Assembly: GCA_023374045.1 (NCBI GenBank)
Contig: CM041779.1
Location: forward strand, 301,392,167 to 301,456,166
Direction: 5' to 3'
DNA: 64,000 bases
Origin: Limonium bicolor
Lineage: Eukaryota > Streptophyta > Magnoliopsida > Caryophyllales > Plumbaginaceae
The notes under the pieces were generated by a model. That model saw only the letters and a list, made by a program, of their open reading frames with translations, made no database searches and was not told where the DNA came from. The first letter of the stretch is position 1. Each line of letters begins with the position of its first letter. This document shows, one piece after another, positions 1-64,000 of this stretch. The translations under genes were made by a program, and so were the position numbers.

Positions 1-418
1 TTATTATTCTTCATCTTTGTCTGTTTCGCAGGAAAACAGACTTTTGGAAGTGTTAAGAAGGAACAAGGGAGCTTTGGGATGGTCAGTGGCAGATATTAAA
101 GGGATTAATCCAGGGTTCTGCACCCATCGAATTTACATGGAAGATAGTATCAAGCCAGTGAGGCAGCCCTAGAGGAGATTAAACCCAAACCTGAAGGAAG
201 TAGTGAAAGCTGAGGTTTTGAAGCTCTTGGATGCAGAAATCATTTATCCCATCTCCGATAGCCGCTGGGTTTCTCCTGTGCAAGTTGTTCCCAAGAAAGG
301 GGAATAGTGGCAGTGCCCAATGAGAAAGGTGAATTGGTGCCCGAAGACAAACCACTGGCTGGAGGAGTGCATCGATTACCGGCGTTTGAACGAAGCCACA
401 AGGAAGGACCACTTCCCG
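1..418 (+). pseudogene. Athila-like pol, N-terminal reverse transcriptase part (copy A, 5' piece)
   Basis: This piece encodes the segment between protease and reverse transcriptase and the first reverse transcriptase blocks. Readable motifs are GALGWSVADIKGINPGFC, then DSRWVSPVQVVPKK and a YRRLNEATRKDHFP-like stretch in shifted frames. It matches copy B at about 24757-25166 almost base for base. The reading frame is broken by a TAG at 170-172, present at the same place in copy B (24926-24928), and by small indels. It stops at base 418, where the LARD-type element is inserted, and resumes at 13880. In the family this region lies in the pol polyprotein that copies element RNA to DNA in cytoplasmic particles. 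The upstream part is outside the window. Confidence 0.85.
414..418 (+). repeat. Target site duplication TCCCG, left
   Basis: TCCCG flanks the LARD-type element here and again at 13875-13879. Copy B has the uninterrupted site near 25165-25170 (cttcccgctatcg), which confirms a 5-bp duplication typical of Ty3/gypsy integration. Confidence 0.9.
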
Positions 419-2384
419 TTTAATGCCCCGGATCTAAAAATGGGGATTTAATTACTCTAATAAGATTATTAAGGGCCTAATTGTGCCTACAGAGTATTGG
501 AAAAAAGAATAAAACCAAAAGAAGAGAGAAAACGCTTGAAAAGCGAAAAACGCTAAAACGCGTATTAAATGAATAAAGGGAAAATATGATCTCGTAAGGG
601 TCTGAGATGGATTCCTAAGGCTTAATTACACCTAATTATTATGTGGGAATAATTCCCGAAGGAAACGGATCCAAATAATGGATTAAAAATGCTAACGGAG
701 TTTTAAGCACATTTTTCGAGAAAACCCGAAAACGTGACTTTAAGTGGTCAAACGGACCCGTAAAAATTATAGTTGATTAAATAACTATAAATAAGTATTA
801 ATGGAAGCTTAATAACCATTAAAATTAATTAAACGAGAAAATTCCGAAAAAACGGGCCCGGTGAGTGAATAGTGACGAAACCAGGAGACGAGACGCGTAA
901 ATTCGAAAAGTCGAAAAACGACCCGGGCTATTAATTAATGTGGGCCGGTTTTTAATTAGTGTGTACACACACATTAATAGCTTGCTAGCTATTTAGAAAT
1001 AAAAAGACAAATAATAATAAGAAAGCAAATAGTATAACGCTAAAAAGTAAAGTAAAGTACTTACCTCTCATTTCTCCTTCTTCATTCACGATTAGTCCCA
1101 GAGCCTTGCAACTTCTCCTTCCTCTGTAAATCGCGACACCAACAGCACCTCACCCTCATCTTGCCTCCCCTCTATCTAGCTCATTTCTCCACCGAATCAC
1201 ACGAAATTGGTACCGTTGAACTCGTCTCGGTGAGAGCTTCGATCTCCACCCAACAAAGTTTCGATTCCTCCGTTCTCATTTCCATTGACGTTGGAGCTTT
1301 TGAAGATTGAAGAGTGATTCCAACCCTTCTTCTCCTTCCTTAGCGTACGACCTTAAGTATAAATAAGTAAGTATGTACACCATTTCAAGCTTATTCTACC
1401 ATTTGTGAGACTTTTTCCCTCACGTGGAAATTTTCCCTCATTTCAGTCGAACGGTGAGTTTTTGTGGGTATTGGAAAAACTTCTCCAATTGATTGCCAAG
1501 CCATCCATTTGGTTTCTCTAAGGTAAAATCTAGATTAAACTTTGAAAACTAGCACTTAATATATATATATTAGGTTTTGTGGAGGAAAATAAATTGATTG
1601 TTGAATGTGTGTGATTGGCGGTGATTGTAGTTGGCAATCAATAGCCTTGTGTGGTGTGGAAAACAAGAAGAGAAAGAGAGAACAAGAGAAAGAGGAAGAA
1701 GAGGAGTGAAAACTGAAAGTGAAACAAGGTAAAGAGCTTACCTTGTATTGGTTTAGTTCTTTGCGAAATTGATGTGGGTATCGAACGAATAACTTTGGGC
1801 TTGTGTGTCCTTGGTACTGCAATATTGTAGTTTGAAACAGAATGTATTAATGTGTTTAAGTGTGAAAAATAAACCTAGAAGTTAAGCTAACATACATGTG
1901 TGAATAAATGGATTTTGATGTGGTTTTGAGGTTTAAACCAAACAGGGGAGAAGAAGTGCTTGTGAGTTGATTTTAGTGTGGTGAAAATGCTTAGGAAAGA
2001 AAGTAGGTGCTGTCAAAATTTGCCTAGGAATGGATAAGTTTGGGTGTTTGATTAATGGATTGAAAACCAAACTAAGAGGAAGTGTGTTAGTAGTGGAAAT
2101 AATGTCATTGAGTGCTAGGAATGGCATTATTGTGTGGAGTATGGGATGTTGAGACAATACCAAAATCTGTTACAAGTTAGAAGAACAAGAGAACCAATTA
2201 TGATATTTAAGTGATTTCGGGCAAGAATTTGAGTAAGGGTTTAACCCATGATTTGAAGAGGTTTAGGGCATGATTAAAGGTGATTAATCATGTAGGAATC
2301 TTGTGGAAATATTAGGGAAAGATTGGGTGTGGATTAAGGATTGAATTGGGGTTGAAAAATGTTGTATGTTGCAGGTTTTAGCAG

Positions 2385-2564
2385 GGTCCGGGACCTAGTC
2401 CATGGACAAGGACCCGGACCACCCCCTATTTTTATGTCGAGAGTACACACCATGTTGGTCCGGGACTTGGGATAGGGACAAGGTCCCGGACCATGGTAGA
2501 AAATTCGCCGAGAGTTGCATCTTCAGTTGGTCCGGGACTTAGGGTGAGGACCAAGTCCCAGACC
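2385..2564 (+). repeat. Array of three 36-nt dyad modules, 72-nt period (LARD 5' LTR)
   Basis: Units lie at 2385-2420, 2457-2492 and 2529-2564, each exactly 36 nt and starting exactly 72 nt apart. Each begins GGTCCGGGAC and ends CCCGGACC or a near variant, so it can fold on itself. GTCCG sits at unit positions 2-6 and CGGAC (CAGAC in unit 3) at 31-35; unit 1 also has GTCC at 14-17. The 36-nt spacers are mostly unlike each other. Confidence 0.9.
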
Positions 2565-3810
2565 ACCCCCAGAATCCTACAGAGAGTGTTTTAAAGGTTT
2601 TAAATGATGGGGGTTTGAATGTTAATGATGTTATAAGATGTTAAGGCCTTGTTTGGTGACATGTAAAGGCCCTAGGAAGTGTGAGAAAGTGTTATAAGTG
2701 ATTGAGAAGTGAGAACTCAAATTAATAAAAAAAAAAACCGAGAAAACGGGATAACGGGGTAACTGCGGGAGTAACATTTTATTATGTTCCGTATGATATT
2801 AGTATTAATAATATGTTGAAACATTATCAGAGAACGTGCGTGACCCGAGCTTGGTGAGATGACACGGTAAAAGTAAAAACCCCGGTGAAAGGTATGATTT
2901 TCTCATGCCCCGTATGCTAACCGAGTTACTCTGATTTGTGTGTTTGTTTGCCGGCTTAATCAAGATTAAAGCATGAAAATAATCCCTTGTTTGATTAAGT
3001 ATGCTTTATTGTATGTTGTATGAACTAACATACTTGTATGCCGGTGTGGTCTAACATAGTGCATAGACCGACTTATAGAGAGTAGTGATTGACTAGAAAC
3101 CCGTAGATCGGGTAGTCTCACGAACAATGGTAACATGTAAACACACACAAGCTATCGATTAAAGTATAACGATAACACAAACATATGAACTCCCTAGAAC
3201 GTGAGGAGATGTACGGGTTGAGTAAATACCCGATAACGGTTAGAAAACCTTATTGAAACAATCCACGGAATAAATATGAGTGGAGAGATAAATGAACCTC
3301 CATCGAGAGGATTGAAGTTAGTCCAATAATGTGAACTTATAAGAAAGGTAAAAGGACCTAAGGGACTATGTAACTTCCTTGAGACATGGTCGACCTCCTA
3401 TATGAGGATTTTACCCGGCATAAGGAAATATCCGAATGTACAAGCATATGATTGTGAGGGTAACCCTTAACCTAAGATTACCCGAATTTAAGTAAAGTTC
3501 CCAAGGTCATTAGAAACATCGAGAATGATGCTTCTAGACTAATATACATGATATTATTATAACTACGAGAGAGGAGTGTATGGGAACGAGAGTAGTCGAG
3601 AGTAGTCGGACCTAAGTAAAAGAGATAGGAACTAAGAGAGAGTTCCGTGAGCTAGTTGAACCTTCCCACCATGCTAGACCCAGAGTAGGGTCGAAACCAG
3701 GGAAGTAGACTATGCTAGAGAGCCATGAGTTTTGGCCTAAGTATGTATTAAGAGTAACAAGCGAGACGTAGGAGACCTGTAGTGTCTCGGGAATCTACAA
3801 GAGCTTGAGT

Positions 3811-3980
3811 ATAAATAACCCAAGAGTGTGGGTGAGATAATGAGTGTAAATAACCCAAGAGTATGGGTGAGATAATGGGAATAAGTAACCCGAGAGTGTG
3901 GGTGAGTATAGTACGAGTAGCCCAAGAGAATGGGTGTGTATATGAATAAGTAACCCGAGAGAGCGGGTGAGGTATTGAAT
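3811..3980 (+). repeat. Tandem repeat of about 35 bp, five units
   Basis: Imperfect units of the type aataACCCgagagtgtGGGTgag repeat about five times. Each has an ACCC/GGGT inverted pair around an 8-nt loop. The same array is in the 3' LTR (13064-13230). Confidence 0.85.
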
Positions 3981-4622
3981 AAGTAAACAAGGCATAGTGA
4001 GGAATAACCCTCAATGCCTAAGAGTAACCAGTTACCACTAACAACATTGTTATGTTAGTAGGAATCGTGTTCCGTGATTGGATGTAGATTCCTTGTGTAA
4101 TATACATATATATTGTATTGCCATGATGCATGTTGTTTGATTAAAATGAACTCCATGTATATCCGACCCAAGGTAGTCGGTGTACCGCTGTTAGCACGCG
4201 GTATATGCGAATTTCATATTCAGCGTAAGCTGACCCCCTAGGGGGAACGTTTTTTTAGTGCAGGTACTTGAAGCTGACCACCGTTCGAGAGAGTAGGACG
4301 GGACAGCTATGAAGCGTGGGTAGTTAGATCGCAATTACTTATGCGTTTGAATGAGGTGTAAGTCCGAGTATGTTATCGGCATCCGTGTATTGTAGACTCG
4401 GTATAGTAAAGAAGTGAAATGAGTATTGTATTTGTATGAAGTACTCGGTTGTTCCAGTTCATCAGACCGTTACGGTATGTAAGAAAGGCCTGGTTAGCCA
4501 CATGGGTGGCTAACGGCGTTGTTTCACCCTCGTTGTAAATTAGAGTTCCGCTGTGCGAGTAAGAGTAATTAGAGAAGGTCTAAGAGGTAATGACGAGATT
4601 AACGGTTGGGGTGTTACAAAAA

Positions 4623-4649
4623 TGGTATCAGAGCGAAGTATCGCTCTGA
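4623..4649 (+). promoter_or_regulatory. Primer binding site with overlapping hairpin
   Basis: TGGTATCAGAGC (4623-4634) matches the initiator-methionine tRNA primer site usual in plant chromoviruses, 4 nt after the LTR end. Bases 4628-4649 form a perfect 9-bp stem, TCAGAGCGA/TCGCTCTGA, with loop AGTA, so part of the primer site can pair internally. Confidence 0.9.
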
Positions 4650-7600
4650 TGACTGGAAATACCGAGCTTAGGAAATACCGAGTTAGGATATAGAGACTTA
4701 GGGCTAAGGGTTGAGTGGTAGCGTGAGAGATGCGCTACATAGGAACTTCCAGTATGATCTGGATACCTACAATACCATACCCGCCCTCCACAACCCCCGT
4801 ATTGAAAGCTTGGGAAAGAACGCCAGAGAGACGGGGAAACCCAATCTGGTAGTTATTTAATATTTCAATATGAATTAGAACCTATCATGTGGTAGATCCG
4901 TGAACCGGAAATCCCGGAGACGGATCCCGCTGGAACGACAATAACGCACTTAATGGCGAGGGAACGAGACATCCTAATCCAAGGAGACCAGAATTGTGGC
5001 AGCCTGGGGCGACATGCTTAGCAGTCTCGAGAACCTAGCTAGCCGAGCAGTAGCAAGAAGAAAGCACTAACCGTGCAAGAAGGCGGATAATGAGAAGCAA
5101 TGATAATAACAAAAAACCGAGACACATGTCTACGGACCGCCATAACTAAATAACACCATCAACGGTACACTAACCGACTAAGAATCTAGTCAAGAGTAGA
5201 TACACCCACCCTGCCACACTCGAAGAGGTTGCAATACCTAACGGGCACAGCTTAGACAGCTACGAGCATAGCTACGGATATACCCGAATGGATTACAAAA
5301 GTGGTACCTAAATAAGTTAAACCTCGGTAACCACAGTAAAGACGTGGGAACGAGCAACGAGGTAAAGCCCAGAATTAAAGTAATTAAGGAACTCCGAGAG
5401 TGAAGGAGCACCTAAATGAATGACAGTCATGTCAAGAGGAATGAGAATAAGCTCCAAGGAGCAGTTATCCAACTAGGGGATCAAGGAAGAGCCAACGAGG
5501 CTACCAAATACAATGTGAACAATACCGTGACCGTATGAGTTAACCTAAAAACCGCCTGTACCGCGCATTGCCACGGCAAGTGCAGTAATAATGGGACTGT
5601 TAAAAGGAACTTCAAAGAGTGACAAGTACTAGCAAGTGCCTAGATGGCGAGAGAGGCCATTATAGCATCACAAAACCCTAAAAGTTGTGAAACGAAACCT
5701 TGGGAAGGCCTAACGGCCTGACCACTGTATTGAAAGCATACCAGCCAGCGAGAAGCTAGACTGGTAAGAACAACCGGCATTGAAATGCCGTGAAGACCTT
5801 GTTTTGAAACCCAAATTTTTCTTAAGAACGCAATATTCCAAAAACCCCCGAATTTTTAAACCAAATCAGTGAACCACGGTAAGCTACATAGGACCATATA
5901 AGAGGAGTTGGCAATAGAATGCTTCACCTAGGCGTGACCGACACTACAAGTGTACACAAATGAGACATGGAACGACCGCACTCCGAAGGAGCTTGCGGGC
6001 TGACAGACCAATTATGAGTTAGTCAGGTAAGTGGTAACGTATCAATAAGATACTCCATGTATGTATACTAGTAGAGTACGGAACACGGGAAGTAGCCCAC
6101 TCCATACTACAGACGAAAGGGCCAATTCAAACAAAGACAGTTGGACACCTCGAATGACGAAGAACATAAGGAAGCTTACCAAAATAAAGGAGTCTAGAAT
6201 CCAGTAAGGTGACGGACCTAAGGATATAGCGTTAATAAGTGCGAGAAGCACAGAGTATTAAGCACAGACATGAGATATGTCTCAGGAATCAAGGAGGAAA
6301 TACCTAATAACCGGAATGGATATCAGTGTAAGCAATAAGATGAATGCCTTAATGATCATATCAATGTTTGATAAACGGGATAGAATTCCCATGTATATCT
6401 CACTAAGAGAATAACGACCTAATTAAGTAGGTAAAGGGAAAGTACTAATACTCTACCCAATAACGGGAGACATTACAACCCTAAACGGGATAGTTTGAGT
6501 TATACATAGCCAAGGCGAAGTCGCAACTGAACATAACCATAAGTCCAAGCCAGATGTAATGGCATTACTCAGTAACACCCAGGAGTAATCCGAGAAGGGT
6601 TGCCGGAGTCAACAGTAGTTGAACGAAACGTCGTGTTGAGAACACAAGTTGTTAAGTCAAACATTCGGGTAAAACCCGAAGGGACCCCACGTAACACGGG
6701 ATACCCTAGATTGCCAGAGGGCATGAACAAATATCAAGTTATTAAAGGGCCTTCCATGTATGGAGTGTGTTGAGACAACCTTATCGAAAAGCCCAGTAAT
6801 ACCTCCAAACCATTGATTGATGTACGGAGAAGATGAAACCTGTATAAACAGCCCGCATGGAGCATGGCGAGGCAATGTGGCTTATAAGCCGGAAAACTAA
6901 CTGCAACTTGTAGATCTAAACGTTGTAAACCTATGCATAGGCATAAGAGGAACAGTGGTGAATGAACCACTACCTTAGAGTGGGGATACCACTTATTATG
7001 GGGCCTATGGAGCGGCATTTGCGTGAATCCTCCAGAGAAAGGCTACCACCTAAGTATGTAATGTGAAACCGCTAGAGCGGTGTAGTAAAACTTGAGCATG
7101 TGTATGTTGCCAATGAGTATATGAACTATAGTAGAGTGTAAAGAGGAACCTCGATTGCAGCAATTCTAGACGAAGAGAAATCAGTTGAGTAGTAAACACT
7201 GTATGTGTGCAATATGAACTGCAGAGTAAGCAGTGCGCAAGTGCGCAGAGAGATTTGAGGAATAGCGTATATTGTTGAGCCAAGTGAATGGCAAGCCATC
7301 GTGTAAATGGCGAGAACACCTGGGCGGAAGCTAAAGTAGTAGCGGATGCCATAGAAATGAGAAAGACCAAGGTGCGCAGTAAGCGACCATTGTAAGAGTA
7401 TATTCAGATAGTGATTAGAGTTGATGAAGAAATGTGGTAAAGGAGACATGTTCATTCCTATCTCATGAGAGATTTACTGTCAAGGGTTTACGCTTCTGCA
7501 CTCTGTATGACTGAGTGTTTTGGTATTGCACTTGTGCGGTAATGAACGAGTGGGAGAGCCAGGAATTGAGAAATGTCAACGAAGCCTGTTGAGTGAGAAT

Positions 7601-9634
7601 TTAGAGAGATAACCGTGCGGCCGTTGGCCAAAGATGCACGAAGAATGTGGGCAGTAACCCACAGGGGCCAGGATCCATGAATGGTAAATGCAGAGTAGTA
7701 TGAATGAAGAACTCTGGTACAGAACCAAGAAACAAACATAATCCATGAGCCACTATTAAACGAGGAAGCACTACATGCTAAGTAGTAGCTTGACCTCAAC
7801 CGACAACAAGTCGGGAAAAATAAGTGAATAATCACAAAGGTATATGGAGTTATACAAAAATAGATTTCCAGGGAGCTGGAGAGAAAATCTATAATTCATC
7901 GAATTCGCATACGGTAAGAGATAACAAGCGACGATGGAAATACATTGAGAATACCAAAGGACGAGTCAAGCTCTAGTTATCAGGTCACGCAGCAGAGGCT
8001 AATGGGCCATAATTCAAGGTTAAGTATACCTGGCAGACCGATTGAAGTAGAGGCTAGAACCGAACCTTATGAGTTAATTAACGTACTGAAGTTAAACCTG
8101 CATAGTAACCGTAGTGAAACAATGTTAGTGTTGAACCTTAAAACACTTCAATCCTGAACCAATGTTCAGTGATAACATATGGTCTGTTACGCGGGCGTAA
8201 CCCCTTTTAAGGGGGGTAGGGCAAGAAACCGCTTAGAGTATGTCTTACGTATAGATGAGAAATACTATGCGCATAGCACAAAGAAAATGTTTTGATGTTT
8301 GGAACTCATGTTACATAAACATGTGTACCCATTCATTATGTAATGATGATTATCATGCATGAGAGATGCGAGTAACGAGTATTATAATTTATGAAAAGAG
8401 GAGTAGAGAGACTCCTAGGGAATGAGAATTCCTATAGTATATGTCTAGTGAGATTAGACATGAGTTATGATGAGTATGAATGGCATGAAACCGATGTGTA
8501 ACCTAAGAGGGAGTGAGTTCCCTAGGGGATTTTATTGAGAATGATTGATGGAGTGAGTTCCATCCTTTGGAGTTGTATGTTGTATGTTTTAAGTTGAGTA
8601 ATAATTTGACTAATGAGGCCACAAGTATGAATGCCTAGGCAAGATAAGTGAAACAAATAGAGAATATGGATGACTTAAGTTCCATGATAAAGATAAATTG
8701 AAACAGATTGTTTTATGAATACGACTAGAAAGAGTAAAAGATAGAAAACGAAAATGTTTGTCTATCTGATTGTTTGAAACTGATGGGAGGTGGAACTTGG
8801 TCTGCTAGCGATCAAGGGAAAACCGAACACAAATTGGGGTGGAAGGATAGTTCAACACTGATGGATCACATCAGGGTTGGATGATTCTTGAAGCTCCCTA
8901 TAAGTGGTACAAGTAATCACGCTAAGAAAAGATACAGCTACCATAAATTGGATTTGGAGTTGTGTGATGTTTTTAAAAAGAATTTTCAAACAGATTTTGA
9001 AAAAGAATTTTCTTCAAGTATGAAGATGGAAATGAAAACTGGTTTTGAAAACCGCTATCACCCGCCGATGGCTGTGGCTTAAGTCTTGATGACCGGTAGA
9101 ACGGTGGGCGTGTACTGGTTTTGAAAACCATTGCACCGTACGTGCGCGCGGTCCTAAGTGACCGGTTGGGGCGGTGTCAGTGTGTGATTTTTCCAAAGGC
9201 AGCAGGTCGGGGAGAGTACCCTGAGATGTTCCTGTGTTGAGTAAGTCAACCAGAGTGCCTGAGGATATGTATATGTGTAATGTTTGATCAGAACCGAAGG
9301 GACCGTGGGCAGAGAGAGTAAGTGCCATTTGTCATGAAACGGCGTGAACCAGAAAGAGTAAGTGTTCAACGTGACCGGTACCTGAGGATCAGTAGTATAA
9401 TACTCAACATGGATTCGAGGACTGTAGTGCCTTCTTGTCTTCGGACCGATTCCATGGAGAGAGAACAAAAAGTATTTTTGATTGCTATACATGCTGTGAT
9501 ATGTGTGAGGTATGTGTAGTATGAAATGAGACAGACTTGTGAAGTCTGTAAGGTTGTACATGTATTATAACCTTGGCATAGTACGCCCATGAGAGTAACC
9601 ATCTAGATTGACCAACTTTGAGGACAAAGTTCCT
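4650..9634 (+). other. Non-coding internal region of the LARD-type element
   Basis: About 5 kb follow the primer site. The first 100 bp resemble the leader of the element at 61203-61300 (shared phrases such as accgagttaggatata). After that I see many short ORFs on both strands, none above 115 codons and none with a retroelement motif. The longest plus-strand ones (7945-8157, 8888-9082, 9322-9519) are unrecognised and probably accidental. The end carries a gaggacaaagttcctaag phrase of the kind chromoviruses have just before the polypurine tract. Confidence 0.75.
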
Positions 9635-9646
9635 AAGGGGGGTAGA
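9635..9646 (+). promoter_or_regulatory. Polypurine tract of the LARD-type element
   Basis: AAGGGGGGTAGA lies directly before the 3' LTR, with one T between. This is the usual chromovirus plus-strand priming sequence. Confidence 0.85.
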
Positions 9647-11645
9647 TTTTAATACCCCGGATCTAAAAATGGTGATTTAATTACTCTAATAAGATTATTA
9701 AGGGCCTAATTGTGCCTAGAGAGTATTGGTAAAAAGAATAAAACCAAAAGAAGAGAGAAAACGCTTGAAAAGCGAAAAACGCTAAAACGCGTATTAAATG
9801 AATAAAGGGAAAATATGATCTCGTTAGGGTCCGAGATGGATTCCTAAGGCTTAATTACGCCTAATTATTATGTGGGAATAATTCCCGAAGGAAACGGATC
9901 CAAATAATGGATTAAAAATGCTAACGGAGTTTTAAGCACATTTTTCGAGAAAACCGGAAAACGTGACTTTAAGTGGTCAAACGGACCCGTAAAAATTATA
10001 TTTGATTAAATAACTATAAATAAGTATTAATGGAAGCTTAATAACCATTAAAATTATTTAAACGAGAAAATTCCGAAAAAACGGGCCCGGTGAGTGAATA
10101 GTGATGAAACCGGGAGACGAGACGCGTATAATTCGAAAAGTCGAAAACGACCGGGCTATTATTAATGTGGGCCGTTTTTAATTAGTGTGTACCACACATT
10201 AATAGCTTGCTAGCTATTTAGAAATAAAAAGACAAATAATAAATAAGAAAGCAAATAGTATAAAGCTAAAAAGTAAAGTAAAGTACTTACCTCTCATTTC
10301 TTCTTCATTCACGATTAGTCCTAGAGCCTTGCAACTTCTCCTTCCTCTGTAAATCGCGACACCAACAGCACCTCACCCTCATCTTGCCTCCCCTCTATCT
10401 AGCTCATTTCTCCACCGAATCACACGAAATTGGTACCGTTGAACTCGTCTCGGTGAGAGCTTCGATCTCCACCCAACAAAGTTTTCGATTCCTCCGTTCT
10501 CATTTCCATTGACGTTGGAGCTTTTGAAGATTGAAGAGTGATTCCAACCCTTCTTCTCCTTCCTTAGCGCCTTAAGGTATAAATAAGTAAGTATGTACAC
10601 CATTTCAAGCTTATTCTACCATTTGTGAGACTTTTTCCCTCACGTGGAATTTTCCTCATTTTAGTCGAACGGTGAGTTTTGTGGGTATTGGAAAAAACTT
10701 CTCCAATTGATTGCCAAGCCATCCATTTGGTTTCTCTAAGGTAAAATCTAGATAAAACTTTGAAAACTAGCACTTAATATATATATAGGTTTTGTGGAGG
10801 AAAAATAAATTGATGTTGAATGTGTGTGATGGGCGGTGATTGTAGTTGGCAATCAATAGCCTTGTTGTGGTGGTGTGGAAAACAAGAAGAGAAAGAGAGA
10901 ACAAAGAAAGAGGAAGAAGAGGAGTGAAAACTGAAAGTGAAACAAGTTAAAGAGCTTACCTTGTATTGGTTAGTTCTTTGCGAAATTGATGTGGGTATCG
11001 AATGAATAACTTGGGCTTGTGTGTCCTTGGTACTGCAATATTGTAGTTTGAAACAGAATGTATTAATGTGTTTAAGTGTGAAAAATAAACCTAGAAGTTA
11101 AGCTAACATACATGTGTGAATAAATGGACTTTGATGTGGTTTTGAGGTTTTAAACAAAACAGGGGAGAAGAAGTGCTTGTGAGTTGATTTTAGTGTGGTG
11201 AAAATGCTTAGGAAAGAAGTAGGTGCTGTCAAAATTTGCCTAGGAATGGATAAGTTTGGGTGTTTGATTATAAGGAAGAAACTAGGTGGTTTAAGAGGTT
11301 TAAGTGGTTGGTTAATGGCTTGAAAACCAAACTAAGAGGAAGAGTGTGTTAGTAGTGGAAATAATGTCATTGAGTGCTAGGAATGGCATTATTGTGTGGA
11401 GTATGGGATGGTTGAGACAATACCAAATCTGTTACAAGTTAGAAGAACAGAGAACCAATTATGATATTTAAGTGATTTCGGGCAAGAATTTGAGTAAGGG
11501 TTTAACCCATGATTTGAAGAGGTTTAGGGCATGATTAAAGGTGATTAATCATGTAGGAATCTTGTGGAAAGATTAGGGAAAGATTGGGTGTGGATTAAGA
11601 TTGAATTGGGGTTGAAAAATGTTGTATGTTGCAGGTTTTTAGCAG

Positions 11646-11823
11646 GGTCTGGGACCTAGTCCATGGACAAGGACCCGGACCACCCCCTATTTTTATGTCG
11701 AGAGTACACACCCATGTTGGTCGGGACTGGGATAGGGACAAGGTCCGGACCATGGTAGAAAATTCGCCGAGAGTTGCATCTTCAGTTGGTCCGGGACTTA
11801 GGGTGAGGACCAAGTCCCGGACC
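11646..11823 (+). repeat. Dyad-module array in the LARD 3' LTR
   Basis: This is the counterpart of 2385-2564. The three modules start near 11646, 11718 and 11788. The middle one has lost two bases (ggtcgggactgg, aaggtccgg), shortening its dyad. Confidence 0.85.
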
Positions 11824-13063
11824 ACCCCCGGAATCCTACAGAGAGTGTTTTAAAGGTTTTAAATGATGGGGGTTGAATGTTAATGATTTATAAGATGTTA
11901 AGGCCTTGTTTGGTGACATGTAAAGGCCCTAGGAAGTGTGAGAAAGTGTTAGAAGTGATTGAGAAGTGAGAACTCAAATTATAAAAGTAAAACCGAGAAA
12001 ACGGGATAACGGGTAACTGCGGGAGTAACATTTTATTATGTTCCGTATGATATTAGTATTAATAATAATGTTGAAACATTATCAGAGAACCGTGCGTGAC
12101 CCGAGCTTGGTGAGATGACACGGTAAAAGTAAAAACCCCGGTGAAAGGTATGATTTTCTCATGCCCCGTATGCATGCTAACCGAGTTACTCTGATTTGTG
12201 TGTTTGTTTTGCCGGCTTAATCAAGATTAAAGCATGAAAATAATCCCTTGTTTGATTAAGTATGCTTATTGTATGTGTATGAACTAACATACTTGTATGC
12301 CAGTGTGGTCTAACATAGTGCATAGACCGACTCATAGAGAGTAGTGATTGACTAGAAACCGTAGATCGGGTAGTCTCACGAACAATGGAAACATGCAAAC
12401 ACACACAAGCTACGATTAAAGTATAACGATAACACAAACATATGAACTCCTAGAACGTGAGGAGATGTACGGGTTGAGTAAATACCCGATAACGGTTAGA
12501 AAACCTTATTGAAACAATCCACGGAATAAATATGAGTGGAGAGATAAATGAACCTCCATCGAGAGGATTGAAGTATAGTCCAATAATGGAACTTATAAGA
12601 AAGGTAAAAGGGACCTAAGGACTATGTAACTCCTTGAGACATGGTCGACCTCCTATATGAGGATTTTACACCGGCATAAGGAAAAATCCGACTGTACAAG
12701 CATATGATTGTGAGGGTAACCCTTAAAACTAAGATTACCCGATTTAAAGTAAAGTTCCCAAGGTCATTAGAAACATCGAGAATGATGCTTCTAGACTAAT
12801 ACAGAATATATATTTATAACTCGAGAGAGGCGTGTATGGGACGAGAGTAGTCCGAGAGTAGTCGGACTAAGTAAAGAGATAGGAACTAAGAGAGAGTTCC
12901 GTGAGCTAGAACCTTCCCACCATGCTAGACCTAGAGTAGGGTCGAAACCGGGGAAGTAAGACTATGCTAGAGAGCCATGAGTTTTTGGCCTAAGTATGTA
13001 TTAAGAGTAACAAGCGAGACGTAGGAGACCTGTAGTGTCTCGGGAATCTACAAGAGCTTGAGT

Positions 13064-13230
13064 ATAAATAACCAAGAGTGTGGGTGAGATAATGAGTGTA
13101 AATAACCCAAGAGTATGGGTGAGATAATGGGAATAAGTAACCCGAGAGTGTGGGTGAGTATAGTACGAGTAGCCCAAGAGAATGGGTGTGTATATGAATA
13201 AGTAACCCGAGAGAGCGGGTGAGGTATTGA
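13064..13230 (+). repeat. Tandem repeat of about 35 bp (LARD 3' LTR copy)
   Basis: Five ACCC...GGGT units match those at 3811-3980, with one base lost in the first unit (accaagagtgtgggt). Confidence 0.85.
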
Positions 13231-13874
13231 ATAAGTAAACAAGGAATAGTGAGGAATAACCCTCAATGCCTAAGAGTAACCAGTTACCACTAACAACATT
13301 GTTATGTTAGTTAGGAATCGTGTTCCGTGATTGGATGTAGATTCCTTGTGTAATATACATATATATTGTATTGCCATGATGCATGTTGTTTGATTAAAAT
13401 GAACTCCATGTATATCCGACCCAAGGTAGTCGGCGTACCGCGGTTAGCACGCGGTATATGCGAATTTCATATTCAGCGTAAGCTGACCCCCTAGGGGAAC
13501 GTTTTTAGTGTGCAGGTACTTGAAGCTGACCACCGTTCGAGAGAGTAGGACGGGGACAGCTATGAAGCGTGGGTAGTTAGATCGCAATTACTTATGCGTT
13601 TGAATGAGGTGTAAGTCCGAGTATGTTATCGGCATCCGTGTATTGTAGACTCGGTATAGTAAAGAAGTGAAATGAGTATTGTATTTGTATGAAGTACTCG
13701 GGTTGTCCAGTTCATCAGACCGTTACGGTATGTAAGAAAGGCCTGGTTAGCCACATGGGTGGCTAACGGCGTTGTTTCACCCCTCGTTGTAAATTAGAGT
13801 TCCGCTGTGCGAGTAAGAGTAATTAGAGAAGGTCTAAGAGGTAATGACGAGATTAACGGTTGGGGTGTGTTACA

Positions 13875-13879
13875 TCCCG
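13875..13879 (+). repeat. Target site duplication TCCCG, right
   Basis: It matches 414-418. Athila copy A resumes immediately afterwards with gctatcgtttattgatcaaatg. Confidence 0.9.
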
Positions 13880-16341
13880 CTATCGTTTATTGATCAAATG
13901 TTGGAGCGGCTAGCTGGGCAAGAATTCTACTGCTTCCTTGATGGGTACAGCGGTTATTTTCAGATTCCCATTGCGTCAGAGGATCAGAAGAAGACCACCT
14001 TCACTTGCCTTATGGTACTTTTGCATATAGGAGGATGCCATTTGGTCTTTGCAATGCTCCAGCCACATTTCAGCGATGTATGATGGCGATTTTTAATGAG
14101 TTTGATTGAGAAAAGCATAGAAGTCTTCATGGACGACTTCTCTGTATATGGCCAGAGTTTTGATGTATGTCTTGATCAGCTGGATCAGACACTAGGCAGA
14201 TGCGAGCAGACCCACCTGGTTTTGAATTGGGAGAAGTGCCATTTCATGGTACATGAGGGTATAGTGCTTGGACACAGGGTCTCCAAAGATGGTATACAGG
14301 TGGACAAGGCGAAGGTGGAGGTCATTGAGGGGTTACCTCCTCCCACTTCAGTCAGGGGTGTTAGATCTTTTCTGGGTCACGCAGGGTTCTATCGAAGGTT
14401 TATCCAGGACTTTTCCAAAATTGCTAAGCCCTTGTCTGATCTTCTGCAGAAAGATGTGAAATTTCAGTTCTTAGAAGAGTGTTTGAAGGCCTTTCAAACT
14501 ATCAAGAGTAAACTCATTTTTGCCCTATTGTGGTTCCCCGTGACTGGTCTCTTCCTTTTGAGGTCATGACAGATGCTAGTGATTTTGCTGTTGGTGCTGC
14601 ACTGTGTCAAAGGAAGGATAAAATTTTGAGGGTTATCACTTATGCGAGTAAGACTCTGTCTGAAGCTCAAAAGAATTACACCACTACTGAAAAGGAGCTA
14701 CTTGTTGTGGTGTTTGCTCTTGACAAGTTCAGGCCCTATTTGCTGGGAAGTAAGGTAATTGCTCACATCGATCACTCTGCCTTGAAGTACCTATTCCAAA
14801 AGAATGATTCTAAGCCCAGACTCCTGAGATGGATCTTGCTTCTCCAAGAGTTCGACTTGGAAGTTGTTGATAAGCAAGGGAAGCAGAATGGGGTTGCATA
14901 TCATTTGTCTAGGCTTGAGAGTCCAGATGACGGGGTCCCCATAAATGAATTCTTTCCTGACGAAACAGTCTTTGTAATTGGGAAAGTTAAAGAGCCATGG
15001 TATGCTGAACTGGCTAACTATCTTGCCTCTAGTTTGATTCCCATGATCTAAGCTACAACCGGAGGAAGAAGTTTCTTTCTGAAGCCCGTCATTACGTTTG
15101 GGAGGACCCCTATCTCTTCAGAGTGTGTGTTGATGGTTTAATTAGAAGGTGTCTCCCCGATGAAGAGGTTAACAGTGATTGAGTTCTGCCATTCTCAAGA
15201 GGCAGGTGGTCACCATGGTCCTACTAGGACAGCTGCTAAGGTGTTAGAGTGTGGTTTCTACTGGCCCACTTTACAAAAGGACGTCCACCGCTTCTGCTCT
15301 CACTGTGATAACTACCAGATGATGGGGAGCACTTCAAGAAGGCATGAGATGCCTCAGAAGGGAATCCTTGAAGTTGAGCTGTTTGATGTCTAGGTATTGA
15401 CTTTACTGGCCCATTCCCTTTTTCTCACGGAAACCACTACATCCTTGTTGTTGTAGATTATGTTTCCAAATGGGTCGAATCAATCCCCTGCCCTTCTGCT
15501 GATGCTAGAACTGTGGTGAAATTCTTAAAGAGGAACATCTTTACTAGATTTGGTGTGCCAAGAGCTATCATCAGTGATGGTGGTTCTCACTTTTGCAACA
15601 GGCCTTTGATTCCCTGATGACTAAGTACGGGGTGACTCATAAGGTTGCTTTACCTTATCATTCCCAAACTAATAAGCAAGCAGAAGTGAGTAACCGAGAG
15701 CTAAAATGGATTCTTCAGAAGACTGTCAACTCCTCCAGGAAGGATTTGTCTTGCAAGCTTGACGATGCTCTGTGGGCTTATAGAACTGCATTCAAGACTC
15801 CCATTGGGATTTCTCCTTTTAAGCTGGTGTACGGGAAGGCTTGTCATCTCCCAGTTGAGGTAGAGCACAGAGCTTATTGGGCTTTAAAAGCTCTCAACTT
15901 GATTTACGTGATGCTGGAGAGAAGAGGCGATTTCAGCTTTCTGAGTTGGAAGAACTAAGAGAACAGGCGTACGACAGCTCAAGGATTTATAAAGAGCGCA
16001 CAAAAAGGATCCACGACCGGATGATACAAAGAGAGACAAAGTGGGGGATCTGGTGTTGCTCTTTAACTCTAGGCTACGTCTCTTTCCTGGGAAGCTGAAA
16101 TCACACTAGGCCGGCCCCTTCAGAGTGTGTGGGAGTTACATCCTATGGAGCATACGAGCTGGAGAACAAAGTTGGTGAAACCTTCAAGGTAAATGGTGCT
16201 CGTTTTTTAAAAAGCTATCTTGGTACTGATCATAAGCTTTTTCCTATGCAGGCAATATTCTTTGTTGAGAGTGAATCCAGTTCTACAGCAAAGATGATTT
16301 CTCAAGAGACGAGTTCAAATATGAAGAAGAAATTCTCTTGA
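13880..16341 (+). pseudogene. Athila-like pol: reverse transcriptase, RNase H, integrase (copy A, 3' piece)
   Basis: Reverse transcriptase motifs include LDGYSGYFQIPIA, FMDDFSVYGQ (the YxDD box as FMDD, near 14125) and SFLGHAGFYRRFI. RNase H follows from about 14560 with [13 protein letters not shown], the active-site TDAS block, and [11 protein letters not shown]. The integrase zinc region (HSQEAGGHHG ... CSHCDNY) starts near 15180. The catalytic core shows GIDFTGPF, SDGGSHF and [10 protein letters not shown], giving the D, D and E positions. A C-terminal part ends near KSYLGTDHKLFP. The protein would copy RNA to DNA, remove RNA and integrate DNA. It is dead: frameshifts lie near 14095, 14525, 15050, 15600 and 15960, and a TAG at 15391-15393 stands where a tryptophan codon is expected before GIDF. 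Copy B shares that stop. Confidence 0.9.
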
Positions 16342-17594
16342 TGAATGCGGAAAGAATTGGGAAGGTTGAAGGAATTTGCTGTAGGCTGTTGTAGAGCTTC
16401 CCACACCACACTTCCTCTGATTGATCAAGTAGGAATTGTCTAGCTAAAGACATTAAAGAAGAGCAGCTGACTGGGAGGCAACCTAGTGTTTTCAGTACTT
16501 AATTATGTGTTATTATGTTGTTTATAGTTTTGTTTTAGGTTAATGTTTTTGTTTACAGTGGTTTGAGCTCAGAAAGAAACAATTTGGTGCATTTTGGGTG
16601 TTGTCCGAACTTCGGTCCGTACATCGAAGTTCGGACTCAGTTCGAGAGTTTGAAGTCTGTGTAAAACGTGATATCCGAACTTTGGTCCTTACATCGAAGT
16701 TCGGACCGGATTCGTGAGTCTGGCAAAGGTAAATATGAGATGTCCGAACTTTGGTCCGAGCTTCAAAGTTCGGACACCTCAAAAATTCTGAAATTAAAGA
16801 GGCACGGGCGACTTATTTCGAAACAAACTCCCAAACCGTTCTCCCTCTCGTGACGAACAGCAGCGCCCCCAATTCTCTTTCTTCTTCAATCTCTCACAAC
16901 TCCCTCATTTTTCCAACAAATCTCACAATTTTGGTACCCATCTCTCCATTTTTGAGTTCTCCACCACTCTAGAACCCGAAAATCGACAGGAAATCCCCAC
17001 ATAAGTCCAAATCTGAGCCTGTTCGAACTAGAACCCTAACTGTCGAATTTAGGGGTTTTGATTTAGAATCTTGCAGATTTCGTTTTCTCTCTGCTTCTTA
17101 CTCATTCAACTTGAACAAGGTACTTTCTCCATGTTCCTACCTCTTTTATTGTGTTTGTGCAAAATTTTGGAATATAAGGTATAGTTAACGAGAGGGTGTT
17201 GTTTTGAGTTGAGATTGCTGGACTAAATCTGCTTGTATTGGATTTGTTTTCTGTTGCTATCTTAATTGCTGGATAGAAGTGGTTGGACCCACTATTATGA
17301 TTTTATTTTGTATATGTGAGTGCGGGGGTTGGATTTTGCATGGCTGAAGTACGACCCTTGACTGAGATTGCATAGAAAATATTGGATTATAATGTTTTTT
17401 TTGTTGGGTTTAGTCTCTGCTGGTCACTGGTTGTAGTAGTTCCCCATTGCGAATGAGAAATCTGATAGATCTTTGTTGTGGAGAATGATGAGTTTTAAGG
17501 GGAGACTCTGTCAAATTTTGGATAGCTATGTGCATGCTTCGAACTGTTTTCTATACCTTTCTTTATTTGACATTGGCTGCCTTCACTTGAGCAG
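16342..17594 (+). other. Untranslated region between pol and the downstream ORF (copy A)
   Basis: No retroelement protein motif is seen. It contains the dyad array 16602-16776, then a CT-rich stretch at about 16840-17130 resembling a leader with possible splice sites (aacaaggtactttctcc near 17110, cttgagcag near 17590). The spacing suggests the downstream ORF could be expressed from a spliced or separately started RNA (inference). Confidence 0.6.
16602..16776 (+). repeat. Array of three 36-nt dyad modules in the pol-downstream UTR (copy A)
   Basis: Units start at 16602, 16672 and 16741 and are about 36 nt. The type is TGTCCGAACTT ... AAGTTCGGAC with a second GTCC(G) at positions 14-18. Unit 2 has TATCCG in place of TGTCCG. 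Confidence 0.88.
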
Positions 17595-18663
17595 ATGTTG
17601 AGCAGAATTACAGGCGTGCTAAGAGGGCTGGGAGAACCGGCGCAAGTTCAAGTCTTCGAGCTCAGCAGGATGAATTTAGAAACGACGCAGCCAGAGAATG
17701 GTTTGCCAAGGATATGGATATTATTGCAAACGGTGTGTGGTCTGTACTCTGAAAGAGTGTGCGGCATGTTCTATGCAAATGCTATCTACCAGGATGGGAA
17801 ATCAAATCAATTGTTGACGGTGACAGGGTTGACAATCTCCACGATGGAGATTGCTCGCTATTTAGATCTTCCTTATCCTGCCCCGACCATCCTGAGCACC
17901 TTAACCCGCATGACTTCAAGGCAGCAGCCCTAAACCACTACACCCCACTCATGGTTCAAGGGCCACGGCGACGCAGAGGAGATGACCCATCAAAGCAGGT
18001 CGTCCCTGCTGATCTGCTTCAGGACCCTCAAGAGAGTGTCCTCTTCGCACTGCTGGCTGCGAATGTTCTCCCACGGTAGAGTTCAGACCTGAACCACTCC
18101 GATTTCCTTCTTCTCCAGGCAGTGCTAAATCCAGCGTTTGCTGGGGCTGCTAAGGTTACTTACTTTCCATGGGTATTCTTGCATTTGCAGTACATTATGG
18201 AGCACAAGGACCGACACAAGATTGGTTATCCGGTCATGATCTGCCAGATACTTCGAATGCAGATGTCACCATCCCTTCTGCAGGACTGCATGTTGCGCGG
18301 TCTCCTATTGATGTCGGCGCCCTGAGAAGAGTGTGGTTCGAGTTTGATGGGAGGGAATGGAGGAATAAGGCTGCCCCACGGTCACAGAAGCGCCAGCGAG
18401 ATGTGGGTGAGGGTCCATCAGAGCCCGCTCCTACTGCTGCAGCTGAAGAGGAACAGGAATTTCCTGCACTACCGGCCCCTGGGAGCGAGTATGTCACTCG
18501 CTATGAGTTTAATCAGCTAGAGTCCCATTTCATGGAGATGGATCGTCGCTATCAGGCGGAGATCGAGACTCTTCAACAGCAGGCGCGCCGCTCTCAGGAC
18601 GACTATGAGGATCTACTATCTCAGTTTCAGTGGTGGCAGGCGTACTTCCCGCCCCCACAGTGA
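17595..18663 (+). pseudogene. Post-integrase ORF of the Athila-like element (copy A)
   Basis: The position after integrase corresponds to the extra (env-position) ORF of Athila elements. Readable pieces include REWFAKDMDIIANG and MFYANAIYQDG, then GDRVTISTMEIARYLDLP, ending in a glutamine/glutamate-rich stretch (RYEFNQLESHFMEMDRRYQA ... ARRSQDDYEDLLSQFQWW) that looks like a coiled coil. The FYAN and IARYLDLP phrases resemble the family called putative plant transposon protein. I see no convincing signal peptide or membrane segment, so an envelope role is not supported. The frame shifts several times (near 17760, 17930, 18080 and 18170). Copy B has the same ORF at 28899-30056. Confidence 0.6.
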
Positions 18664-20078
18664 TGATGTTGTGGATTATGCTACTTTTGTTTGGAAGCCA
18701 TCTCTGGACTTCTTTGTGTGGTTTTATTTTCAGTTATTTTGGATTTAGTTCCTTTTAGTTTATTTGCGTTGTATTTTTCTTTATTTTGCTTTTAGTTTGT
18801 TCTTCTCTTGAACTACAAGAACTAGTTGTCACTAATGCGATGCTTCTAGCATACTCTCTGTTTTGTTTGTTGAATTTGTGCAAGTATGCTTTACCGTGAT
18901 GATTCCATGCCGGACACTTGCTTGGAAGCAAGTGTGAGGAAACATTCTCCCCTACCAGGACACTAAGTGTGAGGAAGAACCTCTTCCTCAATCAATCACA
19001 AAAGAAATCAGGGGAGTTTTCAGTTTCCTTTCTTTATGTTTATGTTCGGCCCATGCTTTAACGTGTTATAACTTTGTAACTCTTCACTTCCACCCTTGTG
19101 AGTCTGACACATTTAGTACGATCTTTTTCTTGTGATAATTTTCTGAACAATGAGGACATTACTCCTCATTAAGTGTGAGGAAGGGGGAGATCTTTCTGAA
19201 TGTGTCAGCCATTTATTTTGCATCTCACACTAATTTTTGATTGGTCTTGGGCTATATGGGGGTAAGTTCCTTGGAGTGCTTCTATGTGTTGAATACTTGG
19301 GTGGATCTTTCGTTGTGGAGTCGAGTCCAGTGATGACTTTAAGGATTGGTTTGCTCAAAGCTGTGTGTTTTCGTATTTTGGAAATGACTGAATTTTGGTA
19401 AATGTCTGTGGGCAAGTTAGTTGTGGAGTCAGAACTGGTTTAACCTGGAACCTTGGGAATGATGAGAATGACTGGAATGAAGGATAAAGGCAAGGTACTC
19501 CTATGATCTGAGTTATTTTCTGAACCAAAACAGGCCTCTTCCATCCGGTTATTATGTCCTTGGGATGCTTCATCACCCATTTACCTAAGATCGTCTGATC
19601 TGGGATAAAAGACCCAATACCGTTACAAGGATGGAGAAAAAGTCTGGGGGATGAATTATTTACGCGAAAAATTTAATATATATGCAAAAAGAAAAAAAGA
19701 GGAGGAGGCTCTTTAAAGTCTTATGTTTATGGCAAATCCTTTAATTAGATCATGATTACGTGGTGTTGAAAGGTTCTGCGGAATTATGGCAGTACTTCAC
19801 ACCCCTTGTCATCACGGGTTTGAAAAGAGAAATGGTTTGAAGGTTCTGAGTTACTCTATGTTTGACTTCGTGATCTGACTTCTTCATAATCTTTTGTTTT
19901 AAAAGCGTGCTTCATTGTTTAAGGACACATGCAGTCAAGAGCAGATCGATTCTAGGGTTGTTATTATGACTTGACTCCCTTTTATTTTGTGCGAACCCAA
20001 GGTTTGGTACTAAGGCATTTTGAGGTATCTTACTCCTGCTTTGCTTGAGGACAAGCAAAGGTTAAGTGTGAGGAGGTT
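18664..20078 (+). other. 3' untranslated region and polypurine tract of copy A
   Basis: No coding motif is seen. The phrase AGTGTGAGGA occurs four times (about 18931, 18965, 19172 and 20065). The last belongs to the tract AAGTGTGAGGAGGTT (20064-20078) next to the LTR; the one at 19171-19190 continues into a long purine run. A perfect hairpin, CTTTGCTTG-agga-CAAGCAAAG (20039-20060), stands just before the tract. This gcttgaggacaagc phrase is common at this place in Athila-like and Tat-like elements. Confidence 0.75.
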
Positions 20079-20323
20079 TGATAAGTGTGAAATATGAATG
20101 GTTTTAGTGGTCTTAATGCTTACTTTTCATACGCGCATTGATAATATTCCACACTTATCTTAAGTTTTCCTTTGGTTTATTGTTTGTTAAGGCTTGATAC
20201 CTTTTTCTATGTTAAATGTAGAGAAAAGCCAAGGAAACAGTAGATTAACTCACGAGGGAGATGATGCAACAAACGGGGGTCGAATTGGAGTCAGAACAAC
20301 GAATTTAGAAGGTTTTGAAGGTG

Positions 20324-20579
20324 TGTCCGAGCTTGTGTCCGAACATCCAAGCTCGAACGCAAGTCAAGAGTTCGAGTGCTGTGCCTGATGAAGTGTCCGA
20401 ACTTCAGTCCTAACTTCGAAGTTCGGACATGGTTCGAGAATCACAATGAAGAAAAGTCGAAAGTCTGATCTACGCTGAATGTTCAAACTTGTATCCGAAC
20501 ATTGAAGTTCGGACACAAGTCGAGACTTTTGGACTTGGAGCGCTCAAAACAATGTGTCCGAACATTGAAGGTCGGACCA
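20324..20579 (+). repeat. Array of 36-nt dyad modules in the Athila-like LTR
   Basis: Units start at 20324, 20394, 20480 and 20555. The first three are 36 nt and the fourth is shortened to about 25 nt. They resemble the units at 16602-16776 but are not identical. The array lies upstream of the TATA box, so probably in U3. Confidence 0.87.
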
Positions 20580-20645
20580 ATGTTCAGACGCGACTAAATT
20601 ATCTACAGAAGTTCGGCGTTTTGAAGGGAAAAGAGGGAGAAATCC

Positions 20646-20652
20646 TATATAA
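20646..20652 (+). promoter_or_regulatory. TATA box of the Athila-like LTR
   Basis: TATATAA in the context tcctatataagtgacc. About 40 nt downstream begins a CA/CT-rich stretch typical of a retroelement 5' leader, so transcription probably starts near 20680. Confidence 0.65.
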
Positions 20653-21684
20653 GTGACCTAATCAGAGGAGAGGAGGAGGATCATTACATATCATTACATC
20701 ACGACACTCTCACGCTGGTAAACAACGCTCTTTCCACTCATCCACACCATCAGCATCAGCTTCAACTTCATCCACATTCACCAAGCACATCATCGTCATT
20801 GTGGAGGAGCATCAACAGAAGGGAGTCAGACCATCGTCTTCAACCTTGCGCCGGCAGTCTCTGAGTCTGGATAATCACTCAATTTGAGGGTTTTTCTTCC
20901 CTTAGATGAATTCTCTTTTGATTGTATTTATTCGCTTCTTGTAATGTCTGGCTAGTAGGGATTAACTATGGGGAAGGGTTGTTCACGATGGATACAATTT
21001 AGTAGGGATTCTGCAATTTGATTATGGGATTGTAATGGATTGTTTCTAGGTTAATGTTAATCATTCATCTTCTCTATTAAATTTGCACATTTATAGAGTC
21101 GTTTTGCGAATCCTATTAGGAACAGAAAAAGTGACTAATAGGAAGTTCGAATTAACCTGGAGATTTGGGGAAAGATTAATCGGATAGATAATTTTTCCTG
21201 CAAAAGCTAATAATTCTTCATGCGTATTCTGCCTATATGTGTTTTGCCAGCTTCTAGACTAGAGTTGACATGTTTTGATAGGTGAGCTCTTCCTTTAACT
21301 AAGATTTAGGATCGAAGAGAGTTCAAGAATTGGCCTTCCTTTCTCATAATTGAATTGTAGGTTTGGCTAGATTTATCCAGCAAAGAACAACCCAAACCCG
21401 GAGTCCATTCACCTTACCAACTTTAACATTTACTTTCATAATCGTCCGTTAAACTTTGATTTGCTTTTTCTTAATTCAGTTGCAAAAACAATTCACTACC
21501 CCCCTAAATTTACAGTTTTCTTAGGACTTAGGCTTATTTATTCAAGTCCCATGGTTTCGATACCTGGTTACTTAATTTCCTATACTATAGTGACCGGGAT
21601 TTTTGCAACCCGACAGGCTTTTTGTTTTATTAATTTCTAGGTTTATCATTTAGTTTAGTAGAGCATTTTTCCCTGTTTGCAAAA

Positions 21685-21702
21685 TGGCGCCGTTGCCGGG
21701 GA
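21685..21702 (+). promoter_or_regulatory. Primer binding site of Athila-like copy B
   Basis: TGGCGCCGTTGCCGGGGA starts three bases after the LTR end. It is the primer site characteristic of Athila-like elements and is complementary to a tRNA 3' end other than the initiator used by the chromoviruses here. Confidence 0.92.
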
Positions 21703-21990
21703 CTTGACTTTGTCAAGTCCTTTGCCCTGGTTGTCAATTGTTTTTACTTTATTTTATTTGCGCTATTTATTTCCTTTTTGTTTTAATTCGATTATAGTCT
21801 AATTCTGCGTTTGCTAGTTTTGTTTTGATTTTCAAAAAGTTTTGAATTTATTTTGTTTTGAACAATTGTGCTTTATTTACATTCAGCATAATCGTAGTTG
21901 TTTATACGCATTTTAATTTGTTTTTGTTCGGTGTTCATACCAATACTAACTTAAAAATTTCGTGTTTTATTTGTGTAACTGTGCAGGTGT
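21703..21990 (+). other. Leader between primer site and gag (copy B)
   Basis: T-rich non-coding sequence of about 290 bases with no motif I recognise apart from a weak splice-acceptor-like ttgtgtaactgtgcag near 21986. Confidence 0.5.
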
Positions 21991-23824
21991 TTGGTGAATG
22001 CACGGTACCCGAATCTCGAGGCCAACCACAGATTTAATCTAGACCCAAGATCAACCGTACAATCTCGTAGGGCAAGAAGAGCACTTACCTTCACCATGGC
22101 TGCTAACGGACCAGCAAATAATGAGCAAGCCACATTGGGAAGAATTAATCGCCCGCCAGCTGCTCCTAGAAGAGGACCTGTAACTCTACCAAATCTCACA
22201 CCAGAGTTAACAACAGAATGGAAAAAACTAAAACCAAGCCATCAAACAAATGCTGTCAGGAATCACCCAGCAGGGACCTTTTCAGGTGCAGACCTGGCTG
22301 ATGCACTCGACCATGTCCATCGTTTCTTAGTTCATCTGGATTCGTTGGGGATGTCTCAGGGCTAGAGGAGTATGCTCGGCTGTGCTTATTCCAGCACAGT
22401 CTATCAGGGGACATCAATGTTCACAGTCTATCATGAGCTACAGGAAGTTTTTGCATCCATCTACCACCAGGTATCATCACCACCTGGAGCTGATGACGAA
22501 AGGTTTTACGAGAAGTACATCCCCATCTCCAGGACCAGACAGATGATCGCTGACCTGACCGCCTTCAGACAGTCCGGCAGTGAGACGGTCTGCGAAGCTT
22601 GGGATAGATTCAAGGAGCTGCTCCGCTAGTGCCCTCATCACGGTCAGACCACAACATCTTTGGCCCAGGGGTTCTTCCAAGGGCTGAGAGATGAGCATAG
22701 AGGTGAGGTCAGAGCTACACTGGGTGGAATTTGCTTGCTAATAGCGGAAAGGTTTATGCGGCTATGGATTCCTACTGCGAGGAGCTCCCCAATGGAGCAA
22801 GTGGAAGAGTTTTCATGTCGGGTATGGATTCTACTGAGAGCAATGAGTGGAAGAGTTTAACAAACTTCCTCTCGACTCCAGATCCTATGATGGAGCAAAT
22901 TGCTGCTGAGCAGGCCCATTTAAGTACCATAGTGGGTAACATGGTGAAGATGCTCGAGCAGCTCACTATGAGACAGACATCTGTGCAAGCTGTCAAGAAG
23001 GTGTCTACTGGTCCCAATGAGGTCTGCTGTTCTAAGTGCGGAGACAGCCATGAATATGAGGACTGGCCGATGGTTGCTGAGATGAGGCAGACCGAGGAGG
23101 CGCATGGAATTGGTCAGTACAACAGGCAGCCTTGGATGCAGGATCAGCATCCAAACCCGAGGTATGGAAATCCGAATAACGCCCTCAACTCACATCAGAT
23201 GCAGCCTCACAGGGCGAATCAGGGAGGACCACCCGGCTTTGCTAGGCCCCCATACAATCAGTTTAGGCCACAGCAGTCTCAAGCTCAGCAACCATTACTG
23301 AGCTCAAACAATGCCAATCTAAAGGAGATGATGGATAAGCTGATGGCTTCTCAAGAGCAGCAGACAGTAGTAAATCAGAATCTGGCAGCTGGTCAGCAAA
23401 AACTCGAGAACGCCGTGTGGAGATGCAGGGAATGATGAGTCAGTTGACTCAGTATCTCCTACAACAGAGACCGGCTGGATCACTACCTTCCCAACCAGAC
23501 CCCAACCCTAAGGAGCAGTTGAAGGCAGTGTCGGTCTCAGAAGCCGTGGTAGTTGAGGACTGTTCAGATTCTGAAGAGGTAGCAGCAGTTACCTTAAGAA
23601 GTGGGAAGCAGCTGATAAATAAAGATCAAGTGGCTGAGGACCAAGCTGACGAAGAGACCGGTTTTCCTTCTTCTAGCACTGGTGCACCCGTTAGGCCCCC
23701 AGCCCCTCCTGAGGTAGTTATTGAGGAGACCCAAGCTCCTATTTCTACCCCTTCTCATACTTTGATTGCTAAAATTCCAGGGGTAAGGTGGTTCCTAAAG
23801 AACTTCTTTTCCCTAATAGATTGA
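21991..23824 (+). pseudogene. Athila-like gag (copy B)
   Basis: Gag forms the particle shell that packages element RNA. The open frame starts without an ATG; the first in-frame ATG is at 22096. The capsid-like part includes the family phrase CEAWDRFKELLR followed by CPHHG, with a TAG at 22627-22629 between them. A nucleocapsid-like knuckle, CSKCGDSHEYED, lacks its last cysteine (tryptophan instead). A Q/N/P-rich linker follows (22.9-23.4 kb), then the Athila phrase AVTLRSGKQL near 23590. Frames break near 22365, 22630, 22730 and 23420. Copy A's gag lies outside the window. Confidence 0.85.
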
Positions 23825-24694
23825 AAGAAAAAGAACTTGATGATCAATTTGGGAAATTTTTGAGTGTGTTTTCGAAGCTTACTATTAATATCCCCTTGAT
23901 TGATGCTATCAAGCAGATGCCTAATTATGCTCGCTTTGTGATGGATTTGATTTTTAACAAGCGAAAGTTCAAGGAAAGTGAGATTGTTCAGCTGACAGAC
24001 GTGCTCTGCAGCCATCCAGCAGAAGCTTCCTCCAAAGTGTGGAGATCCAGGGCAGCCCATCATCCCTTGCACCATTGGAGACATGGACTGTGGGTTTGGA
24101 CTCTGTGACCTTGGAGCAAGTATAAATTTAATGCCTTATTCAATGTTTAGGAAGCTTCATGCTGGTGAGCTTGTCCCAATCAATTTTAATTTGCAATTAG
24201 CTGATCGTTCCTCAATCAAACCTCGTGGTATGGTTGAGAATGTTGTGGTAGGTGTTGGTAACTTCTTCTTCCCTGCTGATTTTGTCATTCTTGATATGGA
24301 TGAGGATGTTGAAGTGCCATTGATTTTGGGCAGACCGTTCCTGCGAACTGCTAAAACTGTCATTGATGTTGACAAAGGAAAGATCACCCTTAAGTTTAAT
24401 AATGAGGAACTTAGTTTTGATATCACTAAGATGATGAGAACAAATGCTTCTTCTCATGCTGTGCTTTCAGTTGATGTTGATTGTTCTAATCATTATGATG
24501 CTTTTGTCGCTAAAAATACTGATGACTCTTCTTTCTTGCTTGAGAATTCTGATTTGCTAGAGCAGGTGTTATGCCACTCGATTGAGGATGACAAGGAGAG
24601 CACTGAGGTAGCTACTGTATGCTCCTCCTATGGAGCCACTAGACATGCCTACTCAGAGGCTCGTTCCTTCAATAGAGAAGCCCCATACTCTTGA
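23788..24694 (+). pseudogene. Athila-like aspartic protease region (copy B)
   Basis: This part of the polyprotein cuts Gag and Pol. It starts with a conserved linker (PLIDAIKQMPNYARF), shifts frame near 24080, and then reads through the active-site block CDLGASINLMPYSMF (catalytic Asp near 24107, DLGAS in place of the common DSGAS/DTGAS) and the flap or C-terminal phrase VPLILGRPFLRTA. Athila-like elements usually have DLGAS. The rest of the frame to 24694 is acidic and probably links to reverse transcriptase. Copy A lacks this part because the window begins downstream of it. Confidence 0.87.
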
Positions 24695-24730
24695 ACTCAA
24701 AACTCTCCCTTCAAATCTTAATATGCTTTC

Positions 24731-26243
24731 TTGGTAGAGGGTAGTGCCCCACCTGTTATTATTTCTTCATCTTTGTCTGTTTCGCAGGAAAACAGACTTC
24801 TGGAAGTGTTAATAAGGAAAAAGGGAGCTTTGGGGTGGTCAGTGGCAGATATTAAAGGGATTAATCCAGGGTTCTGCACCCATCGAATTTACATGGAAGA
24901 TAGTATCAAGCCAGTGAGGCAGCCCTAGAGGAGATTAAACCCAAACCTGAAGGAAGTAGTGAAAGCTGAGGTTTTGAAGCTCTTGGATGCAGACATCATT
25001 TATCCCATCTCCGATAGCCGCTGGGTTTCTCCTGTGCAAGTTGTTCCCAAGAAAGGGGGAATAGTGGCAGTGCCCAATGAGAAAGGTGAATTGGTGCCCG
25101 AAGACAAACCACTGGCTGGAGGATGTGCATCGATTACCGGCATTTGAACGAAGCCACAAGGAAGGACCACTTCCCGCTATCGTTTATTGATCAAATGTTG
25201 GAGCGGCTAGCTGGGCAAGAATTCTACTACTGCTTCCTTGATGGGTACAGCGGTTATTTTCAGATTCCCATTGCGTCAGAGGATCAGAAGGAGACCACCT
25301 TCACTTGCCCTTATGGTACTTTTGCAAATAGGAGGATGCCATTTGGTCTTTGCAACGCTCCAGCCACATTTCAGCGATGTATGATGGCGATTTTTAATGA
25401 GTTTATTGAGAAAAGCATAGAAGTCTTCATGGACGACTTCTCTATATATGGCCAGAGTTTTGATGTATGTCTTGATCAGCTGGATCAGACACTAGGCAGA
25501 TGCGTGGAGACCCACCTGGTTTTGAATTGGGAGAAGTGCCATTTCATGGTACATGAGGGTATAGTGCTTGGACACAGGGTCTCCAAAGATGGTATACAGG
25601 TGGACAAGGCGAAGGTGGAGGTCATTGAGGGGTTACCTCCTCCCACTTCAGTCAGGGGTGTTAGATCTTTTCTGGGTCACGCAGGGTTCTATCGAAGGTT
25701 TATCCAGGACTTTTCCAAAATTGCTAAGCCCTTGTCTGATCTTCTGCAGAAAGATGTGAAATTTCAGTTCTTAGAAGAGTGTTTGAAGGCCTTTCAAACT
25801 ATCAAGAGTAAACTCATTTTTGCCCCTATTGTGGTTCCCCGTGACTGGTCTCTTCCTTTTGAGGTCATGACAGATGCTAGTGATTTTGCTGTTGGTGCTG
25901 CACTGTGTCAAGGAAGGATAAAATTTTGAGGGTTATCACTTATGCGAGTAAGACTCTGTCTGAAGCTCAAAAGAATTACACCACTACTGAAAAGGAGCTA
26001 CTTGTTGTGGTGTTTGCTCTTGACAAGTTCAGGCCCTATTTGCTGGGAAGTAAGGTAATTGCTCACATCGATCACTCTGCCTTGAAGTACCTATTCCAAA
26101 AGAATGATTCTAAGCCCAGACTCCTGAGATGGATCTTGCTTCTCCAAGAGTTCGACTTGGAAGTTGTTGATAAGCAAGGGAAGCAGAATGGGGTTGCATA
26201 TCATTTGTCTAGGCTTGAGAGTCCAGATGACGGGTCCCCATAA
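24731..26243 (+). pseudogene. Athila-like reverse transcriptase and RNase H (copy B)
   Basis: The order is: linker GALGWSVADIKGINPGFC; TAG at 24926-24928; VSPVQVVPKK; then a 268-codon open stretch (25123-25929) with MCIDYRHLNEATRKDHFPL, LDGYSGYFQIPIA, RMPFGLCNAPATFQRCM and FMDDFSIYGQ (catalytic aspartates near 25430). The RNase H block [13 protein letters not shown] begins near 25866. A one-base shift near 25915 moves the frame to [15 protein letters not shown] and [11 protein letters not shown], ending in [10 protein letters not shown]. This copy is less interrupted than copy A: the LARD-type element is absent, and the target site near 25165 is intact. Confidence 0.92.
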
Positions 26244-27631
26244 ATGAATTCTTTCCTGACGAAACAGTCTTTGTAATTGGGAAAGTTAAAGAGCCATGGT
26301 ATGCTGAACTGGCTAACTATCTTGCCTCTAGTTTGATTCCCCATGATCTAAGCTACAACCGGAGGAAGAAGTTTCTTTCTGAAGCCCGTCATTACGTTTG
26401 GGAGGACCCCTATCTCTTCAGAGTGTGTGTTGATGGTTTAATTAGAAGTGTCTCCCCGATGAAGAGGTTAACAGTGTGATTGAGTTCTGCCATTCTCAAG
26501 AGGCAGGTGGTCACCATGGTCCTACTAGGACAGCTGCTAAGGTGTTAGAGTGTGGTTTCTACTGGCCCACTTTACAAAAGGACGTCCACCGCTTCTGCTC
26601 TCACTGTGATAACTACCATGATGGGGCACTTCAAGAAGGCATGAGATGCCTCAGAAGGGAATCCTTGAAGTTGAGCTGTTTGATGTCTAGGGTATTGACT
26701 TTACTGGCCCATTCCCTTTTCTCTCACGGAAACCACTACATCCTCGTTGTTGTAGATTATGTTTCCAAATGGGTCGAATCAATCCCCTGCCCTTCTGCTG
26801 ATGCTAGAACTGTGGTGAAATTCTTAAAGAGGAACATCTTTACTAGATTTGGTGTGCCAAGCTATCATCAGTGATGGTGGTTCTCACTTTTGCAACAGGG
26901 CCTTTGATTCCCTGATGACTAAGTACGGGGTGACTCATAAGGTTGCTTTACCTTATCATTCCCAAACTAATAAGCAAGCAGAAGTGAGTAACCGAGAGCT
27001 AAAATGGATTCTTCAGAAGACTGTCAACTCCTCCAGGAAGGATTTGTCTTGCAAGCTTGACGATGCTCTGTGGGCTTATAGAACTGCATTCAAGACTCCC
27101 ATTGGGATTTCTCCTTTTAAGCTGGTGTACGGGAAGGCTTGTCATCTCCCAGTTGAGGTAGAGCACAGAGCTTATTGGGCTTTAAAAGCTCTCAACTTTG
27201 ATTTACGTGATGCTGGAGAGAAGAGCGATTTCAGCTTTCTGAGTTGGAAGAACTAAGAGAACAGGCGTACGACAGCTCAAGGATTTATAAAGAGCGCACA
27301 AAAAGGATCCACGACCGGATGATACAAAAGAGACAAAGTGGGGGATCTGGTGTTGCTCTTTAACTCTAGCTACGTCTCTTTCCTGGGAAGCTGAAATCAC
27401 ACTAGGCCGGCCCCTTCAGAGTAGTGGGAGTTACATCCTATGGAGCATACGAGCTGGAGAACAAAGTTGGTGAAACCTTCAAGGTAAATGGTGCTCGTTA
27501 AAAAGCTATCTTGGTACTGATCATAAGCTTTTTCCTATGCAGGCAATATTCTTTGTTGAGAGTGAATCCAGTTCTACAGCAAGATGATTTCTCAAGAGAC
27601 GAGTTCAAATATGAAGAAGAATTCTCTTGAT
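26244..27631 (+). pseudogene. Athila-like integrase (copy B)
   Basis: Integrase joins element DNA to the chromosome. Seen in order: the zinc-binding region (HSQEAGGHHGPTR, then CSHCDNY) near 26490-26620, the core with GIDFTGPF behind a TAG at 26688-26690, SDGGSHF near 26870, [11 protein letters not shown] near 26975 and [21 protein letters not shown]-terminal region ([16 protein letters not shown], then a K/R-rich part) ends near 27620. Frame changes occur near 26640, 26860, 27200 and 27370. Most differ from copy A by a single base in a homopolymer. The shared stop before GIDF shows that the last common ancestor of the two copies was already defective. Confidence 0.88.
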
Positions 27632-28898
27632 GAATGCGGAAAGAATTGGGAAGGTTGAAGGAATTTTGCTGTAGGCTGTTGTAGAGCTTCCCACCACACT
27701 TCCTCTGATTGATCAAGTAGGAATTGTCTAGCTAAAGACATTAAAGAAGAGCAGCTGACTGGGGGGGCAACCTAGTGTTTTTCAGTACTTAAATTATGTG
27801 TTATTATGTTGTTTATAGTTTGTTTTAGGTTAATGTTTTTGTTTACAGTGGTTTGAGCTCAGAAAGAAACAATTTGGTGCATTTTGGGTGTTGTCCGAAC
27901 TTCGGTCCGTACATCGAAGTTCGGACTCAGTTCGAGAATTTGAAGTCTGTGTAAAACGTGATATCCGAACTTTGGTCCTTACATCGAAGTTCGGACCGGA
28001 TTCGTGAGTCTGGCAAAGGTAAATATGAGATGTCCGAACTTTGGTCCGAGCTTCAAAGTTTGGACACCTCAAAATTCTGAAATTAAAGAGGCACGGGCGA
28101 CTTATTTTGAAACAAAACTCCCAAACCGTTCTCCCTCTCGTGACGAACAGCAGCGCCCCCAATTCTCTTTCTTCTTCAATCTCTCACAACTCCCTCATTT
28201 TTCCAACAAATCTCACAATTTTGGTACCCATCTCTCCATTTTTGAGTTCTCCACCACACTCTAGAACCCGAAAATCGACCAGGAAATCCCCACATAAGTC
28301 CAAATCTGAGCCTGTTCGAACTAGAACCCTAACTGTCGAATTTAGGGGTTTTTGATTTAGAATCTTGCAGATTTCGTTTTCTCTCTGCTTCTATTACTCA
28401 TTCAACTTGAACAAGGTACTTTCTCCATGTTCCTACCTCTTTTATTGTGTTTGTGCAAAATTTTGGAATATAAGGTATAGTTAACCGAGAGGGTGTTGTT
28501 TTGAGTTGAGATTGCTGGACTAAATCTGCTTGTATTGGATTTGTTTTCTGTTGCTATCTTAATTGCTGGATAGAAGTGGTTGGACCCCACTATTATGATT
28601 TTTATTTTGTATATGTGAGTGCGGGGGTTGGATTTTGCATGGCTGAAGTACGACCCTTGACTGAGATTGCATAGAACATATTGGATTATAATGTTTTTTT
28701 TTTGTTGGGTTTAGTCTCTGCTGGTCACTGGTTGTAGTAGTTCCCCATTGCGAATGAGAAATCTGATAGATCTTTGTTGTGGAGAATGATGAGTTTTAAG
28801 GGGAGACTCTGTCAAATTTTGGATAGCTATGTGCATGCTTCGAACTGTTTTCTATACCTTTCTTTATTTGACATTGGCTGCCTTCACTTGAGCAGATG
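27632..28898 (+). other. Untranslated region between pol and the downstream ORF (copy B)
   Basis: Counterpart of 16342-17594, with the dyad array and CT-rich stretch preserved. A run of seven G near 27765 where copy A has three is a likely homopolymer error or slippage. Confidence 0.6.
27892..28066 (+). repeat. Array of three 36-nt dyad modules (copy B)
   Basis: Units start at 27892, 27962 and 28031, the same spacing as in copy A (70 and 69 nt). In the third unit the right half-site is TTTGGACA where copy A has TTCGGACA, a C-to-T change at a CpG. Confidence 0.88.
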
Positions 28899-30056
28899 TT
28901 GAGCAGAATTACAGGCCGTGCTAAGAGGGCTGGGAGAACCGGCGCAAGTTCAAGTCTTCGAGCTCAGCAGGATGAATTTAGAAACGACGCAGCCAGAGAA
29001 TGGTTTGCCAAGGATATGGATATTATTGCAAACGGTTGTGTGTCTGTACTCTGAAAGAGTGGTGCGCATGTTCTATGCAAATGCTATCTACCAGGATGGG
29101 CAAATCAAATCAATTGTTGACGGTGACAGGGTGACAATCTCCACGATGGAGATTGCTCGCTATTTAGATCTTCCTTATCCTGCCCCGACCATCCTGAGCA
29201 CCTTAACCCGCATGACTTCAAGGCAGCAGCCCTAAACCACTACACCCCACTCATGGTTCAAGGGCCACGGCGACGCAGAGGAGATGACCCATCAAAGCAG
29301 GTCGTCCCTGCTGATCTGCTTCAGGACCCTCAAGAGAGTGTCCTCTCTCGCACTGCTGGCTGCGAATGTTCTCCCACGGTAGAGTTCAGACCTGAACCAC
29401 TCCGATTTCCTTCTTCTCCAGGCAGCGCTGAATCCAGCGTTTGCTGGGGCTGCTAAGGTTACTTACTTGCCATGGGTATTCTTCTTGCATTTGCAGTACA
29501 TTATGGAGCACAAGGACCGACACAAGATTGGTTATCCGGTCATGATCTGCCAGATACTTCGAATGCAGATGTCACCATCCCTTCTGCAGGACTACATGTT
29601 GCGCGGTCTCCTATTGATGTCGGCACCCTGAAGAAGATGTGGTTCGAGTTTGATGGGAGGGAATGGAGGAATAAGGCTGCCCACGGTCACAAGAAGCGCC
29701 AGCGAGATGTGGGTGAGGGTCCGTCAGAGCCCGCTCCTACTGCTGCAGCTGAAGAGGAACAGGAATTTCCTGCAGTACCGGCCCCTGGGAGCGAGTATGT
29801 CACTCGCTATGAGTTTAATCAGCTAGAGTCCCGTTTCATGGAGATGGATCGTCGCTATCAGGCGGAGATCGAGACTCTTCAGCAGCAGGCGCGCCGCTCT
29901 CAGGACGACTATGAGGATCTGCTATCTCAGTTTCAGTGGTGGCAGGCGTACTTCCCGCCCCCCCCCACAGTGATGATGTTGTGGATTATGCTACTTTTGT
30001 TTGGAAGCCATCTCTGGACTTCTTTGTGGTTTTATTTTCAGTTATTTTGGATTTAG
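28899..30056 (+). pseudogene. Post-integrase ORF of the Athila-like element (copy B)
   Basis: Counterpart of 17595-18663 with the same MFYANAIYQDG and IARYLDLP phrases and the same glutamine-rich coiled-coil end. The open part from 29472 runs 194 codons, longer than in copy A. Its last residues follow a C9 run (copy A has C5) and read into non-coding sequence, so the true stop is probably that of copy A just after the FPPP codons. Function unknown; no membrane segment is convincing. Confidence 0.6.
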
Positions 30057-31352
30057 TTCCTTTTAGTTTATTTGCGTTGTATTTTTCTTTATTTTGCTTT
30101 TAGTTTGTTCTTCTCTTGAACTACAAGAACTAGTTGTCACTAATGTGATGCTTCTAGCATACTTCTCTGTTTTGTTTGTTGAATTTGTGCAAGTATGCTT
30201 TACCGTGATGATTCCATGCCGGACACTTGCTTGGAAGCAAGTGTGAGGAAACATTCTCCCCTACCAGGACACTAAGTGTGAGGAAGAACCTCTTCCTCAA
30301 TCAATCACAAAAGAATCAGGGGAGTTTTCAGTTTCCTTTCTTTATGGTTTATGTTCGGCCCATGCTTTAACGTGTTATAACTTTGTAACTCTTCACTTCC
30401 ACCCTTGTGAGTCTGACACATTTAGTACGATCTTTTTCTTGTGATAATTTTCTGAACAATGAGGACATTACTCCTCATTAAGTGTGAGGAAGGGGGAGAT
30501 CTTTCTGAATGTGTCAGCCATTTATTTTGCATCTCACACTAATTTTTGATTGGTCTTGGGCTATATGGGGGTAGGTTCCTTGGAGTGCTTCTATGTGTTG
30601 AATACTTGGGTGGATCTTTCGTTGTGGAGTCGAGTCCAGTGATGACTTTAAGGATTGGTTTTGCTCAAAGCTGTGTGTTTTCGTATTTTGGAAATGATTG
30701 AATTTTGGTAAATGTCTGTGGGCAAGTTAGTTGTGGAGTCAGAACTGGTTTAACCTGGAACCTTGGGAATGATGAGAATGACTGGAATGAAGGATAAAGG
30801 CAAGGTACTCCTATGATCTGAGTTATTTTCTGAACCAAAACAGGCCTCTTCCATCCGGTTATTATGTCCTTGGGATGCTTCATCACCCATTTACCTAAGA
30901 TCATCTGATCTGGGATAAAAGACCCAATACCGTTACAAGGATGGAGAGAAATGTCTGGGGGATGAATTATTTACGCAAAAAATTAATATATATGCAAAAA
31001 GAAAAAAAGAGGAGGCTCTTTAAAGTCTTATGTTTATGGCAAATCCTTTAATTAGATCATGATTACGTGGTGTTGAAAGGTTCTGCGGAATTATGGCAGT
31101 ACTTCACACCCCTTGTCATCCACGGGTTTGAAAAGAGAAATGGTTGGAAGGTTCTGAGTTACTCTATGTTTTGACTTCGTGATCTGAATTCCTCATAATC
31201 TTTTGTTTTAAAAGCGTGCTTCATTGTTTAAGAGACATGCAGTCAAGAGCAGATCGATTCTAGGGTTGTTATTATGACTTGACTCCCTTTTATTTTGTGC
31301 GAACCCAAGGTTTGGTACTAAGGCATTTTGAGGTATCTTACTCCTGCTTTGC
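30057..31352 (+). other. 3' untranslated region of copy B
   Basis: It matches 18664-20044 of copy A, including three of the four AGTGTGAGGA phrases. The polypurine tract and its upstream hairpin are missing because a deletion starts at the hairpin loop. Confidence 0.75.
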
Positions 31353-32152
31353 TTGAGGGTTTTTCTTCCTTAGATGAATTCTCTTTTGATTGTATTTATT
31401 CGCTTCTTTGTAATGTCTGGCTAGTAGGGATTAACTCTGGGGAAGGGCTGTTCACGATGGATACAATTTAGTAGGGATGCTACAATTTGATTATGGGATT
31501 GTAATGGATTATTTCTAGGTTAATGTTAATCATTCATCTTCTCTATTAAATTTGCGCATTTATAGAGTCATTTTGCGAATCCTATTAGGAACAGACAAGG
31601 TGACTAATAGGAAGTTCGAATTAACCTGGAGATTTGGGGAAAGATTAGTCAGATAGATAATTTTCCTACAAAAGCTAATAATTCTTCGTGCGTATTCCGC
31701 CTATATGTGTTTTGCCAGCTTCTAGACTAGAGTTGACATGTTATGATAGGTGAGCTCTTCCTTTAACTAAGATTTAGGATCGAAGAGAGTTCAAGAATTG
31801 GCCTTTCCGTTTCTCATAATTGAATTGTAGGTTTGGCTAGATTTATCCAGCAAAGAACAGCCAAACCCGGAGTTCCATTCACTTTACCAACTTTAACATT
31901 TACTTTCATTAATCATCCGTAAAACTTTGATTTGCGTTTTCTTAATTCAGTTGCAAAAACAATTCACAACCCCCCTAAATTTCCAGTTTTCTTAGGACTT
32001 AGGCTTATTTATTCAAGTCCCGTGGTTCGATACCTGGTTACTTAATTTCCTATACTATAGTGACCTGCATTTTTGCAACCCGGCAGGCTTTTTGTTTTAT
32101 TATTTCTAGGTTTGTCAATTTAGTTTTAGTAGAGCATTTTTCCCTGTTTGCA
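31353..32152 (+). repeat. Truncated 3' LTR of copy B
   Basis: It matches 20884-21681. A deletion of 839 bp, relative to copy A plus LTR, joins position 20050 to 20890 at a shared TTGAGG. It removes the polypurine tract, the dyad array, the TATA box and half of the LTR. The end CCCTGTTTGCA is intact, and ctata follows as the right flank. Confidence 0.88.
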
Positions 32153-32785
32153 CTATACCGAGTGTAATATATATACAACCCATCATAACCAATATGACGC
32201 TACCAATATATATCACGGGAGCACAGGTGCATCCCAGGTCCCATATCCAAAATACAAGTATTCACTAGACTTAAAACCTAAAGCCATTCCACATCTTCAA
32301 TCCTTATGATGCAAAATAAATATGGTGCCCCAAACGGGCTCAACAACCCTTGGATGGTATGATTAACGTGCAGCCCGTTGGCTACCGGGATACACCCAAC
32401 TAATTCTCATAATGACATGGAATTATTTTAACATTCAACGTAAGTAAGCATATCAATAATCATTGCATAGAAACCACAAACATACATACCATAATAGGAA
32501 CGATTCACTTTAGGGAACAAACCAAACGATAGTTAGCCAAACCTGGTAAGCCTAGAGAATGATTTCAATCTCATGTTAAGCTTGTACATAAACGGGTACC
32601 GTTCTGTTTGTCGAACGTTAACCCTTCCCCAAAGATGCGTCGGATAAAGTGATCCAAACACAACTTACCATAATCCCCCTAGCCCGAACAAAAGTCAGGT
32701 AGGAAAGCCTTTATTTGGCTTACGGGTGATTGTAATTCAAGAAGGAGAGATAATCAATACCATAAGAAGCCTTTTCATGAATCTT
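32153..32785 (-). other. Unassigned internal sequence of the minus-strand chromovirus
   Basis: This lies downstream (on the minus strand) of the gag zinc knuckles and is cut by the Athila-like chain. No protease, reverse transcriptase or AlkB-like motif is seen. It may be intron, spacer or a different insertion. The window gives no further part of this element's pol. Confidence 0.4.
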
Positions 32786-32903
32786 TTCATGAATCTTTCT
32801 TCCCACAGTGGTGGCAGTCCCCAGCTTGCCCGGTGCATGCAATCAACACCCGGGTGGTCTTTACCACAACGCTTGCAGTGAAAGTGGCGCTGGGGTGCAG
32901 AAC

Positions 32904-32988
32904 CTATTATCGTACAACAGTCTGATTAATACAAGGATGGTCATGGATAGTGTAATACACAACTTATTCTCAAGGCTAGATCGTTTAC
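32904..32988 (-). other. Intron 3 of minus-strand gag (85 nt)
   Basis: Donor gtaaacgatc, acceptor cgataatag. Phase 1, joining SAPPKG to SAPQRHFHC just before the zinc knuckle. Confidence 0.72.
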
Positions 32989-33110
32989 CCTTAGGGGGTG
33001 CAGATCTGAGAGGCTGGACATCTTAAGTAGGCCCGGTCAGCATCGGAACCTTCTCCCTGCCCTTCTGGCTGGCCTGCTCCTTCTTCTCCCTCCAGGAGAA
33101 CTTTTTCTTC

Positions 33111-33203
33111 CTGTGATCGTCAAAGTGTTAGGAATAGCAGGTATAAAAGCAGGCAGCAAGTAAGTAATTTAAATGAATTAAATAACTTAAAGGCGGTTCT
33201 TAC
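33111..33203 (-). other. Intron 2 of minus-strand gag (93 nt)
   Basis: Donor gtaagaacc, a branch-like ttcctaacac and acceptor gatcacag. Phase 2, keeping the lysine-rich frame open on both sides (GGNKGWK to KKKFSW). Confidence 0.8.
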
Positions 33204-33334
33204 TTCCAGCCCTTGTTGCCTCCGCTTCCAGCCACAACCTCAGCCTCCTTCTCGGGCGCCTTACGTTTCTGCCCCTGGCTGTCCTTCCGGCTGTTCACCA
33301 ACAGCTCGGTCCGAGAAGCAGCATCATAGCACTC

Positions 33335-33413
33335 CTACAATGTATCAATGAGTTCCCCGAACTTGTAATAAATCAAACTGAGTTATAAGGCATAAACTGT
33401 CAATTAATTTTAC
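33335..33413 (-). other. Intron 1 of minus-strand gag (79 nt)
   Basis: On the minus strand, exon ...ccctacggttctg is followed by gtaaaattaa and ends attgtag before gagtgctatgatgc. Phase 0, joining ALYPTVL to ECYDAAS. The element at 57039 has an intron at the same place. Confidence 0.8.
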
Positions 33414-34274
33414 CAGAACCGTAGGGTATAAAGCAGCACCCATGGCGGCCTTGATAGCATATCGCAGTCCGCCTCTAAATTTCTCCACTTTCACAGTATC
33501 AGAATAAACAACTCCTGAGACAAGTCCAACAGCCCAATGAATGAGGAGTAGTACTGATCTACTGTCAGACTACCCTGCCTCAGAGCCTCGAACTCCTCCC
33601 TCTTCCTCTGCTTCAAGTAAGCAGGATAGTACTTTTCCCTCAGCAATTCCACAAAACCTGTCCAACCAAAACCCTCTATAGTAATGTAATGTGCCCTCAC
33701 GGACCTCCACCAAGTGCTGGCGGCGTCCCTCAGATGAAAGGCTGCTATACCGACCCGGTGCTCAGCAGGCACATGAATGGCATCAAAGGCCTTCTCGTGC
33801 TCGATGATGTATCTCTCCAGGACGGTGGGGTCAGCTACTCCGTCATAAGTAGGTAATCGCATGTCAGCAACGCTCTTTAGCCAGTTTGGCTCTCTCGGTG
33901 CGGGTACGGGTGGGACTACGGGTGGTGCTCCTATCTGGCCACCTCCCATCAGGGCTAGCTGAGCAAAGACGGCAGCTACCGTCTTAGCCATGCCCGCGGC
34001 ATGGGTCTCAGGAGGTCCTCCTCCAGACCTGCCGCCTCCACCTCTGCCTCTACCAGCTGATCGTCTTCCAGAAGACATCTGAAGAATTCAGAATCAAAGT
34101 CAACATTTGGTATAAATACCGTACTTTTCTCAACCATAAGTTCACATAGCCCTAAAAGGCGTAAAACACATTGTCCCCGACAATCTCCTAACTCAAAATC
34201 GTTAACAACTTCCTCATTGGTACTGGTATGTGAATCACCTAGGCTCACGGTACTTAAACTACTATCTCTTGTAA

Positions 34275-34301
34275 TCAGAGCGGTACTCCGCTCTGATACC
34301 A
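34275..34301 (-). promoter_or_regulatory. Primer binding site with overlapping hairpin (minus strand)
   Basis: Minus-strand TGGTATCAGAGC (34301-34290) lies five bases from the LTR end. Bases 34296-34275 form the stem TCAGAGCGG/CCGCTCTGA with loop AGTA. The closing pair is G-C, where the LARD element has A-T and the element at 57039 has T-A. Confidence 0.9.
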
Positions 34302-34306
34302 CTTTT

Positions 34307-36776
34307 TGTAACACCCCTACTAATCCGGCTCCTAGTTATAATATAAACGTCGTACTTAATAAGTAAATCGCAACAGTAAATAATAGACTGTCGCTCTAAT
34401 GGTGTCACTGTTATCACTCGCCCATACGGGTGATAAAGTTACATGATAATCAACATACGAAACGTATTCCCGCAGTGACCACAAGAGATAGATAGTAGTG
34501 CTTAAACAATTTAAAAAAACAACAACACACACCATTATTACAAACCGTACACGTGAGCGTCTAAACAACATACACCTCGGTTTACAAACCCGAGTCAAAA
34601 ACAACAGTAGTCTCATACCGTACCAAGTCTAAACAAAAGTAACCACAACTGTCGCGCCCCGCGTCGACCCACCAGCTAGTCTCCTGAAATAAAAATGGTT
34701 TGTGGTATGGAATCAGCCCCTGCTGAGTATGTTATCACATGCCCCGTCATGCCTCCTCAAACCCCTCAATTAATTGGTCGAGAGCATGAAATTTGTTACA
34801 TGCAATACCCTTTTTATATTAAAACTGTAAAACAATTAACAGTAATATCCATACAATAACACAACCATCAATACACATAATATAAACCACACAACATAAC
34901 CAGTGAACAACAAGGCGAACCAAAGAGAATAATAAACAGTATTAACTCCCGTCCTTGGTATAGAAACCAATATTGTTCGCCAATGTACAAGTCTCAACTG
35001 TAATAAATGTTCAGTTATACCTAATGACAACGTCTCGTTAAAACGACGTGTCTCTAATTTACCCATATACTATGGCGGGTCACCCACGGCAATAGCCACT
35101 CCAGCGGTAGAGTCTCTGACCAACGAGCCATCCTAGCTCACGGGAAATTTCCTTGATACTTGCGGACCCGTACGCGGACATCCTAGTATCGTTTTTGTGA
35201 TCACAGCGCGCACCAAGAGCCATATCCTCTTGGCTTTGTTATGTTTAATTAATATACCATCGCATCGCATTACAAATTTTTCTAACACAGCAGACTAAGG
35301 TCGTTAGTCCAATCCGGAGTCTGTAAACTCGGGATCCAGTGTTAGATATGAGAGCGGCGTTTAGAAAGGCCAGTGCTTCGTATTAAAGTCTCGGATAATA
35401 TGTATATCTTATTATCCTAGTGCTACAACGTTTTTCTGACGATCCTTATATTGCATATAAGATAGCACCACTGCCGCTAGTTCGTTTTATATATAGGTTC
35501 ATATATACGAACCAATACTGTTAATACAATAACAGTATATAATAAGCAGTTGTAAATATACAGTTCATGCATATTTATTCACACATTCAGACAAATAATG
35601 TTATCACAGATCACACAGAAGTCTGAACTGAGGAAGCCCTCATAGACAATCAGAGACACGTAAACACATACCGTACACCCGGAATGTATAACCGTGGAGT
35701 ATGAATCAGCTAGATCCGATGCTCCCCATGTCATCTCTAGTAGTCTAACAAAACATAACGCTACTGATTAGAATCCCGTATAACAACACAACTCTACGGT
35801 ACCCCGTACCGTCACTAATACCTCCTGGTTGTTAACTGTCAACGTTTGTCGGTTTTCGGCTTAACTCGGATTTGGAAAAACGTTATATTACATGCGTAGT
35901 CTCATCTTGTATATTAATATACTTAGTGTTTGAACTTTGTCATCGCATGTAACTTAATATACCCTTGTATATTATTTAGTTTGTTTCTATTTTGCATGTA
36001 TAATTCTTATCATATATTATACATTTCACCCTTGCATTTATTTTTCTAAGGTTTGTTTTTTTCCAAATTTAATGGAGTATAATTCTTATGTAAAAATACC
36101 TTGGATTATATATACATCCTTATTATTTCATGTATACTCCTAACATTAGAATTTCCATATCTATTTTTGTAATTCTTTCCTCTTTATCTTATACCATTTT
36201 AGTTATCATAATATATAGTTATTAAACCATATTACATTTTTCCACTCCATAACATATATTTATTTATATACATGTATTATGGGACTATTTATTATATGGT
36301 AAGTCTTTATAATATATTCATTATCTTTAATGAATATTCTTATATTATAAATGTTACACCCTTATAACATTAAAACCAATTATAAATTTGTATTTAAAAA
36401 TGCCCATATTACCGAACAACACCTATTTTCTCAAATATTTACAAAATCCACCACATATTTTATATATTTTTATATTATAGTTATATAACATATATTATGA
36501 CATTTATGTCATCAAAACAATTATAACTTATAGTTATATATTGTTAATAAATACCAAACAACCCATTAAACTTTCGGTTTTTATTTTCAACCACTAAACT
36601 TCTATAAATCACAAATCTAACCCAATTTATAATACATAGTTTTCTAATGTCATTAAAACTATATATTATACATATATCTTTAAAACCTTATATATAACTC
36701 CAAAATTCCCAAACTATATACAAAAGGTTATAAATATTATTCCTAAACTTATACTTCCTATAATTCTCGGTTTTTT
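34307..36776 (-). repeat. 5' LTR of the minus-strand chromovirus, 3' part
   Basis: Read on the minus strand it ends GGGGTGTTACA next to the primer site. The outer part (35.9-36.8 kb) is very AT-rich. It stops where the palindrome begins, and I take 46392-48606 as its other half, giving an LTR of about 4.7 kb. I did not find the 36-nt dyad module in either half. Confidence 0.72.
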
Positions 36777-39700
36777 ACCAGCCTTTTACTCAGTGCAGAT
36801 GGAACAACCATCCACTTAGCCACAAGCGAGAGTCGAGAGTGGACTTAAACCTCCCAACGACAAGTTCCTTCACTGACTCACATTCCCGTGGCCAAATGCC
36901 TCGGTCGAATGCCAGGCTGCAGCTCAGACTGTGTCAACTCCGTCCCTCTCCCTGCAGCCCGAGTACTTGTGCGTCCCTTAGCGGCCGCACTCGTCCTCGG
37001 TACCGTCGGGCCTCCAACAGTCCAACAGCCAAAGACCCCAACTAGTACGAGTCAGTAAGGTGTGCTAACGCGGACCACGTCGCACCCTGTCTCCACCCTG
37101 TTCCAGGACTCAACACTTGACGAACCGTCAGACGGCTCTGATGTGCAATGCCCCTTGCACCTTTCGTGGCAGGAGTCATACAATCAGGATGACCCTTAGT
37201 TGCCTCGTGCCAGTGGTCACACTAGCACTCGCAACCTAAGGGCGGTATTGACCACAAAGTGGTCATTACCTCTTGGAGTCGGTACCAAGCCATCCTGGGG
37301 ACCCATGCTCACACGCTTGCCCCGTCCCCTTCAGGCCCGGGCGGTGCCTTCCACAGCACCCGTTAACTGACCTAAGGGTCAGCAATGAGCACAACATGCT
37401 CAGACTATTGGAGTCGCTACCAAGCCACCCTAGCAGCATGCATGCTCAAGGCACATCCGGTCCTCATTAGGCCCGGACAGATGCCCTCCACAGCATCCGC
37501 AAACACGGCCCTCGCTTGAGTCACAAGCTGACGCAACTCAGCTCGGCCCTGACATCCTCTAGTTGCTTCGTGCCCGTGGTGACACTGGCACTTGCAACCT
37601 AAGGGCAGCACTAAGCACAATGTGCTCGTGCTATTGGAGTCACTACGAAGCCACCCTGGTAGTGTGCATACCCGAAGGCATACCCGGTCCTTACTAGGCC
37701 CGGATGGGTGTCCTCCACAACACCCGCTAACTCAGCCCTCGCTCGAGTCACAAGCTGGCGCAACTCAGCTCGGCCAAGACTAACGCAACGTGCCCTTCAA
37801 CTGATGCCCATCCCTCGGACCTTCGTCCTTAGGGAGTCTCAAGGACCGTGGAACTTAAGGGGTAGGTCAAAGCGACAATCAAGTATGGGGTTGACAAGCA
37901 ATCCCAACATAAGTCTTAACGGGCACCAACCAAAGGGCAAACTGGCATGGAGCTACTTGTAACCAAGCAGCTCGCCAAAGGGGCATGACAAACCTCCCCC
38001 ACCGAAGCTCTTGCCGTCCCCGGCAAGATACAGCAATGAGTCTTAGCTCAGCTAAGGAGATTTCATCATGCTCCAACAGCTTACCTACTTTTGAAGGTAT
38101 AACACCCACAGACAATGTCTTTGACCAACACCCACAGGCAACTGCCTTGAACCGTTAACCGGTGTGTTTCCCAAAGCTCAAACATTTTTTACTTCTACAA
38201 CGTTCTACTTGAATGGATCATCGATTTATAGAGCGCCACACCATTGGTGGTGTTTTGTGTATTTTCTTTGCGACACTTGCTACTTAGTGCCCTATTTCTC
38301 AAACTGTTGCGACGTCCTGAGTCCTTCCATTCGCATCGCAATGACACCAAGTGAACAACCAACATGTTGCTGCGACATCCTGAGTCCTTCCATTCGTGGC
38401 GCGGCAACATTTTGATGATGCTGTGCAGTAACGGGTTCCCCATGTCTCCTCGATGTTCAATGTCCTTAATCCTTCAATTCTCATTGACACTTACTGCACA
38501 GCTTGTCATCGGCGGCATCAGCCCTGATAAGCTAAGCCTTGGCTGGCTGTGCCGACTCTTGTGCAGAATTTGCACGAGTGACGAAGACCCTGACAGGTCA
38601 ACGTCTGCACGCCAGATGGCGTTTCCTCTTTGGCTACACCCGAGAAACAACCACCTCAAAGGAACCAAGTAGTTTAAGTGCTAAGCACCTAACCACGAGA
38701 CGAAGGGCAACGTCGAAGCCATAAGAAGGAACTTCCCCACTGGTCCTGGGACGCAAGTGCGTCTCCTGCTATATTCAAGTACTGTAAAAATTCCCTAGGT
38801 TCCCTCACCTTAGTGAAGCCCTGGGCCGAAGCCACACTGCACCTAAAACTCCGGGACCTTCCACAGGCATGGGGCCCTGAAGAGGACCACACCACTTCCT
38901 GCTAAACTGCGCGATATAGTCACTATCGCGGCACCGCAAGGCACTTGCAAGTGCACCCAACACTTGGTAGCACAAAGCCACATCGGGTCTCAAGTCCCAT
39001 TTTGAGCCAAAGGTAGTTTGGGTTAGATCACATCGCTAATTCTGCTCTAGGTCACCATGGCTAGCGAAGCTTTCACATAGAACCACATGACTAAGCGAAT
39101 TAGATTCACAGTACAAGCAGTCCGGCTAGAAAGATGGGCCAATCAGCCCCAGTTTCAACTTGATACGGCAACAACATCCCCAACACTTAATTCTGGTGAG
39201 GACATCTTAAGCTCACGCGGTCAAAGTCTACGAAGCCTAGTCGTGGACTTATGACAACCCTTGAATCAAGTTTTGAACAGCATCCGCTTTCAACACAAGG
39301 AAGAAAGGGCAAGGTTGTTATGGGAGCACCCCTAATGTGCCTCCTTATCAGGAGCATAGGTTGTCCACCCTTAATTGGAACGAATCTTCCAATTTACGAG
39401 GAGTTCCAAGAGTTTCCTAGGACCGTGGGGTTTACCCTTCCGCACCTCAGATCTCGTATCACATCCGATTCACCGCAGGTTTAGAAGGTCTCTCCTCACT
39501 AGGAGGAAACCAAGCTAACGTCCAATTTTACTTAGAACCACGTATGCACCTTACCACAAAGAGTTTGCGAAAAGGCTACTTTCTCATGAGCTTACATGCT
39601 CATTTCCCGATAGTAGGACCAATTGAATCCCCATCACGTATCTAAGGCCAACGTTGGCCCCGTTCCAAAAGAACACCACTTCTTGGTATCACCTCTTTTA

Positions 39701-41507
39701 CTAGGTTCCCTTTTCCAACTAACCCTGGAGCTCAGGGGACTTAGGTCATTGCCACAACAACCTTGTCTACGGATTATCCGCAAGATTTTGTTGGCGACAT
39801 GACCTTGTTATCGGCCTAACAGCCCATAACAAACCACGACGTCCTAGAACGTCAAATCCACCAACACGCTCCGACAGCTTACCCACACAGTAGGCTCGCT
39901 TGGTGAAGTGACAACACCGATCGAGGTATGGGAACGAACTAGTCCTTGGCTTACCAGCCTTTGACCGGTCCACAAGAATACCTAGTTGGACAAGCCAACC
40001 CTCAAGGAACCCAACAACAACCTCAAATTGCTATGATCAATCAAGGGGACCGATTCTCTCTTCTAAAGGCGCGTTCACCCTCAGATTCGGTCTCTTGAAG
40101 CTTAAACCAGAATTCAGTGTGTCTTACATCTAAGGCTAACCCATCGGTCTCTCATAACATTATGCGCATCACCGCGTGAACCTTTAGCTCAACACGAATT
40201 ACCACATCTCAGTGGCGGGTCCGGACCGCAATAACCAAGTTGTTTGACGCGCACTGCCAATAGGTCAACACCAAGTCATCCATCAACTACCCAAAGATGG
40301 TTGAACCTACCGAACACAGGTTTACACCCGGAGTTCGAGGACTCACCGGCAACGTCAAAAACACCTATGGTTTTGACTTTCGCCAGCAACGGCAGGGGCA
40401 AGAACCCATGTCAAACGCTTTGCTCGATCAATCCTTCGTTGCAACCGTTAAGCCAAACCTCTGTTGACCATCTAGAACCTCAACACGATTCATATCCATA
40501 AATGAACCGAAAGGCTAAGATTGACCAGCATCTCTAAAGGTTCATCAAGCGACTTTAGCAACGTTCCAACAATGTCCTTTAAGACCTGCCTGTCTTGCTA
40601 ACGTCCCAACAACGGAGCGATGCTCCTACGGCAGCTTGGGCCTCACCCAGCAGCCTACAAATAGTCATCCGATCTGACACCGCTAGGCCAAGCCTAAGAT
40701 CTGAATCGTTGACCTCTAAGGGGACAAGGCTCAGCTCAGGCCTTCGGTCTGAACGGCCACAAGCCATTCTGCGAGACTGGGTTTGCAGCCAGCACCTAAT
40801 CCACGTCGGCTCCAACAAGCTCATTTACAACAACATGAGATCAAACTTCTTTCATTGCAGCTTCAAGTGAAGGCAAGAAAGAAGAACTCAAGGTAAGCCC
40901 ATAAGGGTTGTACCTAGGTGTGAAAGTACACACGATCGGCATGTTGCAAGAGACTACCATCCCTACTCGTAGGGTCATACAGACAACTTCTCTTCCGAAC
41001 ACGCGAAAGGTCTCAAACCCACGCTTGTTCGAACCAACTTGACATCTAACCCCGCACACCTGACCTTGTCATTGGGCAAACACTCTCGTAGAGTTTGCAT
41101 GACACTTCAACGTACGAGCAAGTTATCCCGATCCCATCAAGGACTGAACAGGATGAGCCAACCTTCAGGAGAAGGATCTTTTCCGACTTAGACAAATGAG
41201 TCAACCTACGAAAGTAGGGTCTCTTTGCTAAAGGCATTCAAGAACCCATTTGCAGTCTTTGACTAAGGATTAGTAAACCTTCCTTCGAAGGATCTTTTCT
41301 AACTAAGTCCATCACAAGTCGGGCTAACTCATAGCTTAGCCTCGTCCTAACCCTTCCCCAATGAGACCATTACAGCAAGGGTATTGGTTTAAGCCTAACT
41401 TGAGTTAACTCAACCCATGAAATTAAGTCACAACGGTAAACTAATAGGTTTCATCAAAGCCTTCATCCCAAACTAACTGTCCGAATGGAATCAACAACAA
41501 CAGCCCG
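36777..41507 (+). repeat. Left arm of the giant palindrome
   Basis: Contains three diverged units of roughly 140-230 bp around 37265-37790 (each with ggagtcg.taccaagccaccc and a tccacagcacccg phrase) and three copies of a ctgagtccttccattcg phrase or its variant at 38315-38490. No protein motif recognised. Confidence 0.85.
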
Positions 41508-41519
41508 TTGTGACCAAGG
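41508..41519. other. Loop at the centre of the palindrome
   Basis: Twelve unpaired bases, ttgtgaccaagg. On the right side the adjacent ttg run has one more triplet than the left-side caa run. Confidence 0.85.
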
Positions 41520-44500
41520 CGGGCTGTTGTTGTTGTTGATTCCATTCGGACGGTTAGTATGGGATGAACTTTGATGAAACCTATTTGTTTGCTGTTGTGA
41601 CTTAACTTCGTGGGTTGCGTTGACTGAAGTTAGGCTCGATCAAATACCCTTGCCGTAATGGTCTCATTGGGGAGGGTTCGGACGAGGCTAAGCTATGAGT
41701 TAGCCCGACTTGTGATGGACTTAGTTAGAAAAGATCCTTCGAAGGAAGGTTTACTAATCCTTAGTCCAAAGACTGAAATGGGTTCTTGAATGCCTTTAGC
41801 AAAGACCCTACTTTCGTAGGTTGACTCATTTGTATAAGTCGGAAAAGATCCTTCTGCTGAAGGTTGGCTCATCTTGTTCAGTCCTTGATGGGATCAGGAT
41901 AACTTGCTCGTACGTTGAAGTGTCATGCAAACTCTACGAGACTGTTTGCCCAATGACAAGGTCAGGTGTGCGGGGTTAGATGTCAAGTTGGTTCGAACAA
42001 GCGTGGGTTTGAGACCTGTCGCGTGTTCGGAAGAGAAGTTGTCCGTATGACCCTGCTAGTAGGGATGGTAGTCTCTTGCAACATGCCGATCGTGTGTACT
42101 TTCACACCTAGGTACAACCCTTATGGGCTTACCTTGAGTTCTCCTTTCTTGCCTTCACTTGAAGATGCAATGAAAGAAGTTTGATCTCATGTTGCTATAA
42201 ATGAGCTTGCTGGAGCCGACCAGAATTAGGTGCTGGCTGTAAACCCAGTCTCGCAGAATGGCTTGGGGCCGTTCAGACCGAGGGCCTAAGCTGAGCCTTG
42301 TCCTCTTAGAGGTCAATGATTCAGATCTTAGGCTTGGCCTAGCGGTGTCAGATCGGATGACTATTTGTCGGCTGCTGGGTGAGGCCCAAGCTGCCGTAGG
42401 AGCATCGCTCCGTTGTTGGGACGTTAGCACGATCCGATGTTCAAACATCTTCGTCTCTTGATCAGTGACGAACGTTTTGAAGACTAGCAGGTCTTAAAGG
42501 ACATTGTTGGAACGTTGCTAGAGTCGCATGATGAACCTTTAGACATGCTGGTCAATCTTAGCCTTTCGGTTCATTTATGGATATGAATCGTGTTGAGGTT
42601 CTAGATGGTCAACAGAGGTTTGGCTAAACGGTTGCAACCAAGGATTGACCGAGCAAAGTGTTTGACATAGGTTCTTGCCCCTGCCATTGCTGGTAAAAGT
42701 CAAAACATTGGTGTTTTCCGCGTTGCCGGTGAGTCCTCGGACTCCAGGTGTAATCCTGTTGGTAGGTTCAACCATCTTCAGGTGGTTGATGGATGACTTT
42801 GTGTTGACCTATTGGCAGTGCGCGTCAAACAACTTGGTTATTGTGGTCCGGACCCGCCACTGAGATGTGGTAATTCGTGTTGAGCTAAAGGTTCACGCGG
42901 TGATGCGCACAATGTATGAGAGACCGATGGGTTACCCTAAGATGTAAGACACACTGAATTCTAGTTTAAGCTTCAAGAGACCGAATCTGAGGGTGAACGC
43001 GCCTTTAGAAGAGAGAATCGGTCCCCTTGATTGATCATAGCAATTTGAGGTTGTTGGGTTCCTTGAGGGTTGGCTTGTCCAACTAGGTATTCTTGTGGAC
43101 GGGTCAAAGGCTGGTAAGCCAAGGACTTGTTCGTTTCCATACCTCGATCGGTGTTGTCACTTCACCAAGCGAGCCTACTGTGTGGGCAAGCTGCCGGAGC
43201 GTGTGGTGGATTTGACGTTCTAGGACGTCGTGGTTTGTTATGGGCTGTTAGGCCGATAACAAGGTCATGTCTCCAACAAAACCTTGCGGATAATCCGTAG
43301 ACAAGGTTGTTGTGGCAATGACCTATGTCCCCTGAGCTCCAGGGTTAGTTGGAAAAGGGAACCTAGTAAAGGAGGTGATACCAAGAAGTGGTGTTCTTTT
43401 GGAACGGAGCCAACGTTGGCCTTAGATACGTGATGGGGATTCAATTGGTCCTACTATCGGGAAATGAGCATGTAAGCTCATGAGAAAGTAGCCTTTTTGC
43501 AAACTCCTTTGTGGTAAGGTGCATACGTGGTTCTAAGTAAAATTGGATGTTAGCTTGGTTTCCTCCTAGTGAGGAGAGACCTTCTAAACCCTGCGGTGAA
43601 TCGGATGTGATACGAGATCTGAGGTGCGGAAGGGTAAACCCCATGGGTCCCAGGAAACTCTTGGAACTCCTCGTAAATTGGAAGATTCGTTCCAATTAAG
43701 GGTGGACAACCTATGCTCCTGATAAGGAGGCACATTAGGGGTGCTCCCATAACAACCTTGCCCTTTCTTCCTTGTGTTGAAAGCGGATGCTGTGTTGAAA
43801 CTTGATTCAAGGGTTGTCATAAGTCCACGACTAGTCTTCGTAGACTTTGACCGCTTGAGCTTAAGATGGCTTCACCAGAATCTACTGTTGGGATTTTGTT
43901 GCCGTATCAAGTTGAAAATGGGGCTGATTGGCCCATCTTTCTAGCCGGACTGCTTGTACTGTGAAATCTAATTCGCTTAGTCATGTGGTTCTATGTGAAA
44001 GCTTCGCTAGCCATGGTGACCTAGAGCAGAATTAGCGATGTGATCTAAGCCCAAACTACCTTTGGCTCAAAATGGGACTTGAGACCCGATGTGGCTTTGT
44101 GCTACCAAGTGTTGGGTGCACTTGCAAGTGCCTTGCGGTGCGCGATAGTGACTATATCGCGCAGTTTAGCAGGAAGTGGTGTGGTCCTCTTCAGGGCCCC
44201 ATGCCTGTGGGAAGTCCCAGAGATTTAGGTGCAGTGTGGCTTCGCCCAAGGCTTCACTAAGGTGGAACCTAGGGAATTTTCTAACAGTATTTGAATATAG
44301 CAGGAGACGCACTTGCGTCCCAGGACCGGTGGGGAAGTTCCTTCTTATGGCTTCGACGTTGCCCTTGTCTCGTGGTTAGGTGCTTAGCACTGAAACTACT
44401 TGGTTCCTTTGAGGTGTGTTGTTTCTCGGGTGTAGCCAAAGAGGAAAAGACCCATCTGGCGTGCAGACGTTGACCTGTCAGGGTCTTCGTCACTCGTGCA

Positions 44501-46278
44501 AATTCTGCACAAGAGTCGGCACAGCCAGCCAAGGCTCAGCTTATCAGGACTGATGCCGCCGATGACAAGCAGTGCAGTAAGTGTCAATGCGAATTGAAGG
44601 ATTAAGGACATTGACATCGAGGAGACATGGGGAACCGTTACTGCACAGCATCATCGAAATGTTGCCGCGCCACGAATGGAAGGACTCAGGATGTTGCAGC
44701 AACGTGTTGGTTGTTCACTTGGTGTCATTGCGATGCAAATGGAAGGACTCAGGACGTCACAACAGTTTGAGAAACAGGGCACTAAGTAGCAATGTGTCGC
44801 AAAGAAAAGACACAAAACACCACCAATGGTGTGGCGCTCTATAGACCGATGATCCATTCAAGTAGAACGTGGCAGAAGTAAAAAATGTTTGAGCTTCGGG
44901 AAACACACCGGTTAACGGTTCAAGGCAGTTGCCTGTGGGTGTTGGTCAAAGACATTGTATGTGGGTGTGTATACCTTCAAAGTAAGTAAACTGTTGGAGC
45001 ATGATGAAATCTCCTTAGCTGAGCTAAGACTCATTGATGTATCTTGCCGGGGACGGCAAGAGCTTCGGTGGGGGAGATTTGTCATGCCCCTTTTGGCGAG
45101 CTGCTTGGTTACAAGTAGCTCCATGCTAGTTTGCCCTTTGGTTGGTGCCTGTTAAGACTTGTGTTGGGATTGCTTGTCAACCCCATACTTGATTGTCGCT
45201 TTGACCTAGCCCCTTAAGTTCCACGGTCCTTGAGACTCCCTGAGGACGAAGGTCCAAGGGATGGGCATCAGTTGAAGGGCATGTTACGTTGGTCTTGGAC
45301 GAGCTGAGTTGCGCCAGCTTGTGACTCGAGCGAGGGCTGAGTTAGCGGGTGTTGTGGAGGACACCCGTCCGGGCTAGTAAGGACCGGGTATGCCTTCGGG
45401 TATGCACACTGCCAGGGTGGCTTGGTAGTGACTCCAATAGCACGAGCATACATTGTGCTTAGTGCTCCTTAGGTTGCAACAGTGCCAAGTGTCACCACGG
45501 GCACGAAGAAAACTAGAGGATGTCAGGGCCGAGCTGAGTTGCGTCAGCTTGTGACTCAAGTGAGGGCCGTGTTTGCGGATGCTGTAGAGGGCATCTGTCC
45601 TGGCCTAATGAGGACCGGATGTGCCTTGAGTATGCACGCTGCTAGGGTAGCTGGTAGCGACTCCAATAGTCTGAGCATGTTGTGCTCAGTGCTGACCCTT
45701 AGGTCAGTTAGCGGGTGCTGTGGAAGGCACCTGCCCGGGCCTGAAGGGGACCGGGCAAGCCTGTGAGCATGCATGTCCCCAGGATGGCTTGGTATCGACT
45801 CCAAGAGGTCAATACTGCCCTTAGGTTGCGAGTGCTAGTGTGACCACTGGCACGAGGCAACTAAGGGTCATCCTGATTGTATGACTCCTGCCACGAAAGG
45901 TGCAAGGGGCATTGCACATCAGACCGTCTGACGGTTCGGCAAGTGTTGAGTCGTGGACAGGGCGGAGACAGGGTGCGACGTGGTCTGTGTTAGCACACCT
46001 TACTGACTCGTACTAGTTGGGGTCTTGGCTGTTGGACTGTTGGAGGCCCGACGGTACCGAGGACGAGTGCGGCCGCTAAGGGACACACAAAAGTCGGGCT
46101 GCAGGGAGAGGGACGGAGTTGACTCAGTCTGAGCTGCAGCCTGGCATTCGACCGAGGCATTGGCCACGGGAATGTGAGTCAGTGAAGGAACTTGTCGTTG
46201 GGAGGTTTAAGTCCACTCTCGACTCTTGCTTGTGGCTAAGTGGATGGTTGTTCCATCTGCACTGAGTAAAAGGCTGGT
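41520..46278 (-). repeat. Right arm of the giant palindrome
   Basis: Reverse complement of the left arm, including the mirrored units at about 45290-45800 and 44570-44780. It is 28 bp longer than the left arm from small indels. Confidence 0.85.
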
Positions 46279-46391
46279 GGGTCTTTGACCCAACGCCGGT
46301 GATGCCTAATTGGTCTCATGGCCTAATCCGTAAGAGCCCCTTGGGGTCTCGCTTCCGCGCAAAAATTTTCGGATTAAGGTTGGGCATTACA
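46279..46391 (-). other. Unpaired 113-bp end of the palindrome element
   Basis: Present only on the right side. On the minus strand it begins TGTAATGCCCAACC, which looks like an LTR start, and contains an inverted pair CTTAATCCG/CGGATTA(G). It suggests that each arm derives from an LTR-like sequence whose left copy lost its first 113 bp. No target duplication is visible between 46392-46396 (attgt) and 36772-36776 (ttttt). Confidence 0.5.
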
Positions 46392-48606
46392 ATTGTGGTG
46401 CCCATATGTTACCCATTTGTAACAATGTTATGAAATATCATATATTATACTTATATAATTCATATAAACTCCAAATTTAACCAAATAAACTTCTAAAAAT
46501 TCCTAAAACCTAAGGTCTGTTCTAAATTCTATTTAGTACCCAAGTTTCGGAAATCACAATAAACCCTATCTCTTATAAATCCTTTACAATTTAATAACCA
46601 TATTAATATAAGGTAGTATTTTAATTTCTTAAAATCTCCAAACTTGGTCAAGTCTCCTATATAGTCAACTTTGACTTCCAATGCCAAATGGGAACCAAAC
46701 TTTCGGTAATTACTAGTTATACCCATAGTTTTCTATTTTTACAATTTTGACCTAAAACTTTATAAAATGTTATAATATTTATTAAATTCATTTAAAAACC
46801 CTAAACTCCTCTAAAATAAGCCCACGACTTTATATTTTACTAGTAATTACCATTTGACCCCAAACTTAATTATATAAGCATAAATTAAACTAAATAAGCT
46901 TTAAACTTAAATTAAAATGGCCTAAAGACATGGCCTTATTACAACTTTGCTTTATAACAAAAATTACACATAAATAGCTCAATTTATACAATAAACTCAC
47001 GCCTTGCTGTAGTTGTATTTATTTTTTTTCCACATAATGTCATAATTTGACCATTATGTTAATTAAATCACTTAAATGACTAGCTTAATTTATCTTAGTC
47101 ATTTTTTACCATACTTAGGTTAATATAACCCATATATTTAACTCCACTCTCGGCATAATAAATATATATGCTAAGAAATCATAAAAATCATAAGTTTAAG
47201 GTGTTTATACCTTGATTTGTCCTTGTAACAACTCGGCAGCTTGGAAGAAAAATCATCACATCATTTAGACATGTTTAATACACCAAAATAAGATATGGTT
47301 ACACTCCAAGCATGAGCTTAACCATAAGGAATAATTAATGTAAGATTTAAGGCAAAAATCACCTTAAAAATGCAAGGAAGTTTCCAAATGATTTCAGCCT
47401 GAATTAAACACACCACATGGTGTTAAATTCATCATATAAACATAGGAAATAGCTAGACAACAACAAGCTGCTATGGTAATAGGTTTTACCTTGGCAAAAT
47501 GCCTTAAAGAATGGTATTTCCTTTGAATTTCGGCCACCCTTGCTCCAAATGTTAACCAACTGAATGAACATGTAAATATAAAGATTATGAGTGTATAAAC
47601 TCATAAAAAAAACAGAGAAGAAAACCATATGAAGAAAGGAGATGCTTAAGGTATGTTTTTACCTTAAAATGCAAATTTTGGAAACTTGGTCCCTATACTT
47701 GCTTCAGCAGAGATTGGTGTTTGTTATAGCCTTAAAACACTGAGAATGAGCCATGGAAAGTGATAGATCATGAGCTCCAAGTGTAGGTAATGAAGAGATG
47801 AAGAAAAAGAGCTAAAATATGCCTTAAACCATTACCTTAGGTGCTTAAGAGATTTATTTGTCTTCCACACTCAAGAAAATAGCTTGAGAGAGTTTGGAAG
47901 GGTTGATGTCTCGGCTGGAATGGGACAAGAGGAAAGAGAATGAGAGGAAAAGGTGTTAAATGGATAAAATGTATTAAAAGGAATAGTAACAAGGTGATTC
48001 ATCACTTTAGGAAGATATTTAGCATAATTAATGCTGTATGTGCTGTCTTCCTTCCTCCTTGCCTGCCGACAGCCATAAGGTTAGAAGGGTCAATTATTTG
48101 ACCATTGACCAAACTTGATCAATTTGCTTAAAAATGCACTATTTGGTTACTATTCACAAATAATGTCATATTTTGATTTTTATTTTCAAACTTTGATTTA
48201 GACTTTATAATATAGTCTATCATGTCAAATTAATGATATAATGATATACTCCAGTCTTTAAAATGACAAAAAGTCATTATCTTAGAGCTCATACAGAAAA
48301 ACGTGCTTTAAGGTGTTTTAGTGCACATTTTGTCTCACAGGGTGTTTCTGAGCTTAGTTTTCTTTGAGAACAGTTTTTTTGTGTTCCTTACTTCATTATA
48401 ATACTTAGTAATCCACTTTGGATCTTATTTGAGGTCTTACAATCTTTATGGTGTCTTAAAGCACATTTTTGGCTTTACCGATCTTAAAGCATGTTTTGCC
48501 TTGTTGAGATCTTTTAGATTGTTCCCCAATGGTATTTAGATGTTTATTAACCATCTTAGATCATTAATAGATCATTTAATTAAGTTTTAAGGTTAGGGGT
48601 ATTTCA
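46392..48606 (-). repeat. 5' LTR of the minus-strand chromovirus, 5' part
   Basis: Read on the minus strand it starts TGAAATACCCCTAACC at 48606, the same start type as the LTR at 57039. It is AT-rich and includes CT-rich leader-like sequence near 47.9 kb. No coding motif. Pairing with 34307-36776 as one LTR is inferred from order, orientation and total length (about 4.7 kb). Confidence 0.65.
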
Positions 48607-49122
48607 CTTATACACATGCTGGAGCATTTTTCGTCTTTTATAGAAAACACTCGTTATTTTACCCGGTTTTAGCACTATTCACTAATCGGCCCGTTTTCTG
48701 GATTTTTTCTTGTTTCTTTAATTTTAATGGTTCTTAAGATTCCATTAATGTTTAATTATAATTATTTGGTTGACTATAATTTTATGGGTTCATTTAACCA
48801 CTCAGTCACGTTTTCAGGTTTTCTTGAAAAACGTGCGCTAAAGCTTTATTAGCGTTTTAATTTATTTTATGGATCCGTTTCTTTGGGAATTGTTCCCGTA
48901 TATTGTTTAAGCATTATTATGCCTTGGAAATCCATCAAAGACCCTTGTTGAGGTCTTATTCCTCTCATGGTCATTTAACGCTCCTTTTTGCGTTTTTCAC
49001 TTTCTAAGCGTTTCTCTTTTCTTTTGGGTTTATTTTCATCACCAAAATTCTTGAGGCACTAATAGGCTCTCAAATATCGTATTAGAATAGTTTTATCACC
49101 ATACTTAGGTTCGGGTATTTCA
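48607..49122 (-). repeat. Start of another minus-strand chromovirus-type LTR
   Basis: On the minus strand it begins TGAAATACCCGAACC at 49122 and resembles the first 500 bp of the LARD LTR (shared aaacgtgact, aacgggcc.g.tgagtgaatagtg). It is cut after 516 bp by the start of the next minus-strand LTR. The rest is not in the window. Confidence 0.72.
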
Positions 49123-49257
49123 AAGAATGCATAAAATTATGTGCTAGAATTGTGTTGGTTGAGATGAGAGAGAATTATGGTGATGCTAAATGAAAAGGTA
49201 AAATTTTTGTTTGTTGTTTAAGGGCCTTGGAGCCAAGCAATTTAAGATTGTGGCATT
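49123..49257 (+). repeat. Fragment of an older plus-strand chromovirus LTR (left piece)
   Basis: The part near 49215-49250 resembles 58610-58645 in the LTR of the element at 57039 (taagggcct...gccaagca.tttaag). It continues at 55215 after the inserted solo LTR. Its last five bases are gcatt. Confidence 0.65.
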
Positions 49258-49450
49258 TGATATACCGAATATTGATATATCTTTCAGTGCCTAAACCCCT
49301 AATATTCCTGGTCTTTTTCCTAAGTTTACGATTTTATGATGTTTATATCTTTGTTAAAGTGAAAATACCTCACACTGGCTTGTTTTGGTGTTTTTTTAAA
49401 CTTAGGACGCAATTTGGGAGAAATTCGGTACAAAAGGGCAAAACTGGGTC

Positions 49451-49597
49451 ACGTTCGGACTTACGTCCGACCCTATGGTCCGGAAGCCTTGTACCTGTCT
49501 GGCAACTCACCCGGACGCTGACTCGGACATGACTGAATTCTCACTCCTTGAAGCTTTAGCTTGTCCGGATTATGTGTTCGGCTAAATGATCCGGACA
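49451..49597 (+). repeat. Dyad modules in the solo Athila-type LTR
   Basis: A clear 36-nt unit lies at 49562-49597 (TGTCCGGATT ... ATCCGGACA). A looser one lies at 49451-49486 and a partial one near 49510-49528. The position within the LTR corresponds to 20324-20579. Confidence 0.7.
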
Positions 49598-50732
49598 TGC
49601 TAGAAGGACAAAAATATTTTTGACCACTAGTGCAGCACCGGGATTTCGATATATATTTTTCGTCCAGCCAGGGCATCCAGCTAACTGACCCGGACGTAGA
49701 GCCGAGTGTCTCACAAACAAAGAAAACTCGCCTGACAAAGTTATCTCTTGTCCTCTCCTCCTACCCGGAGAAGGAAGCCGGACGTGTGTATTTTTTGCCT
49801 AAATTTACTATTTTAAAGGAGCGTGCGCGAGAAAGAGAAGGACATTCAGAATTGAGAAATCAGAGACGCGAGACCTTTTCGAAGACTTTGGAGCATCGTG
49901 AACTTCTTCTACATCAGGAGGAGAATCTCTGGATCGATTTATTCAGTCAGTTCAACCTGACTCCTTGCCGATCTTCAGATTAACATAGAGATGATTTCTT
50001 CAACTTCTTCCTTGTTGTTTCTTTTGTTGTTATGCTGGCTAAGGGAATAAACTCTAGGGAATGGTGGCTGTAAATAGTTAGGTTTTTTTGTATTAGTTTT
50101 ATTATCAGTTGATATGATTATTCTTGGGTTTGTTTCAGCTTATAAATCTGAAGAGGGAAGAAAAAAGGTTTGCAAATACAAATAAAATTTGCAACTTTAT
50201 TTTAGCCTTGATAGAAAAACTGTCAAGATCTGATTGTGATTGATAGAGATAGGTCGTTTATTCATCTGTTAGTCTATGGGAAAGCTTTTCGTGATTGATG
50301 TCGATTAGCCTTCAGATACGATTTAAATTCTTTGCGCTTAATCCTTATGCACTTATTGTGATAGATTCATGATTTAGTTTATCACGTTCTATGCATGAGA
50401 GTTTTATTTGGCTAGGATTTAGTCATTTAGAAACTTGTTAGAATTTGTCGAATCCTATTCCCTAATCAACTGGTGTTAGGATTGTATAACTTAACTAGGT
50501 AAGACCACCTGAACCCGGATTCCGTTTTTGTTATATTAGTATTAGTCACTCTTTGCTTGTTCTTAATTTTATTGATCAACAATTTCCCCCGATTTATAGC
50601 TTTTGCTAGGATAGATTTGCTTAGTCCCCTGGTTCGATACCCCGGTTGCTCATATTACTTTACTACTACGACCGGGAATTATTTTCCAACTCGTAGGTTT
50701 ATTTTATTTATTAATTTTTGGGATTAATTTCA

Positions 50733-50741
50733 TAGTTTTTA
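50733..50741 (+). repeat. 9-bp target site duplication of the MULE, left
   Basis: TAGTTTTTA, repeated exactly at 55184-55192. Nine bases is the hallmark length for Mutator-like elements. Confidence 0.92.
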
Positions 50742-50982
50742 GAGAAAATTACTGACAGCCCTTTGAGGTTTTGAAGTATTACAATTTACCCACCCTGTGC
50801 TTTTCATAATTACTGACACCCCTTTTGGTTGCCGATTCCTTGACTTCCAACCCCATAATAGTAACTCTGTTAGCAAAGTGTTAGTTGGTCGCTGACTTGT
50901 CATCTAAAGTTGCCACGGTGTAAAATAATATGCTGATTTGGATTCCTAATAATACCTCTCTTCTTGTTTCCCCAATACTGAA
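50742..50982 (+). repeat. Left terminal inverted repeat of the MULE
   Basis: Pairs with 54941-55183. The match ends near aatactgaa at 50976-50982. Confidence 0.9.
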
Positions 50983-51690
50983 GTTTCACTCTCGTACTCC
51001 CCATTTTTAAAACGTAAAAACACTCCCCATTGTGAAAATGTAAAAATTAATTTCTATAACCCTAATCTCACTACCAATGTCGGAGAAGGACGAAGTACTC
51101 CCCATTATGAAAACGTAAATATCAATTTCTATAACCCTAATCTCACTACCAATGTTGGAGAAGGTCGAAGCTCATTCTCTGTGAAATCCACACAGTTCGT
51201 GACATAACACGGCAGCAATGGAGGTACGTTCTGAATCTACACTGTAATTTCTATAATGTGAACACTTACGATTCAGTGTAGTCCTGCGTGGTTTCTATAA
51301 CCTGCACTGTAATTTCTTTAGCCCTAATCTCACTACCCATTGTGAGTGTAGCCCTGCGTGCTTGGAGCAATCGTTTGCCCATATGTTTGTCTGATTTCCA
51401 ATGGGTGATAAAGTTTTGATTTATGTACAAGTACGGTAAAGTTATTCTCTTTAGTCAGTACTTGGGATGACAAATTTAAATCTGGAAGATGAATAATTTA
51501 ATTTGGAGAAAACTAGTGGTTAAATGTGTGTCTAGGTTTTATATTCCCAAATCAAACTTAGATTGCAAAGTCGATCGAAATCCAACTCTTGCGATTTAGT
51601 GAAATTTGAAATAACTGTTTGTGTGGTTGAAATATATGTGATCTGATATTATCTATAGTTGGAATAGTCTACCCATATAGGGCTGAAATA

Positions 51691-52237
51691 TTGTCTTTTT
51701 TTATTGTCACTAATGGTCTTTCTTTTTCGCTACTGTATGACATACATTGGCTAACGATCCACTATGGGGTGTACGAGTATGACATTACTGATGTTAATCC
51801 AGATGAGTTCCTTTGTCTTGACTTACTCACTGCCCTAGAAACAGAAGCGGATAAACAGGGTGTGCTCCCTTTTAAGACACCCATCATAAAGTTCAAGCAT
51901 CCACAATCCAAGAAGTTGCTACCTATCAACAATGGCAACGACTTTATGGAGCTGGTGGTAATGCGAAGAAGAAACTGAAACGAGGAAAGAAAGCTGATGA
52001 AAGTTGTTCTACAATCCGTATAAGCTTGTTAATGTTTCTGAAATCATTCACTTATAAAATTTTGAGAACTATTATGTATATTGCATCTCTATGTTTATTA
52101 TACTTATTGTGTTCATTCCACCATTGCAGACTGACCAAGGAAAAAATGCTGGTAAACGTGCTCGAACTGGAGGAAAGAATGATGACGCGCTTGCAAGATC
52201 ATCACAAAAGAGTTTGAGAGATGATAGGGAGAATTAA
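51691..52237 (+). pseudogene. Two-exon remnant, possibly the PB1-like N terminus of a MULE protein
   Basis: Exon 1 (from 51691) encodes TIHYGVYEYDITDVNPDEF, a leucine-rich middle and NNGNDFMELV. I read this as a PB1-like domain of the type found at the N terminus of many plant MULE transposases. A shift near 51960 gives a basic stretch (AKKKLKRGKKADES) that looks like a nuclear signal. An intron-like gap ends ccaccattgcag near 52129. Exon 2 encodes a basic tail (GKNAGKRARTGGKND) to a TAA at 52235-52237. The zinc-binding and catalytic middle of a transposase is missing, so this looks like an internal deletion derivative. The PB1-like reading is tentative; a captured host fragment is the alternative. 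Confidence 0.42.
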
Positions 52238-53298
52238 CAAGAAACTAAGCATTGAAGTATCATGAATTGTATATGGTTGCTGGTTTTAAGAGTTTAGTAG
52301 TCTATGAGCTGTAAATCCTTTTTGGAGAGGTGAGTGAATTATATATGGTTGTTGGTTTTTTTGAGAGCTTAGTAGTCTATGAGTTGTAAATCCTTTTTGG
52401 AGAGGCTGGGTGGGGGTCATGTCTTTTGAACTAATACATGACCTGTTTCAGCACTAAAATCTTGGGTTGGTGTAATTGATTGGACTGGCTGGTTCCTACT
52501 TGACTAAATATGAATTGTGTTTCAGCTTATAACACTATTGTGCACATTGTTTTTATTACAATTCTGTAAATAGGTTGTTTGGATAATGTGATATATGTAA
52601 ATGCTGACCTTTTATGAACTTTACAGAAACAGAAGAGCCTCTCACCCAATTATGTATGTAATAACAGCATACTACAATAATAGAACAGAGCGAGGCGTCT
52701 TAGTTCTTTCTGCATATGGGAGAAACTTAAGGCTCTGAGTTAAATTAATATTCACCTGTCACTGCTGGGTAGACTCTTTTGAAGGTTTCATATGCCTAGT
52801 TTCTCCGTACCAAATGTCATTCATTTCAGACTGCTTCAGCAAAGAGGGGGTGAAGGTTTCATATGCCTAGTTTTAAGATGGTAAGCTAGTTATGACAGTT
52901 GCATTTTTCTGCCACAGGTTGATGTTTTTGTTTTGCGGAGGTGGTTTAGCTGAGTGTCTAATCTGACATGATGCTTAACAATAAAATTAGCTAGTATAGT
53001 AAAGCCATGTTTCTTCTATGTTGTTGTTGCCAACTCATATATTGAAAAACGGGTTCAACTTGTCAAAGGAATGTATAGCACAAGGAATAAGCACTTGAGG
53101 CTTCAGGTGTGAATTAAACAAAGCCTTGATCACTGCAGGTTGTTCATATTTCTGTAACAGCAACATCGCACCAATTATTTTAGAAAAACTATAAAATTAA
53201 GTCCGCTACAGCTCAACAAAATTTTCATGAGGAAAACTTGTTCATGGTACGTCGATATTCACATTACAATTCAGTAAACTTTCTTTCTTTATCCATTA
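52238..53298. other. Non-coding MULE interior
   Basis: AT-rich sequence. A short direct repeat (tggttg.tggttttttgagagctta) occurs near 52272-52312 and 52348-52385. No coding motif recognised. Confidence 0.5.
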
Positions 53299-53590
53299 GT
53301 ACCTTTAGCAGATTTGGTAAGATTTTACTGGCTGTTGCCATTAGCATACTACGATAATAACAAAATAAAATATGAGCAGCTTGGTTTTTGCTAAAAAAAA
53401 CAGCAGCAAATATTGATTATCTGGACTAGTAATTGAAAGGGACTCATCAGACAACACATCCAGTACCTTCGGTAGATCTGGCAATATTTTACTGGTTGTA
53501 ATAATAGCATACTAAATTAATAACAACATAGTACAATAATATGAGCATCTTGGTTTTTGCTAAAAAAACAGCAGCTAATATTGATTATAA
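53299..53590. repeat. Direct repeat of about 125 bp inside the MULE
   Basis: 53299-53423 and 53463-53590 are about 80% alike (shared agcatacta, gagca.cttggtttttgctaaaaaaa, cagcagc.aatattgattat). Confidence 0.75.
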
Positions 53591-53827
53591 ATGCAGCTTA
53601 ATTCAAACACTAAACATTAAATGATTAACAAAAGAACACTGCTCATACTGAAACCACTTTCATTCTTATTTAACAGAACATACCATACTACAATAATAAC
53701 ATACTACAAACCACGTTCTGGTTTTCATTAATACAACATACCGTGTTGCCATTAGGAACTACTCCGTTCAACATTGTTTTCATTGCTGCAAAGCGCTACA
53801 ATCCCGTAACAACATACACTGATCTAT

Positions 53828-54035
53828 CTATGTTTCCTTCAGGAACAATACAACAACAACCCTAATGACAACATAGGCTAAAATCACAAGCTTATACAGT
53901 TCACTCCTCAAGTCGGTATCTTCTTTGAGTAGAATGGTCAACATCTCATTCAACGCCTCCTTTAACTCTTTGATTCCCTCAAGTGATTTGTACTCATAAT
54001 GTCAGGACACATAATGCACCAACACCTGTTACAGA
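53828..54035 (-). pseudogene. Minus-strand remnant: coiled coil with C-terminal membrane segment
   Basis: Read from about 54035 to the stop at 53828-53830, it starts with a cysteine-rich piece (CWCIMCPD). A one-base shift leads to EYKSLEGIKELKEALNEML, a helical acidic/basic stretch, then a hydrophobic end (LVILAYVVIRVVVVLFL) suited to a tail anchor. An acceptor-like tctgtaacag precedes it. The layout resembles small plant proteins with a GRF-type zinc finger, coiled coil and tail anchor, but the zinc finger is too broken to be sure. It may be a gene fragment captured by the MULE. Confidence 0.35.
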
Positions 54036-54051
54036 TAAAAAAACAGTAATA

Positions 54052-54533
54052 GAATCCTTAATATGGCAACCCAGCTGTAACAGAAAAAGAAATTGTTAAT
54101 TTTAGAGAAAAGTACAAAACAACATGAGTAATATTGCATATGGAACTTGCAGAACAGTAAGAGGGGCCACTATCCCTCCTGTGCATGAAACTGTTAGTAT
54201 CCATTCCAAATAACTGTCACTGGCAACCCAAAAGCGCAGAAGAAATAATGAAATGGTCAAATGTTATAGATTGGACGGAAGAACCATTAGAAAAGGGGCA
54301 CAAATTAAGCAAATAAAAGTAAAAAATACAATAATTTTAAATAACACCTAGTAAGTAAGTACAAATGATTAATAACAACCTAGAATATTACGAATTGATT
54401 TTAACGAATTGCAATACAATATGAATTCCTTAATATGGCAACCCAGCTGTTACATAAAATCGGTTGATTCTAGAGAAAATCTCCACACAACAGTGAGTAA
54501 TATTGCATACAGAACTTGCACAATAGTAAATTC
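54052..54533. repeat. Second direct repeat inside the MULE
   Basis: 54052-54160 and 54424-54533 share cttaatatggcaacccagctgt, and gagtaatattgcata.. followed by gaacttgca. The pair is about 80% alike, so part of the captured region was duplicated. Confidence 0.72.
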
Positions 54534-54940
54534 ATCGAACATACAGAAATTAAAATCGAGACTACAGAACTAGCTCAGTGGTAATTCAACACTACAACAC
54601 TACTAGTGGAAGAATCGACACTACTGCCTAATTAAATTCGACACCACGACCCTAATTTGATCAAGAATTGAGAAATGGAGAAGCACAAACCTCTAGGATT
54701 TGGGAAAAATCAACAAGTAACTGAGCTTGTTGTTGGGTGGGATTCAGATCTGTTCAACGTGCTTGATCGATTCACCGTGCTTGTGGGGTGGGATTTAGAT
54801 CAGAAACAATACAACAAAAGCACCTCTAACACCCAACTTGATCGATTCAATGTGCGCAGTAGTACAGAGAGGAAAAAATGGGAGAAAAACAGGACCAGCT
54901 TTACGATTTGGGGAAATTTGGGTGGGATGAATGTTAGGCT

Positions 54941-55183
54941 TTCAGTATCGGGGAAACAAGAAGAGAGGTATTATTAGGAATCCAAATCAGCATATTATTT
55001 TACACCATGGCAACTTCAGATGACAAGTCAGCGACCAACTAACGTTTTGCTAACGAAGTTACTGTTATGGGGCTGGGAGTCAAGGAATCGACAACCTAAA
55101 GGGGGTTGTCAGTATTTATGAAAAACAGAGGTTGATAAATTGTAATACTTCAAAACCTTAAGGGGGTTGTCAGTAATTTTCTC
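54941..55183 (-). repeat. Right terminal inverted repeat of the MULE
   Basis: Reverse complement of 50742-50982, ending cagtaattttctc. Confidence 0.9.
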
Positions 55184-55192
55184 TAGTTTTTA
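55184..55192 (+). repeat. 9-bp target site duplication of the MULE, right
   Basis: TAGTTTTTA, identical to 50733-50741. Confidence 0.92.
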
Positions 55193-55214
55193 ATATATCA
55201 AAAGACCGTTTGCA

Positions 55215-57038
55215 ACATTATATTGTGATTGATGAGTTTGGATGAGATTGTATGTTGGTAGAATCCCTTGTGGATTTGGTTAGTTGAATTGATTTAGGTG
55301 AATGGTGTGATGAATTGGGAATGTTTTCGACTAGGTGATGAAGACAATGGAAATTTGGAATAGCTAGTATAGTAACGGAGTTCTGGCTAAATTTCCATAG
55401 AAACCTAAGGAGTTTAGGTGACTTTATGAGTTAACATGACTTAGGGTCAACTATGAGTTACTAATATCACCCTAGAATGCTTGTTGAAGGATTTAATTGA
55501 GTTGAGCAAAAATCTGTAGCAAAAAGGTTGTAGGAAGGTGTTAGATTTTCTAGAGATGAACTAGTGTGTATAGTTCTAAAAATAAGGAGTGAACTTGGGT
55601 AATGGAGTTGTAAATGACTAAGAAGGAATGGTTATGATCAAACAAGTGAGTTGGTAAAGTGTTAAGAAAAAGTGCATCTTAGCACTAGAAACTAAGTTAC
55701 AAAGTGCAAAAATGAGAATGGGAAATTATAGAATTGATCAATGATTAAATGATAGTTTGATCAATGGATTAAGGAGGTTTTATATGTGTTTATGGTGTTA
55801 GAACATGTTTTGGGAAGCATGTGGAAAGATTAGGGAAGAGTTGGGCAAGAAACAAGGTTAGAACAACAATTTAAAATGTCAAAATGGTAGTAGGAAGTTG
55901 CAGGGTTCCGGACTTGGTCCCTGCAAAAGGGTCCCGGACCATCAGCAAAAACTGCCGAAAATCACCTGTAACATTTGTCCGGGACCTAAGTCTTGCATTA
56001 AGTCCCGGACCACCACCAAAAAGAGCCGAAATCACACTTCAGAGACTGGTCCGGGACCTTGTCCCAGTATCAAGTCCCAGACCATAGCATAAAACATTGT
56101 AAAACTCATAAAATGAGTTGGTCCGGGAGTATAGGTCCGGACCTAGTCCCGGACCACACTCAAAATCCTTCCAAAAGTGTATTAATGAAATCTAATGATG
56201 GGGAATTGAATGGTAATGGTATTAGATGATAATTAAGACTTGTTTGGTGACATGTAAAGGTCATTAGGAGTATAAACAAGTGTTAGATTGAATGTGAAAG
56301 TGAGAACTTAGGATCACATGAGTAAAGATAAGTTAACTGGACAACGGGGTTAATTACGGGCGGAATAGTCGTTTAAATTCCGTATTGCCTTACGCTAATA
56401 GAAACACTTGGAATGTGATCAGTGACGCGAGAATTACCTGAGGAGCGTGAGATGACATGGGAGAGTAATTCCTTGGTGAATGGTATGGTTTTCTTGCAAT
56501 CTGTGTCCTATCAAGTTAGACTTGGCCTGTGTGCTGCTTGTTTATATGTGCTGACCTAACAAAGATTAAACCACGAAAATGTTTACTGCATTTGATATGT
56601 ATATCTTGGTGCATTGTTGTACCTTGTGTGAGCTAACCATTTCTGTTGAGTTGTGATCTAACGGTGTATTATAGACCAACTCGCAATAGAATAGCATTTG
56701 GTTAGGGACTCGCAATAAGAGTCAATACACAAAAAAATTAAACGTGGGAACCACATAAGAAACCTCTATTAAAAAGACAACAATAGTTCAACATTATGAA
56801 CTCATGAGAAAAGTAAAAAGTGATATACAGGATTATTAAACTACCTTTCAATGGTCAGTCGACCTCCTACGTGAGGATTCGAACCAACAAAAACTGTAAC
56901 CAAACTTTTCTGTATTGGTAACATAGGGGCAACCTTTAAATTTGAGAATGTAGAACTCAAGAGAATTCTCTAAGTTATTAGATGACATCAAGAGCGACGC
57001 TTCTAGACTAATATACATGATTGTATTATGACCCCGAG
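55215..57038 (+). repeat. Older plus-strand chromovirus LTR (right piece)
   Basis: It aligns with about 1830-3560 of the LARD LTR: the dyad array, tgtttggtgacatgtaaagg, and ttctagactaatatacatga..attat near the end. It is cut by the element at 57039 after accccgag. The remainder lies beyond the window. Confidence 0.78.
55905..56155 (+). repeat. Array of four 36-nt dyad modules, 71-72 nt period
   Basis: Units at 55905-55940, 55976-56011, 56048-56083 and 56120-56155. All but the first begin GGTCCGGGA or TGTCCGGGA; all end CCCGGACC or CCCAGACC. This LTR has one unit more than the LARD LTR. Confidence 0.9.
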
Positions 57039-60000
57039 TGAAATACCCCAAAATTAGATATGGTGTTTAAGTGATAAAATAAGTTATAAGGAGGCTAAAT
57101 AATGCCTTAGAAACATTAAAACATTTCTAATCAAAGAAAACATAAGGAAACACCAAAAGAGCAATTTAAGCGAAAACGTGCTCTAAGCTTGGAGAGACTT
57201 GGGTGAGCACCCAAATATTGTTCTTAGACCTTGGTAATATCCTAATGGTCATTTAAAACCAATTACCAAAGAAAACCAAGCTTGAAAACAAGTCAAAACA
57301 TAAAATGTGCTTTAAGGAGTCTTAAAGCACATTTTTGAAAAATTGTCTTGTAAATGGGTCTTGAGTGGCTAATGTCCATCATTACTCTTTAATCAATATA
57401 TGTACTAATTAGTATCACATTAGGAAGTCTAAATCAATGGGAAATCAAAAATTTCACAATTATGTGCCTTGTTTAGTGAATAGTAACCAAATAATGCTAG
57501 TTTAAGACATTAGTCAAAGTAAGTCAATTAAATGGTCAACAAAGACCACAATACACCTTGTTTGACTAAGGTGGCTGGTTTTAAGTGTGACTCACCACAC
57601 TTATCTAGCTAAGTAATGAATAAAGCAAAGTAAGTAAAAACACTATTCACCTTTAACATAAATATCTTACCTTTACTTACCTCTCTCCTCACCTCTTCAT
57701 TCTCTCTTGTTCCCACGGTTTTGAGCTGCTCCTCTCTTCTTCTCCAACGTGAAGAACAACCTCCATGCTAGCTCCACCTTCCTTTGATTACTACTTACTC
57801 ATTTTAGCTCCAAAACCAAAACAAAACACATATTCTTCTTAGTTAGCTCAAGCTCCTTCTTTCTATCTTTTCAAAACTTCAAGAGCCTCATTTTGGAGCC
57901 AAGGCAAATCGCCATTAGAGGAGGAAACTCAAGCTTGGAGACTCCATTAGCTTCTCCATTCTCTTAAGGTAAAGAATATGTAGAAAAATCTAGGTTTCCA
58001 TCATTCCATCCCTTGTCTGAAAATTTGTACTCATGGGACTCCATGTTTATGCCTTGTTCTAGCTTGTTTCCTACTCTCCAAAGGATAAAGGAGGTCCTTC
58101 TTGCTTCATATCCAAGCTTGCCTTGAGAAACCAAGGTAAAACAATCACCTTAATACCTTAAAGCACATTTTTGACCTAGGGTTTGTTCCTTAGGGTTAAT
58201 ATATTATCTAGCACTCATTGGAGTCATTGGATATTGGTTAGAACATTGGCAAGGAGAGTTTAAGTGGTGACCGAGATTGAGCAAGGAAAAACCTAAGGAA
58301 GAAAGTTTGCAAAGCTTGAAAAAGAACAGGTAAATTACTTACCTTAAGGTGTTTTATTGTTTAAGGGAATGGGATTTAGATATGTGATCAGTTTAGTGTA
58401 GAGTTTACATTAGAAAAGGCTATATATAACCTAGGAGAAACAATGATTATGATTGAGAACTTGTGACTAAGGAGCCAATGAGAAATAGATAGTCAAACAA
58501 TGTTGAAATGAATTACAAGAAGCATTTTATTTCAATGGGAGCCTTGTTGTGTGTATTCTCAGGTTAAATGCAAATATATGTGGAAATTCAGTGGTTAAGA
58601 TTATTGTCATTTAAGGGCCTAAGTGCCAAGCATTTTAAGTTTATACACTATATGATGATGTGGTGTAGTTTTGGTGTAAATTGTGTGTTAAGGTGTTGTG
58701 ATGAGAATTTGAGTGATCTTTGTTGTTTGATGGTGAAAAACCAAGTGTTGGGTGTAACAATATACTAGAGAACCCATGGCAAAATTTAGTGGAGAACCTA
58801 AGTGTTTAAGATGTTCTAAGGAGATTTCATGACTAAGGAAGTCTTATGAAGTTTTAGAGGTTGTCTTGATGAAAAAGGGTGGGTTTAAGGTGTATAATGA
58901 GTTAGAATGACCTAGACATGATCATGGAGGATTAGGAACCAAATGAATGTACTAGTGTATTTAGGACTTAGGCAAACATTGGTGAACTAGTAGAAAAGAA
59001 ATATGTGTTGGATGATGGTGTCATAAATTGGTGTAGGAACTTTAAGTAGTTGCATAAAGGAATTTTAGGTGGAGAAAGATGCTTGGGAGATGATGTTATA
59101 GTGGCGAGGAAGCTTTTGGCATAGTGGTTAAAATAGGTGTGAACCACCACGTAGAAACCTAAAGAGAAACATTACAAGTGTGGACATTATTGCAAGGAAA
59201 TAAATAATGACTAAGATGGATATTGATTGGTGAATTAAGGAGTTTAGTGGAGGGCTTAAGGTGTGTTTTAAATGCCCAAACAAGGTTAGACCATGCTAGG
59301 AAATGAGATAAGTGTTTAAGGATTTAGAAGATGGGTATTTTGGCCTGTCCGAACTTCCGTCCGAATTTGAAAGCTCGGACATGCCCTGTTGCAATTTAAT
59401 CTTCTGAGTCTCGGCCAGTGTCCGGACTTCCGTCCGACCTTAGAAGTTCGGACACTTGGAATTTTTCTTTTGGAATTTCCCTCGACTTATGTCCGAACTT
59501 AGGAAACTCGGACATATGTTCGGACACCTGAAACTTTTCTTTGAATTTTCCTTAACCTATGTCCGAACTTAGGGAAGCTTGGACACAAGTTCGGACACAC
59601 GTCTGATAGCACCCTTTGACTCTCGACCTATGTCCGAACTTGGGAAGCCCGGACACAAGTTCGGACGTGGTGCTGTTTTGGCCAAAAACTTTGTTTAAGG
59701 TTAGGAAATGGTGGGGATGATTAGGTATTGATGTTATAAGGCTATTAAGGACATGTTTGGTGGGTGTAATGGTCATTAAGTGGGTGAGTAAGTGTAATAG
59801 ATAATGGGGAAATGATGCACCTAAGAGTTAAGTTAAAACCATAAGGCTTTGTGAAAAAACAATGAGTAAAAGTTGATGTCTAGGGAGGCTATGTAATTGT
59901 ATTGAGTTGAATTGATTAATAACCTAAAACTAAATGAATGTTTTAGGATTGGTGAATTGGGACTTGGAAGGAGATAAACCAACAATCGTTGACGGTGAAT

Positions 60001-61171
60001 GGTACAATCTTTCTTGTGACCTGCTTGCTAACAAGGTGTCCCTCGGCTTGTGTGCTATCTGTTTACTTGCTATGACTAAGGCAAGATAAAGCATGCAACC
60101 GGTTATATTTGTTCTCGTTGTGTATGTGTTTTTCTTTACACTAACCCACGAGACTTGAGATTGTTACTAACCAAGTTTGGTACTTACTGAGTTAAGGATA
60201 AGAATTAAGTATTGGTGACTGTTGGTTAATACCCTTTAAGGTTTAACTAACCCATGGTTGTGTAGGATTTCTGCTTACTGGAACTTGAGTGAGGAAACCC
60301 GGGACTGACTCCGGTCATGCATGCTAAGGAAAGGGGGACGGTATCTGAATCAGATCCGCCCTCTGCTTAAGGACTGTCTTCGGACTTGTAGCCTAGGGCC
60401 GGTTGCCGGCTCAGCTACACTGGACTCCCGTCCAGGGTAGGTGGCATTAAGATGGTGCGGTAGGATCACCTAAATCCTAGGTTTGAGATAAGCTACAACC
60501 ATTTCCATTCTAGGAACGGTTTGTATACTGAATTAAGATAAGGATAAGACTGAGGTAGATAAGGAACTGAGGTTAAGGAAATCAGGACTAAGGAGGGGTT
60601 ACTAACCCGCTTGATAAGGGAAAAGCTTGTGTCGTTCATTGTGTGTGAACTATGTATGTTCATCTGTGGATTGTTGTTTATTGCACTTCATATCATGCTT
60701 GTGTACTTCATCAATTTCCATGCTATCGACAATTAGTCGTCGTAGCCCCGTTAGCTTGGGGGCCATGAGAGGGAGTACCAGCATTCGTGCTGACCCCTTT
60801 GGGGGCTGTTTTTACACTTGCAGGTAAGAGGCCCATGAAGTCGCCCGCGAGAGTAGGAGCGGTTTAGACTTAGGATGGGTTTGTTTATTTTGAGTACGGG
60901 TTGCGCGTTGTGCTCCCGTCTGTTTATATTGAAACTAATAAGTGTTGTGGCTATGACTTAGATACTTAAACTCGATTGGTGGTGGTATCTTGGATGGTGA
61001 TGTTTTGGTCGGTTTGTTTACTTTGGATAAGCATTGTAATTTATAAGGCCGGTATGTTTCTAACGATCAGACCGTGGCAAGTCCAGGTGTTTGTTATTTC
61101 CGATGTGACGAATTCGATTAAGTTTTTAAGTTTTTGTGATAACCACGATTGGCTTTGGACGGGGTGTTACA
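57039..61171 (+). repeat. 5' LTR of the AlkB-carrying chromovirus (4133 bp)
   Basis: Starts TGAAATACCCC, ends GGGGTGTTACA. A CT-rich leader-like stretch begins near 57675, about 640 bp in, as in the LARD LTR. The dyad array is at 59346-59667. A region with several short hairpins (ccggttgccgg, ctggactcccgtccag) lies at 60280-60440. No coding motif. Confidence 0.88.
59346..59667 (+). repeat. Array of five 36-38-nt dyad modules, 70-73 nt period
   Basis: Units start at 59346, 59419, 59490, 59560 and 59631. The first two are exactly 36 nt with GTCCG at 2-6 and 14-18 and CGGAC at 31-35. The last three have an extra CGGACA inside and are 37-38 nt. The sequence type (TGTCCGAACTT) is closer to the Athila-like arrays than to the LARD array, although this is a chromovirus LTR. 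Confidence 0.9.
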
Positions 61172-61175
61172 AAAG

Positions 61176-61202
61176 TGGTATCAGAGCGTAGTTACGCTCT
61201 GA
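61176..61202 (+). promoter_or_regulatory. Primer binding site with overlapping hairpin
   Basis: TGGTATCAGAGC at 61176-61187. Stem TCAGAGCGT/ACGCTCTGA with loop AGTT at 61181-61202. Confidence 0.9.
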
Positions 61203-62027
61203 TCAAGAATACCGGACATAAGAAACCACCGAGTTTAGGATATAAGTTAAGAATAAGTGACGGGTTAAGGGTGTGAGAAGTTAGAGTGAGTAGAGTCAGA
61301 TGACCACTAATAGTGTGGATCGTCTTACCGTCTACGGACGTTATAAATTCGTTAACCGAAACAGTGGTGGATACGAATCTAATGTGAGTGCGATTGTTCA
61401 TCTCAGGAAGGAGAGGCCAAGGCCGTCCAGAGGCGATGAGACTGAGATACCGGAGGGGTAGACGATCGCAGAGATCGTAGCTGCCACATTAGGGCATATG
61501 GGCTATCAGCCTGGTGTGGGTGCACCACCTCCACCGCCACACCCCGGAAACCGAATTGGGTGAAGAGTCTTGCAGACCTTCGACCCACACACTTTAAGGG
61601 GGAACCGATCCCGCCAAGCTTGAGGCGTATATCTCCGAGCTAGAGACCGCCTTCGAGACCCTTGACGTCCCTGCTGGGATCAAGGTGCGTCTGGCTGCTT
61701 TCTATCTGAAGGGGGCGGCAGCGATTGGTGGAAAGCTGGTGAGGGCCGAGCATGTGGCCAATCCGAGTTCGGCTGGGAGCAGTACACCGCCTTGCTACGA
61801 GCAAAGTACTACCCCGCCCATGTCTAGACGAAGAAGCGCTTGCAGTTGGATGCGCTTAAGCAGACCGACAAGATGACGGTGGACGAGTATTACTCAGAGT
61901 TCACCGCCTTGCTCCGTCTTCTGCCAGGTCTTGGATATTCAGACCAGATCCCGTGGACCGCTTCTATGGCGGGCTTAGCCATCGACTCCGCTACGGCATG
62001 GGGCCGACGAGTTACACTACCTTGCAG

Positions 62028-62112
62028 GTAATAAGAATGGTTGAGATTTGAGTAAGTAAATGAGTAGATTTAGATTATGGAAAATAAGAGTGACTAATAC
62101 TGTGGAAAGCAG
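62028..62112 (+). other. Intron 1 of plus-strand gag (85 nt)
   Basis: Exon ...accttgcag, donor gtaataag, acceptor ggaaagcag, exon gagtgctatcatgc. Phase 0. Same position and phase as 33413-33335 in the minus-strand element. Confidence 0.83.
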
Positions 62113-62359
62113 GAGTGCTATCATGCCGCTGCTAAGGTTGAGATAACCGTCCAGCTGAGGGACGAGGAGAATGCTAAGAGAAAGAGTGCCGTTAAGAGCA
62201 CGGAGCCAAGGGCAAGGTGGATACAAGAACAGAAGTACCAGCCTCAGGCCCAAAAAATCAGAACCCAAAAGGAAGGAGGAAAAGGAGAAGGCTCCGGAAG
62301 AGCCATTGAAGTTGACGTATGCTTACGCAGCTACGCCCCTGCGCTCTAGGGCGCCAAAG

Positions 62360-62437
62360 GTAAGGGATGGTATTGAGTGAGTTAAGAAACAATTAGTAAC
62401 CCGTTTGAGTATGAGTATTGATATTGTGAATGATCAG
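62360..62437 (+). other. Intron 2 of plus-strand gag (78 nt)
   Basis: Exon ...gcgccaaag, donor gtaaggga, acceptor aatgatcag, exon gatctgagac. Phase 0. It lies in the lysine-rich region, as intron 2 of the other element does, but the phase differs. Confidence 0.75.
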
Positions 62438-62702
62438 GATCTGAGACTGAAAAAGGAGCCGGTGGTGGCTACCAAGCGCGCTACATCTGTAGGTGGTGTC
62501 AAAGGACCACCCCGGGCTCGATTGCAGGGGAATAAGGTGGAGTGCAACTATTGTGGGTATACGGTCACCGAGCATACGAGTGTTTCCGGAACCCCGCTAG
62601 CAGAGCCTATAGGCCCGATACTAGGGGCAAGGGCAAGACCGATCAGGGAGCTGGATCTGACGGTCAGAGGAAGGTGCAGCAAGCTGCAGACAAGAACCCA
62701 CG

Positions 62703-62906
62703 GGTGACCAGAAGTCAGGACCCACACTACACTTGGTGGACCGGGACGATGAGCTGAACCCTCATCGAGGCCAGGGTACCGCTATAACCATTTAGTGATA
62801 AAACTACCTACTCTTACCGTATTATCATGCATGTTGGTGAATAATTGAGTTAAGTAAAATGAGATGAGATTAGAATTTAAGTAGACATAACCTATTACCA
62901 CTTTAG
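62703..62906 (+). other. Spacer or intron between zinc knuckle and AlkB-like domain
   Basis: AT-rich sequence from about gggtgaccag to ccactttag, with no coding motif. It ends like a splice acceptor right where the AlkB-like homology starts. A donor candidate is gtgacc at 62703. Inferred intron, about 204 nt. Confidence 0.45.
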
Positions 62907-63653
62907 GAAGCTTCAACATCTGCTATCCAATACCATTTACACCTAACCCGGAGCACACCGACATCGAAACCATAGACTTTTCAACCGAACAATGTCAGGT
63001 TTCTGCCGCCCAGGTATGATTTTATTAAGGGGGATACCTGACACCCGAAGCACAATAGCCATCATCAGAAGATGCAATCAACTAGGAATGGACGGGAGGT
63101 TTTTATACACCGGAGTACCCAGGGGGAGCAAGAATGAAGTTTAAAAATGATGAGCTTAGGCAAGGATTGGAATCCGTATGCCAAGAACTACCAACTACGA
63201 GGATGCAAGATGGAGTCTCACCACTGGGAATACCCGAAGAGTTCCATCCAGTTATTACACAAGTCGTGGAAATCGCTCAGCAGTTGAAAGCTGAACCGAT
63301 TCCAGACATTCAAGCAGACATTTGCATTGTGAACTTCTACGAGAAAGATGGGCGACTTTGACTACACCAGGATGAGGACGAGACAACGGAGTCTCTCGAA
63401 AGAGGGATACCCGTAGTGTCTTGGTCCATAGGGGCTGATGCACAGTTTTTTTATGCGGCGAGCAGAAGCGTGCGGACCGTGCAAATAAGTTGGTACTTAA
63501 GTCTGGAGATGTGTTAGGTATGGGAGGAGAGTCAAGGATGTTATACCCACGGATTAAGAGAATCAAGCTGAATACAACACCATCAGCAGTAATCAATGCG
63601 ACACTCATGAGACCGGAAGATTAAACCTAACCTTTAGACATATAGACATGTGA
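62907..63653 (+). pseudogene. AlkB-like 2-oxoglutarate/Fe(II) dioxygenase domain inside a retrotransposon
   Basis: AlkB-family enzymes remove methyl groups from bases of DNA or RNA using Fe(II) and 2-oxoglutarate. Readable phrases, in family order: FNIC; CRPGMILLRGIPD; the substrate-side GGFYTPEY; GKDWNPYAKNY; PLGIPEEFHPVI; DICIVNFYEKDGRL; the iron-binding HxD as LHQDEDE (His 63365-63367, Asp 63371-63373); GIPVVSWSIGADAQFFY; LKSGDVLGMGGESRMLY with a CAC for the distal His at 63548-63550, out of phase; and GRLNLTFRHIDM with the 2-oxoglutarate arginines, ending at TGA 63651-63653. The order and phrases resemble the plant AlkB-like oxygenases of the At3g14160 type, about 230 residues here. At least four frameshifts and a TGA just before LHQD break it. 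It is in sense with gag and protease and lies between them. Confidence 0.85.
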
Positions 63654-63838
63654 TGTTAGAATGAGATGAGGAATGAGATGTAAGATTAAAGCACATGTTG
63701 TAAACAGGATGGTTATGAATAAAATAACAGTGTTGTTCATATAATTGTTTCGACTCTTGTTATAAACATCAATACTCATGAAGCTTATGAATACTATTAG
63801 GTTATGGGCTCTGTACGGAAGGTGCGTTAGCATACTTA
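63654..63838 (+). other. Spacer or intron between AlkB-like domain and protease
   Basis: AT-rich, no coding motif, ending in gcatacttacag directly before protease-side coding sequence, so probably an intron end. Confidence 0.45.
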
Positions 63839-64000
63839 CAGAGGCACAGGCCGACGCCAGCGGTAACTATCGCTCACACCGGCACCTTTCCGTTAATGGG
63901 TTGAGGCATCAGTTCTCTATTTCGACTCAGGGGCCTCGCATACCTTTGTCTCGGCATCTTTCGCGAGCAGGTTGGGGCTAGACGCTGATGAGCTGCCCAA
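63839..64000 (+). pseudogene. Aspartic protease start of the AlkB-carrying chromovirus (runs off the window)
   Basis: It begins with EAQADASG-like linker sequence, then HTGTFP, and after a one-base loss near 63890-63900 the active-site block FDSGASHTFVSASFA (catalytic Asp 63924-63926) and GLDADELP. FDSGASHTF is the typical retropepsin motif of chromovirus polyproteins. The enzyme would release Gag and Pol products. Reverse transcriptase and integrase, which would fix the clade, lie beyond 64000. Confidence 0.85.

Follow-up and report, generated by a model that had tools for sequence, protein, structure and literature searches.

Introduction

The closest described relatives of the locus analysed here are elements of the Gypsy_Pa_2799 type in Phalaenopsis, published in 2022, which bear a 2-ODD/AlkB domain (PMC9289625). 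According to the accessible part of that paper, a screen of 121 angiosperm genomes recovered the AlkB domain from two Phalaenopsis only, and in the open-access PMC literature it is the sole report that we found of AlkB in a plant LTR element. Plant LTR elements are described, in the available sections of a second source, as generally without introns (PMC12786077), and EVADE, BARE1 and Ogre are known to regulate Gag or the polyprotein by splicing (PMC12786077, PMC8892269, PMC6317226).

Here we analyse a window of Limonium bicolor DNA, by which we mean the whole stretch of 64,000 nucleotides, for which an AlkB-like segment had been predicted within a Ty3/gypsy element. We conclude, with a probability of about 0.78, that the window holds a broken copy of a Ty3/gypsy element from an abundant family with a three-exon gag, in which a captured ALKBH1-type segment serves as an alternative last exon and one splice donor leads to three outcomes. 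The conclusion builds on features read from the genomic sequence: the domain and its place in the order, splice sites and phases that are conserved, the two alternative junctions, each in two subfamilies, frames open across them in the copies fetched, selection on AlkB and young copies. Present-day splicing of RNA at these sites, as judged from DNA copies, would follow the same pattern, and translation of a Gag-AlkB protein is presumed.

Results

An AlkB exon between gag and protease

The original prediction described a nearly complete AlkB domain on the same strand as, and between, the gag zinc knuckle and the start of the protease. Both the domain and its position were confirmed, with the qualification that the reading frame is broken (Table 1). 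The predicted coordinates were near exact, the first base of the segment being the first past the acceptor TTTAG^GAAGC and its last base closing the stop codon after the LTFR motif. The segment is bounded by splice sites that lie at the same places in two subfamilies of the element and in the window copy.

Table 1. Features of the AlkB-bearing element in the window (^ marks exon-intron boundaries; L011 is an open copy from elsewhere in the assembly).
Feature	Position	Strand	Basis or remarks
Part of 5' LTR	59346..61171	+	3' end mapped; terminal TTACA directly before the primer binding site
Primer binding site TGGTATCAGAGC	61176..61187	+	exact string
gag exon 1, degenerate	61542..62027 (3' end mapped)	+	tblastn with L011 gag, 31-64% in pieces
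Intron 1, 85 nt, GT..AG	62028..62112	+	TTGCAG^GTAATA .. AAGCAG^GAGTGC; position common to subfamilies A and B
gag exon 2	62113..62359	+	46% to L011 exon 2
Intron 2, 78 nt, GT..AG	62360..62437	+	splice-site reading
gag exon 3 with zinc knuckle	62438..62775	+	knuckle residues read; knuckle at ~62540-62600
Intron 3, 131 nt	62776..62906	+	retention would end Gag
AlkB exon, ALKBH1-type 2OG-Fe(II) oxygenase, broken here	62907..63653	+	terminal stop codon; open relatives, e.g. L011
Spacer	63654..63800	+	ends at protease-exon acceptor ATTAG^GTTATG
Start of pol exon, protease FDSGASHTF	63801..64000, continues beyond window	+	63897-63998 matches RVP_2, E 6.8e-6

The translated and Pfam searches that had been proposed for this segment matched the plant ALKBH1-type chain 5XEG and the 2OG-FeII_Oxy_2 family. 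When the pieces were searched separately against Pfam, the family was matched at 63086-63358 (E 2.2e-4), 63362-63514 (E 6.7e-3) and 63439-63621 (E 2.4e-8), the last alone of the three exceeding the curated cut-off, while the piece at 62947-63141 had no Pfam match. Against 5XEG, which we take to be rice ALKBH1 (its record reads 2OG-Fe oxygenase family protein), the same three pieces aligned in order to residues 39-136, 138-172 and 165-221 (E 6.4e-9, 8e-7 and 1.7e-7) and the piece at 62947-63141 to residues 8-47 (E 0.0038), all four overlapping stop-to-stop pieces being collinear with the rice chain. The AlkB frame shifts several times and contains a stop at 63359-63361; because the pieces lie in different frames and are interrupted by this stop, the window copy is unable to make an AlkB protein. 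A protein search with a 91-aa window piece, under a length rule that excluded full-length relatives, gave no match, which does not speak for absence. Scans of viral contigs yielded no relative.

The primer binding site is presumably of the initiator tRNA-Met type, and in copy L022 a match of 571 bases between its two LTRs ends at the boundary equivalent to the 3' end of the LTR. The window piece at 61828-62028 matches Retrotrans_gag in Pfam (E 4.4e-5), zinc knuckles number two each in copies L011 and L032, and the 2 kb past the end of the window are 71% identical to the pol of L011 over 676 aligned positions.

Other repeats are also found in the window. The segment at 36777-46278 (9.5 kb) matches its own reverse complement at 93.9% and is a large palindrome, a fold-back element or an assembly artefact. 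An LTR element at 419-13868 has an LTR-like pair of 4.2 kb (95.6% alike), and its neighbour at 13872-31358 has an LTR-like pair of 6.2 kb (98.1% alike) and RT-integrase frames. Tandem units of ~70 bp with palindromic TCCGAAC/GTTCGGAC motifs occur at 59346-59666 in the LTR of the AlkB-bearing element, and similar text is present in other elements at 16598-16776, 20313-20443 and 27888-28066.

Copies, subfamilies and age of the element

The 2.92 Gb assembly was searched with PF13532, and at least 150 places were scored from 38,325 first-look candidates. The AlkB domain was without internal stop in 149 of the 150 places listed, and a 26-base pattern across the exon-3 donor of subfamily A occurred at 6,431 places in the whole assembly (<=2 mismatches; control 0). 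On these two counts, the gag-AlkB-protease arrangement is no accident. At ~10 kb per copy, the family would make up about 2% of the genome.

Twenty of the 150 listed places were taken as 10-kb stretches, and since these copies had been picked for AlkB, it was their flanking content that served as the test. Within 2.5 kb of AlkB, gag sequence lay on the upstream side in 18 of the stretches (the exceptions being L019 and L024) and protease or RT on the downstream side in all 20; the primer binding string was present in 15. The expectation that other copies would carry AlkB at the same place was thereby borne out, which supports the original reading, and a host-type AlkB is a fixed part of the element family.

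Copy L011 contained matches above the Pfam cut-offs to Retrotrans_gag, AlkB, RVP_2, RVT_1, RNase H, Integrase_H2C2 and Tf2-1-like SH3, with gag, protease, RT, RNase H and integrase in the order of Ty3/gypsy elements. The integrase core was not among the listed Pfam matches of this one copy, and its Chromo match (E 2.4e-4, 21.4 bits) was below the Pfam cut-off of 25.1. The element is of the Ty3/gypsy type, with features that resemble those of chromoviruses.

Partial LTR pairs from the same copy were matched in L022 and L026, where substitutions number 4 in 571 positions and 5 in 901, which indicates that some insertions are young; at typical plant substitution rates, the L022 insertion would be roughly 0.3-0.5 million years old. 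Two subfamilies, A and B, are ~70% identical in AlkB, and the window copy represents a third lineage with 69% DNA identity to A and 67-68% to B in the longer segments. Synonymous divergence among A copies (L004-L028) was 0.13 for AlkB, 0.28 for RT and 0.76 for gag exon 1, an unevenness that may reflect the choice of copies by AlkB score, or recombination. Four AlkB copies at G000:C1:497439466-497470353 lie ~10.1 kb apart on one strand, apparently as a tandem array of the element.

Introns and splice sites

Gag is interrupted by short GT..AG stretches whose positions agree between A and B. In A, 14 of 14 copies had the exon-3 donor as well as the acceptors of the AlkB and protease exons; in B the two acceptors were present in 6 of 6 copies and the donor in 5 of 6. 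Exon 3 ends on one codon base and the AlkB and protease exons both open with two (as read in L003, L001 and L008), so that, the splice phases being equal, either acceptor can be joined in frame to the one donor. With intron 3 retained, a stop is reached 3-15 codons past the donor, as was the case in 20 of 20 further copies whose donor is intact. At 38-42% pyrimidine in 45 nt, against 53-56% for the protease exon (one A copy and one B copy), the AlkB acceptor seems weak. Intron 2 was exactly absent from L015, L029, L032, L036, L038 and L042-L046, and among these L015 had been picked for AlkB alone.

The window contains a second chromovirus gag at 33491-34335 on the minus strand (gag 34087-33491), which is truncated and by eye has a similar layout of exon 2 and zinc knuckle; no AlkB was found at this gag. 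Since its layout suggests the same introns, introns 1 and 2 may predate AlkB.

Predicted junctions are present as genomic DNA

If the RNA is spliced, DNA copies of the spliced form are to be expected now and then from a retroelement. The junctions were first predicted from the splice-site reading and then searched across the whole assembly, with reversed patterns as controls; these yielded 0 matches in every junction search. The A junction of exon 3 to protease, in which AlkB is skipped, was found at 17 places with <=2 mismatches, of which the 13 with <=1 mismatch were counted as credible while the four with two mismatches may be unspliced acceptors. The A junction of exon 3 to AlkB was found at 12 places. 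As pattern matches, the corresponding B junctions occurred at 3 places (exon 3-protease, one exact) and 11 places (exon 3-AlkB, four exact), and the A exon 1-exon 2 junction at 428. Each alternative A junction is rare, at ~0.2% of the unspliced A count, and the places are partly non-independent, with three pairs and one trio lying 9-11 kb apart.

Twenty A junction copies were examined, comprising 10 of the 17 skipped and 10 of the 12 gag-AlkB places. The frame was open through the junction in all 20, with an open length that varied, most copies being decayed. The junction peptides were SSRP^GCALGTGG for Gag-protease and, in most copies, SSRP^GTFNICYP for Gag-AlkB. In L032, which is without all introns, an open frame of 570 codons runs from gag into protease, with 427 codons upstream of the junction and 143 downstream, and L045, without introns 2 and 3, has 417 open codons to the AlkB stop, of which the last 246 are the whole of AlkB.

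The copies differ in which of the other introns are missing. Introns 1 and 2 were both absent from 4 of the 10 skipped copies and both kept in the other 6. Among the gag-AlkB copies, L042-L046 are also without intron 2, L039-L041 retain introns 1 and 2, L048 retains intron 2 (its intron 1 is unreadable) and L047 is without introns 1 and 2 and contains an additional CAG, consistent with use of the other AG in a TAGCAG tandem acceptor. Such a mixture of precise intron losses is what is expected of reverse-transcribed splice products. The precise junction copies in two subfamilies place the introns, as read from DNA, within a coding unit whose product is changed by their removal.

The AlkB enzyme and the selection acting on it

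The AlkB frame of L011 (253 aa) matched 5XEG with E 1.9e-70 and 240 bits over query residues 37-252. The same query scored 76-83 bits against E. coli AlkB and 45-47 bits against human and mouse ALKBH1, and no ALKBH5 chain was among the 21 PDB sequences with E<=1e-4. Public proteins with E<=1e-5 numbered 1,186, of which 120 were listed. The named proteins among the matches listed were from plants, and several were called 'DNA N6-methyladenine demethylase' or ALKBH1C/1D-like, at ~50% identity. Closest among the matches listed were four unnamed proteins, P0001-P0004, with 59-71% identity to the element AlkB. By sequence, the element AlkB is of the ALKBH1 type.

When the 120 listed proteins were placed in a tree with 6 element copies, the latter clustered with P0001-P0004 in a single long-branched group, separate from the remaining 116 proteins; re-rooting displaced the support values (62 to 100), which should not be relied on. 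P0001-P0004 perhaps represent the same element family in other plants. A further protein, P0121 (Artemisia), was element-type by score and was rejected, since it has a tandem AlkB and is host-like by reading.

All seven cofactor-type residues (HxD..H for iron, R..R for 2-oxoglutarate) were present in 20 of the 23 readable copies among 42 scanned. The 19 unread were L026, L027, the ten copies in which AlkB is skipped and seven gag-AlkB junction copies that are decayed; the scan is crude, since L027 has a long AlkB frame. No gag-AlkB junction copy among the 10 fetched came through the active-site scan, and in L045 AlkB is open but the C-terminal motif is altered.

Substitution ratios between A and B were calculated as dN/dS. 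For AlkB the ratio was 0.107 (96 pairs; dS 1.75, near saturation), for protease 0.115 (50 of 67 pairs) and for gag 0.165 (8 of 53 pairs), RT and RNase H-integrase being saturated in this comparison. Within the two subfamilies the ratios were 0.149 and 0.122 for AlkB, 0.169 and 0.123 for RT and 0.313 and 0.549 for protease, values that, like the intactness and active-site counts, are biased because the copies were chosen by AlkB score. We conclude from the substitution patterns that purifying selection acts on AlkB, and the comparison across copies that had been proposed as a check turned out accordingly, at 0.107 between subfamilies.

Discussion

A proposed splice switch with an enzyme exon

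We propose that the products of the element are set by the use of a single donor. Retention of intron 3 would yield plain Gag, splicing from the exon-3 donor to the AlkB acceptor would yield Gag-AlkB, ending at the AlkB stop, and splicing to the protease acceptor with AlkB skipped would yield Gag-Pol in frame. The unspliced RNA would be the genome that is normally copied, and spliced RNA would be copied occasionally, leaving precise junctions in DNA. Fusion to Gag would bring AlkB into the virus-like particle, beside the genomic RNA and cDNA, where it may strip N6-methyl (or other alkyl) groups from the cDNA or RNA of the element; removal of the methyl groups would keep host marking or damage from stopping replication. 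Given the enzyme class, N6-methyladenine in cDNA or DNA is the favoured target, with RNA nearly as likely. The whole proposal, a three-way switch between Gag, Gag-AlkB and Gag-Pol combined with a particle-packed, ALKBH1-type N6-methyladenine eraser that is made as a Gag fusion and acts on cDNA or genomic RNA, is tentative, and we would put it at clearly less than even odds.

Alternative explanations

That a host AlkB pseudogene was inserted by chance into one copy of the element would suit the broken state of the window copy. However, AlkB is open and in the same arrangement in many copies, in two subfamilies as well as the window lineage, and is under purifying selection; the intact copies refute a chance insertion, to which we assign practically no weight. 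Bacterial contamination was likewise rejected, given the plant LTR context. A different history, in which copies without AlkB and introns are the ancestral form and both were added later, bears on the protease-RT tree (35 rows, three of which are second copies of the same place). In this tree, seven of the 10 fetched skipped copies (L029, L031, L034-L038) form a basal grade in A, as such a history would have it, and some AlkB-less copies could by this grade share one old AlkB-less lineage. The outgroup B, however, has AlkB and introns at the same places, and three of the skipped copies (L030, L032 and L033) are placed among copies that bear AlkB. Six of the 10 skipped copies also retain introns 1 and 2, and there are gag-AlkB copies without intron 3 alone, without introns 2 and 3, or without all three, one of them using a tandem-acceptor AG. 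Later addition is on this evidence very unlikely. Since the outgroup bears AlkB and some skipped copies nest among AlkB-bearing ones, AlkB was probably present in the common ancestor of A and B and was lost several times later by splicing.

The remaining alternatives concern what is made and what it does. AlkB might be translated alone, as is thought for ORF2 of the orchid elements, the in-frame junction with gag being incidental. AlkB is ended by its own stop, and the orchid precedent is, in the accessible text, a separate ORF (PMC9289625). Against this, splice phase 1 is common to exon 3 and AlkB in those A and B copies that were read, and genomic copies of the gag-AlkB junction are present, 10 of the 10 fetched from A having an open frame across it, so that we regard separate translation as improbable, if less so than the late addition of AlkB. 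Instead of 6mA in DNA, the enzyme may target RNA (m6A, m1A or the like) or serve in alkylation repair. In the parts of the sources available, the orchid enzyme demethylates m6A in RNA in vitro (PMC9289625), ONSEN mobility is promoted by an RNA demethylase of Arabidopsis (PMC12786077), and a role of ALKBH1 on tRNA is indicated by a cited title. The nearest named relatives listed nevertheless include 'DNA N6-methyladenine demethylases' of the ALKBH1C/1D type, which are names and not assays, and ALKBH5 is missing from the PDB matches given above. Action on RNA or in repair is a serious contender, falling only somewhat short of an even chance.

Significance

In the open-access PMC literature, subscription journals being mostly outside that search, we found neither a chromovirus with an AlkB exon nor a three-way splice switch described. 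A gag split by introns with AlkB as an alternative terminal exon appears, on this search, to be new. The original prediction had noted that AlkB is not a standard domain of plant LTR elements, and this holds true, with one orchid precedent according to the accessible text (PMC9289625). If our reading is true, the element represents a second capture of AlkB by a plant LTR element, apparently independent of that in orchids, with another class of AlkB and seemingly in another lineage, which would suggest that the control of transposons by methyl-adenine is contested time and again in plants. Through the alternative exon, an LTR element would have a novel means of balancing Gag against Gag-Pol and of coupling an enzyme to Gag, and the element would be a mobile element with a particle-borne epigenetic eraser. 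It is disputed whether 6mA serves any function in plant DNA, and a transposon that keeps an ALKBH1-class eraser under selection would make this question testable.

Comparison with known systems

Plant RNA viruses of the Alpha- and Betaflexiviridae and Closteroviridae also represent mobile or viral genomes with AlkB, in the available text (PMC9289625), but they are RNA viruses and are likened here by description only. Plant ALKBH1-type proteins (5XEG and ALKBH1C/1D-like) share with the element AlkB ~50% domain identity, the cofactor-type residues and the C-terminal LTFR, and their FDIC-like motif is kept (NIC); the element AlkB differs in a shorter linker before the HxD strand and in grouping with P0001-P0004 on a long branch of its own.

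The orchid Gypsy elements are, like the present element, plant Ty3/gypsy elements with a captured AlkB oxygenase whose conserved cofactor residues have been kept through many copies (PMC9289625). As far as the accessible text goes, they are relatives of Tat/Ogre of ~25 kb with gag-pol in one ORF, and their AlkB is of the ALKBH5 type at the C-terminus of a separate ORF2 of 565 aa (PMC9289625). The present element, in contrast, has chromovirus features, three gag exons and putative alternative splicing, and its ALKBH1-like AlkB exon lies inside the gag-pol unit, between gag and protease, a layout unlike that of the orchid elements.

For the splicing itself, the available parts of the sources offer two comparisons. 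In Ogre, also a Gypsy element, an intron is removed from part of the transcripts, allowing the whole polyprotein to be made, but this intron lies between gag-protease and RT, there is no AlkB exon and the element is not a chromovirus (PMC6317226, PMC12786077). In the Ty1/copia element EVADE (EVD), alternative splicing sets Gag against Gag-Pol through shGAG, as is proposed here, with the spliced RNA encoding a short Gag and the unspliced RNA Gag-Pol (PMC8892269, PMC12786077). In the present element, by contrast, it is Gag-Pol that would need splicing, and one of the splice choices would give Gag fused to an extra enzyme.
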